The position numbers and the translations under genes are program-made. The notes beneath the pieces are model-generated. The model saw nothing but the letters and a program-made list of their open reading frames with translations, was not told where the DNA came from and did no database searches. Shown here piece by piece: positions 1 to 64,000 of a stretch of DNA of 64,000 bases. Position 1 is the stretch's first letter, and the number at the start of each line of letters is the position of its first letter. The DNA comes from Gracilariopsis chorda (Eukaryota > Rhodophyta > Florideophyceae > Gracilariales > Gracilariaceae): contig NBIV01000121.1 of NCBI GenBank assembly GCA_003194525.1, positions 184,637 to 248,636 of the forward strand. The letters run 5' to 3'.

Positions 1-463
1 AAGCAAACCCAAACATACAGATTAGGCATCTGTCTAAGCATGTCGCTTAGGATAAGGCGGTTCTCTTCAATGGTTATTCCCTTTTGAGAGATCTGTTTAA
101 GAAATTCTTCCAGCTCGAACATCAGTGAAGCCGACCAGCCGAACCCAGCAATCTTTTCTAGTAACACTTCGTTCTACGCCTGAGCAGTGCGTAGAGGACA
201 AAGAACTTCTCTAGCCTCCATCTCTACGAGATTACAATACAGAAAAGAACTGCCTGACGAACTAGAGTCGTCTGAAATTTACCAAATAGTTGCTGGAGCA
301 TGCGGTTTAGTCATAATGAGTGTGAGAGAGAGGCACTGGCTCGTGAATTCGTCGTCGTCGTTTCACGACTTTATATTGATGTTCTACTGTAATGGTGTTT
401 CACTCTACACAAATGTGACGCAGCAAAAAGGTATGTTGTTTGACAGGCTCTGGTTGATGCGTG
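1..463. other. Unassigned sequence left of Copia-A
   Basis: No convincing coding region on either strand. It lies immediately downstream (minus sense) of the stop codon of the copia RNase H, so it should contain the 3' end of Copia-A and perhaps its 3' LTR. No matching LTR copy is visible, because the other end of the copia has been replaced by Gypsy-2. A short CGT run occurs near 350-363. Nothing else stands out. Confidence 0.4.
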
Positions 464-960
464 TCATTTTTGATCCGTTCTGGGGGTGATGTGTAGAGAT
501 TTGCGTAGAACAATAAAAAGGTCGCGATGCAATGGTTTGGTGAAGATGTCCGCCTTCATGTCCGTCGTGGGAATGCGCAGGATGCGGATAGTGTCGAGGG
601 TGACGTTGTGCTGAAGGTAATGGTCATAAACGTCTATGTATTTCCGTTGCTTCGTCGGTGCCTGATTTTCTGCTATAAGCATAGCTGAGCGGTTGTCAAA
701 ATGGTGGATAGTAGGTTCTCAGGGCTGGCCGTTGGCGTCCGTGAGAAGTTTAAGGATCCAAGTGGTGTACCGATTTGCATCTGTAGCGGTAATTTACCCC
801 GCGTCGATAGCCGAGAGTGCTGCCACGTTTTGCTTCCGTGATGATCATGAGACCGGGGTTGGGTAAATGAAATGGACCGTACCAGTAATGAATTTGCGGT
901 TGTTCTCTTTAGCAAAGTCTTCATCGCTGTAGACGGTACGAGAAATGCGGGAGGTCGGTG
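464..960 (-). pseudogene. Copia-A RNase H fragment (C-terminal end of Pol)
   Basis: The end of a copia Pol is visible as KYIDVYDHYLQ followed by a segment ending ADIFTKPLHRDLF, the conserved close of copia RNase H (usual form KHIDVRYHFIR ... ADIFTKPL). Upstream, 673-960 holds further RNase H sequence in shifted frames. RNase H would degrade the RNA strand during reverse transcription. It is the distal part of the RT-RNase H region found at 6121-7180, separated from it by the Gypsy-1 insertion. The stop codon is at the left end. Several frame changes show decay. Confidence 0.8.
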
Positions 961-965
961 CTTGC
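961..965. repeat. Target-site duplication of Gypsy-1, left copy (cttgc)
   Basis: The 5 bases cttgc precede the left LTR and recur directly after the right LTR at 6121-6125. A 5-bp duplication is usual for Ty3/gypsy integrases. Confidence 0.8.
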
Positions 966-1177
966 TGTGGCGCGCACGAACTCGCTGTTAGTTTCTGTCG
1001 GTTATCTTGAGCGCCCTGGAGCCAGTGTCCCCAACTTCTAGTTAGAATGTTGGAAATTTACACTACTTTATTTAAGCCTGGGGGACGAGAGGAGAGAGAA
1101 AAGCTCCTCATCGATCCATGGCCTTTGGGTGCTGCTCGTCTGTGAACGAGTTGCACGAAGTCTCGCGAATCCGCATA
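966..1177 (+). repeat. Gypsy-1 left LTR
   Basis: A 212-bp direct repeat matching 5909-6120, starting TGTGGCGCGC and ending near CCGCATA. The copies differ at many positions and by small indels, so the insertion is old compared with Gypsy-4 or Gypsy-6. The LTR is short for a gypsy element. The exact 3' boundary rests on the flanking cttgc duplication. Confidence 0.85.
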
Positions 1178-1192
1178 GTTATAACTTTTATG

Positions 1193-1773
1193 CACAAAGG
1201 TTTGTGTGATTTTGCGCTTTACCTTGAGGCAGAAGAACGAACCACGGACACCGAAGTTCATGTGCAGGAGACTACTGTGGGAGGAATCGAGGCCCTGCAG
1301 CTAGAGCAGATCGATGTAGCCTCAATTGCGCAGTTTATGCGCAAGCGCAAGCGCTATAAAGAACAGATCGCCGAAAAGAACAAGGTCTCAACATCAATCC
1401 AGTGTCACCAAAGATGAGTGGAACTGAAACAGTGTTGGAGACTATGCTTGAGGGAACGTTTATCGATGCAGCTTCTCTTAAGGGCATTAACGACGATATG
1501 ATTGAAAAATATCTCCAAGAGATGTCGAAGATAGCTCAAAACAAGATTCGAGTTGAACATTGGGACAAGATTATCAAAAACGTCAAGATGGACATGGATA
1601 TTGATGATGCTCAGGGGCGAGTCTACAATTTGGTAGAAAAATACTGTAACGCTCTCCGTGATCATGGATACAGTGATGCAATAACGAAAAATCCTGACGT
1701 TGCTATCAAACACATTTGTGAGCGTACGACCGCGTCGCTTTCAGGATCACATGGAATCCATTCTGAAAATTGA
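1193..1773 (+). pseudogene. Gypsy-1 Gag N-terminal part
   Basis: Coding-like sequence in two overlapping frames (about 1193-1417 and 1402-1773). It is charged and helical, for example IDVASIAQFMRKRKRYKEQI and then EKYLQEMSKIAQNKIRVEHW. Position, directly after the left LTR and before a Gag C-terminal segment with a basic tail, identifies it as the capsid region. There is no zinc knuckle here. A frame change near 1402 and another near 1700-1730 are needed to link the parts. Confidence 0.55.
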
Positions 1774-2842
1774 ATCGCTTGCTGGTCTGCACAAGAAGGA
1801 GTTTGAAGCTCACGTGAGGCGACTGGCAGAAGAGGCAGAGAAGTACGAATATGTGCATCGCAACCAAAAAGATGTCATAAACGACTCAATGCTTCCTATC
1901 CAGCAGCAGTCCACCACACCATCCAACAAGCGGAAGCGCGACAGTGAAAAAGATAATCACAATGCTAAACCCAAACGAGAAATAACTTTCTGCTTGAATA
2001 CAGCGAAGAGTAAGGGAAAGAGAAACTACATGCGTGACTGCCAGAAATCCACAGCAAGAGAAGCCCAATTGCTGATGAAAGCATTCAGAGAGAATCCAAA
2101 GGCGTCAAACAAAGGATCAGGTTCTGTGAAAAAGGTTGGTGACGATGGGCATCTATCTTCAACAGTTTTCGACGCGTATTTCTGTAACGGCGAACTTGAG
2201 ACAGAAGTCACTGCAGACCAGGGTGCTTCTGCAAACATCCTACCAAAGGATGTGTACGACCAGATTTGCAAGCTCGAGGGTATTAAGTCTATCCATAAGC
2301 TCGCACGACAGGCTACATTTGATGTATTCAACAAGTCCGCTCCACCAATCAAATGCGATCTCAAAGTCACTGCGGACGTGATGCTAGAAATCCGTCATGG
2401 CAAGAGCATGATCCTTCGCAATGTTGATTGGTTGGTGGCGAATGAGCAGAGATCCGGGATTGTGATAGGCAGACAGCTCTTGAACGCTCTAGGTTTCAAC
2501 AACCGCGTACTGCTTGCAGCTGCAATGTCTCGCGTCGGAAAGGGTGTTGATATCCCAATACTGTACGCCTCATCGAAGATGGAGCTTGAAAGACACCAAG
2601 ATAGCAACAAGATCTCATTGCTCTCTACACAAGGGCAGGAGATAGTGCACGGTGCCCCGAATGAGGACGAGGATGACATCGATGATGAACATTTGTATCT
2701 GGATGTCGGAAAAGACTCGGATTCAGATATAAGAGCTGCGATGGACAGATCGCTAGACGATTGCAGAGAGAACAGTCTATCGAGAACAGGGCAAGAGCGT
2801 CTTGACGAGTGTTTCACTAAGTATAACTGGGTTTTCGGTTAA
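1700..2842 (+). pseudogene. Gypsy-1 Gag C-terminus and aspartic protease
   Basis: A 380-residue open stretch. The first third (DHMESILKIESLAGLHKKEF, then a Lys/Arg-rich segment) looks like the end of a gypsy Gag. The middle holds a retropepsin-like domain with ADQGASANILP where most proteases have D-[ST]-G-A. The flap side is followed by GIVIGRQLLNALGF, resembling the usual IL/VLG..LL motif. The catalytic Asp is present but the following residue is Gln. A TAA at 2840 separates it from RT. The acidic C-terminal linker (EDEDDIDDEH) precedes RT. Confidence 0.7.
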
Positions 2843-2869
2843 GGCTGGGAAAGTCGCCCCCGGCCAGCT

Positions 2870-4170
2870 TTCCTCCGCTGCGTATTGAAACATGTAAACA
2901 ATGGAAACCAATTAAGGTGAAAGCACGCAAGTACCCGCCAGCACAGCGTATATTCCTGGATGCTTTTATACAGAAGCTCGTGGACATGAACTTTATGATG
3001 CCATATCCGGAGGCAAAGTTGCTCGCCGCGCCATTAGTCGTCCCGAAACCGAGCTCAAAATCATAGTTCAGGATGACTTTTGACCTATGCCCCAACAACT
3101 CTGCCACCGAAAAGATCGTCTGGCCAATGCCTCATGTCGATTCAGAAATCCATGACTTCGCGGGAAGCAAGGTCTTTGCCATTATTGATTTTGTGTCCGG
3201 ATATTGGCAAGTTCCTCTTGACTCCTACGATAAGTGCGGTGTGATCAGCCAGACATGAATATACTCGCCACGAACAGTACTCATGGGCCTGATTAATGCA
3301 GTACCACACTTTCAACGATGCGTCCAAACAGCCTTCGCGGAGCCACAGAACAGCTTTAAACTGTGGATTGATGATTTTATCATCTATGCCAAAGATGAGG
3401 CAATGCTACTTGACATACTGGAACGGTTCTTTCAGATATGCGTAGAAAAGGGGCTAATTATCTCAATTAAGAAGAGTTCATTCTTCGAGAAAGAGGTGAA
3501 GTGGTGTGGCAGAATAATCATCAAGAACAACGGTTATTGCCTCGACCCTACCCGTATTGAGGCTCTGAAAAATATTGACACGCCCCAATCCACTGCAGAA
3601 CTCTGTGAGTTTCTACACTGCGTTCGGTGAATGTCTCAGTGCATTCCGGACGCCACAAAGTGGCTATATAAGCTAAGTGAAGTTTTAGAAGAAGCATACA
3701 AGATATCGTCCAAGCGGACGAAAAAGTCAATTCAACATATACCCTTGACAAGTTTGGGCAGGGCAACAGAGCACAAAGCAGCTTTCAAGACTCTTCAACA
3801 GCGACTGCGCGATGCCGTGCAGTTGTCTTATCCCAAACCTGATCAAATCATTTTTATCATGACGGACAATTCTGAGAAGTACTGGTATGGAGTGGTGACG
3901 CAAGTGCACCGTTTGAAACTGCATAAAGAGATTAACCAACAGGCTCACCTACCTCTCGCTTTCGTTGGTCAAGCATTCTCTTCCTCTCAGCAAAGATGGA
4001 GTACACCTGAAAAGGAAGTGTGCGCAATTTACCAAGTGTTTCGAAAGCTGGACTAATTCTTTCTTGGCGAGAATCCAGTTCATGTCTACACTGATCACCG
4101 CAATCTGATGTTTGCGTTCAATCCCAATGCTTTTGAGCCGACATTGGGACGCCATGTCATCACTAAGATG
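2870..4170 (+). pseudogene. Gypsy-1 reverse transcriptase and RNase H
   Basis: RT signatures in order: AAPLVVPKP, VDSEIHDFAGSKVFAIIDF, SGYWQVPLD, then the catalytic box LWIDDFIIYAKD near 3362 (WIDD in place of YIDD/FVDD), then a connection domain and RNase H with IIFIMTDNSEKYWYG and STPEKEVCAIYQ near 3860-4040, then TDHRNLMF. From 3073 onward the frame is constant and is broken by isolated stops at about 3256, 3628 and 4054. This gives a picture of nonsense decay with little indel damage. RT and RNase H copy element RNA into DNA in the cytoplasmic particle. Confidence 0.8.
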
Positions 4171-4175
4171 CAAAG

Positions 4176-5305
4176 ATGGGCACTCTCTCTGTCCTAGATT
4201 ACACGATCGAGCGTATTCTTGGGAAGCTCAATATCTTTGCAGACATGCTAACAAGATGGGCCAAATCCTACCAAACACGTCAAACATCTATGGGATCAGT
4301 TCACAGTTTGGTCATGAGAGCCAAAAAAATTGTACCTACCCCAAAGGATTTCGTGTGGCCGACTTTAGACACGGTTAGAGAATCTCAAGCAAGAGCCAGG
4401 ATAGCGGCCAACCACTGTACGAATCAGACCTGGAACAACACTACAAAAACCTGGATGGTTGGGAATGCTTTTCTTATTTCAGAAGCGGACAAAGAACTGC
4501 TGCTGAAGTTCATGGTCGTAGCCCACTGCGGAGTCGGTGGGCATCGTGGAGTGGACGCGACCATTAGCGTGTTGCGTGAAGAAGTGTTCTTGAAACACAA
4601 AGACGTGATGTTATGTACTTCATCAAAGGATATATACACTGCATTGTCTCTCGAACGGGCATGCGGATCCCCCGTGCATTTGGAAGCGCCATCCATGGTA
4701 CAAGACCCAATGAAGTTGTTCACTGCGATTTCCTTTTCATGGGAGAGAGCACGACGCAGCAGAAGTATATTCTAATTATTCGTGATGACCTTTCATCATA
4801 TGTGCGGCTGTGGCCTTGCATAAATGCGGACAACACAGCAGTCATCGAAGCACTGAGCATGTGGATCGCTTCATTTGGGGTTTGGGACTGGTTAGTATCT
4901 GATCAGGGTGCATACTTTAAGAATCAGTTACTACGCCAGCTTTCTGAAGAGTTCCACTACTCGCATTAATTTACGACCCCATACTGTTCTTGGAGAAATG
5001 GGTCAGTGGAGAGGGTTTGTAGAGAAGTGCTAAGAGCCTGCAAAGCTCTTCTGTCGGAGTGGAAGATCAAGAAGAACGAATGGCCACGAGTTGCAGAAAG
5101 TGCTCAGAGCGTACTGAATCATGCGCCTTTGAAGCGTCTTGGAATTCGCAGCAGTGACGAACCTCTCATATACCGCACACCGCTCGAAATTTTGACAGGA
5201 CATGTTCCCGTGAGGCCACTTATGAGGGCGTGGCCAGTCGAGCAGTTTGCTCACGATACATGCCAGGATGAAATCCGCATGAGGCAGCTTATTAGGGTCG
5301 ATTAA
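4176..5305 (+). pseudogene. Gypsy-1 RNase H end and integrase
   Basis: Starts with the end of RNase H (LDYTIERILGKLNIFADML). Integrase follows: an H-H zinc-binding remnant (HCGVGGHRG), then the core with catalytic residues still readable: Asp in VVHCDFLFMG, Asp in LVSDQGAYFKN and Glu in GSVERVCREVL. Frame changes occur near 4690 and stops at about 4967 and 5303. Integrase inserts the cDNA into the genome. The three acidic residues survive, so it decayed after a period of function. Confidence 0.75.
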
Positions 5306-5863
5306 CTTCAAAAGACACTGTACGACATGCATAGAGATGTAGGGTCGACAGTGAGCCAGAACTGAATAAGAATTGTCGAGCGTCATAACAAAAAGATCAT
5401 TATACGCCGCAGCGAAATAGAGGTTGGCAGTTTAGTTTTGGTTAGAGAAGCACGATCCCAAAGGACCCAAAAGTTGCAGTTCATGTGGAAAGGCCCGTGC
5501 CGTGTTGCTTCCAGTAAGTCAGATTGGGTTTTTGAAGTCAAAGACATCATTGATCAAAGAATACAGTTGCTGCATGTATCCAGAATGATACTGTACCGTG
5601 CAGACCAGGATGGCAAGAAAATTGATCTAGCATTGATTCAGTATGCGAGCATAAAAGAGACAGAGGTACAGACTGCTGACTCGCTGTGTGATATCCGCGA
5701 TGGACCCAATGGTATTGTGCTATTAGTCCAGTGGGATGGTTTGCCCGATGAGGTAGACCGCACGTGGGAGCCACTCAGCATCATAGCAGAAGATCTACCC
5801 GGCGTATTACAGGACTTTCTTTATACGACGAAGAAGAGAGAGCTCAAGAAGCGAGCTATGTAA
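5306..5863 (+). pseudogene. Gypsy-1 integrase C-terminus with chromodomain-like tail
   Basis: The last open stretch (5438-5863) has an SH3-like integrase C-terminal segment (VGSLVLVREARS ... QFMWKGPCRVASS). It ends with a chromodomain-like motif: IRDGPNGIVLLVQWDGLP followed by RTWEPLSII. In chromoviruses such a domain reads histone marks and directs insertion into heterochromatin. The WDG and TWEP boxes are the visible evidence. The first aromatic-cage position is unclear. The stop lies about 45 bp before the right LTR. Confidence 0.7.
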
Positions 5864-5908
5864 CTCTTCTTTCCTGAAGAAACAAACTAACATGGTTTCT
5901 GAGGCCAC

Positions 5909-6120
5909 TGTGGCGCGCACGAACTCGCTGTTAGTTCCTGTCAGTTATCTTGAGTGCCATGGAGCCAGTGCCCCCAACTTCTAGTTAAAATGTTGGAAAT
6001 CTACATTACTTTATTAAGGCCTGGGGGACGAGAGGAGAGAGAAGAGCCTCTCATCGATCCATGGCCTTTTGGTGCTGCTTGTCCGCGAACGAATCGCGCG
6101 ATGTCCCGCGAATCCGCATA
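5909..6120 (+). repeat. Gypsy-1 right LTR
   Basis: Direct repeat of 966-1177, followed by the duplicated cttgc at 6121-6125. It starts TGTGGCGCGC. A canonical CA end would fall at 6118, but the duplication fits better with an end at 6120. Confidence 0.85.
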
Positions 6121-6125
6121 CTTGC
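6121..6125. repeat. Target-site duplication of Gypsy-1, right copy (cttgc)
   Basis: Matches 961-965. Removing one copy and the element restores the Copia-A frame (minus strand) from VFYHKLTQ into APTSRISRTV. Confidence 0.8.
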
Positions 6126-7180
6126 GTTAGCTTGTGGTAGAAAACACCATATGTACGAGTAACTTTCAAATACTGCAGAAGAGCCTTAAATGTTTGGTTA
6201 TGATGGTGCTGGGGTTTGGCCATTCGTTGTGCCAGACGATTAGTGGCGTAAGCAATATCGGGGTGGGCGCTTTCGGTAATCTACCGAATCTCTCCAAGTA
6301 CTTGACCGAACCTTGTTGCTTGTTCGGCTGAAAGTGGTTGAAAGGTTTGTTGCTGGTCCTAGACTGCTAGGGTGTTATACGGCGTGTGCGTGGGGTTACA
6401 GTTTATCACCACGGTTTGTTCAAGAATGGGGTCAGTATCATCAGATTGCGAAATGTGTGTTCCATTTTGTGTGTGTGATCGTCCAATTAAAAAATTGTCG
6501 GGGAGTTCCGAGAAGTTTGAATTTGTACTTGTGCAATAGTTGTGTTTAGAATGCGTTGATTAGTGCATGATTGTAAGCAAGGACTAGGAAGTCGTCTACT
6601 GTTGTGCTGACTACAAAAGTACCGTGATTGGTGTGTTTGATGTCCAGACATAGATCGTTTTCAGAGCTCTCGAAACCTATTGCTATGGGAAACTGCTTGA
6701 GTCCGTGATTATAGTAGTACACCGCGAGAAGGGGTCCGTAGAGATTTCCGATGAGTTGGCCGTGTGGCCCTGGATACTTGTATGATCCGTTGAAGCGTTG
6801 CAATTGTTTAACGAGTATGGGGCGGTCGTGTTGATTTTTCTCATGGAGCTAAGTCGACGTTATGTCAAAGTGCTCGAGGGGTATATTATGGGATGCATGC
6901 AGGGCGGTGAGCATTCTTTGCGTAGTCCGATCGGCAGTGAAAGCTGCGGTGTGGTTGGGGTCGTAGTGGAGGCCCGGTTGCATGAAGTTGCTCCGTAAAT
7001 TGCATCGTGCTTTTTGCTCCGCGATGTATCCCTCTGCTGTGCGTTTGTAGCGATATATCATCATAAGTGGTATGATGGCATTGGGAGGGGGTTTGAAGTG
7101 GGGCTGGAGCCAGCCAATGCTGTTGTGTTGGTCCAAGTTATCGAGTTCCGTTGTGTGCGGTTTCGCATTTAGATGCATCG
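6126..7180 (-). pseudogene. Copia-A reverse transcriptase
   Basis: On the minus strand, copia RT landmarks occur in order. They are YKRTAEGYIAEQKARCNLRS with IPLEHFDITST (7178-6849; compare KARLVA...G and the MDVKTAFL region), then STTVDDFLVLAYN (near 6600; the copia VDD catalytic box), then FKALLQYLKVTRTYG (near 6180; the usual LKRILRYLKGT). Large parts between are frame-shifted. The RNase H continuation lies at 464-960 across Gypsy-1. Confidence 0.75.
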
Positions 7181-7598
7181 GGGTACAGACGGGCTTGCGC
7201 GAGATTGGCGGGAGGTGCGGTGTCGATGGTGATATCTTGGGGTATGGGTTGCTTTATTACGGTAAGAGTGGCAAACGTGGTGACTCTGGTGGTGCTAGGA
7301 ATCGTTTGCTTGGAATAGGGGTGAAAGTTCGTGGCGCGGATGTCCTGGTATGTGCTGGTGCGAAGATTAAGGACAACAACATGAGTTAATGATGTGGCAT
7401 ACATGTAGCGTGCTGGATCGGCACGGAGTTCGAGTTTCTTTTCGGGCCGTAAACGGGTACGGTTCCGAGCTGGCCGAAGGTAAATATGCGGGTGAGTTTG
7501 GGATTTTAATTATACCACAAGAGGTAGGGTGATGTGTTGATGGATTCATGGTGGAGTAGGTTGTATTTAAAAATTGTATCCCTCGTGGCGTCCTCCCA

Positions 7599-8262
7599 TT
7601 ATGTGTCGTGGAGCCCTGCGGTGTGTAGTAGGGCTCTGACTAGCTCCATGATCATGCAGTTTAGGCGTTCCATGATCCCATTTTCTTGGGGCTGGTGTGG
7701 GGTACGGATGTGCAGTTGGACACCGTGTTTGTCGTAGATCCGTTGCATCGTGGTTGAGTGGTATTCCTTGGCATTTTCACTGAGTAAGTGGTTGAGGGGG
7801 TAGTGCATGCAGTGCCGTATGTGACGAAGCGTGTCGTAGACGTATTCTGGGATCTGCTTGCGATCCTGGACGGAATGCGCGAACGCGAACTTGGTGCCGG
7901 CGCATACCATTAGTAAAATGTGATTGATTCCGTGTGCCGAGGTTGGTTTATAGGTCCACATGTGTCGGAGCTAACATATATTCCCCGGGGGTATTCGTGT
8001 TCTTTCCTTTTGTGGAGTGATGGGACCGCTTGGCGTGGTTGCACGCACTGCATGTGAAGCTGACATCGCTGGCGAGCTGAGCGGGCATGGTGGGGATCAG
8101 ACGTCTGTGTGCAGTGAGTCGAAGTTTTCTTGGGTGGGCATGGTTGAGTCGCAGGTGCCGTTGATGGGCAGCGAGGTGCCATAGCGTGGCTGTTTGGCGC
8201 ACCGGATTCGTGAGGACCATGAGAATTCGGGCATTGGGTGGCGGTGGTCTGTGAGTTGCCAT
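7599..8262 (-). pseudogene. Copia-A GAG-pre-integrase and integrase core
   Basis: 8262-7948 contains a His-rich stretch and FTCSACNHAKRSHHSTKG, matching the GAG-pre-integrase Cys pair and the KxxR..F motif. 7961-7599 contains the integrase core: YPLNHLLSENAKEYHS (second Asp position replaced by SEN) and HQPQENGIMERLN (the Glu region). The GxxERLN motif is typical of copia. The changed second acidic residue indicates decay. 7181-7598 between integrase and RT holds only short frames. Confidence 0.7.
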
Positions 8263-8585
8263 GGGAGGCAGTTTTCGTTGTCGCTTGGTAATGTTGTGCG
8301 GTGGAGGGGCGGATGGGGAGGGTGGGGCTTTTGAACAGTTGTGAGGTGATTGGGCTTGTTACCGATTGCTGCGGGAAAACGCGCGAGCTGTGGCTGCCGA
8401 TATGTGGCTGATTATGGTTCCCTTTAGCTAGTAATGCTGTCTGTTCCAAGGTGCGGTGGCGAGGAGTATGGGAGGGGAGTGGCGGGTATCTTCGACTGTG
8501 CCCTGAGTAGCCTTGAAGTTTACCTGGCCATAACGCTTTGCGATGTCTTGAACCGAAAGAAGGTTGTTATTCATGTACCGATTGG

Positions 8586-8790
8586 CTACCACATATGTCT
8601 GGAGGAGTTTTGAGGGGTTATTCCTGTTTGTGCGGAGCTTGATGGTTCCATGGTGGGTGCATCTGGTCGGCTGATGAGTGATGGAGTGTGTCGCTGACCT
8701 GTGGTGATAGGAGGCATGGAGGGCCTGTTGCGAGTGAGATGTGTGGGATGCGCACCGCTGTCTAGGATGAACATACCATGGGATTGGGCG
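8586..8790 (-). pseudogene. Copia-A aspartic protease fragment
   Basis: The short frame starts GMFILDSGAHPTHLTR, which is the copia protease active site (W-x-LDSGAT/C-x-H). The catalytic DSG is intact. Frame shifts separate it from Gag upstream and from the pre-integrase region downstream. Confidence 0.65.
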
Positions 8791-8840
8791 TCAACTTCCA
8801 GGATTACGTCTATTTGGTTTGGCGGAGGTGGAGGGGGCGG

Positions 8841-9564
8841 TTAAAGTTGAGGGTATTGGGGAGGGGATAGCAGCACCGGATATCCTTGGGGTTGAGCCTG
8901 GGGATAGTGAGGGGCGGCGTGTGCGAAGTGCGCCTGGGGTTTTGGGATGCGGAATTTAGGATGGTTAGGGTCCCGACAATGCGTGTCCGTGTGATTGCAC
9001 TTGCGTCCGAGCACCTTGTGGTGGGAGCAAAGTTGATGATACGGGATCTGACGTCCGATGAATTGATGACGTTGATATGGTTGACGGGTTGGGTAGGATA
9101 ATAGCGGGGCACCGTAGTCCCTGGTGATTCGTTGTGGCGTAGGGGTGGTGTATGGCCCAGTGTGATTGGGACGATAGAGACCAGCCAGTGATTTGTGAAC
9201 TCGGGTGAAGCTCTTGATTGTATTTGGTTTGTTTGGTAGTATGGGTCCAAGGATGGGGGTCAAGCTCGTGGTACTTTTCAGGCGAGATAGGATGAAGTCT
9301 ACGGTCGATTCTTCATCTTCGATACCTGGGTATTTAGCAGCTACCATTCGCTGACGGAGTTTTGTGTGTTCTGTGAGATAGGAGTCGATAGTGACCTCGC
9401 TGGTGTACTGGATGCTTTCGGCTTTGGTCTTCATAAAATGATGATCCTCTTTAGTGTACTGATTGATGTGTCGAATAATTCTGGTGATGAGATCATGAGG
9501 TGTTGGTTTTTGCTCCCAGGACGAGCAGTAGTCCGAGAATTTCAATAGGTACGCTTCCGAGTAC
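8841..9564 (-). pseudogene. Copia-A Gag (N-terminally truncated)
   Basis: About 240 residues of a copia-type Gag: YLLKFSDYCSSWEQKPTPHD, then a helical segment ending STVDFILSRL, then a Pro/Thr-rich region and a Cys/His-rich segment (CSHHKVLGRKCNHTDTHC) in the nucleocapsid position. The first codons at 9565-9581 belong to the Gypsy-2 LTR, so the true N-terminus is missing. The start codon of this open frame is therefore artificial. Confidence 0.7.
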
Positions 9565-10468
9565 TGAAGTGCAATCCTCAAGGAGGAAGACTCAGCGATG
9601 CCCTGTGGACTTGGTGTTTTTTTGCCGCTTTCGCGTGTTTATGATTACTACCGCTATTAGCGGGTGTCTCAGCCCTCAGCGGATCCGCGCTGTGCGCCAG
9701 GTGCACACCTGTGCATGCGCCGTGTGCCGCCCAAGGCGTGAGTGGACCACGTGTGACACGGATAGTGAAGAGGAGGTTGGCACCACGGTGTGGACATTTA
9801 GTTAACTTATATTTATTATTTATTATTTATCTACGCTACAGTAGGGAGATTACTACATTATACAGTGGCTCGGCGACCTCGCCCTGACACTGAGTAAACT
9901 TCCCCAACCAGGGTTCTTGGCTCTAAGTCTTTTCCGCTTTCACGAGTCTTCTACACTCCTTGGAGGTAGAGCCGCGTTACTTACGGTAGACCTATCCACC
10001 CTGCGTCACTAGGAGTATCACCGCCTTGGGCATTTGTCACTTAATTCACCACCGCCGTGTTCTCGCCCCTGTATAGGGTTCCTTTGTACCTTTTTCCGTG
10101 GTCCCGTTGGCCCACACCCCCGTCGCCCCCAATCGGGCATCCCCAGTATTTCCCTTGCCCCACTCTCGTGGTTCCTACCCCTTTGTGTGGTTGCTCGTCA
10201 CCGCTGACGCGTGTCTCTCGTGCCGGTATCCCATGACGTCTTCCCCCACTTACGTGGACTCGTACTCCGTGGAAGGGCTGTTTTCCCATTCGTGGTGATC
10301 CTAATCCTACCGTTTCAACTCTCCCCGCTTGGCGTGAGGGTGAGCCTCGGCTTTACAACCCGACTTCGTCGTGCTCATCCGGAGAGGCTCCGTTCGCTGT
10401 GTTACCCTCCAGAGGGGAAGATTCCGAACGTCTTCGTGTGTTGTCCCGCTTGCAGGTATTGCACTACA
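9565..10468 (+). repeat. Gypsy-2 5' LTR
   Basis: A 904-bp direct repeat of 20290-21190. It begins TGAAGTGCAAT and ends ATTGCACTACA, a near-perfect 11-bp inverted terminal pair. Several open frames run through it but are not conserved. Mini-hairpins such as CCGCT-att-AGCGG occur inside. The two LTR copies differ at scattered positions and small indels. Confidence 0.9.
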
Positions 10469-10471
10469 AAG

Positions 10472-10493
10472 TGGTCTCCCGACCTAGAATCGG
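10472..10493 (+). other. Primer-binding site of Gypsy-2
   Basis: A 22-bp segment beginning TGGTCTCCC three bases after the LTR end. The identical 22 bp sits three bases after the Gypsy-6 5' LTR (55123-55144). It starts with TGG, complementary to a tRNA CCA end. Conservation between two divergent families supports the call. I could not assign the primer tRNA. Confidence 0.75.
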
Positions 10494-10583
10494 AAACGGT
10501 TAGGTTTTGTATTACCTCTCCTCGGAGATTCACTGTCCAAACTTGTGGTTTCTTATCAATTCGTGGGAGTTTTTGGTCTACAC

Positions 10584-12697
10584 ATGTCTCGGCGACCATC
10601 CTCCGCCGAACCCGTTGTCACGCGGAGTCGTTCCGTCAGTGACGTGGAACAGGCAGAGATCTCGAAGGTCCCCGCTGGCCACCCTCGACGTGCCACCTTG
10701 AAAGGCAAGTCGAAGGGCCAAGACTCGTCGAGAGCCCAGAAACCCCCGCCTAAGGCGTTGAAGGACGCTCCCAACTCTGGTGTCGACCCGGCTTCTGCCG
10801 ATGTAGCTGCACCCCGGAGGGGAGACCCCGATACCGACGCCCCCCTAGTGTCCAAGCGCAGCTTGAGGAGATGCGTGAAGCACACAATGCCCTCGTGGAG
10901 GAGTTTGAAGTCCTGCGTGTCAGGTTTGATACCTCTTCTATGAAGGATTTGGCTGAGGACATTCGCCTTTTAAGGGCGGATGTCAACACTGTGTTGGAAT
11001 GTTTTGGTGGTCCTGCCAACTATGTTGAGAATGTGGAAACCTGATTTGATCGTGTCAGTGCCCGTCTGAGGACGTTGGAGCAAACTATCTTGATGGATGA
11101 CAACGTCCCGGGTGAGGCCGCTGCTGTCTCGCAAAAAGCGAAGCGCGAGAAGAAAGATTCTACCCGCCGCACTCGTAAGAAGCAGCCCAAGCACGATCCC
11201 GACTCGTCGGATTCCTCCCTGTCTTCACAGGATTCTCACCATTCAGATTGTTCGGTGTCGTCGGATTCTTCGTCGGACGATGATCGTCGCCGACGCCCGT
11301 CCCATTCTAAACGGTCTTCTTCCACCCAAGGTGTGATTCGCCCCCGGAAGAAGGGAAGGAAACACTTAGGATTGAGGGAACTCAAATGTACTAATCACCT
11401 CTACAAGAGGTTGGTATCGTACCGATATTATCGGCTTGAGGACTCCTCATTGGATCGTACACCCCGTGGTACGGGTAAGGTGAAGGACTGCATAAAGCGT
11501 ATGCAGCTTTCCCTTCGTAACCAGTCCTTTTCTGGAGAAAATCCCATATTGGTGTTAGACTTCCTCGGAAGGTTCGTTTCCGAAGCGGACATACTTGGTA
11601 TGAACGAAGGACAGGCGTTTATTGCCCTACCGTATTTTCTACGTGGACTCGCCGAGGATCAATACAACTCTGTAAGAGGTTCTTCCCGAGCCTCCGAAGG
11701 AGGTGTAACGTGCTGGCCGGAAGCGGTTCAGTACCTCTTGCGATCCTACGCGACGAACAACCCTATTCAAGCGGCTATTCTCGCTTTACGCGATACCCGC
11801 CAGAAATCTGGAAAGACGGAAACCGAATTCTCGGTACGCCTTAATAAGGCTTTCCACAGGTGTGGCAATGTTTACTCCTCTGGAGAGCGCTGCACCATGT
11901 ATATCGATGGATTAGATCCGGCAATCCGTACGCTGGTGGCCCGATATCGGGAGGATCGTCGTAACACCACCTACCTGGAGTTGATTCAACACGCGCAAGC
12001 GGAAGGCGATGCACTTCGAGCTCGTATCCCTGCATCGAAGTTTCGTCCCGCCAAGGCGTTGATGATGGAAGCCAGCTCACCATCTTTATCGCTAGCAGCG
12101 AGTGGACGCCCTTCAAGGGACTACGATAACGTTTACCTCGCTCAGGCCGGTGCTCAGTCTATTCCGACCACGGAACTGCCGTCCACGACGGATGCGTCCT
12201 ACGACACAGCTCAGGAGAATTCCCTGCTGTATGTTGACGGACCCCGTGTTCACGGACCTCGCATTCCCCATTCGAATGGTGCCCTCCGGCAGAGTCGTCC
12301 CGGATGGAAGGATACCCGCCCAGTGGTGAGACACACAGATGCTCGTTCCGGTCAGGCGCCCCCACGCTCTGGAGTCATATGCCACATATGTTACGAACAC
12401 GGTCACATTTCACCGGACTGCATCCTCACTTTGAGAGAAGTAACCCGAGTGATCGGTAACTATGAAGCCCTTACTCCAGCGGAGAAGCAGACCGTTCCGA
12501 TTGCCTCGTACTTACGAGCGAAGACGGACTTCCCCCGGAATATCCCGGATACGAACCCGCGACACGCGTTGCTTTCCCCTGCTGAGCAGGTCACTAACCC
12601 CCGTCTTGTTCGACAAGACACCCCCGCTAACGCTCCACTGCTAGTGGTTCAGGATTCTGAGACCCCGCCTCAGGCGGAACGGGCTCAGGAAAACTGA
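10584..12697 (+). pseudogene. Gypsy-2 Gag
   Basis: The start at 10584 is chosen because MSRRPSSAEPVVTRSRS aligns with the start of the intact Gypsy-6 Gag (MSRNPSDAEPVVTRSRS). After an N-terminal basic/disordered part the frame shifts near 10850. A CGA-to-TGA type stop lies at 11042. From 11075 to 12697 it is open (about 540 residues): a Ser/Asp-rich low-complexity stretch, the conserved capsid core (KDCIKRMQLSLRNQSFSGEN, YFLRGLAEDQYNSVRGSSRA) and one zinc knuckle CHICYEHGHISPDC near 12380. Gag forms the particle and binds RNA. Apart from the two breaks it matches the Gypsy-6 protein over its length. Confidence 0.85.
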
Positions 12698-12721
12698 TTT
12701 CGGGAGTCTCCCCTACGGGAG
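12688..12721 (+). promoter_or_regulatory. Putative -1 ribosomal frameshift signal, Gypsy-2 gag-pol
   Basis: Gag ends with codons GAA AAC TGA, giving G-GAA-AAC at 12688-12694. The pol frame is open across this point in the -1 register (next codon CTG at 12694). A stem GGGAG-t-CTCCC follows after 7 nt (12702-12712), and an overlapping alternative CTCCC-ctac-GGGAG lies at 12708-12721. The same arrangement is present at the Gypsy-6 junction. Confidence 0.65.
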
Positions 12722-14562
12722 AGGCGCCCTCAGAGTTGGGGTTGAAGGCGCCCGAGGCGTCACTGCCTCGCTCCCCGGTCAAAATCCTTACTAGGAAACA
12801 GGCCGTCTCAGACGTGAACTCTGAACACTTTAGTGTTCTGCGTCGACCGTGGAAACGTGTTCGAAACAACCGGTTCCCGGACAGAGTTTTGGTAATGGCC
12901 AAGAGAAACTACAAGGTATATGCTGACCTTGGCCTTTCCACCCAGTTTATGGTGCGAGTTCTCACTGTTTTGGACACAGGTGCAGGCCGGAACTTCATCG
13001 TTGAGTCGCTCCTGCCACCGTCATTGCAGTCTCAGATCCGCCATGGCGTGATACCGGATGTCGCGGATGCGAATGATAACCCGTTATCAACGGTTGGGAC
13101 AATCGACCTGGTCGTGCGCCTTGGCTCCTTTCTTGTGAAACTCAACTTTATTGTTTTTCGGAAACTTGCCGCCTTTTTGATCTTGGGATGCGACTTCTGT
13201 GACAGATTCGTCGATGCCATCAGGCCCCGTCTAAGACGTGTGGAAATGGAAGACGGCTCCTCTGTTTCGATCGTACGTCGTCCTCTACGACGTGCCTCGA
13301 AGAAGCACGTTCTATTACCTGCTTTGCAGGAACCCCCACCAGCTTCCCGGGACTCTACAAAGCTCCGCGTTGCCGCGTCTGTCCAACTTCCACCGGAATC
13401 CCAAGTTTGGGTACGAGTCACTTCCCGTCAACACTGTTTACGAGTAATTCAACCCCTTTCATCCTCATATGATAGGTATCAACTCGCCGTGGCGAATGGA
13501 GTAGCTCAAATTGAGCCCGAAAAGCCGTTCAACGTGCTGGTTGTCAATCTAGGCTCTACGCTCCAGTCACTGGTGAAAAACCAAGTCGTTGGTTCGGTAA
13601 TGCCCCACCCCACCGCGATGGTTCCCACGAGAATGACCGCCGCCGATGTTCTCGGTCTCGTTCACTCTAAGGAGGGGGAGGACACTGCCGTCCAAATGTC
13701 GAAATGCTCGGATGCTAAGCCCGTTCAAACGAGTTACGACCGGATTGATCCCGTCAAAGAACTCGAGGAACTCGAGCTCGGTCATGTGCCGGAATCGCAC
13801 CGTGAACGTCTCCGTGAGGTGCTACGGAATTTCACCACGATGTGGGATGGCTCCCTAGGGGAGATTACTACAACGGAGCACCGGACTGACTTGCTACCTG
13901 ATACCAGGCCGATCGCTCAGCACCCCTATAGGACAGGCCCTAAAGCTCGAGAAGAGGAAGAATTCCAAGTGCAAAAGATGCTCCGAGCTGGAGTAATAGA
14001 ACCGGCTCAGCCGCCGTGGGCATCCCCAGTGGTACTGGCTCCAAAACCGGATGGATCCTGGCGCTTTTGCATCGACTACCGTCGACTGAACGCCGTAACC
14101 ATCAAGGATGTGTACCCCATCCCAAGAATGGATGAGTACATCGATTCAATCGGAAATGCTACCGTTTTCACGGCTCTAGACGCCAATTGGGGATACTGGC
14201 AGGTGCCTGTCAGGGAACAGGACCGCGACAAGACTGCTTTTGTTTGTCACTCCGGACTCTACCGTTTCAAACGGATGCCTTTTGGTTTGACCAATGCTCC
14301 CGCTACTTTCCAGCGTGCTATCGACATACTACTGGCTCGCTTCAAATGGCGTACATGCCTCGTCTACCTGGACGATATCATAGTATTCTCAGATAATCTG
14401 GATGACCACCTCACACACGTGAGAGATACCATGACCACGCTACGTGAGGCTGGAGTTACTCTCAAGTTGAGGAAATGTGAGTTCTTTACAGATACAGTGA
14501 AGTATCTGGGGCACATAATCCGCCCTGGGCGTGTGATTATCGAGGAAGCTCGAGTTAAGTAG
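12694..14562 (+). pseudogene. Gypsy-2 Pol: protease and reverse transcriptase
   Basis: Protease motif LTVLDTGAGRNFIVE near 12965 with FLILGCDFCDRF as the second conserved part. RT follows: SPVVLAPKPDGSWRFCIDYR, TALDANWGYWQVPV, PFGLTNAPATFQRA and the catalytic box LVYLDDIIVFS near 14350, so the YxDD is intact. Then LRKCEFFTDTVKYLGHIIRP. A TAG at 14560 (VK-stop-LRQAKEP) ends the open frame, and RNase H continues in the same frame. The protein would be made only by the -1 shift from Gag. Confidence 0.88.
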
Positions 14563-15456
14563 CTCCGTCAAGCGAAGGAACCCGCCACTCAAACGGAACT
14601 ACGCTCCTTTCTAGGATTAGTCAACGTCTATCGACGGTTTATCCCGAATTGTGCGGATATCTCAGCACCCTTGAACGCGCTCTTGCGGAAAGGCCAACCA
14701 CCGAAATTGGAACCCTTTACGTCCGTCGAGACGAAGGCGTTTAACTCCCTCAAGGAGGCTGTAACATCAGCACCGATCTTATCGTTACCGAAACTCGGAC
14801 TACCGTTTACCGTAGACACGGATGCTAGTGACTACCAAGTAGGTTGCGCTCTCTTTCAGACAACTCCCGAAGGAGAACGAACCCCTATTGGGTACTGGTC
14901 ACGCTCACTGAATGTTCACGAGCGGAATTACTCCGTCTCGGAGAAAGAGTGTCTTGCAGTTGTGTGGGCACTCTACACTCTCCGCCCCTATCTTATGAGT
15001 GTGCACTTCACCGTTTACACGGATCACTCGTCATTACGATGGCTCATGACAGTCTCTGAACCGTCAGGCCGCTTAATGCGTTGGAGGCTCCGCCTTGCAG
15101 AATTCGACTTCGAGGTGATCTACAAGAAGGGCACAAAGAACGCTCAGGCGGACGCGCTGTCGCGTTTACCCACGAATGGTGAAACTCTACCACTGGGGAC
15201 GAGTACATTCCTTGCTTCGTCGTCGACGGTCGAGAACCGGAGGCCCCGGACCGTGAACCCGATAACTCGGATGAAGAACCGGAATCGGATGATGAACTGG
15301 ACGCACTACTCGTCTCGGACGATGCTCAGAAACCCCCACCGGGTAATTTCGTGCCAATACCCCCGGAGGAGATGGTCAGAGAACAACAAGGTGATCCCTT
15401 CTGTACTCAGATTCGCGCCTGACTTAATGGCGGTGCGCAACTCCCTTTCGAGGTGA
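14563..15456 (+). pseudogene. Gypsy-2 Pol: RT thumb and RNase H
   Basis: The same frame as the preceding RT. It contains SFLGLVNVYRRFIPN (RT-RNase H linker), FTVDTDASDYQVGCALF (first RNase H Asp), SEKECLAVVWAL, TDHSSLRWLM and AQADALSRLP, the standard end of gypsy RNase H. After about 15190 the protein no longer aligns with the Gypsy-5 product, which continues in another frame, so a frameshift lies near 15195. The rest of this frame to 15456 is out of register. Confidence 0.85.
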
Positions 15457-16130
15457 ATGATGTTGGATACCTCGTCAGGACGGTTCAAACAACCCCACAG
15501 GTAATGGTACCGCATACTCTACAATCTAGAGTGTTGCACTTGTCGCACTATGCAAAACTTGGTGGACACGCCGGTGGACGGAAACTTTACCTTACGTTGC
15601 GACGGAGTTACTATTGGCCAGCCATGGCTGTGGACTGCTACGCGACTGTGCGGTCATGCACGGAGTGTGCCAAAAACTGGGTCAAACTCCGGAAGCACTC
15701 AACGAAGTTGAAGTTATTTCCAGCACGGGCCCCTCTCGAGTTTGTCGCAATTGACCTCTTGGGACCGCTGCTCACCACAAAGCGTGGACATAAGTTTTTA
15801 CTTGTTATCACGGATCGTTTCTCCAAGTTGGTTCGCACCGTACCTTTACGGAAGATATCCGCTTTCGCGGTGGCGCAAGCCTTCGTCACCCATTGGTTCT
15901 TTGTCTACGGACCACCGGTTAACATTCTATCCGATAACGGAAAGCAATTCGCATCGCGATTCTTTGAGGACGTGTGTCGGATTCTCGATATCAAGAATCT
16001 GTTCACAACGACCTACCACCCAGTGTAATGGCCAAGTTGAGCGGTTTAACCGAATACTGTTAGTCTCTCTCTGTTCTTAAGTTGCTGATCACCCCAAAAC
16101 ATGGGACCTGTACACTGACGCCTTGACGTT
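15453..16130 (+). pseudogene. Gypsy-2 Pol: integrase zinc finger and core
   Basis: The HHCC finger is visible: H in HLSHYAKLGGHAGGR, CTECAKN near 15660. Core Asp in EFVAIDLLGPLL, Asp in NILSDNGKQFASR. A 1-bp loss near 16024 (HPV-stop where the related copy reads HPQCNGQVERFN) disrupts the frame just before the Glu region, which is readable as NGQVERFNRI in the next frame. A TAA occurs at about 16079. The catalytic residues were intact before these late mutations. Confidence 0.85.
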
Positions 16131-18245
16131 TGCGTATAACACACAGGTACACCGTACAACGGGTTTGACTCCATTTGAATTGGTACTTTCGCATCATCCG
16201 CCCGCCGTAGCGTTGGAACCCCAGCCTACGCTGGCGAACTTCCCTTCCGTGAAGGATTATCGCCAACGATGGAAAGCGTGGCTTACGAAGTTAATCCCGG
16301 TCGCCCGGAGCTCCATGGCACGAGCACAGGCCGCGTACAAGCGTGATTTTGACTCTCGTGTACGAGGTACAGCACCGCCAATTACGGAGGGTGACTACGT
16401 CTTCGTCCGTAAGGAGAACTGGAACCCTGATAAGGAGAAACGGCATAAGCTCTCACCCGTCGCGGATGGTCCCTACAAGGTCATATCAGTGGATAACGAC
16501 ACCTTAGTGGTGGAAATGAACGACGCTCATGAGCGGATTTACCGCGATCGCGTTGTTATGGCACCGCCACCCTCCGTAGAGGTTGCTTACCAAGATGAGA
16601 ACCAACACACCCCAGTGGAACAACCCACATCTGTGGTTAACAGGCCTTCTGTGTTGCCACACTCTTCAAGGGGACTCTCAGATATACCGTCCTTATCGGA
16701 CGCAGGCACGAATGGCCTTTCTTCTCTAACGACACCGCGCGGTGTCTATTCCCGCAGTTTGGGCGCTTCTACCACTCCCCATGCCGCTCCATCTAAGGAG
16801 GGGGAGAAGAACCCTAACTCTCGTCGAGAGACTGAAACCGCTTCGTCGCGTCATGACAACAGTGGTGCACGGACCTCCGGACACATCGAAAAGGATAATA
16901 GTGGACCGATAGTTCCGTCTACTGACGTGCCATCTTCGCATTTGCGCGCTACAGCTACCGCTGAACCCTCTCGAGGAAGTTCTACCGCATCTGCGCCAGA
17001 TCGCACTCCCCACCGGGATTCTAGTCGTCAAAATGCACCACGCAGTGGGAAGTCTCTCGCCAAACTGAAATCGTCGCAGGAAACTAATCGACTTCGCGAT
17101 ACTGAACCGGCTGTGCCGTCGAGCGTTGATCCGCATTCCGTGGGTCACGGTTCGTCAACAACAGCTACGCTGGATAATGCAGAGCAGGCCCTCGCGGGAT
17201 CCTCTGAGCCGACTACATCGGACGTGGTAACTCCTACTGCACGGCAGAACACACCGGCCAGGCCGGGCAAGCACACCGTACAGGACGGAAGGAAAACGAC
17301 CAGCATGCTGGATTCTGGTTTAGGACCATCGCACAGTCGCGAACTCACTCCAAGTGTCTCGGTTGATCCCGACAGTGTCGCCGAAGTCGCACCAGTCACT
17401 CCGGAAGGAAAGCACGTCAAAGACGGAAATACTTCGTCGCCGAAGCGAGACAACACACCGGCAGCGCTGTTGCAACCGCCCTCACGTGAGGAGGCGGAAC
17501 GCGACACGGCGCGGACAACCCTCGACCATCCGTTGCAAACGCACGTGACCCCGACACCGTACGGACGGCAAAGGCACCAATCACCGCCCGAGGCGAGCCG
17601 ACGCGTACTGTACGACGCACCGTGGTGCAACCGACTTCGTCGTCTGAAGCACCCCCGTCAAGACAGATATCTACACACAAACCTGTGGTTCGCGACCCAG
17701 ATGCTCATCTTTCAGATGCGTTAGAAGCCCCTCAAAGGGTGTCGTCAATAGACGCCCTCTCAAGGAGTGAAGAAACCGCGAAGCGGGATACGTTAACCCA
17801 CAGCAAGGGTCCCGATACGCACCATCAAGTGTTCGACGCAACCGGCCGTGCCGAGGACCTCCAGGCCCGCGAAGCGGATGAACCTACCCGGAAACCGGTT
17901 AATGACCCCTCTAAGGGCATGGACAGGCAGTACCAAGCCATGCCCCTTCCGGGGAAGACTGTCCAACACCCACCAGTGGTGGTAGAGCCTGCCGTGCAGG
18001 ACGCGATAATGCGAACACGGCGAGGCCGGGAAGTCTACATAACAGGAGTTTGTTGTTGTCCACATTGTGGAACATTCTTACCATCCAGATGGTTACATCC
18101 AGTACCGCGTACGCTGGTACGGTTTCGGGCCCGAATATGATTCGGATGAGCCGATAGAGCACCTCCCACGTTCGAAAGTGGTGTCATATCATCGCAGAAC
18201 GCGAACGGGAATCCCTGCATCGGTGATAAACGCTCAAGTGGGATA
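16123..18245 (+). pseudogene. Gypsy-2 Pol: integrase C-terminus, disordered linker and chromodomain
   Basis: It opens with FAYNTQVHRTTGLTPFELVL (the integrase GPF/Y region) and the SH3-like part (DYVFVRKENWNPDKEKRHKL). About 400 Ser/Thr/Pro-rich residues without recognisable domains follow. The frame breaks at 17722 and again near 18030. The tail YHPDGYIQYRVRWYGFGP and EPIEHLPRSKVVSYHR (18080-18200) is a chromodomain in a shifted frame, ending at 18243. The WEP of the Gypsy-5 copy is DEP here, so one cage aromatic is changed. Confidence 0.8.
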
Positions 18246-18254
18246 AGCAAGCCA

Positions 18255-18330
18255 CTGCGGTGGAAGGAAGGAAATGAAGGATCTAGTTGTGGTGTGGAAA
18301 GGAAGAAAGGAAAGGAAAGAAGAAGGAACA
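18255..18330 (+). other. Purine-rich stretch after Gypsy-2 pol
   Basis: A strand-biased run (ggaaggaaggaaatgaagg ... ggaaaggaagaaaggaaagg) lies just after the pol stop, about 2 kb before the 3' LTR. It resembles a polypurine tract and could act as an extra plus-strand primer or mark an ancestral pol-to-LTR junction before the antisense region was gained. The likely main tract is at 20276-20289. Confidence 0.4.
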
Positions 18331-18459
18331 CAAGTCAACTTGGATTTTATTCGATACGATCGATGGAACACCGACTAGTCGAAGAACTACACTACGTCAC
18401 AAGGTTGCACCCCCATGGTGAGGGAACACGCCCCCTTACGGGTTGGAACCGCCCCCACC

Positions 18460-19026
18460 TTAGTGGTTATTTCCCTGGAGTCGGGCTATCAGAGCATCCC
18501 GCATCGCGGTGACATCGCCACTGGCCTCGTTACCTCCCAGCCCCACTTGGCGGAGGAACTGAGAGATCACGGCAGCCTGACCCGCAGGGGCCACGTTCGC
18601 CTCACCTGGCGTAGAGGACCCACCAGTGGGAAGACCGACCGACGGATCGGATGGCTGACTCGCAGGGGCGACTCCAGAAGCATCCATACCATATGGTTCT
18701 CCCTCCGCCTCGGCGTGACCGGCACCTTCGTTGGGCTCGTTGTCGAACATCGGATCCTCACCGTCGTAGACGTTGTAGTACTCATCGGCGTCAACAAAAC
18801 CGGTCGGATGGTCCTCGGGGATATATCTTGGTGCAAACTGGAGCTCGTTCGCTTCCTCCGCGGAGATCTCACGCCCCTCCCAAGGGTTGAAGTAGATGAA
18901 GTCACCCGCGAGCGGAGTTCGACGCCCTGGAGACAGGTCCTGTATCCTGCTACCGGCAGTACGCCCACTCTGCTCTAGAGGAACCGAAGCGCAGTCAACC
19001 TGGTCGATGAAATCGAGGAGCCCCAC
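18460..19026 (-). pseudogene. Gypsy-2 antisense accessory ORF, distal part
   Basis: About 188 residues on the strand opposite to gag-pol. It has acidic and Gly/Pro-rich composition (for example FNPWEGREISAEEANELQF, then SQFLRQVGLGG). It lies in the same reading frame as the two upstream minus-strand pieces and is separated from the previous one by a single TAA at 19030-19032. No known domain is recognised. No counterpart exists in Gypsy-5, where only about 250 bp separate pol and LTR. Function unknown. Its organised composition suggests a real former protein. Confidence 0.5.
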
Positions 19027-19029
19027 TAC

Positions 19030-19719
19030 TTAGTCAGCGTTTGCCGCACCACCTAGTGGGATTCGTAAGTCCAGCGCTCGGATGGCGGCACGGACCCGCA
19101 ACGGGATGAACCACAGTCTGTACTGGTCATAAACCTCCCAGAGGATGAAAGCCGCTGTGCGGACTGCCCATTCGGTGACCACCACGGACCAGAGCCCAGA
19201 CTGAGGATCCTCGATGAGGTATGAGCCGTAATACGTGATCATGGCAGGCAACTCGATGTAGCAACCTCGGCCCGCTTCGAGATGCGACCACCACGGTGGA
19301 ATCGGAACGTACCGACCCCGTCGGTTGACCACGCGGATGCGTTCGACTTCTACGTTCTGATACGGAATCAAATACCCGATTCGGGACCGTGCTCGCCGCT
19401 CAAAGCGTATCATCGACAAGAAGTTGGCCCTCGCCAAGCGACACATATAGCGTAATTCAGCCCGAATGATCGGTCGTGTCCAGCACATCGCGTCTTGGCG
19501 CGCCACGGGATTGCTTCTCCACGAGAGTGTTTCTAAACCCGCGAGGCGGTCGAGGTACCCCATTTCACCTTGGGTGCGATACAATCCGATGTCGGAGCCC
19601 ATACCATCGGGGATGGGATACTCGAAGGGAGCCCGGCGAAGCCGTTGATGAGCAAGTAAGACCAACGCTGCGTGCGCGGAAGCTGTTGATTCCCGACCCC
19701 GTCGGATTACCGTGTGCAC
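19030..19719 (-). pseudogene. Gypsy-2 antisense accessory ORF, middle part
   Basis: About 229 residues in the same frame as the flanking minus-strand pieces, bounded by in-frame stops at 19741-19743 (TAG) and 19030-19032 (TAA). It is rich in Arg, Trp and Tyr (for example FLSMIRFERRARSRIGYLI, WWSHLEAGRG, FILWEVYDQYRLWF). No motif I know. The hydrophobic patches are short and not clear membrane segments. It could be an accessory product like the antisense genes of some plant Ty3 elements. That comparison is positional only. Confidence 0.55.
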
Positions 19720-19740
19720 GCGTATCGCTACGCAATTGCG

Positions 19741-20254
19741 CTAATCCCACGAAGTGGTCACGATTGCCGGAACGTCACCCGGGAGCATTCCGTTTCCATC
19801 GGTATACATCGCCAGAAGCGCATCGTTGAACACCGCAGTCGGGTGGAACCACGGCGCCAGCCGGAGAGTCATCGCATGTTGCGAAGGCTGCAGCCCGACC
19901 AGCATGTCGTAAGACGGCCACGCTGCCAATACATACCCTCCCGCGGGAGCCGCACTCGCCTTTGCGCCTGTTTGTTGCGACGGAGTCGAGAGACCGCTTT
20001 GCGGTAGAGGCACGGAATGAAATCCGGAGAAGTACTGTAACGGTGCCGGCGCTGCCGTTGTTGTTCATCGTAGATGAAGGAAGCCGAGTAATCGGAGAAG
20101 AAGGCCACGAAAGCGTGTGTGTTGTTGGAAGAACCTCGTGAGAGTTGGTCGCAGATTCGCTGTTCGCAGCTAGGTGCTCGTTACCCACGGTGGGATGGAG
20201 AACCGGCGAGCCGGACTTACATTTAAGGACCTTGCCCGGTGCTTCCGTTGCCAT
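19741..20254 (-). pseudogene. Gypsy-2 antisense accessory ORF, proximal part
   Basis: Candidate start ATG at 20254 (MATEAPGKVLKCKSG). Coding-like sequence then appears in different frames: VAFFSDYSASFIYDEQQ near 20108-20055, and YVLAAWPSYDMLVGLQPS within 20013-19741, the latter in frame with the middle part. A GTAAGT...CACCTAG segment of 51 bp just after the start could be a small intron, but it does not by itself fix the frame. The proximal end lies only about 35 bp from the 3' LTR, so an antisense promoter in the LTR could drive it. Confidence 0.4.
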
Positions 20255-20275
20255 AGTGGATGTAGTACTCGCACC

Positions 20276-20289
20276 TCAGGAGGGGGATA
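20276..20289 (+). other. Polypurine tract of Gypsy-2
   Basis: AGGAGGGGGATA lies directly before the TGAAGTG start of the 3' LTR. Gypsy-5/6 have a similar G-run plus ATA in the same position. Confidence 0.75.
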
Positions 20290-21190
20290 TGAAGTGCAAT
20301 CCTCAAGGAGGAAGACTCAGCGATGCCCTGTGGACTTGGTGTTTTTGCCGCTTTCGCGTGTTTATGATTACTACCGCTATTAGCGGGTGTCTCAGCCCTC
20401 AGCAGATCCCCACTGTCCACCAGGTGCACACCTGTGCATGCGCCGTGTGCCTCCCAAGGCGTGAGTGGACAACGTGTGACACGGATCGTCAGGAGGAGGT
20501 TGGCACCACAGTGTGGACATTTATTTAATTTATATTTATTATTTATTATTTATCTACGCTACAGTAGGGAGATTACTACACTTTATAGTGGCTCGGCGAC
20601 CTCGTTCTGACACTGAGTAAACTTCCCCAACCAGGATTCTTGGCTCTAAGTCTTTTCCGCTTTCGCGAGTCTTCTACGCTCCTCGGAGGTAAAGCCGCGT
20701 TACTAACGGTAGACCTATCCACCCTGCGTCACTAGGAGTACCACCGCCTTGGGCACTTGTCACTTAATTCACCACTGCCGTGTTCTCACCCCTGTATAGG
20801 GTTCCTTTGTACCTTTTTCCGTGATCCCGTTGGCCCACACCCCCGTCGCCCCCGATCGGGCATCCTCCGTATTTCCCTTACCGCACTATCGTGGTTTCTA
20901 CCCCTTTGTGTGGTTGCTCGTCACCGCTGACGCGTGTCTCTCGTGCCGGTATCCCGTGACGTCTTCCCACACTTAGGTGGACTCGTACTCCTTGGAAGGG
21001 CTGTTTTCCCATTCGTGGTGATCCTAATCCTACCGTTTCAACTCTCCCCGCTTGGCGTGAGGGTGAGCCTTGGCTTTACAACCTGACTTTGTCGTGCTCA
21101 TCCGGAGAGGCTCCGTTCGCTGTGTTACCCTCCAGAGGGGAAGATCAGAACGTCTTCGTGTGTTGTCCCGCTTGCGGGTATTGCACTACA
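20290..21190 (+). repeat. Gypsy-2 3' LTR
   Basis: A 901-bp repeat of the 5' LTR, ending TTGCACTACA at 21190. It is followed by agtgg and Copia-B sequence, not by the agtac that precedes the 5' LTR. Confidence 0.9.
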
Positions 21191-21605
21191 AGTGGTTTTG
21201 CATTTTTGTTCTCTGGTGCTGCTGTCTCTTGGAGAAAGAAGAAGCAAAGCATCGTCGCGCAGTCTACAGTGGAAGCAGAGTATGTGGCGATGGCATATGC
21301 AGTTAGGGAATGTCTCTGGCTGCGTAATCTTCTACACGAAATGGAGATTGGAAGTGACATTGGTGTCATTATCTACGGCGATAATCAAGGCATGCTTTCT
21401 CTCTCGCGGGAAAACTCTGGTAGTGAGCGAACGAAGCACATCGATGTTCGTTATCATCTTTTGCGCGATCATGTTGAGAAGAAGAATGTGACTTAAGAAT
21501 ACGAGTCAACTGATTCAATTAGTGCTGGCGTAATGACAAAGAGTGTATCTTCTTTGCTGCACAAACGTCATTGCAAGAAATTGGGAATCAATCTGTTGTA
21601 ATGGT
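21191..21605 (+). pseudogene. Copia-B RNase H (3' end of Pol)
   Basis: Immediately after the Gypsy-2 LTR the plus strand reads SGFAFLFSGAAVSWRKKKQS, AQSTVEAEYVAMAYAVRECL and SERTKHIDVRYHLLRDHV, the classic copia RNase H block. The frame ends at 21496, and a shifted continuation (STDSISAGVMTKSVSSLLHKR) gives the usual tail. The motif is complete from the S-G-[YF]-x-F box on, so Gypsy-2 (or its recombinant end) cuts the gene just upstream of it. Confidence 0.85.
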
Positions 21606-21621
21606 TTAGAACGAGAGGGAG

Positions 21622-21831
21622 TGTTGACGGTAGTTGTTGAAAGGTTAAGTTCTATCAACTTCAGATGAATTGAAGATTACGGGAGATCAATATCTTTCTC
21701 TGTTAGACTGAAATGACGGTATCTGAATTTTATCTGTGAGATTTACAGAACATGTGTGAACATGAAGTCCTCACTTTTCTCTATTTAAGGCTACCGCACC
21801 ACTGCATCTGCCCAATCGTCATTCTCCTACA
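21622..21831 (+). repeat. Copia-B 3' LTR (approximate)
   Basis: Starts TGTTG after a polypurine tract and ends about CTCCTACA where Gypsy-3 RT sequence resumes, giving about 210 bp. A TATA-like ctatttaagg lies near 21781. No second copy is available, so the 3' boundary is inferred from the interrupted neighbour. Confidence 0.5.
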
Positions 21832-22691
21832 AAGATGGTTAGAAATGCTGGAAGATCTGGAAGCTGGTCTTTCTCCGTCTTGGCGTACATCAGAAATTTG
21901 TCGAGACATTGTACCATGCGCTTCACCTTTTCCGCAAAATGTTCGATCGTGACCGACTGAAAATGGTTTCCGGAGTCCATTCTTTCTTCCAGTGTTCATG
22001 CTGGTGAGCACACACCGTCTGGGATCTGAGTGGCCATGATTTACTGCGAAGCATGGTCAAGGGGTATTTGCCAGTACCCGTGGGTAAAATCTATGTTGGC
22101 GAGGCATTTGCTTCCGCTGCAGTTCTGCAGCAAAGATTCAAAACGCGGCATGGCTGACTGGAGCGAAAGGGTGCGTGCGTTGGTTCCGCGGAGGTCCACT
22201 GTGAATTAGAGCCTATCCGATCTGGGGTTCGGTACGGCCAGTGCTGGGCTAGCCCAGCGTGCGTCCGGGTTTTTGTACATGGTGCGTATCTTTTCTAGCT
22301 GATGCTCCCTGTGTGGGATAAATGTTCTTTCATTGGGTGCGTATCAACGCTGGGTGCATGGGAAGGGCTGATCATTGTGTGTAAGCTTCACTGACCGTGG
22401 TTGCACTTTTGCTGGAGAGTGCGAGCCAATTTTGATCCTGAAACATTCCCGGTGTTCTTCTAATAGATTTTTGAGAGTCTGTGTCCCTTCTCTGGACATC
22501 CTATTGCTTCCCGCTTCTTTAACTGCCTTTTTGACCGCTTGCTGTATGGCCGTTTCTGAGTCAGTGCCAAAACTGTCATGCAGGCACTCTGGGAGCTCTA
22601 CTGGGTCGTCGTCGGCTTCTTTATAACTGAAGTCTCTGCACTGTGTTGCAGAGATCTGCGCGGTTTCCGTCATGAGTTTCTTTTCCAACAT
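21832..22691 (-). pseudogene. Gypsy-3 reverse transcriptase fragment
   Basis: 22691-22344 reads into the RT N-terminus (LKNLLEEHRECFRIKIG, PAKVQPRSVKL). Further pieces in shifted frames include NIDFTHGYWQIPLD and, near the cut, LDKFLMYAKTEKDQLPD, in the position of the catalytic YxDD box with the Asp pair altered. The extensive change marks an old copy. The sequence stops abruptly at the Copia-B LTR. Confidence 0.7.
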
Positions 22692-22708
22692 GCCGTTAAT
22701 TGATGCAC

Positions 22709-22915
22709 CTACCTTCTGTAAGTGTTTTCCGAGGTCGAATCGATTGTCTTAAGCAGTGGTCTTCCTAACAATACTGTGGAGCAACGCGTTTGCGTAATAT
22801 CCGCGCGGATGCAACTCACAAGAGTGAGACGTAGTCGCCTCAATGGCTCTACGGTATATGAGTTGGACTCAATAGGAGTGGCACCAAGTGGATGGTTTAG
22901 TGTGTGCAAGTTCAC
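22709..22915 (-). pseudogene. Gypsy-3 protease C-terminal remnant
   Basis: A short stretch with VSCIRADITQTRCSTVLLGR, where the ending VLLGRPLL resembles the second conserved box of retropepsins (I/VLG..LL). The upstream active-site half would lie on the far side of the solo LTR (near 23790, where MVIFPNTGL may be a degenerate DTG). Confidence 0.5.
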
Positions 22916-22954
22916 TTAAGAAGAAAGGAATCTGGAGTGGATTGCAGAATGATG

Positions 22955-22997
22955 GACGCGTGTGCGCGTGTGCGCTTGTGCACATGTGCGCGTGTGC
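22955..22997. repeat. TG/CG-rich simple repeat
   Basis: An alternating purine-pyrimidine run (cgtgtgcgcgtgtgcgcttg ...) at the left edge of the solo LTR. It is potentially Z-DNA prone. It may have blurred the LTR boundary. Confidence 0.6.
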
Positions 22998-23707
22998 TAC
23001 AACGCCATGCTACGATGTTCTGTTTTACTTGGGAGGACCCCTCAGGGTGCCTGACACTGGTCTAAGCACGTGTGTCGACCTGAGCAGGTGTGCACTATTT
23101 TAGTTAGTTATTACTATTTATTTCTGTAGTGTACCTACTTAGATGAGCGTGACCTCACTCGCGAGCGCTAAGTAAAGTCAATCCGAGCCTTCGGTCGCAC
23201 ATAAGTGTTCAGTTTGACCTGAAGAATCCAGCTCTGGATTGTATTGCCTTTACAGCGTGCACTACTCCACCCGGAGGGTCACTGCAATCGGTTTATACTA
23301 TCTAACCGCTCGGTACAACTACAGATATACTGTGTTCACTAGTTTTCGTGTGGCTTCTATTTTCTCTGTGTTACAGATATCGACCCTGTATTGGGTATTA
23401 TTTTGTTGTTTCTTGTTTCTTTTGCACCCAACGTCGGGTCTATTTTCGCTGTCCGCACCACCCGTTAGGTGGATCCGTTCTGTCTTTGGATAGCCCCGTT
23501 TTGTGGATTCGCACTGGTCCACCGTATGCATTTTCCACCGTTTCCCGGTTTTACCGTTCCTCGTTACCTCCGTGGTATTTCCGAACTACCGTCGGTCTTA
23601 CACCCGACCTCTGGGTAGACGGAGAGCTCAACCGCTGAGTCTACCTCACAAGAGGGCAGGGACTCAGACCTCCTTGACTGTCACCCATTCCCGGGTTTTG
23701 CACTACA
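22990..23707 (+). repeat. Solo LTR related to the Gypsy-2/5 LTR superfamily
   Basis: It ends TTTTGCACTACA at 23707, like the Gypsy-2 (ATTGCACTACA) and Gypsy-5/6 (CATTGCACCACA) LTRs, and contains the same A/T block after a CACGTGTG-type segment (attttagttagttattacta). No Gag or Pol of its own follows: 23708 onward is Gypsy-3. It is therefore read as a solo LTR left by LTR-LTR recombination. The left end is uncertain because of the TG/CG run, and no clean target duplication was found. Confidence 0.6.
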
Positions 23708-23802
23708 AATACCTCGGTCATGCCTTCGTCGGCGATAAGGAACTCTACGCCTATTATGCATAAACGGAGGCCTGTGTTGGGGAAAATGACCATGAGGCAG
23801 AG

Positions 23803-24985
23803 CTAGATCTTACCAGTAAACGTAAAGGTTCCGTTCTGGTTACTCCCCTTTACAGCGGTCACCAGCACCATTGGTTTCTCGAAGCGTTGGTCCAGGTTGT
23901 CGGGATGTTTCTCCTTGATGGTGGCGAAATTGGTAGACAATATAGTCGAGACGTCTGCTTTTGAGTCTCCCAGGCCAACTTCTTCAACTTCATTCAACAG
24001 TATCAAATACCGTCCCTCTTTTTCGTCCGGGATGGTATGTGACACCGAGAGGACGGATGCAATCTTTGCGTTCTTTCCAAGCTGCTTTTTGTTTCCAAAT
24101 AGTTCGTCCGGTAGCTCTCGCCTCTTCTCTTTTAGTGGATATGGGTTTTTCTTACTCAAAGAAATCCCGTCGCATTCATCTTTGTTGAGGCGGGGCTTGT
24201 TCCATTCCCCTGCGTTCTTTTCTTTCCTTTTGCAATATATGTCTTTTTTCTTTCCGAGACGTTCGCGGATGGAGCGGCTTGTTTTTTGGGCTTCCATGGA
24301 AGCCTCCTGGATACTGTTATTGTACGATTTTTTGTAGTGGCCATTGTTCTGTTTTCGTTTGCGTTTGGAGATTGCCAACTGAGTGGCGTGCACCTGATCG
24401 GAAAGAGTGCATAACTCCTTTGGCCCCTCTGTTCTGCTCTCAGCATTCCCATCTGGTCTGTCAAAAGCTGTTTGGGTTTCGGAGACTCAACTTTGTTTAC
24501 CAGTTTGGTCACGAGTTGCTTGCAGCATTCAGTCTCAGTGATTAATTTGGGTGTCTTTTGTACGTCGAATGCAGTTATAGTGTCCAGAACAAAACTGCTC
24601 TACGGTCGCAGCTGAATCTATCGGGATTGTTGTATATGTTTCTTTTGAGATAGCCTCTTCCATGCGATCGTTTAGGTCTCCGGAGCTATGCTCCAAGCGA
24701 AACTCGAAATAATTGTTTATAGTTTCTTCTGTTTCCTCTTTTGCTTTGGAAGCGCCTTCAGTCTTTCTTCAAATGCACAGGCTTTGGAGAATTTTTGGTT
24801 TGATGCACTGACGTATCCAGGCAGCTTTGATTCTCTGACTTACCGGCAATGGAAGTTCCCCACACTTCCTACGTATGCAGAGTATTTTGTTTCAAAACGA
24901 ATGAGTGTCGGTTGTGTTGCTTTTTACAAAGACGGCAACGTGATTGTATTTACCAATCCGTACGTTGACATGCTCATTTTGTAAC
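23803..24985 (-). pseudogene. Gypsy-3 Gag-like region
   Basis: The longest open stretch (24393-23803, 196 residues) is Lys-rich and hydrophilic (ISKRKRKQNNGHYKKSYNN) with an acidic C-terminal part. Upstream, 24985-24520 has helical charged pieces in two frames (AFEERLKALPKQ, then NNYFEFRLEHSSGDLNDRME), which look like a gypsy capsid. Placement before protease and RT supports Gag. A plus-strand frame at 24688-24984 with a hydrophobic start is judged a shadow. Confidence 0.45.
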
Positions 24986-25363
24986 TTTTCGGTACGATTT
25001 GACGTCCCAAAGCACTTTGTTGCTCGGTTACGCTACGCAAGTGAGTGCCAACCGTGTTTTGGTCTGACAGGAAAACTGAACAAATACACAAGACCTCAGA
25101 GTCTTACTGAGGCTGGCTTCTCCCTTCAGAGTTCTGCCTCTGGAGGTTGGCTTCTTATTCTCTACTAGACACCTTCCTTATGGAAGGTAACTACGGTTTC
25201 TTGCGTGTGCGTTGCGCTGCTGCCCCGCAATTCGTACCGCACTAGTTCGGGTCCTGTTCTTCTTTTGGAAATGCCTGGTTCCTAATTGGGCAATTGCTAG
25301 ATTAATTAACAGCATCCACACCGCTGAAGAGCCATATTGTTGTTTAAATTGCGGGAGGAGCTT
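24986..25363. other. Unassigned spacer left of the Harbinger-type element
   Basis: No convincing gene. It contains short imperfect repeats (acctcagagtcttactgagg and ccttcagagttctgcctctg near 25090-25145). It may include the Gypsy-3 LTR or the pre-insertion target DNA. Nothing else is seen. Confidence 0.4.
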
Positions 25364-25366
25364 TAA
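25364..25366. repeat. TAA target duplication, left copy
   Basis: TAA directly precedes GGGCCGTTC and matches TAA at 41545-41547. Three-base TWA duplications are the rule for PIF/Harbinger transposons. Confidence 0.75.
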
Positions 25367-25390
25367 GGGCCGTTCTATGAGTTTCTAAAT
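25367..25390 (+). repeat. Left terminal inverted repeat of the Harbinger-type element
   Basis: 24 bp starting GGGCCGTTCTAT, perfect inverse of the right terminus. It is followed by GAAAC repeated three times (25391-25405), a possible subterminal transposase-binding array. Confidence 0.85.
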
Positions 25391-25464
25391 GAAACGAAAC
25401 GAAACTGGAAAACCATTCTCGAGCAATCAGGCATTTACACATTTCCTCCACACGCTTCAAGATG

Positions 25465-25509
25465 TCGTTTAATGTAGGGAGCACGATTGTTGTTTCCTAC
25501 ATTAAACGA
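25465..25509. repeat. 14-bp perfect hairpin near the left terminus
   Basis: TCGTTTAATGTAGG at 25465-25478 and its exact reverse complement at 25496-25509, with a 17-nt loop. It lies in the left subterminal region, 75 bp inside the terminal repeat. Confidence 0.85.
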
Positions 25510-25668
25510 AATCTGAACGTTGAAAGAATACACTTCACAGTTGCATTCAGTCAAAAACAAGCTTCCACCCGACAAGTCCAAATGACAAACCTAGAATTGC
25601 ATGGTTTCAATAACTATGATCTCTTTCTTGCCGCACTTTGTGAATGAAGAACAACCGCTAGTGCGAAC

Positions 25669-26954
25669 ATGACAGACTCTGATCCGCAGCCATCAAGTAC
25701 GCATGAAGTTGGACCCCGTACTCAGCCACCTCCAAAAACGCTCCATGAAGCGTGTAATCAACTTGATGCTTACACATTTAGCAACTCACAATTTAGGAAA
25801 GCGTTGAAGGTGCTCAAAGTTAGCGGAGCCATTAACGCGAAGATAGATACAAAGCGCAAAATTGTATCCATGAAAATGGTACAGCGGAAAATAAGCGCAT
25901 CGCATCTTGTTCAGGTAATGCAAAACGTAATACCCAGCTCTAACAATGTTTCTACTCACATCCAAGACTTACCACATACGACAGTTCGTATAAATAAATC
26001 TGAATGCAGGAGAGAGCAGATTGATTTCATTCAAGGAGGTGCACCGCAACTGATCGGAGATGAAGTTGTCGTAGGACAAACATTACAATCTTTTTACAAC
26101 AACTCGTCTCCCAACGAAATTTGAAACCCGGCTTTTGAAGCCGCAGAGTATTGTAGACTGCTTCATGTCTTTGCGGACCCACGTATGACTGCAGCAAGAA
26201 CCAAACTAATGGAATGCTTAACCAGAGAGGAGCTTGATCGGCAGAATGAAGATCCATGGAGTGAACAAATCGCGCCGTTATTTAATGACATTTCCTTCAA
26301 ACCTGCTGCAAACACAAATCTTTCTGGAGGTATCACATCTGACGATATATATATGCTCAATCCTGCTGAGCGTCCTTATATTCGTGAAGGTGGTATGTTA
26401 AAGAGAAAGTTTGCAGAAATCAAAGCGTATACGGTCAGTGCTTAGCAAAATTTGAGGCGTCGGGGCAAGGAGATCCAGAAGCGTTCGCTACGTTTGCCGA
26501 CGGCAAAGCATATAATATGTACGGGTACTGCTTTCTGCAGCTACACCCTATTTTGAAACCATTTGTTACCCATGCATTGGAGAGTGATGCTCAACGGGAG
26601 GAAGGGGTGGGGTCTGGGGTCAACCCATACGGGTTTGGAGGAAATGAGTTTTTTCGTAACCAACAGAAGAGACTAAAGCGAGATGTGCATGATATTAATT
26701 TTGTTGGCGTAGATGGGCTGTTATCGGCCTTAAACCAGCAGCGAAATGTTCCAGCTGAATTAGAACAACTGGAAAAGCGACGGCTACAGTTTGAAGTCAT
26801 GGACGCACAAGCTCGCTCTACTACGTCTGCGCTGGAAGCGATAGTGCGTGTGAAGGATATGTTGGAGCAAGGCGTTAGTGCGGAAGAAAAGACTTTTTTT
26901 GAAGGAGTTCTAGACAAACTCAAAGCGTCTCTTGAGGCAGACAGAGCTGCATAG
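25669..26954 (+). pseudogene. Accessory ORF of the Harbinger-type element (putative DNA-binding/regulatory protein)
   Basis: A gene of about 427 residues starting MTDSDPQPSST at 25669. It is broken by a TGA at 26122 and a 1-bp loss near 26443 that splits YTVSA from KFEASGQGDPEAFATFADG. The core (MLNPAERPYIREGGMLKRKF, then the SGQGDPEAF segment) is globular. The C-terminus (26700-26952) is a long charged helix, likely coiled coil, ending KLKASLEADRAA. I know no named domain. By position it may stand in for the Myb/SANT-like second protein that Harbinger transposases need for nuclear import and DNA binding. That is inference. Only 47 bp separate its stop from the next ATG. Confidence 0.6.
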
Positions 26955-27001
26955 TAGCATAACCTCTGCAGGAAGCGGCGAATTCTATGTGATTCAAAGT
27001 A

Positions 27002-30000
27002 ATGGGCACGGCTTGTTCAAAATGCTCCCTGCAAATATCCGAAGTCCATTATATTATGGAAGAAGCAGTACGGTTGGCTACCGATTTCATCGAAGAGCGC
27101 AAGTGGAAAATGCAAATGGCGAGAAGGATTGCAAAGATGGTTGTACAGTACCACAATCAGCGGAGACGTCGCCATGCTAAAGCTCAAGTAGAAGAATTGC
27201 AACGAATTCGAAAACTTGCAACTTCTACGGCAAAGGATGTCTCGAAGTTTTGGAGGCAAATTGGGGAGATTGCTGATTACAGAGCCACTTTAAAGACTAA
27301 AGCCCAGCAGGACAAGGAAAGGCGATCTAAACTCAAGGACCTTCTTGAGAAAACAGAAGCGCTCTCATCAGAGCTTGCATCTACGCTTCGAGTCCCTCCT
27401 TCAGCTAATCATCATAACGACGCGTGCAATGTGGTAAAGCATGTATCCTTTGGTGGCGGAAGCGTTGAGAGCCATGCTTGGGATAGGGCAGAAGGTGCTC
27501 TTCTCCCAGAAGGTAGTCCTGATGAGAATAGTTTACGAGAACAGTCTACAACCGTTATCCGCGTCACAGGCTATGTTCCGAGTCCTGGCAACAGCAAGTA
27601 AGAGGATTGTGACTCTGAGTTTTCGAGTCCTGCCAGTAACTCTGCCGAAGGGCACACTGATGGCTTCGATGATGAAACCACTATGGCCATTGCAGAATCA
27701 GAAGAAGAAAAAGATGCAAAAGAGTTGCGTACATTAGACACTCAGGCTGATTTGCCACTAGAGGACTTACTTCGTTCTCAGGGTATTGATCCGCAGAAGT
27801 ATTTTTCGGAAAAGAACTCAAACACAGCGTTGGAGAAAGACGTCGAAGATTCAAACGTGAGTGAGCCTACATCCTGGGATGAAGTTGTTGATGATGAAGA
27901 GACAATAAGAGCTGCGGAGGCTAGAGACGTGCCGGATGTACACGAGGGTCAAAGGCTGGCCGACGAGGCAGCAGCCAGCATTGAAGAGATTTTGAGAGCC
28001 CAAGGAATAGACCCTGATGTGTATAGAGCAGATCAGACAGTATATTTGAAACCAAAGAGTGGATCAAAAGTTTCCACTCTGTCTACGGATGCGAACAATG
28101 ATCTGAAATCCACACTTATCTCTCCAGTAGAGAATGGGGTTAAGGAAAATGATGCAGGAAGGGCAATGGGTCAGGAAAGGTGTAACATGTCATTTGTAAA
28201 TATTGAACACGTAATCAAAGACCGTAACACGAATGCTGCCACGGTAGAGAAGTACTCTTCAATAAATGGACAGTCTACAAAGGTTAACAAAGAGGATCGT
28301 ACTCATCCTTCCAGAGAATCTCCATGTTTGTCCGAACCACAAACTAATGGCAACTCTAATCATTCAGCATCCGGTCAGGGAAAAGGGCAGGTCGAGGAAT
28401 CCTCAAGATCTGTCGAGAACGGTAAAGCACTTTCTGTTCATGTCGTTCGAAAGCATTATTCGAGTACTCATTTACCAAGTAAGCTATTTTGTGGAAACCT
28501 TCGAGATTATCAAAGAAGAGATTTGGAATGGCTACTGACGCTTTGGCGCAAAAACCTCAATGGAGTACTAGCAGATGACATGGGACTTGGGAAGACCATT
28601 CAGACTATTGCTTTCTTGGCATGGTTGGCTGTTGAGAAAGTGGTTTGGGGTCCACACCTCATTGTTGTTCCGACCTCAGTTATGGTGAACTTGCAAGTAA
28701 AATTCAAGAAATGGCTGCCAGGATTCATGGTTTTGACGTATTTTGGCTTTGTCAAGGAACGCAAAGAGAAACGCCGCGGTCAGACAAGGCCTGATATGTT
28801 TCATGTGTGTATCACATCCTACACCCTGGCAGTGAAAGATTCCATTATATTAAGTCGGAAGAAGTGGTACTACTTGATCTTGGATGAGGCCCATAACATC
28901 AAGAACTTTGAATCTCAGAGGTGGAAAACACTACTAATCTTCTCATCGAGACATCGTCTGTTGCTAACAGGTACTCCTCTGCAAAATTCTATTGTAGAGC
29001 TTTGGTCTTTAATGCATTTCCTGATGCCCAAACTGTTCGAAAGCCATTCATGGTTCAAGGATACTCTTTGGAAGGCTCTTATTGAAGTCGCAGAAGCAGA
29101 AAAAGACCTGAACCATGGTAAGTCTGAAACAGTCTGCACTCTACACGGCATTCTTCGGTCTTTCTTGCTTCGTCGGTTGAAGAAAGATGTTGAGAAAGGG
29201 TTACCGCCCAAGTCAGAACACATAATATTATGTCGTCTGAGCAAAAGGCAACGGCAGCTTTATGAAGATTTCATGGCTCGAGGTGACACACGAGAAACAT
29301 TGAAGTCAAAAGATATGCTTGGAGTTATGAATGTTCTGCTTCAGCTACGAAACGTCTGTAACCACCCTGACCTTTTCGAAGGCCGTCCAATTTTATCGCC
29401 ATTTTCTAGTAATGCCATTTTCTACCCCGTGCCTACGATAGTGGCACGAGCGATTGAAGATGATCCAAGACATTATGTAACACTGCATCTTATGGGGTTA
29501 AATTTTCAGTACGGGGAGCACAACTCGCCTGGCAAAGGGTATGAAGACGAACTGGAACGTATATCGTCCGTAAAGGTAATGTGAGAGGGAATGGATAGTC
29601 CTAAGTGTTTAGGATCTCTGCATGAGTCCCAAGAGAGCTTGGACTTCCGAACAGGTAGTCAACGTGCCCAAAATCGAAGAACAGCATCTCGCTATGCTAC
29701 TCTGCACCACCAAGGTTTTGGTACATGCACTAAGGATCAGACAACGGGCGCTTCTAGGACAGGATTTACGTGGTATTTATTCGATGACGGTTTTGTCCTT
29801 GTTTCATGTGCTTCAGAAAGATTCCCCTTCAGATTTTTTGTTGGATACCCCTCGAACTTCATTGGTACAACAAAGACTGACGAAAGACAAAGAGTGGTGG
29901 AACGGTTAAACTCTGATTCAAGAATTCTCTGCATGATACCAAACACTCGTGCAGGAGGCGTTGGGATTAACTTAACTGGTGCCAACACGGTGATTTTCTA

Positions 30001-33000
30001 TGACTCTGATTACAACCCTGCGATTGATAATCAAGCCCAAGACCATGTGCATCGTATTGGGCAAACGAAGCCTGTACATGTGTACCGATTTGATTTCGGA
30101 ACAAACTGTAGAGGAAAACATTGTGAAGAGGGCAGTGGGGAAGCGTTCACTGGAGCAGCAAATAATTTCACATGCTGGTTTCACCACGGATGGAATTCAG
30201 AGATATCGAGATTCCTCCAAAATGGTAAAGTCTCCACAGAATACCGGAGAAAGCCAGACCTCACTCCCTGCTGTTCATAATGAACGACTTGGAGCTGCCA
30301 AGAACGGAATAGGAAGCAGCTCAATGACTCCGAAATCTATACTACTGCAGGACCCACCAGAAAACGGTAGAAGCCAGCCAGTTTCTTCAGAATCATTGCG
30401 GAGTGCCGAGAGTACTGGTGTCCAATGCTCCTACGGGGAGTTTACAGGATTCAGAGCAGCAAATAAGAGCGAAATGGAGAATGGTATGGCAAAAGCAAGC
30501 AGTGAGGCAGTGATTCAGGAGGTTGGGGATGGCTCTGATGAGTACCAAGAACTAACCTCCAAGCTTCTAGCCAGGGAAGATGAGCGTGAAAAACTAGCCC
30601 TCAAATCTGCCGAGAAAGAAAAACATGACCTAGAAGCTGATTTTTATGACACCCCGGAAGATCATCATATTGATGCGACGAGGGCCGACAACCAAAGCAG
30701 TCGAACTAATGAGTTTGCGAAGGTCGTGAACTCTCTAACCCGTATTCAGAGATACGCACTTCGTGTTCTTGAACGTATGAGTGGGGTAGAATCTCTTCCT
30801 GAGCCCTCGCATGGCAGCAGCATGGGTGCAAATTGGGCTACTCCTGGATTGGATTCTGTACTTGGAGAGTGCTCTCGTCCAGATGATGCAAATGCTTCTG
30901 AAATCGAGAGCACTGGAGAAGATGATACGGAGACTCTGCTGTATGAAGTGGATATTACTGATGATGGACATCCAAGCTATTTAAAAGCGCTGACGGACGC
31001 CGACATTAATATTTACCTGCCGCTACGTGACGGTGGTCCGGAAGAGCTTAAATTTTCGTCGGTATTACATGGCACCGCAGCGGCAGGTTTAGAATGTACG
31101 GAAGATGCAGCTTTCTTCCTGCACGCTTACAACAGAATGAGCCGGACAATGCATGCAACGAGAAGGCAGAAAGAGAAGGGTCTTGAGAACCTGCGGAAGA
31201 GGATGGCTGAAATTGAGAAAAGACGCAAGTTGGAAGCAGCATGTTCTGCTCCTAACCAAACGAGCAGCCCCGCTGCATCTTCTGTGAATTCCTCCAGGGA
31301 TGAGCAGCTCAAGGGATCAGATGCCGCGGATCGTGCAAGGACAACAAAAGGAAAACTCGAGCTACTATCCATCTCAATTCAATCAGCTTCGAAGAAGAGC
31401 AGAGCGGGTTCTTCTTTTAGGTCGAAGAACGCAATGAGTGTAGCTAGTGCAGGTTCAGCATCTGATCCACATCATTCGAGTATGTGTCTATTCAAGAACA
31501 AGCCAAAGAAGAACACGAAACGGTTTACGATTCCTGGAATTAAGTCTTCAATTGGGAACTATGGAAGCAGCATATCTAATGAACCTAACGGAGTAAACGA
31601 TGGCTGGACCAAGGAGGAGGAGGAGGCCTTGATCGCTGCTGCCTCTGCGTGTAACAACAATATGTTTCTCGTGGCTGACCTTCTGTCGTCGGATCCACTC
31701 GTACGAATGGGAGTTTGTCGATTCAGGCCAGTCCGGCATTGTGTAGATAGGCTTCTCAATGTTCTTGGAAAGGATATCAAGAGCGGTCCACCTGTTCCGA
31801 GGGCAATTATAAGCGATCTGGACATTGTGCAGAAGCATCATTCTGCGTTACAACGTGCCGTCAGTGCTGTACGTACAAAGACTGTGTCAAATAGCGGACA
31901 GACGGGACTTGAGTTGCATTCATCCTACCAGAACTTAATGTCTGAAGCGATATCAAAGATGAAGGGGATGGTGAGGCCAGATCTTTTTCCACCCCTTACC
32001 GCAGTTCTTAAGTGCTTCAATATTCCTGAGCACCATAAGCCCGGAATGAAAACGACCGAAACAGGGCTTCAGGCTGTTTACAAGCCTCGACGGCCTTTCA
32101 TGTTTCCTCCTAGAGATGATATCCGACTCTTCGCGCGTACGGGTGGGCTTTCAACCGCTGTTGGTGCTTCTTATCAAGATTAACCAGCAATAAAGAGTGG
32201 AGACCCAAAATCGCTTCCAAAAGGGGCCAGGCAGAGGAGCTCGCAAAATGAATCTTGGAGCATCGTCGCGTCGTAACCGTCAGATTTGCAATGCTGCCAG
32301 CTCTCGAGGGTCTACACCGAAGATGAAGACAGTTGATTTGAAAACGAGGAATCAGTCGACTTCCCATCGTCTCCAAGAGGCTGGAAATGTTCTGCCGCCT
32401 CATAGCATATCTCGCAGGGAATCGAACCCTTCAGCTACAAAGTCTTCTGGTTACAAACATGTGAACCTGGGAACTAATGGACAAAGCGATTCAGTGCCAA
32501 AAAAGGAAGATGGCCAAAGCCAGATAGGATCCGTCAACCACGCTGTTGTGATGAATCGTGTAGCTACCTCAGCTGTGGAGAATGGAGCGAAGTATTCACG
32601 TTCTACAGCTGATCTTCCCAAGTCCTGGGGAATGGCTCCCTCTAACGCGGGGAGCACATTGAAGGCAACTTCTGGAAAGATTGGATCTCAAGGCGTCTTA
32701 CAGTCAATGGTCACCACCTCCATGCTCCAGAATGGAGATGCACGGGTTTATTCTGTGGGGACTCCCGCGCTCTTGACTGGTTCACAATTCCGTATAGGAC
32801 AAGTATTACATTACGGAGGAGGTGACCACAATTTTAAAGCTCTCTATTCTTCGTATGTGTCGTCATCACTTCAACCTGGGAACGGCAGCGGTAATCCACT
32901 GGCGCGTTGTCGGGGAACTGCCAGAACAGCGGTGCCCCATTAGGTCCCAGTGCCAGCACAGGCAGGACTAATCAGGGACGAGATGGTTCATCAAAAGGAA

Positions 33001-33296
33001 ACAATAGCATGACAGTGAATCGTGATACCGTGTGCATGGCACGAGAGGCATTAGAGCTAGGAATTCTGCAACGATCAGAGGTGCGTCAAGAGGCGCATCT
33101 AGATATCCATCAAGAGGGGCGTCGAGGGGTGCATCAAGAGGAGTAGCTCGAGTTACCATTTCAAACCCGGCTAGCAGGGGTATATATCGGAAGAGCTGTT
33201 GGTTTTGGACGTGGCAATGTGGCATCCCGGTCAGTTATAGGTGCAGAACTCGTTGGAACTCGAAGAGGAGGTTTATTAGAACGTCTTGTCATATAA
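27002..33296 (+). pseudogene. SWR1/EP400/PIE1-type chromatin remodeller (HSA-SNF2-SANT), disrupted
   Basis: The ATG at 27002 lies just before an HSA domain (27050-27400; ARRIAKMVVQYHNQRRRRH). HSA recruits actin-related proteins in these complexes. A SWR1-type DEET/PLEDLL linker follows (27650-27760), with a second copy near 27880. The ATPase N-lobe (28480-29250) has Walker A in DDMGLGKTIQT, DEAH in LILDEAHNIKN and LLLTGTPLQN. The C-lobe (29640-30110) has [20 protein letters not shown] and QDHVHRIGQ, where the family has QDR.HRIGQ. A SANT domain (WTKEEEEALIAAASA, 31600-31760) and an RGAS-repeat tail close it. Such ATPases exchange H2A for H2A.Z. Breaks: TAA 27599, TGA 29582, shifts at 29580-29910, an extra T near 30085, TAA 32181 and later shifts. 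Some could be short introns or sequencing indels. Confidence 0.85.
33070..33150 (+). repeat. RGAS-encoding minisatellite at the 3' end of the SWR1-like gene
   Basis: Tandem imperfect units of agaggYgcRtc encode RGASRGASRYPSRGASRGAS near 33080-33146. RG-rich tails often bind nucleic acid. The run sits just before the convergent transposase stop. Confidence 0.6.
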
Positions 33297-34641
33297 AACG
33301 TCGTCTTTGCAGGTATCCTAGCCTATGAAGCTTTTCTGCAAGTTCATTGCGCCGCGACGACGTTTCTCTTCGCCTGTTCCTCGACCATCTGTTTTCTCCT
33401 TCTGTGTGACAGCCATCCTGAAAGGGTATGATAGGCGTACCAGTCACACGATTATCATGATGATGCGGTACGAGTTCAAACAACGAGCTGTCTCCATTAT
33501 CGATAATGAAGTTGTGGAGTTTGCATGTGACCATAATGATAAGTGTAGAAGTTGGCAACGAGTAACGAAGAGCTGACCAAAAGATGCCAAATCGGCATAC
33601 AAGCATCCCGAACGCCTGCTCACAACAAAATCTGGATAAAGAATGATACGCGTTGAAATAATCTTCTTTTGTACTTAGATTTCGTCCTGGATACGGCGTT
33701 AGAATTCTGTGCTCGTTCGAATACGCCTCATCAGCAACAACAGCTGCCCACGATGGTAGCTCTGGACCACTTAACAAATCGTACAATAAAGTTGCCTTAA
33801 AAGCTGTAGAATCATGCGTTCCACCCGCATGTCGCGCCGAAACGAAGCAGAATTTGTAGTCTGCTTGAACTGCTGCCTGCAAAAAGATTGCAAAAAATCC
33901 TTTGCGATTGTAGTACTTACGAGGATCTGACGCTTCTCGAAGCTTAGGCCGAATAATTTCGATCGCGATAACATCCAAGGCTGCCACTATACCATGAAGT
34001 GGACTTCGGCGACGTTTCTCGAACATATACGCGCTTGCAAAACACTCTTCAAAAGAGATCGGAAATCGAATATGTGGAAGCACTTCATTCAGAACGTGAA
34101 AAGTTTCATGAAACACATGATATACGGTAGACTCAGCAACACCATATGCCCACCCGAGGTCTAGATAGCTTGCACGTGCTAAGGGCCGTTAAGTTAAACA
34201 TAGCATAACAGGTATGGATACAGAAGCAGCAATATAGCTCCGTTTTCTTTGCATTCTCAAGAGTTTGACTGAGAGAAGTTTGGAAAGGATAATGAACTGC
34301 TCTTTTGAGAGATGGTATATTCGCCGAGACAATTGACTAGAAATAGTAGCCATATGAGCGTCAAAGTTGAATTGTGGTCTCGGACCAACAGGGATTTTGA
34401 AATGCATATGTGGATATAGGTCCGCTGCAATGGTGAGAAGAATAATACAAATAACGGTAAGCACGCTTTCGTTTTGTATAGTTGATGAGTCTACGAACGA
34501 ACTCATTGGTTTGGAAGGATCTTTCTTGGTTGATAGAGCGCGATGTCTTGGTCTGTGACGTTGCTTTCGAAATCGCGGATATTGGCGTTGCGTTCGAAAT
34601 CGCGGATATTGGCGTTGCGTTACCCGTTCTAACTTTGGCAT
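33289..34641 (-). pseudogene. PIF/Harbinger DDE transposase with one internal stop
   Basis: The ATG at 34641 starts a frame of about 450 codons to the TGA at 33289. It is interrupted only by a TAA at 34189-34191 in the conserved segment LRPLARASYLDLGWAYGVAE. An N-terminal basic region contains a duplicated QYPRF motif. The HTH-like STVYHVFHETFH box follows. The catalytic domain matches the DDE superfamily endonuclease of HARBI1-like proteins: first Asp in VAALDVIAIEI, second in AVVADEAYSNEHRILTPY, Glu in RFCCEQAFGMLVCRF. All three acidic residues are present. It excises and inserts the element in the nucleus. Its ATG is 134 bp inside the right terminal repeat. Its 3' end overlaps the end of the remodeller gene by 8 bp. 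Confidence 0.88.
34566..34619. repeat. 27-bp tandem duplication in the transposase N-terminus
   Basis: Two copies of a 27-bp unit starting ttcgaaatcgcgg, in frame, give the doubled QYPRF motif in the transposase. Confidence 0.8.
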
Positions 34642-34774
34642 GGTGCAAGGGTGGCCGTAAGCGTACTGAATTGTCTCTGGGGGGGTATGGGGCTGGCGTT
34701 AAGAAAAAACTCATAGCATGAAGCCTTGGCTGAAAGCTTGAAGTTGACTGCGTAACACGTTTTCATCCGTTAAA

Positions 34775-34797
34775 ATTTAGAAACTCATAGAACGGCC
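34775..34797 (-). repeat. Right terminal inverted repeat (23 of 24 bp) of the Harbinger-type element
   Basis: Reverse complement of 25368-25390. The outermost base lies at 41544, on the other side of Gypsy-4, whose 5-bp duplication cggcc is taken from this repeat. Confidence 0.85.
34793..34797. repeat. Gypsy-4 target duplication, left copy (cggcc)
   Basis: cggcc at 34793-34797 and again at 41539-41543 directly after the right LTR. It shows that Gypsy-4 inserted one base from the end of the Harbinger terminal repeat. Confidence 0.85.
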
Positions 34798-35861
34798 TGT
34801 CGGTCGCAAATGTTGCGGAATGTGCCAGACATTGCTGGAACACACGTGTAGAATGTTCCAGTAGTGTCTAGCACATTTCACGCTTTGTTGGCCCGGCAAA
34901 GACTACAGTATTTTAGTGATGCTGGCGCAAATTGTCGCTCTATTATTGGTTATTGTGCAGCTCCAGAGGTCTCTAGAAGCCAATGGAGTAACCTAGACGC
35001 ACACATGAGTAACTAGCAAGTAGAAATGCGTATTTGGCTCGTTTGTAGTGCCTCTAAACACTATAAAAAGAGGTTCTGAGCTTCGGACTTCGGTCTGAAC
35101 TCACCTCAACAATAGACCAACATCTAAGCCCCACCCCGTATCAACCTTCAGCCACTTCAACTATCATCAACAACCAGTGAGGCGTTCGCCGCTGGATAAA
35201 GGGCTTCTAATGAAGCGTGTGCCGCTAGTTGTCCAATAGGGTGGGGAAGTACCGTCGCTAAGACCGGTTGAAGCGCCTTAGGCATGGACGGGAGACGGGT
35301 AGTGTGTACCGAAGGTGTTTTTCTGTCGTCTGTGAGCCCCACCGGAGCTTTGCTCGGATAACGGTGTCAGTCGAAAGACCTGGTGATTTCCGGACGGAAG
35401 TACTTGACGGGAAGCTATCCGCAGGCGACGTGCCGTGCAACCTTTCCTGCAAAGGGCCAGTTTGGGTATAGAGTGAAAGCATATCCCGCTGTTAGTAGCT
35501 CTCCTCGGGAAGCCCTGTAAGGATTGTATGCGCCTGCTTCTGGTTAGTGCAGAGGTAGGTAGGCTGCAGAATACACTTCACATCCGGAGTGTCTGACCGG
35601 AAGCCGAGGGTCTGACCCTTAGTGATCCTTGACATAATTCTTGGGTTGCGCGCCGTTTCAACAAGAAGTTAAGAAGTTTTATCTGGGGATTGAGCCTTTT
35701 GCTCTCCCTAGTGTTGTTTTATTTCATCGAGTGGGTTTAGTTCTTTTTATACCACTGTTTTCAACTTGTTTTGGGGCTTTTAGCTACGAAGAGCACCCTT
35801 TTGGCTTTTACTATTACAAACTTTTGGCCCCCTGCGTCACCGTTCCGTGATGGCGCCTACA
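34798..35861 (+). repeat. Gypsy-4 5' LTR
   Basis: 1064 bp, TGTCGGTCGC to GGCGCCTACA, matching 40477-41538 with only scattered differences, so the insertion is recent. It contains a TATA box (35062-35069). The gag ATG (35850) lies inside its last 12 bp. Confidence 0.92.
35062..35069 (+). promoter_or_regulatory. TATA box in the Gypsy-4 5' LTR
   Basis: TATAAAAA within cactataaaaagagg, repeated in the 3' LTR at 40741-40748. Its place mid-LTR fits the U3 promoter of an LTR element. Confidence 0.65.
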
Positions 35862-36812
35862 TGGTACTCTCGAGGAGGGAGCTCTTCTGACTCTAACGCT
35901 GCCTTTACTTCTTATGACGGTTCTTCTATTGACGTCGTAAAGTTCTTCTTTTACTTTGAGAATGTTGCAATGAGAGGAAAGACTGACGAGGACATGGCAC
36001 TTGATTTGCTTGGTTTCCTTGAGAACAAAGCCTTTGAGTTCTAATATGATTCTTATGCCGTTAATGGTTCACTTTCGGAAGAAGCAAAGGACTACCGCTC
36101 CGTTCAGCAAGCTTTCATCGATCGTTTTGGAAAAGGCGAGGAGCCTGAGGAAGATATACGCCTTACAATTTCTGCTAAATTGGATTATGCAGACTTGGTT
36201 GGTTCCTTGACCTATATGGACAACCTCTTCTTAAAGGAAGGATTCAACGCTAAGGCTAAGTTTGGTCTTTTGAAGAAAGCTGTAATGGAATACGCTGATC
36301 TAGCCCAGTTCGTTGTTTTCCGTGGCGCTGATGATTATGATGAGTTGAAGGTTCAAGTGAAAGCCTTCGATGCTGCCCGGAAAGCAATGGGGAACTACGT
36401 TTCATTAAGTACCCCATCTAAGCGTATTGTCCAAAACCACAGGTTTTCTGAAGAAACTATCTCTCATGCTTTGGAGTCTAAGGTCGACAAACTCTCTGAG
36501 CAGTTTGCTCAGCTGTCATTAATGGTTAAGAAGACACAGACGGAGCGTCGAGACTACGAAAAGGTTTGTTCATACTGCAAAAAGCCCGGACATTATGCTT
36601 CACAATGTGACTCTAATCCGCACCGAGATACGCAATGCCCGCGTTGTGGGAAAATTGGACACTCAGAGATCACTTGTTGGCGAAGAATCCGACCCGAAGA
36701 GACCCGCAAAGCATGGGATACCAATGAGGAATCTAAAGAGTCAGCATCTAATCTTCAGAAAGGATCCGACCCGTATGAATTGTCACCGAAAACGCCGGGA
36801 ATGCTGATGTAG
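35850..36812 (+). pseudogene. Gypsy-4 Gag
   Basis: The ATG at 35850 lies in the LTR end. The primer-binding site is translated as part of MAPTWYSRGG. The capsid part (FFYFENVAMRGKTDEDMALD) continues through a single TAA at 36042 into YDSYAVNGSLSEEAKDYRSV and KFGLLKKAVMEYADL. Two CCHC knuckles close the protein: CSYCKKPGHYASQC and CPRCGKIGHSEITC (36570-36670). About 320 residues. Pol is open in the -1 frame at the gag end (36810), with about 30 nt of overlap. No canonical slip site was found. Confidence 0.88.
35862..35880 (+). other. Primer-binding site of Gypsy-4
   Basis: TGGTACTCTCGAGGAGG begins at the base after the 5' LTR. The TGG start fits a tRNA CCA end. The primer is unassigned and differs from that of Gypsy-2/6. 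Confidence 0.6.
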
Positions 36813-39121
36813 TCGCCACAACCAAGAGAAGTGCTGACGGTGAAGCGTTGCCCAAACAGCGCCGTTCAGACGGTGGTGCACCCATCCCGCTATTGCTCAA
36901 TCCAACAAGATACGAAGAGAGAGTTCGGAGACCGAAGGTTCATGAACAGAAAGTCAAGAAGCCGAAACAGAGGAAGTCGAAGAAACAGAGTCTTCAAGAC
37001 CATGCAAGCAAATATAACGTTCTCACTGAGCTCGCGAATGCCTCTTCCGGACTAACCTTTGGACAACTTATCAGAGGAGACGCAGATGATGCGAAGAAAG
37101 AGATTCGTAAGCTCATCGGTCGCAAAAGCAATGTTCGACGCCCTTTTGTTGGGCCAGTCGGTAAGCAGCCTAGACGTCTTAAGGCGGTCCCCGTTATAAT
37201 ACATGGGACTGAGACTGAAGCTTTGCTCGACTCTGGAGCTGTTCCAAACCTTATGTCAACCAAGCTGTGTGACAGGCTAGCACTGGAACCCAAGCATACG
37301 ACGAAGAAGATAACTGTTGCCAATGGACAGAGCGCCGTGTGCAGAGGAATACTATACGATATCCCTATATCCTTCAGGGGCGTCTCCGTTCCATTAGACT
37401 TTCTTGTTATTGATGGTCCGCCATTCGACATCATTGTGGGTTGTCCAACACTTGAATCGTTACAAGCCTTCCTTGAACTCGGAAATCAGCACGTGAAGAT
37501 GAATATTGATGGAAAACGAGTAACACTTGGCTTTGACTATGCTCGCGTCGAGATTTCAGACGAAGAGGGTTTCCACACGGATAGCGACGACTTCACTTCA
37601 GATTCTGACGCCGCTATTGACTCTGATACTGCTTCTGAAGATGACCAACAACTCGTGGTTGCTCTAACAGAAAAGAACCATAGCGAGACTCCCGAAATGA
37701 TCCCGCAATTGGACATCACTACCGATGAGCAGCACGAGAAGTTACTCTTTTCAAAACTCTCGCACATTTCAGAGGATGAAAGAGACGACTTGGTTTCTTG
37801 TCTGAAGGACTCGAATGTAATCGCTTGGTCATTGAAAGACTTACGCCCAGCCGATGTGCCTGTTTCTCACTCTTTCGAGTTGACAGTTGACAAACCAATC
37901 TACTTCAGAGCCAGGAGGATGTCGCCGAAGCACAACCAGTTCGTACGCAAGGAGATTGATCTTCTTCTCGAAGCTGGTATCATTACACCTTCAGCCTCTG
38001 CTTGGTCGTTTCCAATTGTCATTGCCTCGAAGAAAGATGGAAGCGCAAGGTTTTGTGTCGATTACAGAGAGCCGAACAGAGTCATGAAAGCTGACCGCTG
38101 GCCTTTGCCACGCATGGAAGAGATCTTTGACGAACTTGGAGGTTGCTGTGTCTTCACTACGCTCGACCTGTTCTCTGGATACTGGCAAGTCAAGATGTCT
38201 GAGGATTGCAAAGAGATGACGACCTTTGTGTGCAGATACGGAACTTTCATGTTCGAAGTCATGCCATTTGGTCTCATGAATGCCCCTTCCACCTTTCAAC
38301 GGATGATGGATCATTTGCTAAGAGGACTTCCATTCGTTCGGGTTTACATTGATGACGTTGTCATATTCTCAAGAAGCCTCAGAGAGCACGTGATTCACTT
38401 GAAGGATGTGATTGGTCGGATTGCGAAGCATGGATTGAAGCTCAAACTGTCCAAATGTTTCTTTGCAATATCGGAGGTGTCTCTTCTAGGCCATGTCATC
38501 AACGGAGATGGAATTCACGTGGACCAGGAGAAGATTGCTAAGATCCAGGATGCCCCAATTCCTGCCACCACTACGGAACTACGATCTTTTCTCGGACTAG
38601 CCGGATACTATCGAAGGTTCATCAGAAACTTTGCTGAGACCTCCGCCGTGCTCCACAGTGCTACCTTGGGGAATAAGAAGCTGAGTTGGACCGGAGAGAT
38701 GCTAGAAGCTTTCCACGGTCTGAAGAAAAAGATGACTGAGCCTCCGGTACTTTCATTTCTAAACTTCGAGCAGCCTTTCATTGTGGAAACGGACGCCTCT
38801 AGTGTTTCACTCGGCGCAGTTCTCTCTCAGAAAAAGGAAGATGGGAAGATACATCCTCTGCAGTTTGCCAGTCGTACTATGACCGCTGCGGAAAAGAACT
38901 ACTCGGCATGTGAAAGAGAAGCATTGGCAGTTATCTTTGCTCTCAAGAAGTTCAGATTGTATATACTCTCGTCTGTTCCATTCAAGGTAATCACGGACCA
39001 TATGGCTTTACGATATGCATTTCAGAAGCGCGATGTACATGGACGCTTAGCTCGCTGGCTAGAATTTCTGGCCGAGTATGACTTTGAAATAGTGTATCGC
39101 GCAGGCAAGGAGAATGGCTGA
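36813..39121 (+). pseudogene. Gypsy-4 Pol: protease, reverse transcriptase, RNase H
   Basis: Open from the gag overlap to a TGA at 39119. Protease: EALLDSGAVPNLMS near 37220 and FDIIVGCPTLESLQ. RT: SARFCVDYREPNRV, TTLDLFSGYWQVKM, PFGLMNAPSTFQRM and the intact catalytic box VRVYIDDVVIFSRS near 38340. RNase H: FIVETDASSVSLGAVLS, CEREALAVIFALKKF, TDHMALRYAF. The TGA falls in ENG-stop-ADYLSR, the conserved RNase H end, and the same frame continues into integrase. This is the best-preserved RT in the window. Confidence 0.92.
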
Positions 39122-40432
39122 GCAGATTATCTGTCAAGGATAGTTCACGGAGACGAGGTCGAGCCGTTAGAAGATGAAGGCGACCTTGCTTGTATGGCTG
39201 TTGAGCCTGACGACTTCTCCGGTCTTGAACCATACTACGCAAACATTGCGCGCTTCTTGTGTGGTCTGCCTACAGATGAGACTGATGCACGTATCCGCCA
39301 AGCAATCCGACGAAATGCGAAGAAATTCCTGGTCTGGGAAGGAAAATTGTTCAGAAGGATGCCAAACGCACTGCGATTTGTTCCTGTTATTGGTTGGCGA
39401 CAGATCATTATCAAGTCATTTCATGATGAGATTGGACACTGGGATTTGAAGACTACAAGGAAGTTCATCACTGAGAGATACTGGTGGCCCACTATGCATG
39501 AAGATATCGGCAACTACGTCAAGAGTTGTGACGAATGCCAGAGACTCGCACCACCACCAAGGTATTACAGCAACCTTCGGACTCCCATTTCCTCTCTCTT
39601 TGACGTCTTCTCGATTGATTTTGCAGGTCCTCTTCCGACCACCGAATCCGGAAACCGTTTCATTCTGTTTTGTGTTGAGCATTTGACTGGTTGGCCACTT
39701 GCCGTAGCGACAAAATGGTCTACGTCACAAGAGGTCATAGACTTCGTGAGAAAAGAGATCATTGCCGTGTTTGGTTTCCATCGTATCGTGGTGTCGGACA
39801 ATGCTACATGCTTCACTTCTAAGTCGCTCGTCTCATTCATGGAGGACCATGGTATCAAATGGAAAACGGTCTTGGCGTACGCCCCCATGTCCAATGGCCG
39901 AGCTGAAAGGATGGTTGGTACTCTGAAAAGAGCAATAGGAAAGAAACCTCTGGATAATCGTTCAAGTTGGGACGAACACCTTCCTTCGTTTCTGTACGGA
40001 TACCGACGCAGACATCTTGCCAGTGGAATCTCTCCGTTCGAGTTGATTTACGGCGTGAAACCACGTATGACCTCCGATGAAGGTGGTGTCGTGGCACGAG
40101 TTGGGGACTCCTCCGACCAGTTCCGCTCAGTGGAGCTGCTCGCATCAAGAAATCATAGAGCTAACCGTTCTGCTCTGAGGACTTTGAAGGAAGTCGATGC
40201 AGTCTCCATTACGAAGTTTGAAGTCGGTGATCTGGTCCTTGTGGCTCGTGGAAAGGCCCTGAACACTACCGTGAAATGGCCTGCTTTTTCCTCTAAGTAC
40301 TTTAGTCCATGTCGTGTGGTGAGGGCTCACCATCCAAGGTACACGTTGGTTTCTCCACACAACCGGTACACTCGCCATAGAATATACGCCAGTCGTTTGA
40401 AGAAGTATATTGCGCGCCCGATGGAAGGTTAG
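39122..40432 (+). CDS. Gypsy-4 Pol: integrase
   Basis: In frame with the upstream Pol. Zinc finger: SFHDEIGHWDLKTTRKF and CDECQR (39420-39545). Core: first Asp in VFSIDFAGPLP, second in RIVVSDNATCFTSK, Glu in SNGRAERMVGTLKR, all present. The SH3-like C-terminus (FEVGDLVLVARGKAL) ends TRHRIYASRLKKYIARPMEG at 40432. There is no chromodomain after it. The stop is 44 bp before the 3' LTR. As part of a polyprotein it needs readthrough of the TGA at 39119. As written it has no start of its own. Confidence 0.88.
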   Translation, partial: ADYLSRIVHGDEVEPLEDEGDLACMAVEPDDFSGLEPYYANIARFLCGLPTDETDARIRQAIRRNAKKFLVWEGKLFRRMPNALRFVPVIGWRQIIIKSFHDEIGHWDLKTTRKFITERYWWPTMHEDIGNYVKSCDECQRLAPPPRYYSNLRTPISSLFDVFSIDFAGPLPTTESGNRFILFCVEHLTGWPLAVATKWSTSQEVIDFVRKEIIAVFGFHRIVVSDNATCFTSKSLVSFMEDHGIKWKTVLAYAPMSNGRAERMVGTLKRAIGKKPLDNRSSWDEHLPSFLYGYRRRHLASGISPFELIYGVKPRMTSDEGGVVARVGDSSDQFRSVELLASRNHRANRSALRTLKEVDAVSITKFEVGDLVLVARGKALNTTVKWPAFSSKYFSPCRVVRAHHPRYTLVSPHNRYTRHRIYASRLKKYIARPMEG

Positions 40433-40476
40433 GTTTTCAGGTTGCCGCGGCGTGGCAACCCTTGAGGTTGGGGTTG

Positions 40477-41538
40477 TGTCAGTCGCGAATGTTGCGGAAT
40501 GTGCCAGACATTGGTGGAACACACGTGTAGAATGTTCCAGTAGTGTCTAGCACATTGCACGCTTTGTTGGCCCAGCAAAGACTACAGTATTTTAGTGATG
40601 CTGGCGCAAATTGTCGCTTTATTATTGGTTACTGTGCAGCTCCACAGGTCTCTAGAAGCCAATGGAGTAACCTAGACGCACACATGAGTAACTAGCAAGT
40701 AGAAATGCGTATTTGGCTCGTTTTTAGTGCCTCTAAACACTATAAAAAGAGGTTTTGAGCTTCGGACTTCGGTCTGAACTCACCTCAACAATCGAACAAC
40801 ATCTAAGCCCCACCCCCTATCAACCCCCAGCCACTTCAACTATCATCAACAACCAGTGAGGCGTTCGCCGCTGGATAAAGGGCTTCTAGTGAGGCGTGTG
40901 CCGCTAGTTGTCCAATAGGGTGGGGAAGTACCGTCGCTAAGACCGGTTGAAGCGCCTTAGGCGTGGACGGGAGACGGGTAGTGTGTACCAAAGGTGTTTC
41001 TGTAGTCTGTGAGCCCCACCGGAGCTTTGCTCGGATAAAGGTGTCGGTCGAAAGACCTGGTGATTTCCGGACGGAAGTACTTGACGGGAAGCTATCCGCA
41101 GGCGACGTGCCGTGCAACCTTTCCTGCAAAGGGCCAGCTTGGGTATAGATTGAAAGCATATCCCGCTGTTAGCAGCTCTCCTCGGGAAGCCCTGTAAGGA
41201 TTGTACGCGCCTGCTTCTGGTTAGTGCAGAGGTAGGTAGGCTGCAGAATACACTTCACATCCGGAGTGTCTCACCGGAAGCAGAGGGTCTGACCCTTAGT
41301 GATCCTTGGCATAAGTTTTGGGTTCCGCGCCGTTTCAACAAGAAGTTAAGAAGTTTTATCTGGGGATTGAGCCTCTTGCTCTCCCTAGTGTTGTTTTATT
41401 TCATCGAGTGGGTTTAGTTCTTTTGATCCCACTGTTTTCAAATTGTTTTGGGGCTTTTAGCTACGAAGAGCACCCTTTTGGCTTTTATTATTACACCTTT
41501 TTGGCCCCCTGCGTCACCGTCCCGTGATGGCGCCCACA
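40477..41538 (+). repeat. Gypsy-4 3' LTR
   Basis: 1062 bp, TGTCAGTCGC to GGCGCCCACA, followed by cggcc (41539-41543), then C and TAA, which complete the Harbinger terminus and its target duplication. Confidence 0.92.
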
Positions 41539-41544
41539 CGGCCC

Positions 41545-41547
41545 TAA
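41545..41547. repeat. TAA target duplication of the Harbinger-type element, right copy
   Basis: TAA follows the last base (C, 41544) of the reconstructed right terminus and matches 25364-25366. Confidence 0.7.
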
Positions 41548-42199
41548 ATGAAAGAGTGGTTCTGCATCGCATGAACGCGCACATAGGCTTCGCACGGACT
41601 ATTCTCTCTTCGCGTATGCATGCAAGGATATGCGACCAAGAATCACATACATTATCGTCACTAAGCGTCATCACACTCGCTGCTTCCCGGTTAAGAGAGA
41701 GGAACATGATATGTAGAATGTTGCGTCTGTATACACATCTGTATGCGGGTGAAGCTATCCAGGGAGTAGGGAGTGACATGCCGACACCTGGCATTCGACC
41801 GAGCGTGCACTGTTTTACATATCGCCGGCGGTCGGGTGAGAGTCTTTTGACTTCTCGGCCATGTCAATTTTTTTTTGCGTACCCATCCCCGTCCGGACGC
41901 CCTTCCCTGGGCTTCCCTCAGATGTCTATTCTCTGATATTGTTTTTCTTTGTTTAGTTTTCGATAGATAGTTAAGAGTACTTTCGCCATCGCTGATATCC
42001 TGGGTGTGTGGGAGCTCCAACCGTAAACGACCATCTATCTTCATTGAGGAAGATTACTGTCTTTTCGTAGATATATTCTGATTGTAGGTATTTCCCCGAG
42101 AATTCTATTCGAAGAAGTTTAGGGGTTTTTTAGGGGATTTTTACCATCCAGCAACGCTTCGGCCAAGTCGCTCCTATCCCGTACAAAGACCACTTCGTC
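41548..42199. other. Unassigned spacer
   Basis: No supported gene. An open frame at 41448-41936 starts inside the Gypsy-4 LTR and shows no motif. A T-run lies near 41870. It may contain the decayed Gag of Copia-C or the original flank of the Harbinger insertion. Confidence 0.4.
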
Positions 42200-43490
42200 T
42201 CCACGAAAGCTCATCGAAAATGAACAACGTTTCGCTAAGCGTTTCCACCTGTACACCCACTTCCCTCCGAGGGACATGAAGAGAATCTGTAACAGGGCCG
42301 GTGTGCTTACCAGGACCCTCTAGTCTCTATTAACCGACTCGTTCTCATCATGTCAACAATGTGCCTCGACGGGAAGGCCACTTGCCTCTCGAAAGGTATC
42401 CTTTGCTCGACTTTTGACGGCTTTCAACGGGCACGTACAAGTAGACTTCATGTTTATCGCCGAATTAGGGAACCTTCCCATCCTCCACATGAAGGATGCC
42501 GCAACGGGCTTCTCCGCGGCCGCTCTATCGCTCTCGAGGACGATGAAAGAAGCTTCCAGGAACTTCGTCGTGCACTGGATATCGGTCAACGGCCCCCCAG
42601 CAGAGATCTCCGGGGATCCCGAATTCTTCACAGATGAATTCGCCACCATGTGTGCGTCTCACTCCATCAAGTACTCTGCAAGGCCAGCACGCCGTCACAA
42701 CAAAACGGGAGTAGCCGAATCCTCTCACGAGGCGATTCGATACCTGGCCCAGCGGCTCCTTAAGGACCGCAGGTTCACTTCGTCTAACAGCTTGCAGGTG
42801 CATTCAGACCAGGAGATCTTGGCTCGCGCCGTTTTCTTGAAGAATACGCTGCTCGGCTCCAAATCCCTCTCCTGCTTTGAGCTGGCTCGGGGCTACCGTC
42901 CAGCTCTCTCGGGCCTTGATCAAAGCCCCGTTAGCAAGGAGCTATTAGAGGCGTATCACGAGAAGACGGCTCGCCACGCTCTTCACACCTTCCTGCGTTC
43001 GAAGGATGTGAAAAGTCTCGACCGGACGTTGCTATCTCCTGGAACAGCCGTCTACTTCTTCAAAAAAGGAGCGAAACGAGGCCAGTGGTACTCCGGATTC
43101 GTGAAGGAGGTGCACTTTCACTATGCAATTGTGTCTACTACGAAGAACCTTAAAGGCTTCAGCCACACTGTTGCATATGAAGACCTCCGCCTCAAGCCAC
43201 GATCCAACCTCTTCCGTGACATTGAAGAAATAGAACTCGGCTGGCATGAGTTCCCCAAGGAGGAACGGGAGCAACCTCCGCCCGAGTCTCCAACTCCACC
43301 TGCTCCAAACGACAGTTCAACCAATGAGCTCCTTCAAGTAACGGAGGAGCCACCGAGCATCTTCGAACACGACGAACGTGGCCTTAACGATTTTGCCGAG
43401 TGGAACGACCATCATTCAAGAATGGCATATCTGAAGCAAAACAAGCTCGTGCGCCCAGTCAACTGCCCGTCGAAAGACATTGGAGACTAG
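42200..43490 (+). pseudogene. Copia-C integrase
   Basis: 42200-42400 gives the end of a pre-integrase/zinc-finger part in shifted frames (FPPRDMKRICNRAG, then SSCQQC). From 42414 the frame is open for 358 residues: first Asp in HVQVDFMFIAELGN, second in EISGDPEFFTDEF, Glu in TGVAESSHEAIRYLA. So a complete DDE triad is readable. The C-terminal third is a linker of the copia type ending before RT (stop at 43488). The ATG at 42414 is internal to the domain and not a true start. Confidence 0.8.
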
Positions 43491-43496
43491 GCTCTA

Positions 43497-44726
43497 ATGA
43501 AGAGCCCTTTGCCACAAACTGCTCAGCTAACGTCTGCCAAACAAACAATCCTCCGAGAGTTATACGAATGCCTAGGGAACGAGCCTCTTACTGAGCACAA
43601 GCTGCAATGTGCGCCCAGGTGGTTGCTCGACGAGGCTATCGACAAGGAGAAGCAGTCCTACCGCGAGCGTAAGGCCTTCCAGCCTGTATCGATACGCTCT
43701 CTGCCGCCATCGGCAAACCTCATCTCGTCACACCACTTCTTTGTCATCAAGCATGACGGCGAGAGTAACACTCTCAAGCTCAAATGCAGGCTTGTACCTC
43801 ATGGCAACAAGGATAACCAGAAGCACGACCTTCGATCCGATTCTTCAACTGCGCAGTTCCCAACCATCCGTCTCCTACTTTCGCTCGCTTCAATCTTCCA
43901 CTTCACACTAGCCTCACTCGATGTTAAATCCGCGTACTTGCAAGCAGGCGAGCTCCACAGAGATGTATATGTCCGCCCGCCAAGAGGCTGGACTCACTAC
44001 ACAGATGAATTGTGGAAACTTCTGGCCCCGGCGTACGGACTAGTGGACTCCGGCCGCCTGTGGCAGCTCTGCGTTGAAGAATGGCTCCTTGAGCAAGGTT
44101 TCGCGTCCGTTCCGGGTGTTCCCCAAATCTTTCTCCTGTGGAAAGACTCCGAACTTCAGTTGATGCTCGCCAAGGTTGTCGATGACATGATATTCGCCGG
44201 AAAGCCTTCGGCGCTCACCCATTTCCGTGAAACAATAAGCGCTAAGTTCGACGTCGGAAGGTTTACCTCCGGGTCAGATATAGTCTTCAACCGACTGTTC
44301 ATTCGCCAAAATTCCGACTTCTCCATAAGCGTGTCTATGGAAGAATTTGCGGACTCCATCAAGCCGATTGAGTTTACACACGCGCGTAAAAAGGAAAACG
44401 ACGCCCAATGCACCAAGGAAGAACTACGCCACTTCCAAAGGTTGACAGGGAAGTTGAACTTCCTAGGGCATGGCATCCTTCCTCAAGCATCCCTTGTTGC
44501 TAGCAAGATGCAACAGAACGTGTCACGTCTTCGTGTCTCACACATCCGTCAATTGAACTCTGCTCTAGTTCACGTGAAGTCTTTAAACCCAAAGCTCACC
44601 TTCCGCTCACTCAGCGAACCATATACTCCCGGCCGAGTCCCGGTCACATTAGTCGCACTCAGCGATGCGTCAAGTGGCACTGGCTCCTATGGGCAAACGG
44701 GCACACTATGCTCCCTGCTCTTCTAA
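43497..44726 (+). pseudogene. Copia-C reverse transcriptase
   Basis: 409 residues, in a different frame from integrase. RT landmarks: KLKCRLVPHGNKDNQ, TIRLLLSLASIFHF, LDVKSAYLQAGELHRDVYV, and the catalytic box MLAKVVDDMIFAG (VVDD, near 44170), then LRHFQRLTGKLNFLGHG. RNase H begins LVALSDASSGTGSYG and the frame is lost near 44720, continuing in another frame. Length and motif spacing match copia RT. Confidence 0.82.
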
Positions 44727-45179
44727 TCGGACGGAAATCTAGTCCAGCACTATGTAGATTGGCATACCTCGAAGCAGCAACGAGTTTCCTTCTCCTCTGC
44801 AGGAGCAGAAATTCTTGCTGCTGCTCACACAGCGGACAGGACGATTCACCTAGCCCAGGTACTCCCGTCTGTGATGAGTTCCAACAGTGAAACCACTAGA
44901 CCCATGCTGCAACTGTTGGTAGACTCGCACGGATTGTTCTCAACGATATCTACCCTCCACGAACAAAAGGATTATCGCTTGAGACCAACAGTCGCCCGCC
45001 TGCGAGACTCGTTCGAATCGAACGAGATCAACAAGCTAAGTTGGATACCAGGTCCACTTAACCTTGCAGACGCGTTGACGAAAATCAATCCTCATGCGTT
45101 CAAGATGCTCAACAAATCTATGAACGATGGTGCACTTCCCGATAGTTTGGTCAAGTTTATCGAGGTCCCACAAGTTTAA
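44720..45179 (+). pseudogene. Copia-C RNase H
   Basis: After the frame change: VDWHTSKQQRVSFSSAGAEI, ARLRDSFESNEINKLSWIPG and LNLADALTKINPHAFKML, an RNase H end equivalent to the ADxLTK close of copia Pol. The stop is at 45177. The product would remove RNA from RNA-DNA hybrids. Confidence 0.75.
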
Positions 45180-45192
45180 AAGTCCTATATGT

Positions 45193-45258
45193 TTCGTCAT
45201 TGCAAGTTTTTGTAACCTCCCTCGCCCAACCCTACCTTTCGTCGTTTGCAATGACGAA
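45193..45258. repeat. 13-bp inverted repeat after Copia-C pol
   Basis: TTCGTCATTGCAA at 45193-45205 and its exact reverse complement at 45246-45258, with a 40-nt loop. It lies in the presumed 3' untranslated/LTR part of Copia-C. Confidence 0.75.
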
Positions 45259-45383
45259 GTTTCGACGAACATCGGTTTCTTTCACTGGATCGACGCAGCT
45301 CTTCCACTTTGCGGACCTCCATCACACGTTCAAATCCATCGGCACTACCAACACAGCATCTCAGGGCTTTCACGCTCAAGCTC

Positions 45384-46209
45384 TGTGGTGCAATGCCCCA
45401 AAGGGGAAAAACACCGAAAGACGTCCGGGATCTTCCTCTCACGAGGTGAACCCAGTTGGGTAGAGCCCTCCCAGAGGTGTCACGGCGAAGCCGGTTTGTA
45501 AGACCAGGGACACCTGTCGCGACTCGCGCAGGGAGGTGAAGGCGAAGAATCGGTATCCGCGTGAGCGGGGTGTGATCCTCAGTAGAGGTATGCTTCCACG
45601 TAAGTGGGGGTGTGTGAGCAGATGCGCACACGAGAGCCGCGGACAGCGGGAGGTGCTACCCTAAAAAGCGGAAAAAGGAAGGGCGAAGAGGAGGAAGAGC
45701 GGGCGAAGAGAGTCGCGAGAGCGACGAACAAATACGGCAATGCCGGTAACAATAACCCTATACAGGGCAAAACACCAAGACACTTGGAACAATTAGTACT
45801 CCCAATGATGGGTCTCCTTCAGATGTGCAAGGGGGGTGAACTCCCGTACACTACGGTGGTTCCCTCCAAGGAGGAGTTGAGAACACGCGGAGGTGGTAAA
45901 GCTCAGAGCCAATTCCCCAGGTTGGGGTCCCTTGTTGGGGAAGGTTTACTGGTGCGACGGCAGTGCGCCGTCGCACTAAGTACTAGCTTCCCAGAAATGG
46001 GTGTGAAAAAAATAAATAAAATTAACTAAAATACTCCACATTCCGTGGCAACATCCACTACTGTGGCCAACCGCCAATTGACCCAAAACCGTGTCCCACG
46101 TGTCCATATCCACCATAGTGGGGCGTATTTCATATACACACTACACAACCGATAATATCGGGAAAGCGTTCAAGTACCAAGAATCCCTCCCTGAGGGCGT
46201 TGCACTACA
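45384..46209 (-). repeat. Gypsy-5 3' LTR (minus orientation)
   Basis: 826 bp. On the minus strand it begins TGTAGTGCAACG (46209) and ends CATTGCACCACA (45384). It matches the Gypsy-6 LTRs apart from substitutions and about 20 bp of indel. It includes the 10-bp-stem hairpin described at 54546-54570. The left flank is agctc (45379-45383). Confidence 0.9.
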
Positions 46210-46465
46210 TATCCCCCCCCTAAGACGGGAAAACGACCGCGGACGCGGAGGGTTCCCAGACGAAAATGGGTGATAAAAGCGCGTACACCGTCTCCGGTTC
46301 TTCTTTCCTGGCATAGCCGGCTATTGTAGTATAGTGTTGTGGGGGGCTAGCTGCTCCCTTAAATAAACTTTCCCGTTTAGAACGGTGATTCTCGTTTGAG
46401 TTCCCCGTCTTCGACGGACCTTGCCTTGTTATCCTTTCCTTTCGCTCTCCGCTCGCGCGGCAACG

Positions 46466-49400
46466 TTACCCAACTTGGACATTTACCAGCGTGGCTGGAG
46501 CTGCAGTCCCCGTTTGACGGTGGTATCGCAGGACCTGCGACCGCGGGAGGTGTTCAATTGGCTCCCACGTATCCCCACTGGTGTCGTACCCGTACCAGCG
46601 GACGCGGTATTGTAGAATACCATCCTGGTCCCAGGTGTGTCCGACAAGTCGGTCTACTACGAACTCTCGTTCGTAGACCTGCCGGCCATGCCGGGTGGTG
46701 GTTGTAATCCCTGGCGAGGGTTGCCCGCGGTGCGGTATAATGTCCCTTAGCAGGGTGTTCAGCGATAACTCCGACGTTGCCGTGCGCTGTCCTAGTGGCC
46801 GCTGCTCATACGGGAAAATATCCCTCAAGAGGGTGTGTGGTGCCACGGTTTTCACCGGCAAGTCGTTCCCCAGAGTGGTGTCGTTTTTCCCGTCTTCACG
46901 GTAGGCCGGGCGAACCGCCAGTCGGCGGGGGACTTGGGCTCCGCCTTCGCGGTTGAGCTCACGAACCGCGAGTTTGCGGGAAGATGACCGCTCCTGCGGG
47001 ATCGGCATTTCCACAATCCCCTGGGGGGTCCCGTGCGACACGGTGATTGGGTGGCAAACCGCCTCCCTGCCAGGCGCACGAGCGCTCTGCACCATACGTT
47101 CCGGCGACGCCGTGGTGTCCCCGGCTACTGACGGGTTGCCTGGGGCTAACTCCGGTACACCGGTATTTTGGTCAAAATTCCCCTTTGGGGGGTTCTGGGC
47201 AGGTGCCGATGACACCCTTTTCAGGGGAATTGCCGCTGAGCGCAGTGCACCATCTCTGTGAGGAGAAGCAGCGTCCGGTACGACCGGTTTCGAGCGTGCG
47301 ATGGCGCGCGTTATTCCCGAATTCCTCGGTTCTTCGCGGCAGCGATGCGGGGGTTGGCGCAAATTATTCCCCGTAGCGGGGGCTTTGATTCCGTCAACGA
47401 CGGGAGGCGTTTCCGGTGCTTGCGAGCCAGGGCTTAAAGCTTCGACTGCAGCTTGGCCGCCTTTTTCCCCAAGAGGGGTGTGGGTATTCCCCTGTGAGGC
47501 CGGCGTATCTGGGCGCCCCTTCTCCGCAGGGCGCGGGTCTGATCGACCTGATTGAACCGCTTCCCCGGGGACTTCCGCCAACGGCGGCTTCGAGGCATCG
47601 GGCGATTGCCTTTCCGCTGCTGCGGTATTGGAGTGAGGCTTCTCGTTTTCCAGTGACAAACGGTGTATTTGCCGCTTTTGCGGGGCCTTCGCGTCTGGTT
47701 CCTGTTGCACAGCACTGCCCGGGAACGGGGGATTAGTGTCACGTGACATAATCCGTGCTCCACGGTCAGTGTTCCGTATGTTACGGTGTGTTTCCCGTTG
47801 CGACGGTGATATCGTTCCTCTAAAACGAGTGTTCTCCTCCCCCTCCTTTGACGGAGCGGCGGGATAAGGGATAACATTCCCCGCCTGGCGGGTATAGATG
47901 CGCGCCAGTGGGGCAGACGTGGTAGGGGCGGGCGCTGAGGGGCCCGAATTACCCGGCTGAGCCGGTGAGTCCGACAGAGTCGGTAGGTCTGAGAGTCCCC
48001 GGCTGGGGTGTTGTAGTACCGTAGATCTAGTACTCCCGGATTGTTCCGGTGTAGCGGAGTCCGTAGAAACGGGGTTGCCTGGATCCAGGACTACCTCTGA
48101 CGAGGGAGGAGGGGCGAGGACAACACGATCACGGGAAATCCGTTCGTGCGTGTCCCCCATCTCTACCACGACAGTGTCGGTGTTAACCGAGATCACCTTG
48201 AAGGGTCCATCCGCCACAGGCGAGAGTTTGTGACGCTTCTCCCGTTCCGGGTTGTAGTATTCCTTCCTGATGAAGACGTAGTTATTTGCCCGAATCGGGG
48301 ACGGTTTTCCTCGCACGCGAGCGTCAAAATCCCGCTTGTAAGCGGCTTGGGCCCGTGCCATAGACTTCCGCGCAGCGGGGACCAGCTTGGAAAGCCATTG
48401 CTTCCATTGCTGCCGGTAGATACCCACAGATGGGAAATTGTCCAAGGTAGCTTGGGGTTCCAGCGCCACAGGCGGGGGTGTTCTAGATATAACTAACTCG
48501 AATGGCGAAACTCCGGTAGTCCGGTGTACCTGCGTATTGTACGCGTAGGTTACCGCATCAGCGTAGAGATCCCAATTCGTTGGGTGGTCAGCGACGTAGG
48601 AACGTAACGCCGCGAGTAACGTCCGGTTAAACCGTTCAACTTGCCCATTACACTGGGGGTGGTAGGTAGTCGTGAACAAGTTCTTGACATCCAGGATGCG
48701 ACAAACATCCTGGAAGAACTTGCTCACGAACTGCTTCCCGTTGTCAGAGAGCACCTCTACAGGGGGACCGTAGACAAAAATCCAGTGCGTCGCCAGAGCC
48801 TGGGCCACCGTGAGAGCGGTTATCCTCCGAAGAGGGACAGTCCGTACCAGCTTAGAAAAGCGGTCGGTAATGACAAGTAGAAACTTGTTTCCACGTTTCG
48901 TGGTGAGTAATGGTCCGAGAATATCGATCGCGATAAACTCGAGCGGCGCCCTTGCGGGGAATAGTTTCATCTTCTTCGCATTTTTGCGGAGTTTGACGCG
49001 ATTCTTCGCGCATTCGCTACAAAACCGCACAGTTGCGTAGCAATCCACCGCCATTGCGGGCCAATAGAAATCCCTTCGCAGGGTTAGGTAGAGTTTCCTC
49101 CCACCTGGGTGACCTCCAATGGGGGCGTAGTGTGATAGATGTAACACCCGCGATTGCAGGGAATGTGGTACCACAATCTGTGGGCGGGCTTCGACCTTTC
49201 TTACGAGGTAGCCTTTGGCGTTTACCCCGAAAGGGAGATCTTCACCACCGTTGATACAGGCACGAATTCTCGTACAGAATGGGTCGCCGAATTGTTCTCG
49301 GATCATTTCTTCCGGTGATACCGGTACAAAGTTTCCCGGTAACGGGTTCTCAGATTTATCTCGCGATGCGAGTAGTTCGTCAAAATCAGCATCCTCCTCC

Positions 49401-49996
49401 CAGGTTTCTGGCCTAGCCTCGACGGCATATTCCGGATCATCCGGGTCTATAGCCATGAAGCATGGGACTTCATCATCCTCTGTTGGGAGTGCTTCCCCAC
49501 TTGTGGGTAACCGCGATAAAGCGTCGGCCTGGGTGTTCTGCGCACCCTTTTTATAAATGACTTGAAAGTCATATTCCGCGAGGCGGAGTCTCCAGCGCAT
49601 GAGGCGTCCCGACGGGTCGGAGATATTCATCAACCACCTCAATGAGGAATGATCCGTGTACACGGTGAAGTGAATTCCCATAAGGTAGGGGCGCAGAGTG
49701 GTCATCGCCCATACGACGGCGAGGCACTCTTTCTCCGATACGGAGTAGTTCCGCTCATGAACATTGAGCGAACGTGACCAATAACCAATTGGATGTCGTT
49801 CCCCCTCAGGGGTGGTTTGAAAAAGAGCACACCCGACTTGGTAGTCGCTCGAGTCTGTATCTACGGAGTATGGCAACCCAAGTTTTGGGAGATGTAGGAT
49901 TGGTGCTGATGTGACAGCCTCCTTTAAGGAGTTAAAAGCTTCCGATTGCTCGGGCGTAAATGTTCCCAGTTTTGGGGGGTTCCCCTTTCGCAACAA
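46466..49996 (-). CDS. Gypsy-5 Pol: RNase H, integrase, linker and chromodomain
   Basis: An uninterrupted 1176-residue frame. RNase H at about 1-160 (SVDTDSSDYQVGCALF, TDHSSLRWLM, QADALSRL). Integrase at about 270-560: finger HLSHYAPIGGHPGG and CSECAKN, Asp in FIAIDILGPLL, Asp in EVLSDNGKQFVSK, Glu in CNGQVERFNRTLL, all intact. The SH3-like part (NNYVFIRKEYYNPERE) is followed by about 450 disordered Pro/Ser-rich residues. A chromodomain near 1113-1165 (EREFVVDRLVGHTW, LQYRVRWYGYDTSGDTWEP) has an intact aromatic pattern. The start ATG is only the first Met after an upstream stop at 50042. In the full protein it follows RT. Confidence 0.9.
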   Translation of the reverse strand: MLRKGNPPKLGTFTPEQSEAFNSLKEAVTSAPILHLPKLGLPYSVDTDSSDYQVGCALFQTTPEGERHPIGYWSRSLNVHERNYSVSEKECLAVVWAMTTLRPYLMGIHFTVYTDHSSLRWLMNISDPSGRLMRWRLRLAEYDFQVIYKKGAQNTQADALSRLPTSGEALPTEDDEVPCFMAIDPDDPEYAVEARPETWEEDADFDELLASRDKSENPLPGNFVPVSPEEMIREQFGDPFCTRIRACINGGEDLPFGVNAKGYLVRKVEARPQIVVPHSLQSRVLHLSHYAPIGGHPGGRKLYLTLRRDFYWPAMAVDCYATVRFCSECAKNRVKLRKNAKKMKLFPARAPLEFIAIDILGPLLTTKRGNKFLLVITDRFSKLVRTVPLRRITALTVAQALATHWIFVYGPPVEVLSDNGKQFVSKFFQDVCRILDVKNLFTTTYHPQCNGQVERFNRTLLAALRSYVADHPTNWDLYADAVTYAYNTQVHRTTGVSPFELVISRTPPPVALEPQATLDNFPSVGIYRQQWKQWLSKLVPAARKSMARAQAAYKRDFDARVRGKPSPIRANNYVFIRKEYYNPEREKRHKLSPVADGPFKVISVNTDTVVVEMGDTHERISRDRVVLAPPPSSEVVLDPGNPVSTDSATPEQSGSTRSTVLQHPSRGLSDLPTLSDSPAQPGNSGPSAPAPTTSAPLARIYTRQAGNVIPYPAAPSKEGEENTRFRGTISPSQRETHRNIRNTDRGARIMSRDTNPPFPGSAVQQEPDAKAPQKRQIHRLSLENEKPHSNTAAAERQSPDASKPPLAEVPGEAVQSGRSDPRPAEKGRPDTPASQGNTHTPLGEKGGQAAVEALSPGSQAPETPPVVDGIKAPATGNNLRQPPHRCREEPRNSGITRAIARSKPVVPDAASPHRDGALRSAAIPLKRVSSAPAQNPPKGNFDQNTGVPELAPGNPSVAGDTTASPERMVQSARAPGREAVCHPITVSHGTPQGIVEMPIPQERSSSRKLAVRELNREGGAQVPRRLAVRPAYREDGKNDTTLGNDLPVKTVAPHTLLRDIFPYEQRPLGQRTATSELSLNTLLRDIIPHRGQPSPGITTTTRHGRQVYEREFVVDRLVGHTWDQDGILQYRVRWYGYDTSGDTWEPIEHLPRSQVLRYHRQTGTAAPATLVNVQVG

Positions 49997-50041
49997 CGCG
50001 TTCAGGGGCGCTGCAGTATCCGAAAAGTTCGGGATAAACCG

Positions 50042-52053
50042 TCAATAGACGTTGACCAGCCCCAGAAAGGAGCGCAGTTCCGTTTGAGTACGGGGTTCTT
50101 TCGCCTCAACGAGGGATTTGACTCGAGCTTTCTCGATCGCTAACCGTCCAGGACGGATAATGTGACCCAGATACTTCACAGTATCTGTAAAAAACTCGCA
50201 TTTCCTCAACTTGAGGGTAATTCCCGCATCGCGGAGTACGGTTAGCACGTCTCGGACGTGAGTGAGATGGTCGTCCAACGAGTTGGAGAAGATGATGATA
50301 TCATCAAGGTAGACCAGACAACTCCGCCACTTAAAGCGGTTGAGTAGAATATCTACTGCACGCTGAAAGGTGGCGGGGGCGTTGGTTAACCCAAATGGCA
50401 TCCGCTTGAAGCGTTACGTTCCTGCATGGCAGGTGAATGCGGTTTTGTCGCGATCCTCCTGTCTGACAGGTACTTGCCAATATCCCCAATTGGCATCAAG
50501 GGCCGTGAACACGGTGGCGTCTCCAAGGGAGTCAATGCACTCGTCCATAAGAGGGATGGGGTACGTGTCCCTAACAGTCACGGCATTGAGCCGGCGGTAG
50601 TCGACACAGAACCTCCAGGTTCCGTCGGCCTTTAAATCCAGTACAACTGGGGATGCCCAGGGCGATTGAGCGGGCTCAATCACACCTGCGCGGAGCATCT
50701 TGTCGACCTGGGACTGCTCCTCTTCCCGAGCTTTCGGACCTGCCCTGTAAGGGGTTGTGCAACCGATCGCGCACCGGGGATTAAATCGATCCGGTGTTCC
50801 GTTGCATCAATCTCGCCAAGCGAGCCATCCCACATTGTGGTGAATTCCCGTAACATAGTACGGAGTTTGTCGCCGTGCGACTCTGGCACGTGGCTGAAGT
50901 CCAGCGCTTCAAGTGCTTTTTCCGGATCAATCCGGTCATTGCTCGATGGAGCATTGTCCTGTGGAACAGGTGTGGTTCGCAATTCCGAGTTACTCGGTAT
51001 GTTCGACGCTGAAGTAGCGGTTTCCTCCCCCTCCTTAGACTTGACGTCTTCGGACGGCGGGGCGAACTCCTCAGAAGAGGTGGTAACTCCGAGTACATCG
51101 GCGGCTGTCATCTTCGTTGGCAGCATTCCCATAGGATGGGGGGTTACACTCCCAATTACTTGGTGTTTGACCAGATACTGGGGGTGTTTGCCAAGGTTGG
51201 CAACCAATATCCGGAAAGGAACATCCGCGGAAATGGAGATAATTCCATTAGCCAGCGCCAGCTGGGATTTCTCGTACAACGAGGCGAGGGGTTGTATAAC
51301 CCGAAGACCGTGTTGACGGGAATTTACCTGCACCCAGACTTGGGACTCAGGTGGTATAGAAACCGAGGCAGCGACGCGGAGCTTGGTGGACTCGAGGGAC
51401 GCGGGCGGTGGTTCCTGCGCAGCAGGGAGCGGAACTTGTTTCCGAGAGGACCGCTTTAGCGGGCGGCGAACAATCGGAACCGACGATCCGTCGTCAAGTT
51501 CTACACGCCTGAGGCGGGGCCTGATTGCGTCGACAAATCTGTCGCAGTAATCACATCCCAGTATGACTGGTGCTGCCAATGAACGGCAAACGATGAAGTC
51601 CAACTTCACCACAGAGGTACCAAGTCTCACGACGAGGTCCAGTGTGCCCACCGTTTGTAACGGATTGTTGTTCGCATCCGAAATGTCGGGGACCGCGTCA
51701 GAGCGTATACGCGACCGCACAAGCGGGGGTAACAATGATTCCACAACAGAGTTGGGGCCTGCACCTGTATCCAGGACGGTGAGAAACCTCACCATAAACT
51801 GGGGGTCAAGGCCAAGGTCGGCATAGACCTTATAATTGCGCTTGGCCAAGACCAAGACTCTACCGGGAATCCGGGGATTTTTACTCCGTATCCACGGGCG
51901 ACGCAACACACCGAGGTGCGCAGAGTCCGCGTCAGCGGTGTCTTTCCTCGAGAGGACTTTCACCGGGGAGCGAGGCGAGGACGCCTCGGGCGCCAACAGC
52001 CTCGTTTTTGAGGACGCCTCTCCCAAAGGGGAGACTCCCTCAGTTAGTTTTCC
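50042..52053 (-). pseudogene. Gypsy-5 Pol: protease and reverse transcriptase
   Basis: Read from the -1 shift at about 52050. Protease: VLDTGAGPNSVVES and VILGCDYCDRFVDA. RT: SPVVLDLKADGTWRFCVDYR, TALDANWGYWQVPV, then (50401-50042) PFGLTNAPATFQRA and LVYLDDIIIFSNS with YLDD intact. Three breaks: a 1-bp loss near 50748, TAA at 50414-50416 (HAGT-stop-RFKRM) and TGA at 50042-50044 (VNVY-stop-RFIPN). All three are also present in Gypsy-6. Confidence 0.88.
52033..52053 (-). promoter_or_regulatory. Putative -1 frameshift signal of Gypsy-5 gag-pol
   Basis: Reverse-strand copy of the Gypsy-6 signal: GGAAAAC followed by the gag stop TAA (52046-52044), then the GGGAG-t-CTCCC stem 7 nt downstream in the transcript. 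Confidence 0.6.
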
Positions 52054-54218
52054 GCCTTCGGCGGTGGGTTGGTTTCCTCGACAACGAGTGCTTCATCCCG
52101 TTGACGGGGGTTTCTATCCGCATAAGCGGGGGTTGCAACGGATGGTTGCGTGATCTCCCGAATCGGGGTGTATGAAGCTTGCCGCGCACGCGGGGTCTGT
52201 GGTAGGGCGTGAGAAAAGTCCGTTTTAGCACGGAGGTAGGAAGCCGTCGGGACGGAACGTTTTTCCTCTGGAGTGAGGGCCTCATAATTTGCCACCACCT
52301 TGGCCATATCCTTCAGTGAACAAATACACTGAGGAGAGGTATGGCCATGGGCATAGCACAGGTGGCAAATGAGAGCCAGCACCGCGACACGCGGATTATT
52401 ATTCCGAGTATCGGAGAAGCGAACCGCAGGGCGGGTGTCAGTCCATCCAGGCCGTTGATAACGGGATTGACCGTTTGAAAACGGGAGTCGTTGGGGTTGA
52501 ACCCGACTGTTACCACCGTATAGAACGGGATCTTCTGTTCCCGTATCATGGGTCATCTCCGTCGTTGACGGTAACTCACTGGTGGGTATCGACACACCAT
52601 CCCCCTGCGCTAAATGCACGGTATCAAATCCCTGTCCAGGGTTCCCATCCGCGGTGAGCGGGAGAGAGGAAGCTTCGCTTTCCAGCAACAACGCCTTGGC
52701 GGATTTAGACCGATTGTTCGGAGTTCTTGCACGAAGTGCATCCCCTTCCCCTCGAGCGTGTTGGACCAGCTCGAGGTAGGTGATCCTTCGCTTGTCCTCC
52801 CGATAACGGGTAACTAAACTCCGGATTGCCGGGTCAAGACCATCAATGAACATGGTACTGCGCTCCCCAGCGGGGTATACGTTACCACATCTGTGGAAAG
52901 CCTTGTTAAGGCGCACCGAGTAATCGGTCTCGGTCTCTCCAGCACGCTGGCGTGTATCTCGCAAAGCGAGGATAGCCTGCTGAATAGCGGTGTTGGTGGC
53001 GTAGGAGCGCAGAAGATACTGCACAGCCTCCGGCCAGCAAGTAACTCCTCCCTCGGAGGCGCGAGAAGATCCTCTGACAGAGGTGTATTGGTCCTCCGCC
53101 ATTCCCCGTAAGAAATACTGTAAAGCCAAATAGGCTTGTCCCTCATTCATACCGAGGATATCGGCCTCCGCTACAAAGCGGGATAGGAAATCCAGTACTA
53201 GGACTGGGTCCTCTCCAGTAAAATACTGGTTGCGGAGCGAGAGCTGCATTCGCTTAATGCATTCTCGCACCTTTCCCGTACCACGGGGCGTACGTCCAAG
53301 TGACGAATCTTCAAGCCGGTAGTACCGGTATGATAAAAGCTTCCGGTAATCCGGGTTTGTCGGTTTCAATTCCCGGAGACCGGGGTGTCTTCTCCCCTTC
53401 TGGCGGGTTCGGACCACACCTTCAGTGGCCGATGACCGCTTCGAGCGGGAGGAGTAGCCTCGCTTCTCGTCCTCCGAGTCGGAGTCCGAGGAGCTCGAGC
53501 TAACCGAATGGTTTCGGGATGAGTCCGACGATGTCGAAGAATCGGAGTCCGAATATTTTCGGTGGTGTTTCCGTCGGTGACGGCGTTTCTTCTTCCCAGC
53601 AAGCTGGTCGTTGTGCGATGCCTCGTTTACCGGGTCACCCGGGGATGGTTTGTCCATGAGGACGAACTGCTCCAGCGTCTCCAGGCGGGCACCAATCCGA
53701 TCAAATCGGGCTTCAACTCCTTCGATGAAGGCGGCGGGTTGTCCCAAACTCTCCAACACGGAGTTGACGTCAGACCGTAAAATACGGAGTTCCTCGGCGA
53801 CCTCCTCTACGGGGGTTGCCGAGACCACCTCTTGGATGGCTTTTAGTTCCCCTACAAGGGTGTCATGGGCGGTCCACAGAGCGCGGACCTGGGATTCCAG
53901 GGAAGTCCCCTGGGGGGTGTTATCGCCCGTTCCACGGGGGCTTGAAGCCGCGACAGCGGGAGCAGGCCGGGGTGCCTGGGGCACTGCGGCAACAGCCGGA
54001 GTCGATGCTGCATTCCCCTGCGGGGGTGATAACGAGGGCAAAAGGAGGTTCCGGGGTTCCCGGTCGGGGGTATCATTCCGCGATGAAGCGGTGCCAGCAC
54101 GGCTGGAACTTGTCCGTATAGGGATACGGGGTACGAACCGAACTTCAGAAGTGTCCGCGTTGTCGCGGGAGCGACTACGCGTAACCACTGGCTCCGCGTC
54201 GGAGGGATTTCTCGACAT
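52044..54218 (-). CDS. Gypsy-5 Gag, intact
   Basis: 724 residues, identical over the whole length to the Gypsy-6 Gag. The ATG at 54218 gives MSRNPSDAEPVVTRSRSRD. N-terminal basic/disordered part; a helical segment near 110-200 (VRALWTAHDTLVGELKAIQE); a Ser/Asp tract (YSDSDSSTSSDSSRNHSVSS); the capsid core (RECIKRMQLSLRNQYFTGED, GRTPRGTGKV); a zinc knuckle CHLCYAHGHTSPQC near 630. Gag assembles the particle. The lack of any break contrasts with the damaged pol. Confidence 0.9.
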   Translation of the reverse strand: MSRNPSDAEPVVTRSRSRDNADTSEVRFVPRIPIRTSSSRAGTASSRNDTPDREPRNLLLPSLSPPQGNAASTPAVAAVPQAPRPAPAVAASSPRGTGDNTPQGTSLESQVRALWTAHDTLVGELKAIQEVVSATPVEEVAEELRILRSDVNSVLESLGQPAAFIEGVEARFDRIGARLETLEQFVLMDKPSPGDPVNEASHNDQLAGKKKRRHRRKHHRKYSDSDSSTSSDSSRNHSVSSSSSDSDSEDEKRGYSSRSKRSSATEGVVRTRQKGRRHPGLRELKPTNPDYRKLLSYRYYRLEDSSLGRTPRGTGKVRECIKRMQLSLRNQYFTGEDPVLVLDFLSRFVAEADILGMNEGQAYLALQYFLRGMAEDQYTSVRGSSRASEGGVTCWPEAVQYLLRSYATNTAIQQAILALRDTRQRAGETETDYSVRLNKAFHRCGNVYPAGERSTMFIDGLDPAIRSLVTRYREDKRRITYLELVQHARGEGDALRARTPNNRSKSAKALLLESEASSLPLTADGNPGQGFDTVHLAQGDGVSIPTSELPSTTEMTHDTGTEDPVLYGGNSRVQPQRLPFSNGQSRYQRPGWTDTRPAVRFSDTRNNNPRVAVLALICHLCYAHGHTSPQCICSLKDMAKVVANYEALTPEEKRSVPTASYLRAKTDFSHALPQTPRARQASYTPIREITQPSVATPAYADRNPRQRDEALVVEETNPPPKAEN

Positions 54219-54298
54219 GAGAAAATACCGTTACGACGGGAAACGATCACGGAACTTCCGGTGAATGAAAACAAACCTCGTAAGAGGGAAAACAAAAA

Positions 54299-54312
54299 CC
54301 GATTCTAGGTCG
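54299..54312 (-). other. Truncated primer-binding-site region of Gypsy-5
   Basis: 14 bp equal to the reverse complement of the 3' part of the primer-binding segment of Gypsy-6. Its last 5 bases, ggtcg (54308-54312), are the predicted target duplication of Gypsy-6. Confidence 0.75.
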
Positions 54313-55119
54313 TGTAGTGCAACGCCCTCAGGGAGGGATTCTTGGTACTTGAACGCTTTCCCGATATTATCGGTTGTGTAGTGTGTATATGAAATACGCC
54401 CCACTATGGTGGATATGGACACGTGGGACACGGTTTTGGGTCAATTGGCGGTTGGCCACAGTAGTGGATGTTACCACGGAATGTGGAGTATTTTAGTTAA
54501 TTTTATTTATCATTTTCACACCCATTTCTGGGAAGCTAGTACTTAGTGCGACGGCGCACTGCCGTCGCACCAGTAAACCTTCCCCAACAAGGGACCCCAA
54601 CCTGGGGAATTGGCTCTGAGCTTTACCGCCTCCGCGTGTTCTCAACTCCTCCTTGGAGGGAAGCACCGTAGTGTACGGAAGTTCACCCCCCTTGCACATC
54701 TAAAGAAGCCCATCCTTGGGAGTACTAATTGTTCCAATCATATTGGTGTTTCGCCCTGTATAGGGAGTCCTGTCCACCGGCATTGCCGTATCTACTCGTC
54801 GCTCTCGCGACCCACTTCGTCCTTTCTCTTTCCCCTTTTTAGGGTAGCACCTCCCGCTATCCGCGGCCCTCGTGTGCGCATCCGCTCACACACCCCCACT
54901 TACGTGGAAACATACCTCTACCGAGGACCACATCCCGCTCACGCGGATACCGATTCTTCGCCTTCACCTCCCTGCGCAAGTCGCGACAGGTGTCCCTGGT
55001 CTTACAAACCGGCTTCGCCGTGACACCTCTGGGAGGGCTCTACCCAACTGGGTTCACCTCGTGAGAGGAAGATCCCGAACGTCTTTCGGTGTTTTTCCCC
55101 TTTGGGGCATTGCACCACA
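54313..55119 (+). repeat. Gypsy-6 5' LTR
   Basis: 807 bp, TGTAGTGCAACG to CATTGCACCACA. Repeated from 63223 on with very few differences. It forms the centre of the Gypsy-5/6 palindrome. It contains many mini-hairpins and one strong hairpin. Confidence 0.92.
54546..54570. repeat. Strong hairpin in the Gypsy-5/6 LTR
   Basis: GTGCGACGGC-gcact-GCCGTCGCAC: 10-bp perfect stem, 5-nt loop. Also present in the other two LTR copies (near 45950-45974 and 63456-63480). It could be an RNA structure in R/U5 or a terminator-like element. Confidence 0.85.
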
Positions 55120-55122
55120 AAG

Positions 55123-55144
55123 TGGTCTCCCGACCTAGAATCGG
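55123..55144 (+). other. Primer-binding site of Gypsy-6
   Basis: 22 bp beginning TGGTCTCCC, identical to 10472-10493 of Gypsy-2, three bases after the LTR. Confidence 0.75.
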
Positions 55145-55224
55145 TTTTTGTTTTCCCTCTTACGAGGTTTGTTTTCATTCACCGGAAGTTCCGTGATCGT
55201 TTCCCGTCGTAACGGTATTTTCTC

Positions 55225-57399
55225 ATGTCGAGAAATCCCTCCGACGCGGAGCCAGTGGTTACGCGTAGTCGCTCCCGCGACAACGCGGACACTTCTGAAG
55301 TTCGGTTCGTACCCCGTATCCCTATACGGACAAGTTCCAGCCGTGCTGGCACCGCTTCATCGCGGAATGATACCCCCGACCGGGAACCCCGGAACCTCCT
55401 TTTGCCCTCGTTATCACCCCCGCAGGGGAATGCAGCATCGACTCCGGCTGTTGCCGCAGTGCCCCAGGCACCCCGGCCTGCTCCCGCTGTCGCGGCTTCA
55501 AGCCCCCGTGGAACGGGCGATAACACCCCCCAGGGGACTTCCCTGGAATCCCAGGTCCGCGCTCTGTGGACCGCCCATGACACCCTTGTAGGGGAACTAA
55601 AAGCCATCCAAGAGGTGGTCTCGGCAACCCCCGTAGAGGAGGTCGCCGAGGAACTCCGTATTTTACGGTCTGACGTCAACTCCGTGTTGGAGAGTTTGGG
55701 ACAACCCGCCGCCTTCATCGAAGGAGTTGAAGCCCGATTTGATCGGATTGGTGCCCGCCTGGAGACGCTGGAGCAGTTCGTCCTCATGGACAAACCATCC
55801 CCGGGTGACCCGGTAAACGAGGCATCGCACAACGACCAGCTTGCTGGGAAGAAGAAACGCCGTCACCGACGGAAACACCACCGAAAATATTCGGACTCCG
55901 ATTCTTCGACATCGTCGGACTCATCCCGAAACCATTCGGTTAGCTCGAGCTCCTCGGACTCCGACTCGGAGGACGAGAAGCGAGGCTACTCCTCCCGCTC
56001 GAAGCGGTCATCGGCCACTGAAGGTGTGGTCCGAACCCGCCAGAAGGGGAGAAGACACCCCGGTCTCCGGGAATTGAAACCGACAAACCCGGATTACCGG
56101 AAGCTTTTATCATACCGGTACTACCGGCTTGAAGATTCGTCACTTGGACGTACGCCCCGTGGTACGGGAAAGGTGCGAGAATGCATTAAGCGAATGCAGC
56201 TCTCGCTCCGCAACCAGTATTTTACTGGAGAGGACCCAGTCCTAGTACTGGATTTCCTATCCCGCTTTGTAGCGGAGGCCGATATCCTCGGTATGAATGA
56301 GGGACAAGCCTATTTGGCTTTACAGTATTTCTTACGGGGAATGGCGGAGGACCAATACACCTCTGTCAGAGGATCTTCTCGCGCCTCCGAGGGAGGAGTT
56401 ACTTGCTGGCCGGAGGCTGTGCAGTATCTTCTGCGCTCCTACGCCACCAACACCGCTATTCAGCAGGCTATCCTCGCTTTGCGAGATACACGCCAGCGTG
56501 CTGGAGAGACCGAGACCGATTACTCGGTGCGCCTTAACAAGGCTTTCCACAGATGTGGTAACGTATACCCCGCTGGGGAGCGCAGTACCATGTTCATTGA
56601 TGGTCTTGACCCGGCAATCCGGAGTTTAGTTACCCGTTATCGGGAGGACAAGCGAAGGATCACCTACCTCGAGCTGGTCCAACACGCTCGAGGGGAAGGG
56701 GATGCACTTCGTGCAAGAACTCCGAACAATCGGTCTAAATCCGCCAAGGCGTTGTTGCTGGAAAGCGAAGCTTCCTCTCTCCCGCTCACCGCGGATGGGA
56801 ACCCTGGACAGGGATTTGATACCGTGCATTTAGCGCAGGGGGATGGTGTGTCGATACCCACCAGTGAGTTACCGTCAACGACGGAGATGACCCATGATAC
56901 GGGAACAGAAGATCCCGTTCTATACGGTGGTAACAGTCGGGTTCAACCCCAACGACTCCCGTTTTCAAACGGTCAATCCCGTTATCAACGGCCTGGATGG
57001 ACTGACACCCGCCCTGCGGTTCGCTTCTCCGATACTCGGAATAATAATCCGCGTGTCGCGGTGCTGGCTCTCATTTGCCACCTGTGCTATGCCCATGGCC
57101 ATACCTCTCCTCAGTGTATTTGTTCACTGAAGGATATGGCCAAGGTGGTGGCAAATTATGAGGCCCTCACTCCAGAGGAAAAACGTTCCGTCCCGACGGC
57201 TTCCTACCTCCGTGCTAAAACGGACTTTTCTCACGCCCTACCACAGACCCCGCGTGCGCGGCAAGCTTCATACACCCCGATTCGGGAGATCACGCAACCA
57301 TCCGTTGCAACCCCCGCTTATGCGGATAGAAACCCCCGTCAACGGGATGAAGCACTCGTTGTCGAGGAAACCAACCCACCGCCGAAGGCGGAAAACTAA
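55225..57399 (+). CDS. Gypsy-6 Gag, intact
   Basis: 724 residues from ATG 55225 to TAA 57397. Protein identical to Gypsy-5 Gag, with the capsid core and CCHC knuckle described there (knuckle near 57080-57120). The coding DNA is unusually dense in short inverted repeats, for example CTCCG-acg-CGGAG at 55239-55251, CCGTAT-ccct-ATACGG at 55314-55329 and CCGGT-act-ACCGG at 56115-56127. Confidence 0.92.
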   Translation: MSRNPSDAEPVVTRSRSRDNADTSEVRFVPRIPIRTSSSRAGTASSRNDTPDREPRNLLLPSLSPPQGNAASTPAVAAVPQAPRPAPAVAASSPRGTGDNTPQGTSLESQVRALWTAHDTLVGELKAIQEVVSATPVEEVAEELRILRSDVNSVLESLGQPAAFIEGVEARFDRIGARLETLEQFVLMDKPSPGDPVNEASHNDQLAGKKKRRHRRKHHRKYSDSDSSTSSDSSRNHSVSSSSSDSDSEDEKRGYSSRSKRSSATEGVVRTRQKGRRHPGLRELKPTNPDYRKLLSYRYYRLEDSSLGRTPRGTGKVRECIKRMQLSLRNQYFTGEDPVLVLDFLSRFVAEADILGMNEGQAYLALQYFLRGMAEDQYTSVRGSSRASEGGVTCWPEAVQYLLRSYATNTAIQQAILALRDTRQRAGETETDYSVRLNKAFHRCGNVYPAGERSTMFIDGLDPAIRSLVTRYREDKRRITYLELVQHARGEGDALRARTPNNRSKSAKALLLESEASSLPLTADGNPGQGFDTVHLAQGDGVSIPTSELPSTTEMTHDTGTEDPVLYGGNSRVQPQRLPFSNGQSRYQRPGWTDTRPAVRFSDTRNNNPRVAVLALICHLCYAHGHTSPQCICSLKDMAKVVANYEALTPEEKRSVPTASYLRAKTDFSHALPQTPRARQASYTPIREITQPSVATPAYADRNPRQRDEALVVEETNPPPKAEN

Positions 57400-57423
57400 C
57401 TGAGGGAGTCTCCCCTTTGGGAG
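57390..57423 (+). promoter_or_regulatory. Putative -1 frameshift signal of Gypsy-6 gag-pol
   Basis: G-GAA-AAC (57390-57396) directly before the gag TAA. The -1 frame is open into protease. A stem GGGAG-t-CTCCC at 57404-57414 follows after 7 nt, with the alternative CTCCC-cttt-GGGAG at 57410-57423. The same sites and spacing occur in Gypsy-2, whose alternative loop is ctac. Confidence 0.65.
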
Positions 57424-60134
57424 AGGCGTCCTCAAAAACGAGGCTGTTGGCGCCCGAGGCGTCCTCGCCTCGCTCCCCGGTGAAAGTCCTCTCGAGGAAA
57501 GACACCGCTGACGCGGACTCTGCGCACCTCGGTGTGTTGCGTCGCCCGTGGATACGGAGTAAAAATCCCCGGATTCCCGGTAGAGTCTTGGTCTTGGCCA
57601 AGCGCAATTATAAGGTCTATGCCGACCTTGGCCTTGACCCCCAGTTTATGGTGAGGTTTCTCACCGTCCTGGATACAGGTGCAGGCCCCAACTCTGTTGT
57701 GGAATCATTGTTACCCCCGCTTGTGCGGTCGCGTATACGCTCTGACGCGGTCCCCGACATTTCGGATGCGAACAACAATCCGTTACAAACGGTGGGCACA
57801 CTGGACCTCGTCGTGAGACTTGGTACCTCTGTGGTGAAGTTGGACTTCATCGTTTGCCGTTCATTGGCAGCACCAGTCATACTGGGATGTGATTACTGCG
57901 ACAGATTTGTCGACGCAATCAGGCCCCGCCTCAGGCGTGTAGAACTTGACGACGGATCGTCGGTTCCGATTGTTCGCCGCCCGCTAAAGCGGTCCTCTCG
58001 GAAACAAGTTCCGCTCCCTGCTGCGCAGGAACCACCGCCCGCGTCCCTCGAGTCCACCAAGCTCCGCGTCGCTGCCTCGGTTTCTATACCACCTGAGTCC
58101 CAAGTCTGGGTGCAGGTAAATTCCCGTCAACACGGTCTTCGGGTTATACAACCCTCGCCTCGTTGTACGAGAAATCCCAGCTGGCGCTGGCTAATGGAAT
58201 TATCTCCATTTCCGCGGATGTTCCTTTCCGGATATTGGTTGCCAACCTTGGCAAACACCCCCAGTATCTGGTCAAACACCAAGTAATTGGGAGTGTAACC
58301 CCCCATCCTATGGGAATGCTGCCAACGAAGATGACAGCCGCCGATGTACTCGGAGTTACCACCTCTTCTGAGGAGTTCGCCCCGCCGTCCGAAGACGTCA
58401 AGTCTAAGGAGGGGGAGGAAACCGCTACTTCAGCGTCGAACATACCGAGTAACTCGGAATTGCGAACCACACCTGTTCCACAGGACAATGCTCCATCGAG
58501 CAATGACCGGATTGATCCGGAAAAAGCACTTGAAGCGCTGGACTTCAGCCACGTGCCAGAGTCGCACGGCGACAAACTCCGTACTATGTTACGGGAATTC
58601 ACCACAATGTGGGATGGCTCGCTTGGCGAGATTGATGCAACGGAACACCGGATCGATTTAATCCCCGGTGCGCGATCGGTTGCACAACCCCTTACAGGGC
58701 AGGTCCGAAAGCTCGGGAAGAGGAGCAGTCCCAGGTCGACAAGATGCTCCGCGCAGGTGTGATTGAGCCCGCTCAATCGCCCTGGGCATCCCCAGTTGTA
58801 CTGGATTTAAAGGCCGACGGAACCTGGAGGTTCTGTGTCGACTACCGCCGGCTCAATGCCGTGACTGTTAGGGACACGTACCCCATCCCTCTTATGGACG
58901 AGTGCATTGACTCCCTTGGAGACGCCACCGTGTTCACGGCCCTTGATGCCAATTGGGGATATTGGCAAGTACCTGTCAGACAGGAGGATCGCGACAAAAC
59001 CGCATTCACCTGCCATGCAGGAACGTAACGCTTCAAGCGGATGCCATTTGGGTTAACCAACGCCCCCGCCACCTTTCAGCGTGCAGTAGATATTCTACTC
59101 AACCGCTTTAAGTGGCGGAGTTGTCTGGTCTACCTTGATGATATCATCATCTTCTCCAACTCGTTGGACGACCATCTCACTCACGTCCGAGACGTGCTAA
59201 CCGTACTCCGCGATGCGGGAATTACCCTCAAGTTGAGGAAATGCGAGTTTTTCACAGATACTGTGAAGTATCTGGGTCACATTATCCGTCCTGGACGGTT
59301 AGCGATCGAGAAAGCTCGAGTCAAATCCCTCGTTGAGGCGAAAGAACCCCGTACTCAAACGGAACTGCGCTCCTTTCTGGGGCTGGTCAACGTCTATTGA
59401 CGGTTTATCCCGAACTTTTCGGATACTGCAGCGCCCCTGAACGCGTTGTTGCGAAAGGGGAACCCCCCAAAACTGGGAACATTTACGCCCGAGCAATCGG
59501 AAGCTTTTAACTCCTTAAAGGAGGCTGTCACATCAGCACCAATCCTACATCTCCCAAAACTTGGGTTGCCATACTCCGTAGATACGGACTCGAGCGACTA
59601 CCAAGTCGGGTGTGCTCTTTTTCAAACCACCCCCGAGGGGAACGACATCCAATTGGTTATTGGTCACGTTCGCTCAATGTTCATGAGCGGAACTACTCCG
59701 TATCGGAGAAAGAGTGCCTCGCCGTCGTATGGGCGATGACCACTCTGCGCCCCTACCTTATGGGAATTCACTTCACCTTGTACACGGATCATTCCTCATT
59801 GAGGTGGTTGATGAATATCTCCGACCCGTCAGGACGCCTCATGCGCTGGAGACTCCGCCTCGCGGAATATGACTTTCAAGTCATTTATAAAAAGGGTGCG
59901 CAGAACACCCAGGCCGACGCTTTATCGCGGTTACCCACAAGTGGGGAAGCACTCCCAACAGAGGATGATGAAGTCCCATGCTTCATGGCTATAGACCCGG
60001 ATGATCCGGAATATGCCGTCGAGGCTAGGCCAGAAACCTGGGACGAGGATGCTGATTTTGACGAACTACTCGCATCGCGAGATAAATCTGAGAACCCGTT
60101 ACCGGGAAACTTTGTACCGGTATCACCGGAATAA
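57396..60134 (+). pseudogene. Gypsy-6 Pol: protease, reverse transcriptase, RNase H
   Basis: The same domains as Gypsy-5: VLDTGAGPNSVVES near 57670, LVYLDDIIIFSNS near 59130, SVDTDSSDYQVGCA near 59580, QADALSRLP near 59920. Breaks shared with Gypsy-5: 1-bp loss near 58690, TAA 59026, TGA 59398. Private breaks: loss of one C near 58153, loss of one G near 59637 and a G-to-T stop (TAA) at 60132. Product not expressible as one chain. Confidence 0.88.
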
Positions 60135-62967
60135 ATGATCCGAGAACAATTCGGCGACCCATTCTGTACGAGAATTCGTGCCCGTATCAACGGTGGTGAA
60201 GATCTCCCTTTCGGGGTAAACGACAAAGGCTACCTCGTAAGAAAGGTCGAAGCCCGCCCACAGATTGTGGTACCTCATTCCCTGCAATCGCGGGTGTTAC
60301 ATCTATCACACTACGCCCCATTGGAGGTCACCCAGGTGGGAGGAAACTCTACCTAACCCTGCGAAGGGATTTCTATTGGCCCGCAATGGCGGTGGATTGC
60401 TACGCTGTGCGGTTTTGTAGCGAATGCGCGAAGAATCGCGTCAAACTCCGCAAAAATGCGAAGAAGATGAAACTATTCCCCGCAAGGGCGCCGCTCGAGT
60501 TTATCGCGATCGATATTCTCGGACCATTACTCACCACGAAACGTGGAAACAAGTTTCTACTTGTCATTACCGACCGCTTTTCTAAGCTGGTACGGACTGT
60601 CCCTCTTCGGAGGATAACCGCTCTCACGGTGGCCCAGGCTCTGGTGACGCACTGGATTTTTGTCTACGGTCCCCCTGTAGAGGTGCTCTCTGACAACGGG
60701 AAGCAGTTCGTGAGCAAGTTCTTCCAGGATGTTTGTCGCATCCTGGATGTCAAGAACTTGTTCACGACTACCTACCACCCCCAGTGTAATGGGCAATTTG
60801 AACGGTTTAACCTGACGTTACTCGCGGCGTTACGTTCCTACGTCGCTGACCACCCAACGAATTGGGATCTCTACGCTGATGCGGTAACCTACGCGTACAA
60901 TACGCAGGTACACCGGACTACCGGAGTTTCGCCATTCGAGTTAGTTCTATATAGAACACCCCCGCCTGTGGCGCTGGAACCCCAAGCTACCTTGGACAAT
61001 TTCCCATCTGTGGGTATCTACCGGCAGCAATGGAAGCAATGGCTTTCCAAGCTGGTCCCCGCTGCGCGGAAGTCTATGGCACGGGCCCAAGCCGCTTACA
61101 AGCGGGATTTTGACGCTCGCGTGCGAGGAAAACCGTCCCCGATTCGGGCAAATAACTACGTCTTCATCAGGAAGGAATACTACAACCCGGAACGGGAGAA
61201 GCGTCACAAACTCTCGCCTGTGGCGGATGGACCCTTCAAGGTGATCTCGGTTAACACCGACACTGTCGTGGTAGAGATGGGGGACACGCACGAACGGATT
61301 TCCCGTGATCGTGTTGTCCTCGCCCCTCCTCCCTCGTCAGAGGTAGTCCTGGATCCAGGCAACCCCGTTTCTACGGACTCCGCTACACCGGAACAATCCG
61401 GGAGTACTAGATCTACGGTACTACAACACCCCAGCCGGGGACTCTCAGACCTGCCGACTCTGTCGGACTCACCGGCTCAGCCGGGTAATTCGGGCCCCTC
61501 AGCGCCCGCCCCTACCACGTCTGCCCCACTGGCGCGCATCTATACCCGCCAGGCTGGGAATGTTATCCCTTATCCCGCCGCTCCGTCTAAGGAGGGGGAG
61601 GAGAACACTCGTTTTCGAGGAACGATATCACCGTCGCAACGGGAAACACACCGTAACATACGGAACACTGACCGTGGAGCACGGAGTATGTCACGCGACA
61701 CTAATCCCCCGTTCCCGGGCAGTGCTGTGCAACAGGAACCAGACGCGCAGGCCCCGCAAAAGCGGCAAATACACCGTTTGTCACGGGAAAACGAGAAGCC
61801 TCACTCCAATACCGCAGCAGCGGAAAGGCAATCGCCCGATGCCTCGAAGCCGCCGTTGGCGGAAGTCCCCGCGGAAGCGGTTCAATCAGGTCGATCAGAC
61901 CCGCGCCCTGCGGAGAAGGGGCGCCCAGATACGCCGGCCTCACAGGGGAATACCCACACCCCTCTTGGGGAAAAAGGCGGCCAAGCTGCAGTCGAAGCTT
62001 TAAGCCCTGGCTCGCAAGCACCGGAAACGCCTCCCGTCGTTGACGGAATCAAAGCCCCCGCTACGGGGAATAATTTGCGCCAACCCCTTCATCGCTGCCG
62101 CGAAGAACCGAGGAACTCGGGAATAACGCGCGCCATCGCACGCTCGAAACCGGTCGTACCGGACGCTCCTCCTCCTCACGGAGATGGTGCACTGCGCTCA
62201 GCGGCAATTCCCCTGAAAAGGGTGTCATCGGCACCTGCCCAGAACCCCCCAAAGGGGAATTTTGACCAAAATACCGGTGTACCGGAGTTAGCCCCAGGCA
62301 ACCCGTCAGTAGCCGGGGACACCACGGCGTCGCCGGAACGTATGGTGCAGAGCACTCGTGCGCCTGGCAGGGAGGCGGTTTGCCACCCAATCACCGTGTC
62401 GCACGGGACCCCCAGGGGATTGTGGAAATGCCGATCCCGCAGGAGCGGTCATCTTCCCGCAAACTCGCGGTTCGTGAGCTCAACCGCGAAGGCGGAGCCC
62501 AAGTCCCCCGCCGACTGGCGGTTCGCCCGGCCTACCGTGAAGACGGGAACAACGACACCCCTCTGGGGAACGACTTGCCGGTGAAAACCGTGGCACCACA
62601 CACCCTCTTGAGGGATATTTTCCCGCATGAGCAGCGGCCACTAGGACAGCGCACGGCAACGTCGGAGTTATCGCCGAACACCCTGCTAAGGACATTATAC
62701 CGCACCGCGGGCAACCCTCGCAGGGATTACAACCACCACCCGGCACGGCCGGCAGGTCTACGAACGAGAGTTCGTAGTAGACCGACTTGTCGGACACACC
62801 TGGGACCAGGATGGTATTCTACAATACCGCGTCCGCTGGTACGGGTACGACCCAGTGGGGATACGTGGGAGCCAATTGAACACCTCCCACGGTCGCAGGT
62901 CCTGCGATACCACCGTCAAACGGGAACTGCAGCTCCAGCCACGCTGGTAAATGCCCAAGTTGGGTAA
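60135..62967 (+). pseudogene. Gypsy-6 Pol: integrase, linker and chromodomain
   Basis: Integrase finger, then a frame loss near 60318 (one C fewer than Gypsy-5). From 60386 a frame of 732 residues carries Asp in FIAIDILGPLL, Asp in EVLSDNGKQFVSK and the Glu region with V replaced (NGQFERFNLTLL). The disordered linker loses frame near 62410 (C run one shorter). The chromodomain (about 62760-62940) loses frame near 62850 within RWYGYD, after which DTWEPIEHLPRS is read. So only private, recent lesions separate this from the intact Gypsy-5 frame. Confidence 0.86.
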
Positions 62968-63210
62968 CGTTGCCGCGCGAGCGGAGCGAAAGGAAAGGAT
63001 AACAAGGCAAGGTCCGTCGAAGACGGGGAACTCAAACGAGAATCACCGTTCTAAACGGGAAAGTTTATTTAAGGGAGCAGCTAGCCCCCCCACAACACTA
63101 TACTACAATAGCCGGCTATGCCAGGAAAGAAGAACCGGAGACGGCGTACGCGCTTTTATCACCCATTTTTCGTCTGGGAACCCTCCGCGTCCGCGGTCGT
63201 TTTCCCGTCT
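62968..63210. other. 3' untranslated region of Gypsy-6
   Basis: Between the pol stop and the polypurine tract. No gene. It mirrors 46223-46465 of Gypsy-5. No antisense accessory region like that of Gypsy-2. Confidence 0.7.
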
Positions 63211-63222
63211 TAGGGGGGGATA
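63211..63222 (+). other. Polypurine tract of Gypsy-6
   Basis: TAGGGGGGGATA immediately before the 3' LTR start TGTAGTGC. It is one G shorter than the Gypsy-5 copy. Confidence 0.75.
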
Positions 63223-64000
63223 TGTAGTGCAACGCCCTCAGGGAGGGATTCTTGGTACTTGAACGCTTTCCCGATATTATCGGTTGTGTAGTGTGTATAT
63301 GAAATACGCCCCACTATGGTGGATATGGACACGTGGGACACGGTTTTGGGTCAATTGGCGGTTGGCCACAGTAGTGGATGTTGCCACGGAATGTGGAGTA
63401 TTTTAGTTAATTTTATTTATTATTTTCACACCCATTTCTGGGAAGCTAATACTTAGTGCGACGGCGCACTGCCGTCGCACCAGTAAACCTTCCCCAACAA
63501 GGGACCCCAACCTGGGGAATTGGCTCTGAGCTTTACCGCCTCCGCGTGTTCTCAACTCCTCCTTGGAGGGAAGCACCGTAGTGTACGGAAGTTCACCCCC
63601 CTTGCACATCTAAAGAAGCCCATCCTTGGGAGTACTAATTGTTCCAATCATATTGGTGTTTCGCCCTGTATAGGGAGTCCTGTCCACCGGCATTGCCGTA
63701 TCTACTCGTCGCTCTCGCGACCCCACTTTCGTCCTTCCTCTTTCCCCTTTTTAGGGTAGCACCTCCCGCTATCCGCGGCCCTCGTGTGCGCATCCGCTCA
63801 CACACCCCACTTACGTGGAAACATACCTCTACCGAGGACCACATCCCGCTCACGCGGATACCGATTCTTCGCCTTCACCTCCTGCGCAAGTCGCGACAGG
63901 TGTCCCTGGTCTTACAAACCGGCTTCGCCGTGACACCTCTGGGAGGCTCTACCCAACTGGGTTCACCTCGTGAGAGGAAGATCCCGAACATCTTTCGGTG
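63223..64000 (+). repeat. Gypsy-6 3' LTR (partial)
   Basis: Repeat of 54313 onward, cut by the window end about 30 bp before its expected CACCACA end. Confidence 0.9.

Follow-up and report, generated by a model that had tools for sequence, protein, structure and literature searches.

A DNA transposon that bears a gene for a chromatin remodeller raises the question of whether the element uses this gene or simply carries it along. Such an element lies in the window analysed here, a 64,000-nt stretch of Gracilariopsis chorda contig NBIV01000121.1, to whose forward strand all coordinates refer. The original prediction, made from the letters alone, was that the cargo is a whole remodeller that could help the element to reach or leave silent chromatin. 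Very probably, the locus is instead a case of transduplication, in which a piece of the host SWR1/SRCAP gene was amplified inside a Harbinger-class element as a passenger pseudogene while it decayed.

Positions 25364-41547 are a single element of the PIF/Harbinger class, and the perfect 24-bp inverted repeat with TAA on both outer sides, from which it had been recognized, is present. The 5′ terminal repeat (GGGCCGTTCTATGAGTTTCTAAAT, 25367-25390, forward strand), which follows the left TAA (25364-25366), recurs with few mismatches at the ends of other copies. The 3′ repeat has 23 of its 24 bases at 34775-34797 (reverse strand) and the last one, a C, at 41544, directly before the right TAA (41545-41547). 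A Gypsy retrotransposon (34798-41538), whose LTRs (34798 to about 35861 and 40477-41538) are 95.9% alike and whose target duplication is CGGCC (34793-34797 and 41539-41543), sits inside the 3′ repeat, and once it is removed, this repeat is the perfect inverse of the 5′ terminus. A chance pairing of the two ends is excluded because the same ends recur across the genome, the same cargo is found in the same element at 12 other places, the window copy being the 13th, and perfect 3-bp duplications accompany 14 of the 16 insertions for which both ends are in hand.

Inside the element, the HSA-SNF2-Helicase_C gene is placed between an accessory ORF on the forward strand and a transposase on the reverse strand. 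The accessory ORF (25669-26954) is broken into three pieces in the window (25669-26124, 26185-26445, and 26517-26954) and is open over 436 codons in copies C24, C46, and C8; six relatives of it were found, one of which is from Chondrus crispus. Its identification as a Myb/SANT protein found no support: no Pfam family reaches the cut-off, Myb/SANT included, the predicted model of a relative is poor (mean pLDDT 54), and the fold matches of this model, which span helical stretches only and are thus uninformative, contain no Myb-type chain among the 50 listed. The transposase (33289-34641) is interrupted as well (33289-34116 and 34189-34641), but matches Pfam DDE_Tnp_4 with 2.4e-23 in the window and 4.1e-23 in copy C352, in which the predicted gene has an open frame of 429 codons. 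The ends, this transposase, and the recurring 3-bp duplications all agree with the PIF/Harbinger class proposed at the outset. C23, a relative of 3.8 kb, contains the accessory ORF as well as the transposase and gave no SNF2 match.

Canonical PIF/Harbinger elements make TWA duplications. The 16 insertions comprise 13 of the window element's own family, three short copies included, and three single members of related families, with perfect duplications in 11 of the former (those of C155 and one short copy are imperfect) and in all three of the latter. All 14 perfect duplications are TNA and 11 of them TWA, while the other three (TCA, TCA, and TGA) depart from the canonical form, to which the family therefore does not conform; C and G both flank the duplication (C|TNA|G) at just 6 of the 14 perfect sites. 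In this respect, the element is closer to NuwaII than to canonical Harbinger. NuwaII, a member of the PHIS superfamily, is defined by a TNA duplication, preferentially C|TNA|G (PMC4482050), and it shares with the window element the TNA duplications, partly in the C|TNA|G context, ends starting with GG, and a DDE transposase accompanied by a second ORF, a likeness of duplications, ends, and genes. According to the same source, the second ORF of NuwaII is a Myb/SANT gene, whereas no Myb/SANT is recognisable here, and the window element is about twice the average length given for NuwaII, owing to its cargo (PMC4482050).

The cargo (27048-33270, forward strand) was captured from the interior of the host SWR1/SRCAP gene and corresponds to nt 503-7126 of the host ORF, or 6,624 bp. 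On the same strand, it encodes an HSA domain without its first residues (27050-27220, Pfam 7.2e-10), the SNF2-rel_dom that forms ATPase lobe 1 (28508-29374, 1.1e-79), and a remnant of Helicase_C, or lobe 2, whose start is deleted (29861-30061, 1.7e-12). A Myb/SANT-like stretch (31605-31790, forward strand) stays under the Pfam cut-off (0.011), as does the same position of the host protein. The remodeller is not whole, since 167 codons are missing from the front of the host frame, and with them the start and roughly the 10 initial HSA residues, and about 159 codons are missing from its far end. As had been seen early on, the gene is also broken: the window copy, which matches the host gene in two blocks at 96.1% and 94.5% identity, has lost 390 bp at about 29863-29866, including the start of Helicase_C, and carries stops and frameshifts.

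The host gene itself was found on contig C223 as an open frame of 2,534 codons. Its protein contains HSA, SNF2, and Helicase_C, has SRCAP and then SWR1 as best solved relatives, and aligns collinearly over its full length with orthologues of 2,530 aa; no element ends were found around the gene in the 9.9 kb examined. A tree joins ten cargo copies with C223 (100/99) and places the nearest orthologue found outside this group. What the element carries is an incomplete copy of SWR1/SRCAP, a gene that belongs to the host. This agrees with the original prediction in the SWR1-type class, in the separate intact host orthologue, and in the further copies with the same termini, target duplications, and remodeller; of its two suggested histories, capture holds, while a long carriage fails at depth, as the cargo joins the host's own gene with the orthologue outside. 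The changes that separate all seven fullest copies from C223 are 24 synonymous and 17 nonsynonymous, an excess that fits a constrained host branch. An SWR1-like fragment on C219, which groups near P0003/P0004 with weak support, was rejected as a member of the family, with no family element ends or genes in 9.9 kb.

The copies share their capture edges. In 11 of 13 copies, the left edge falls on host nt 503; in C146 it falls on 508, and C155 has lost it. The right edge is found at nt 7126 in 9 of 13 copies, and in C49, C195, C302, and C155 it is either lost or outside the sequence covered. These edges point to a single capture. A second, independent capture in C155 was rejected, for its left edge tracks the common junction, passes into a similar part of the host gene, and reads as a later deletion from that junction; its right edge carries about 137 bp of unmatched sequence. 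No common clock fits the copies: the distance to the host gene is 3.7% in C24 and 18% in C155, and relative to C24, the element's own parts of C146 differ by 0.13-0.18 and its cargo by 0.10, while C155 has the opposite order. There are also stops common to non-sister copies (190 and 241 in C340 and C195, 294 in C352 and C294), and with the failure of the clock, they make exchange or conversion between copies likely.

Counted in the host's frame, all 13 copies carry in-frame stops in the cargo (3-19 per copy), and stops 716, 890, 1993, and 2335 are each present in all of C24, C46, C352, and C8, from which it appears that part of the stops arose during the multiplication of the element. The five internal branches of the seven fullest copies hold 119 nonsynonymous, 31 synonymous, and 9 stop-making changes against expected shares of 0.712/0.237/0.051 (p = 0.23), and the HSA region in these copies is likewise neutral (105, 34, and 8; p = 0.92). 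Differences from the host are about even over the codon positions in C24 (83/82/79) and C146 (182/185/185), and less even, with a lean to the third position, in the window copy (95/73/112) and C155 (122/108/149). Between C24 and seven older copies, dN/dS is 0.75-1.11 for the cargo and 0.46-0.78 for the accessory ORF, and 0.47-0.54 for the catalytic part of the transposase in the three copies with data; for the N-terminal part of the transposase, comparison with four older copies yields 0.73-1.23, and host-to-copy values of 0.65-1.03 include the constrained host branch. Among young copies, where changes are few, the contrast between the cargo (1.04-1.71) and the element's own genes (accessory ORF 0.58-1.63, catalytic transposase 0.47-1.38) fails, and codon positions of the accessory ORF at shared sites (43/41/48) do not reveal constraint either. 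The youngest branches (C24 and C46), which were chosen post hoc, show a synonymous deficit (7 of 90 vs. 0.233 expected, p = 0.0002). Purifying selection on the cargo was found neither in codon positions nor in internal branches, dN/dS, or the HSA subregion, and on these tests a functional cargo was rejected. The stops in every copy, four of them common to four copies, the neutral internal branches, and the dN/dS contrast argue for a passenger pseudogene and not for a tool against silent chromatin.

A remodeller that works, or did so until recently, and aids entry to or exit from silent chromatin is accordingly very unlikely. In its favour, the cargo includes the ATPase domains and most of HSA, a second family bears another Snf2 ATPase, and fungal DNA transposons are described as carrying TET/JBP, a proposed anti-silencing enzyme (PMC12730594). 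However, several of the stops were inherited through amplification, dN/dS is about 1, HSA is truncated, both the start and the end of the host frame are gone, and the MOT1-like cargo of the second family has likewise decayed. Even less credit can be given to a short HSA-containing product of about 200-256 aa, initiated at an ATG on the upstream side of the junction and acting as a dominant-negative piece: C24, C46, and C8 are open through HSA to codon 405, but of the 12 copies in which this region is present (C155 lacks it), these three alone are open, and the HSA substitutions are neutral.

Somewhat less improbable, although still very unlikely, is an effect of the cargo as nucleic acid, whose transcripts or small RNAs would interfere with host SWR1 or raise the price that the host pays for silencing the element. 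Such an effect requires no frame, is compatible with neutral coding evolution, and would suit the presence of Snf2 genes in two families; in maize, captured sequences are described in a review as siRNA reservoirs able to silence their donor genes in an intragenomic conflict (PMC13317346). Against it, DNA transposons often capture host sequence, and no function has to be invoked to explain this. It is next to inconceivable that the window gene is the host's own SWR1 between two unrelated small elements, or that C223 derives from the element. The closeness of the host gene to the youngest copies (3.7% apart) is all that speaks for this, while C223 is full length and collinear with its orthologues, the 24 synonymous and 17 nonsynonymous changes fit constraint on its branch, and the same ends with the cargo recur elsewhere. 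Both findings named in advance as fatal to the transposon reading, a sole SWR1-type gene and termini of unrelated elements, are thus contradicted, the former by C223 and the latter by this recurrence.

For the passenger pseudogene, the following course is very probable. A DNA transposon with two genes and TNA duplications, belonging to the PIF/Harbinger (PHIS) superfamily, took up a 6.6-kb internal SWR1/SRCAP piece with an uninterrupted reading frame, presumably once, in the spacer between its convergent accessory and transposase genes. Capture may have been a DNA-repair error after excision, with the ectopic SWR1 gene as template. The enlarged element of about 9.8 kb then spread to at least 13 places, and its cargo meanwhile decayed without coding constraint. 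All copies would descend from the one capture and would have been mobilised by a family transposase acting in cis or in trans, and the pseudogene may have persisted because it did not hinder mobility.

The second, related family in this genome carries a dead copy of a MOT1-like Snf2 ATPase, whose open host source is present. One may imagine that Harbinger-class elements here repeatedly recruit Snf2 genes, SWR1 and independently MOT1, whose host copies influence silencing, and that the pieces act as small RNA, antisense, or hostages with a dispensable frame, a scenario to which a very low probability is assigned. Harbinger-class transposases are abundant (792 candidates, 150 scored), and the second case was found by an SNF2 search, so that no enrichment of Snf2 genes among cargos is claimed. 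The cargo of the C208 family has no SNF2 match, and no host donor was seen for it among the 40 candidates scored out of 1,844, a nested repeat having limited the scoring. With two Snf2 donors in one genome, interference with donor genes becomes testable.

Several known systems resemble this one in part. In Pseudocercospora fijiensis and relatives, a hAT element captured histone H3, also a housekeeping chromatin gene, whose copies were amplified and are dead while the original is under purifying selection; the captured part was mainly exon 3 of a short, spliced gene and decay was by RIP, whereas here the element is Harbinger class, the piece measures 6.6 kb without frame interruption, and the mutation spectrum is mixed (PMC6710886). 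Pack-TYPE elements of plants, including Pack-PIF, similarly hold host coding DNA between inverted repeats and duplicate it by transposition, and the captured piece is far above the 50-bp or 250-bp minimum for calling captures in that work; they are non-autonomous by definition (PMC8903248), unlike the window family, which retains the accessory gene and a predicted transposase gene with an open frame in C352. The fungal TET/JBP transposons, including the Harbinger-related PHISTA, also have a third gene for chromatin or DNA modification. That gene occurs in several element lineages and is suggested to aid evasion of silencing (PMC12730594), whereas the cargo here is dead. No report of an Snf2 remodeller inside a Harbinger element was found in the openly licensed literature, among the matches listed by titles and abstract starts.

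A gene-bearing DNA transposon can thus capture and multiply more than 6 kb of a core chromatin gene, beyond the plant and fungal precedents compared, and a domain-rich cargo remodeller can be a mere passenger. The intact donor and the copies of varied age also provide a yardstick for mutation in silenced DNA vs. genes. RIP leaves near-pure transitions; RIP-like mutation was rejected here, as all six change classes are common, with GC-to-AT changes the commonest (84 of 244 in C24) and an increase of CpG transitions that reaches about twofold.

The stretch 25364–41547 is a single element, and its anatomy is real: a 24-bp terminus is answered by its inverse 9.4 kb away, TAA lies outside both, and a Gypsy element (LTRs of 1.06 kb, 95.9% alike; CGGCC duplication) splits the right inverted repeat one base short of the repeat end. 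From left to right, the element carries an accessory ORF (+), a gene with HSA, SNF2 and Helicase_C domains (+), in which the Myb match is weak, and a DDE_Tnp_4 transposase (−). The ends, the nested Gypsy element and the three genes agree with the original prediction. The window is dense in mobile elements, and other retroelements give reverse transcriptase, integrase and chromodomain matches at 12736–14559, 46469–49996 and 60386–62581.

Both ends, the SNF2 part and the two element genes served as queries against the assembly (91.3 Mb, 1,081 contigs). SWR1 sequence was detected in the same element family at 12 further places, on contigs C24, C46, C352, C8, C294, C146, C340, C139, C49, C195, C155 and C302. 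All 12 were retrieved at least in part and both ends are in hand for nine; C49 and C195 are partial views, and for C302 a right-end match lies 30 kb off. Four copies (C24, C46, C352 and C294) are nearly uninterrupted, at ~9.8 kb each. The accessory ORF matches 15 places at 79% identity or more, 13 of which have SWR1 sequence, the remaining two (C21:179884 and C2:1092090) being short partial matches. Short family copies also exist, with left and right matches paired within about 0.3–0.6 kb at several places, three of which were retrieved. Perfect target duplications flank 14 of the 16 insertions examined, three of which belong to related families. Every one of the 14 is a TNA (TAA, TTA, TCA, TGA), six in a C|TNA|G context. 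This resembles NuwaII of the PHIS superfamily, whose published signature is TNA, with C|TNA|G preferred (PMC4482050).

The cargo is best read as a transduplication, in which a piece of a host gene was taken up and then multiplied as a passenger. On contig C223, the donor frame runs through 2,534 codons without a break and encodes HSA, SNF2 and Helicase_C; its best solved-structure matches are, in order, SRCAP, SWR1 and EP400. From the first residue, it is collinear with 2,530-residue orthologues (P0002, 80% identity over 2,540 columns; P0004, 57% over 2,494), and the closest organism-named orthologue is that of Agarophyton chilense, which makes a gracilarialean red alga the very likely source of the window. 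No element ends were found in the 9.9 kb of C223 retrieved. Since the element holds only nt 503–7126 of the 7,602-nt host frame, the start, 167 frame codons, the first HSA residues and about 159 end codons are missing from the cargo, which is not the "whole" SWR1/EP400-class remodeller originally proposed. Its capture, also proposed, is upheld by this segment and by a tree of the cargo part, in which ten cargo copies and C223 are joined (100/99) with P0002 outside, which places the capture later than the split from P0002. What the original prediction suggested looking for was largely found, namely further copies with the remodeller inside, a separate intact host orthologue, and a tree placing the cargo beside it. 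Among the work cited here, the closest precedent is the histone H3 gene carried by a hAT transposon in fungi (PMC6710886).

A captured chromatin-related gene may be of use to its element, as is proposed for TET/JBP in fungi (PMC12730594), and the remodeller had been suggested to help the element reach or leave silent chromatin. Such use would predict protein-sparing changes during multiplication, and their absence argues against it. The five branches common to several of the seven fullest copies carry 119 nonsynonymous, 31 synonymous and 9 stop-making changes, in line with neutrality (expected shares 0.712/0.237/0.051; p = 0.23); the short HSA frame has neutral changes as well, and four stop codons are common to all four copies of the youngest group. 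Most copies differ from the host to a similar extent at the three codon positions; the window copy (95/73/112) and C155 (122/108/149) lean to third positions, and all these comparisons contain the constrained host branch. The 24 synonymous and 17 nonsynonymous changes separating all seven fullest copies from the host are expected of that branch. Between C24 and seven older copies, dN/dS is 0.75–1.11 for the cargo and 0.46–0.78 for the accessory ORF, and the transposase gives 0.47–0.54 in its catalytic part (the three older copies with data) and 0.73–1.23 in its N-terminal part (four). It is the deeper comparisons that carry this contrast of cargo with element genes, because young copies scatter widely (cargo 1.04–1.71, accessory ORF 0.58–1.63, catalytic transposase 0.47–1.38) and a simpler count of accessory-ORF sites common to at least two copies gave no third-position excess (43/41/48).

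The capture edges are the same among copies and point to one capture, despite divergence from the host gene of 3.7–18% (C24, C46, C352, C8, C294, C146 and C155). Gene conversion, or a raised mutation rate in silenced DNA, may underlie this strongly non-clocklike pattern. Relative to C24, the own element sequence of C146 is more diverged than its cargo, and in C155 the cargo is more diverged; some stops are common to non-sister copies. These oddities could stem from exchange among copies, from conversion by the host gene, from recurrent mutation or from old silenced copies mutating faster. In the captured segment of the youngest lineage (C24, C46; loci L025, L026), 7 of 90 changes are synonymous. 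This is fewer than expected, for a subset picked after looking, and in an already dead gene the shortfall may be chance.

A genome-wide SNF2 search detected further repeated, broken SNF2 loci. One belongs to a second Harbinger-class family, read on contig C10 (loci L050, L047; about 90623–99096). This element is about 8.5 kb long, has the ends GGGCCGTTCTAAACAAGCCTG and is flanked by a TTA duplication; its transposase frame is open over 435 codons, and a broken MOT1/BTAF1-like gene sits between its two genes. Its proteins are distant from those of the window family (transposase 32%, accessory ORF 24% identity). The MOT1/BTAF1-like label comes from DUF3535 and from the solved structures that match best, 7zb5 and 6g7e ("helicase-like protein"), all of them indicative of Mot1. 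Eight other places match this family over at least 3 kb at 87–98%. The host source lies on C9 (L051, C9:451650–454198), in a 1,884-codon open frame, and is 91–92% identical. Over the 2.5 kb of this source that were compared, the C10 copy differs by 62/61/73 over codon positions (131 nonsynonymous, 58 synonymous and 7 stop-making), and an older copy on C273 by 121/100/118 (9 stop-making); the family's MOT1/BTAF1-like copy is dead. Whether two Snf2 donors, SWR1 and MOT1-like, in one genome reflect chance is a question of interest.

A broken SWR1-like fragment on C219 (L041, 3833–5762), with neither ends nor genes of these elements seen nearby, is at best 66% identical to the host protein and 71% to that of Agarophyton chilense, and groups with the orthologues P0003 and P0004 with weak support (81–88). 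A 3.8-kb relative on C23 has both element genes, with no SNF2 match found in it. A related third family, read on C208 (L045, 312–8664; about 8.35 kb), has about 5 kb of non-SNF2 sequence between the accessory and transposase genes, including one LRR-like ORF and, nested near one side, a very common 0.83-kb repeat.
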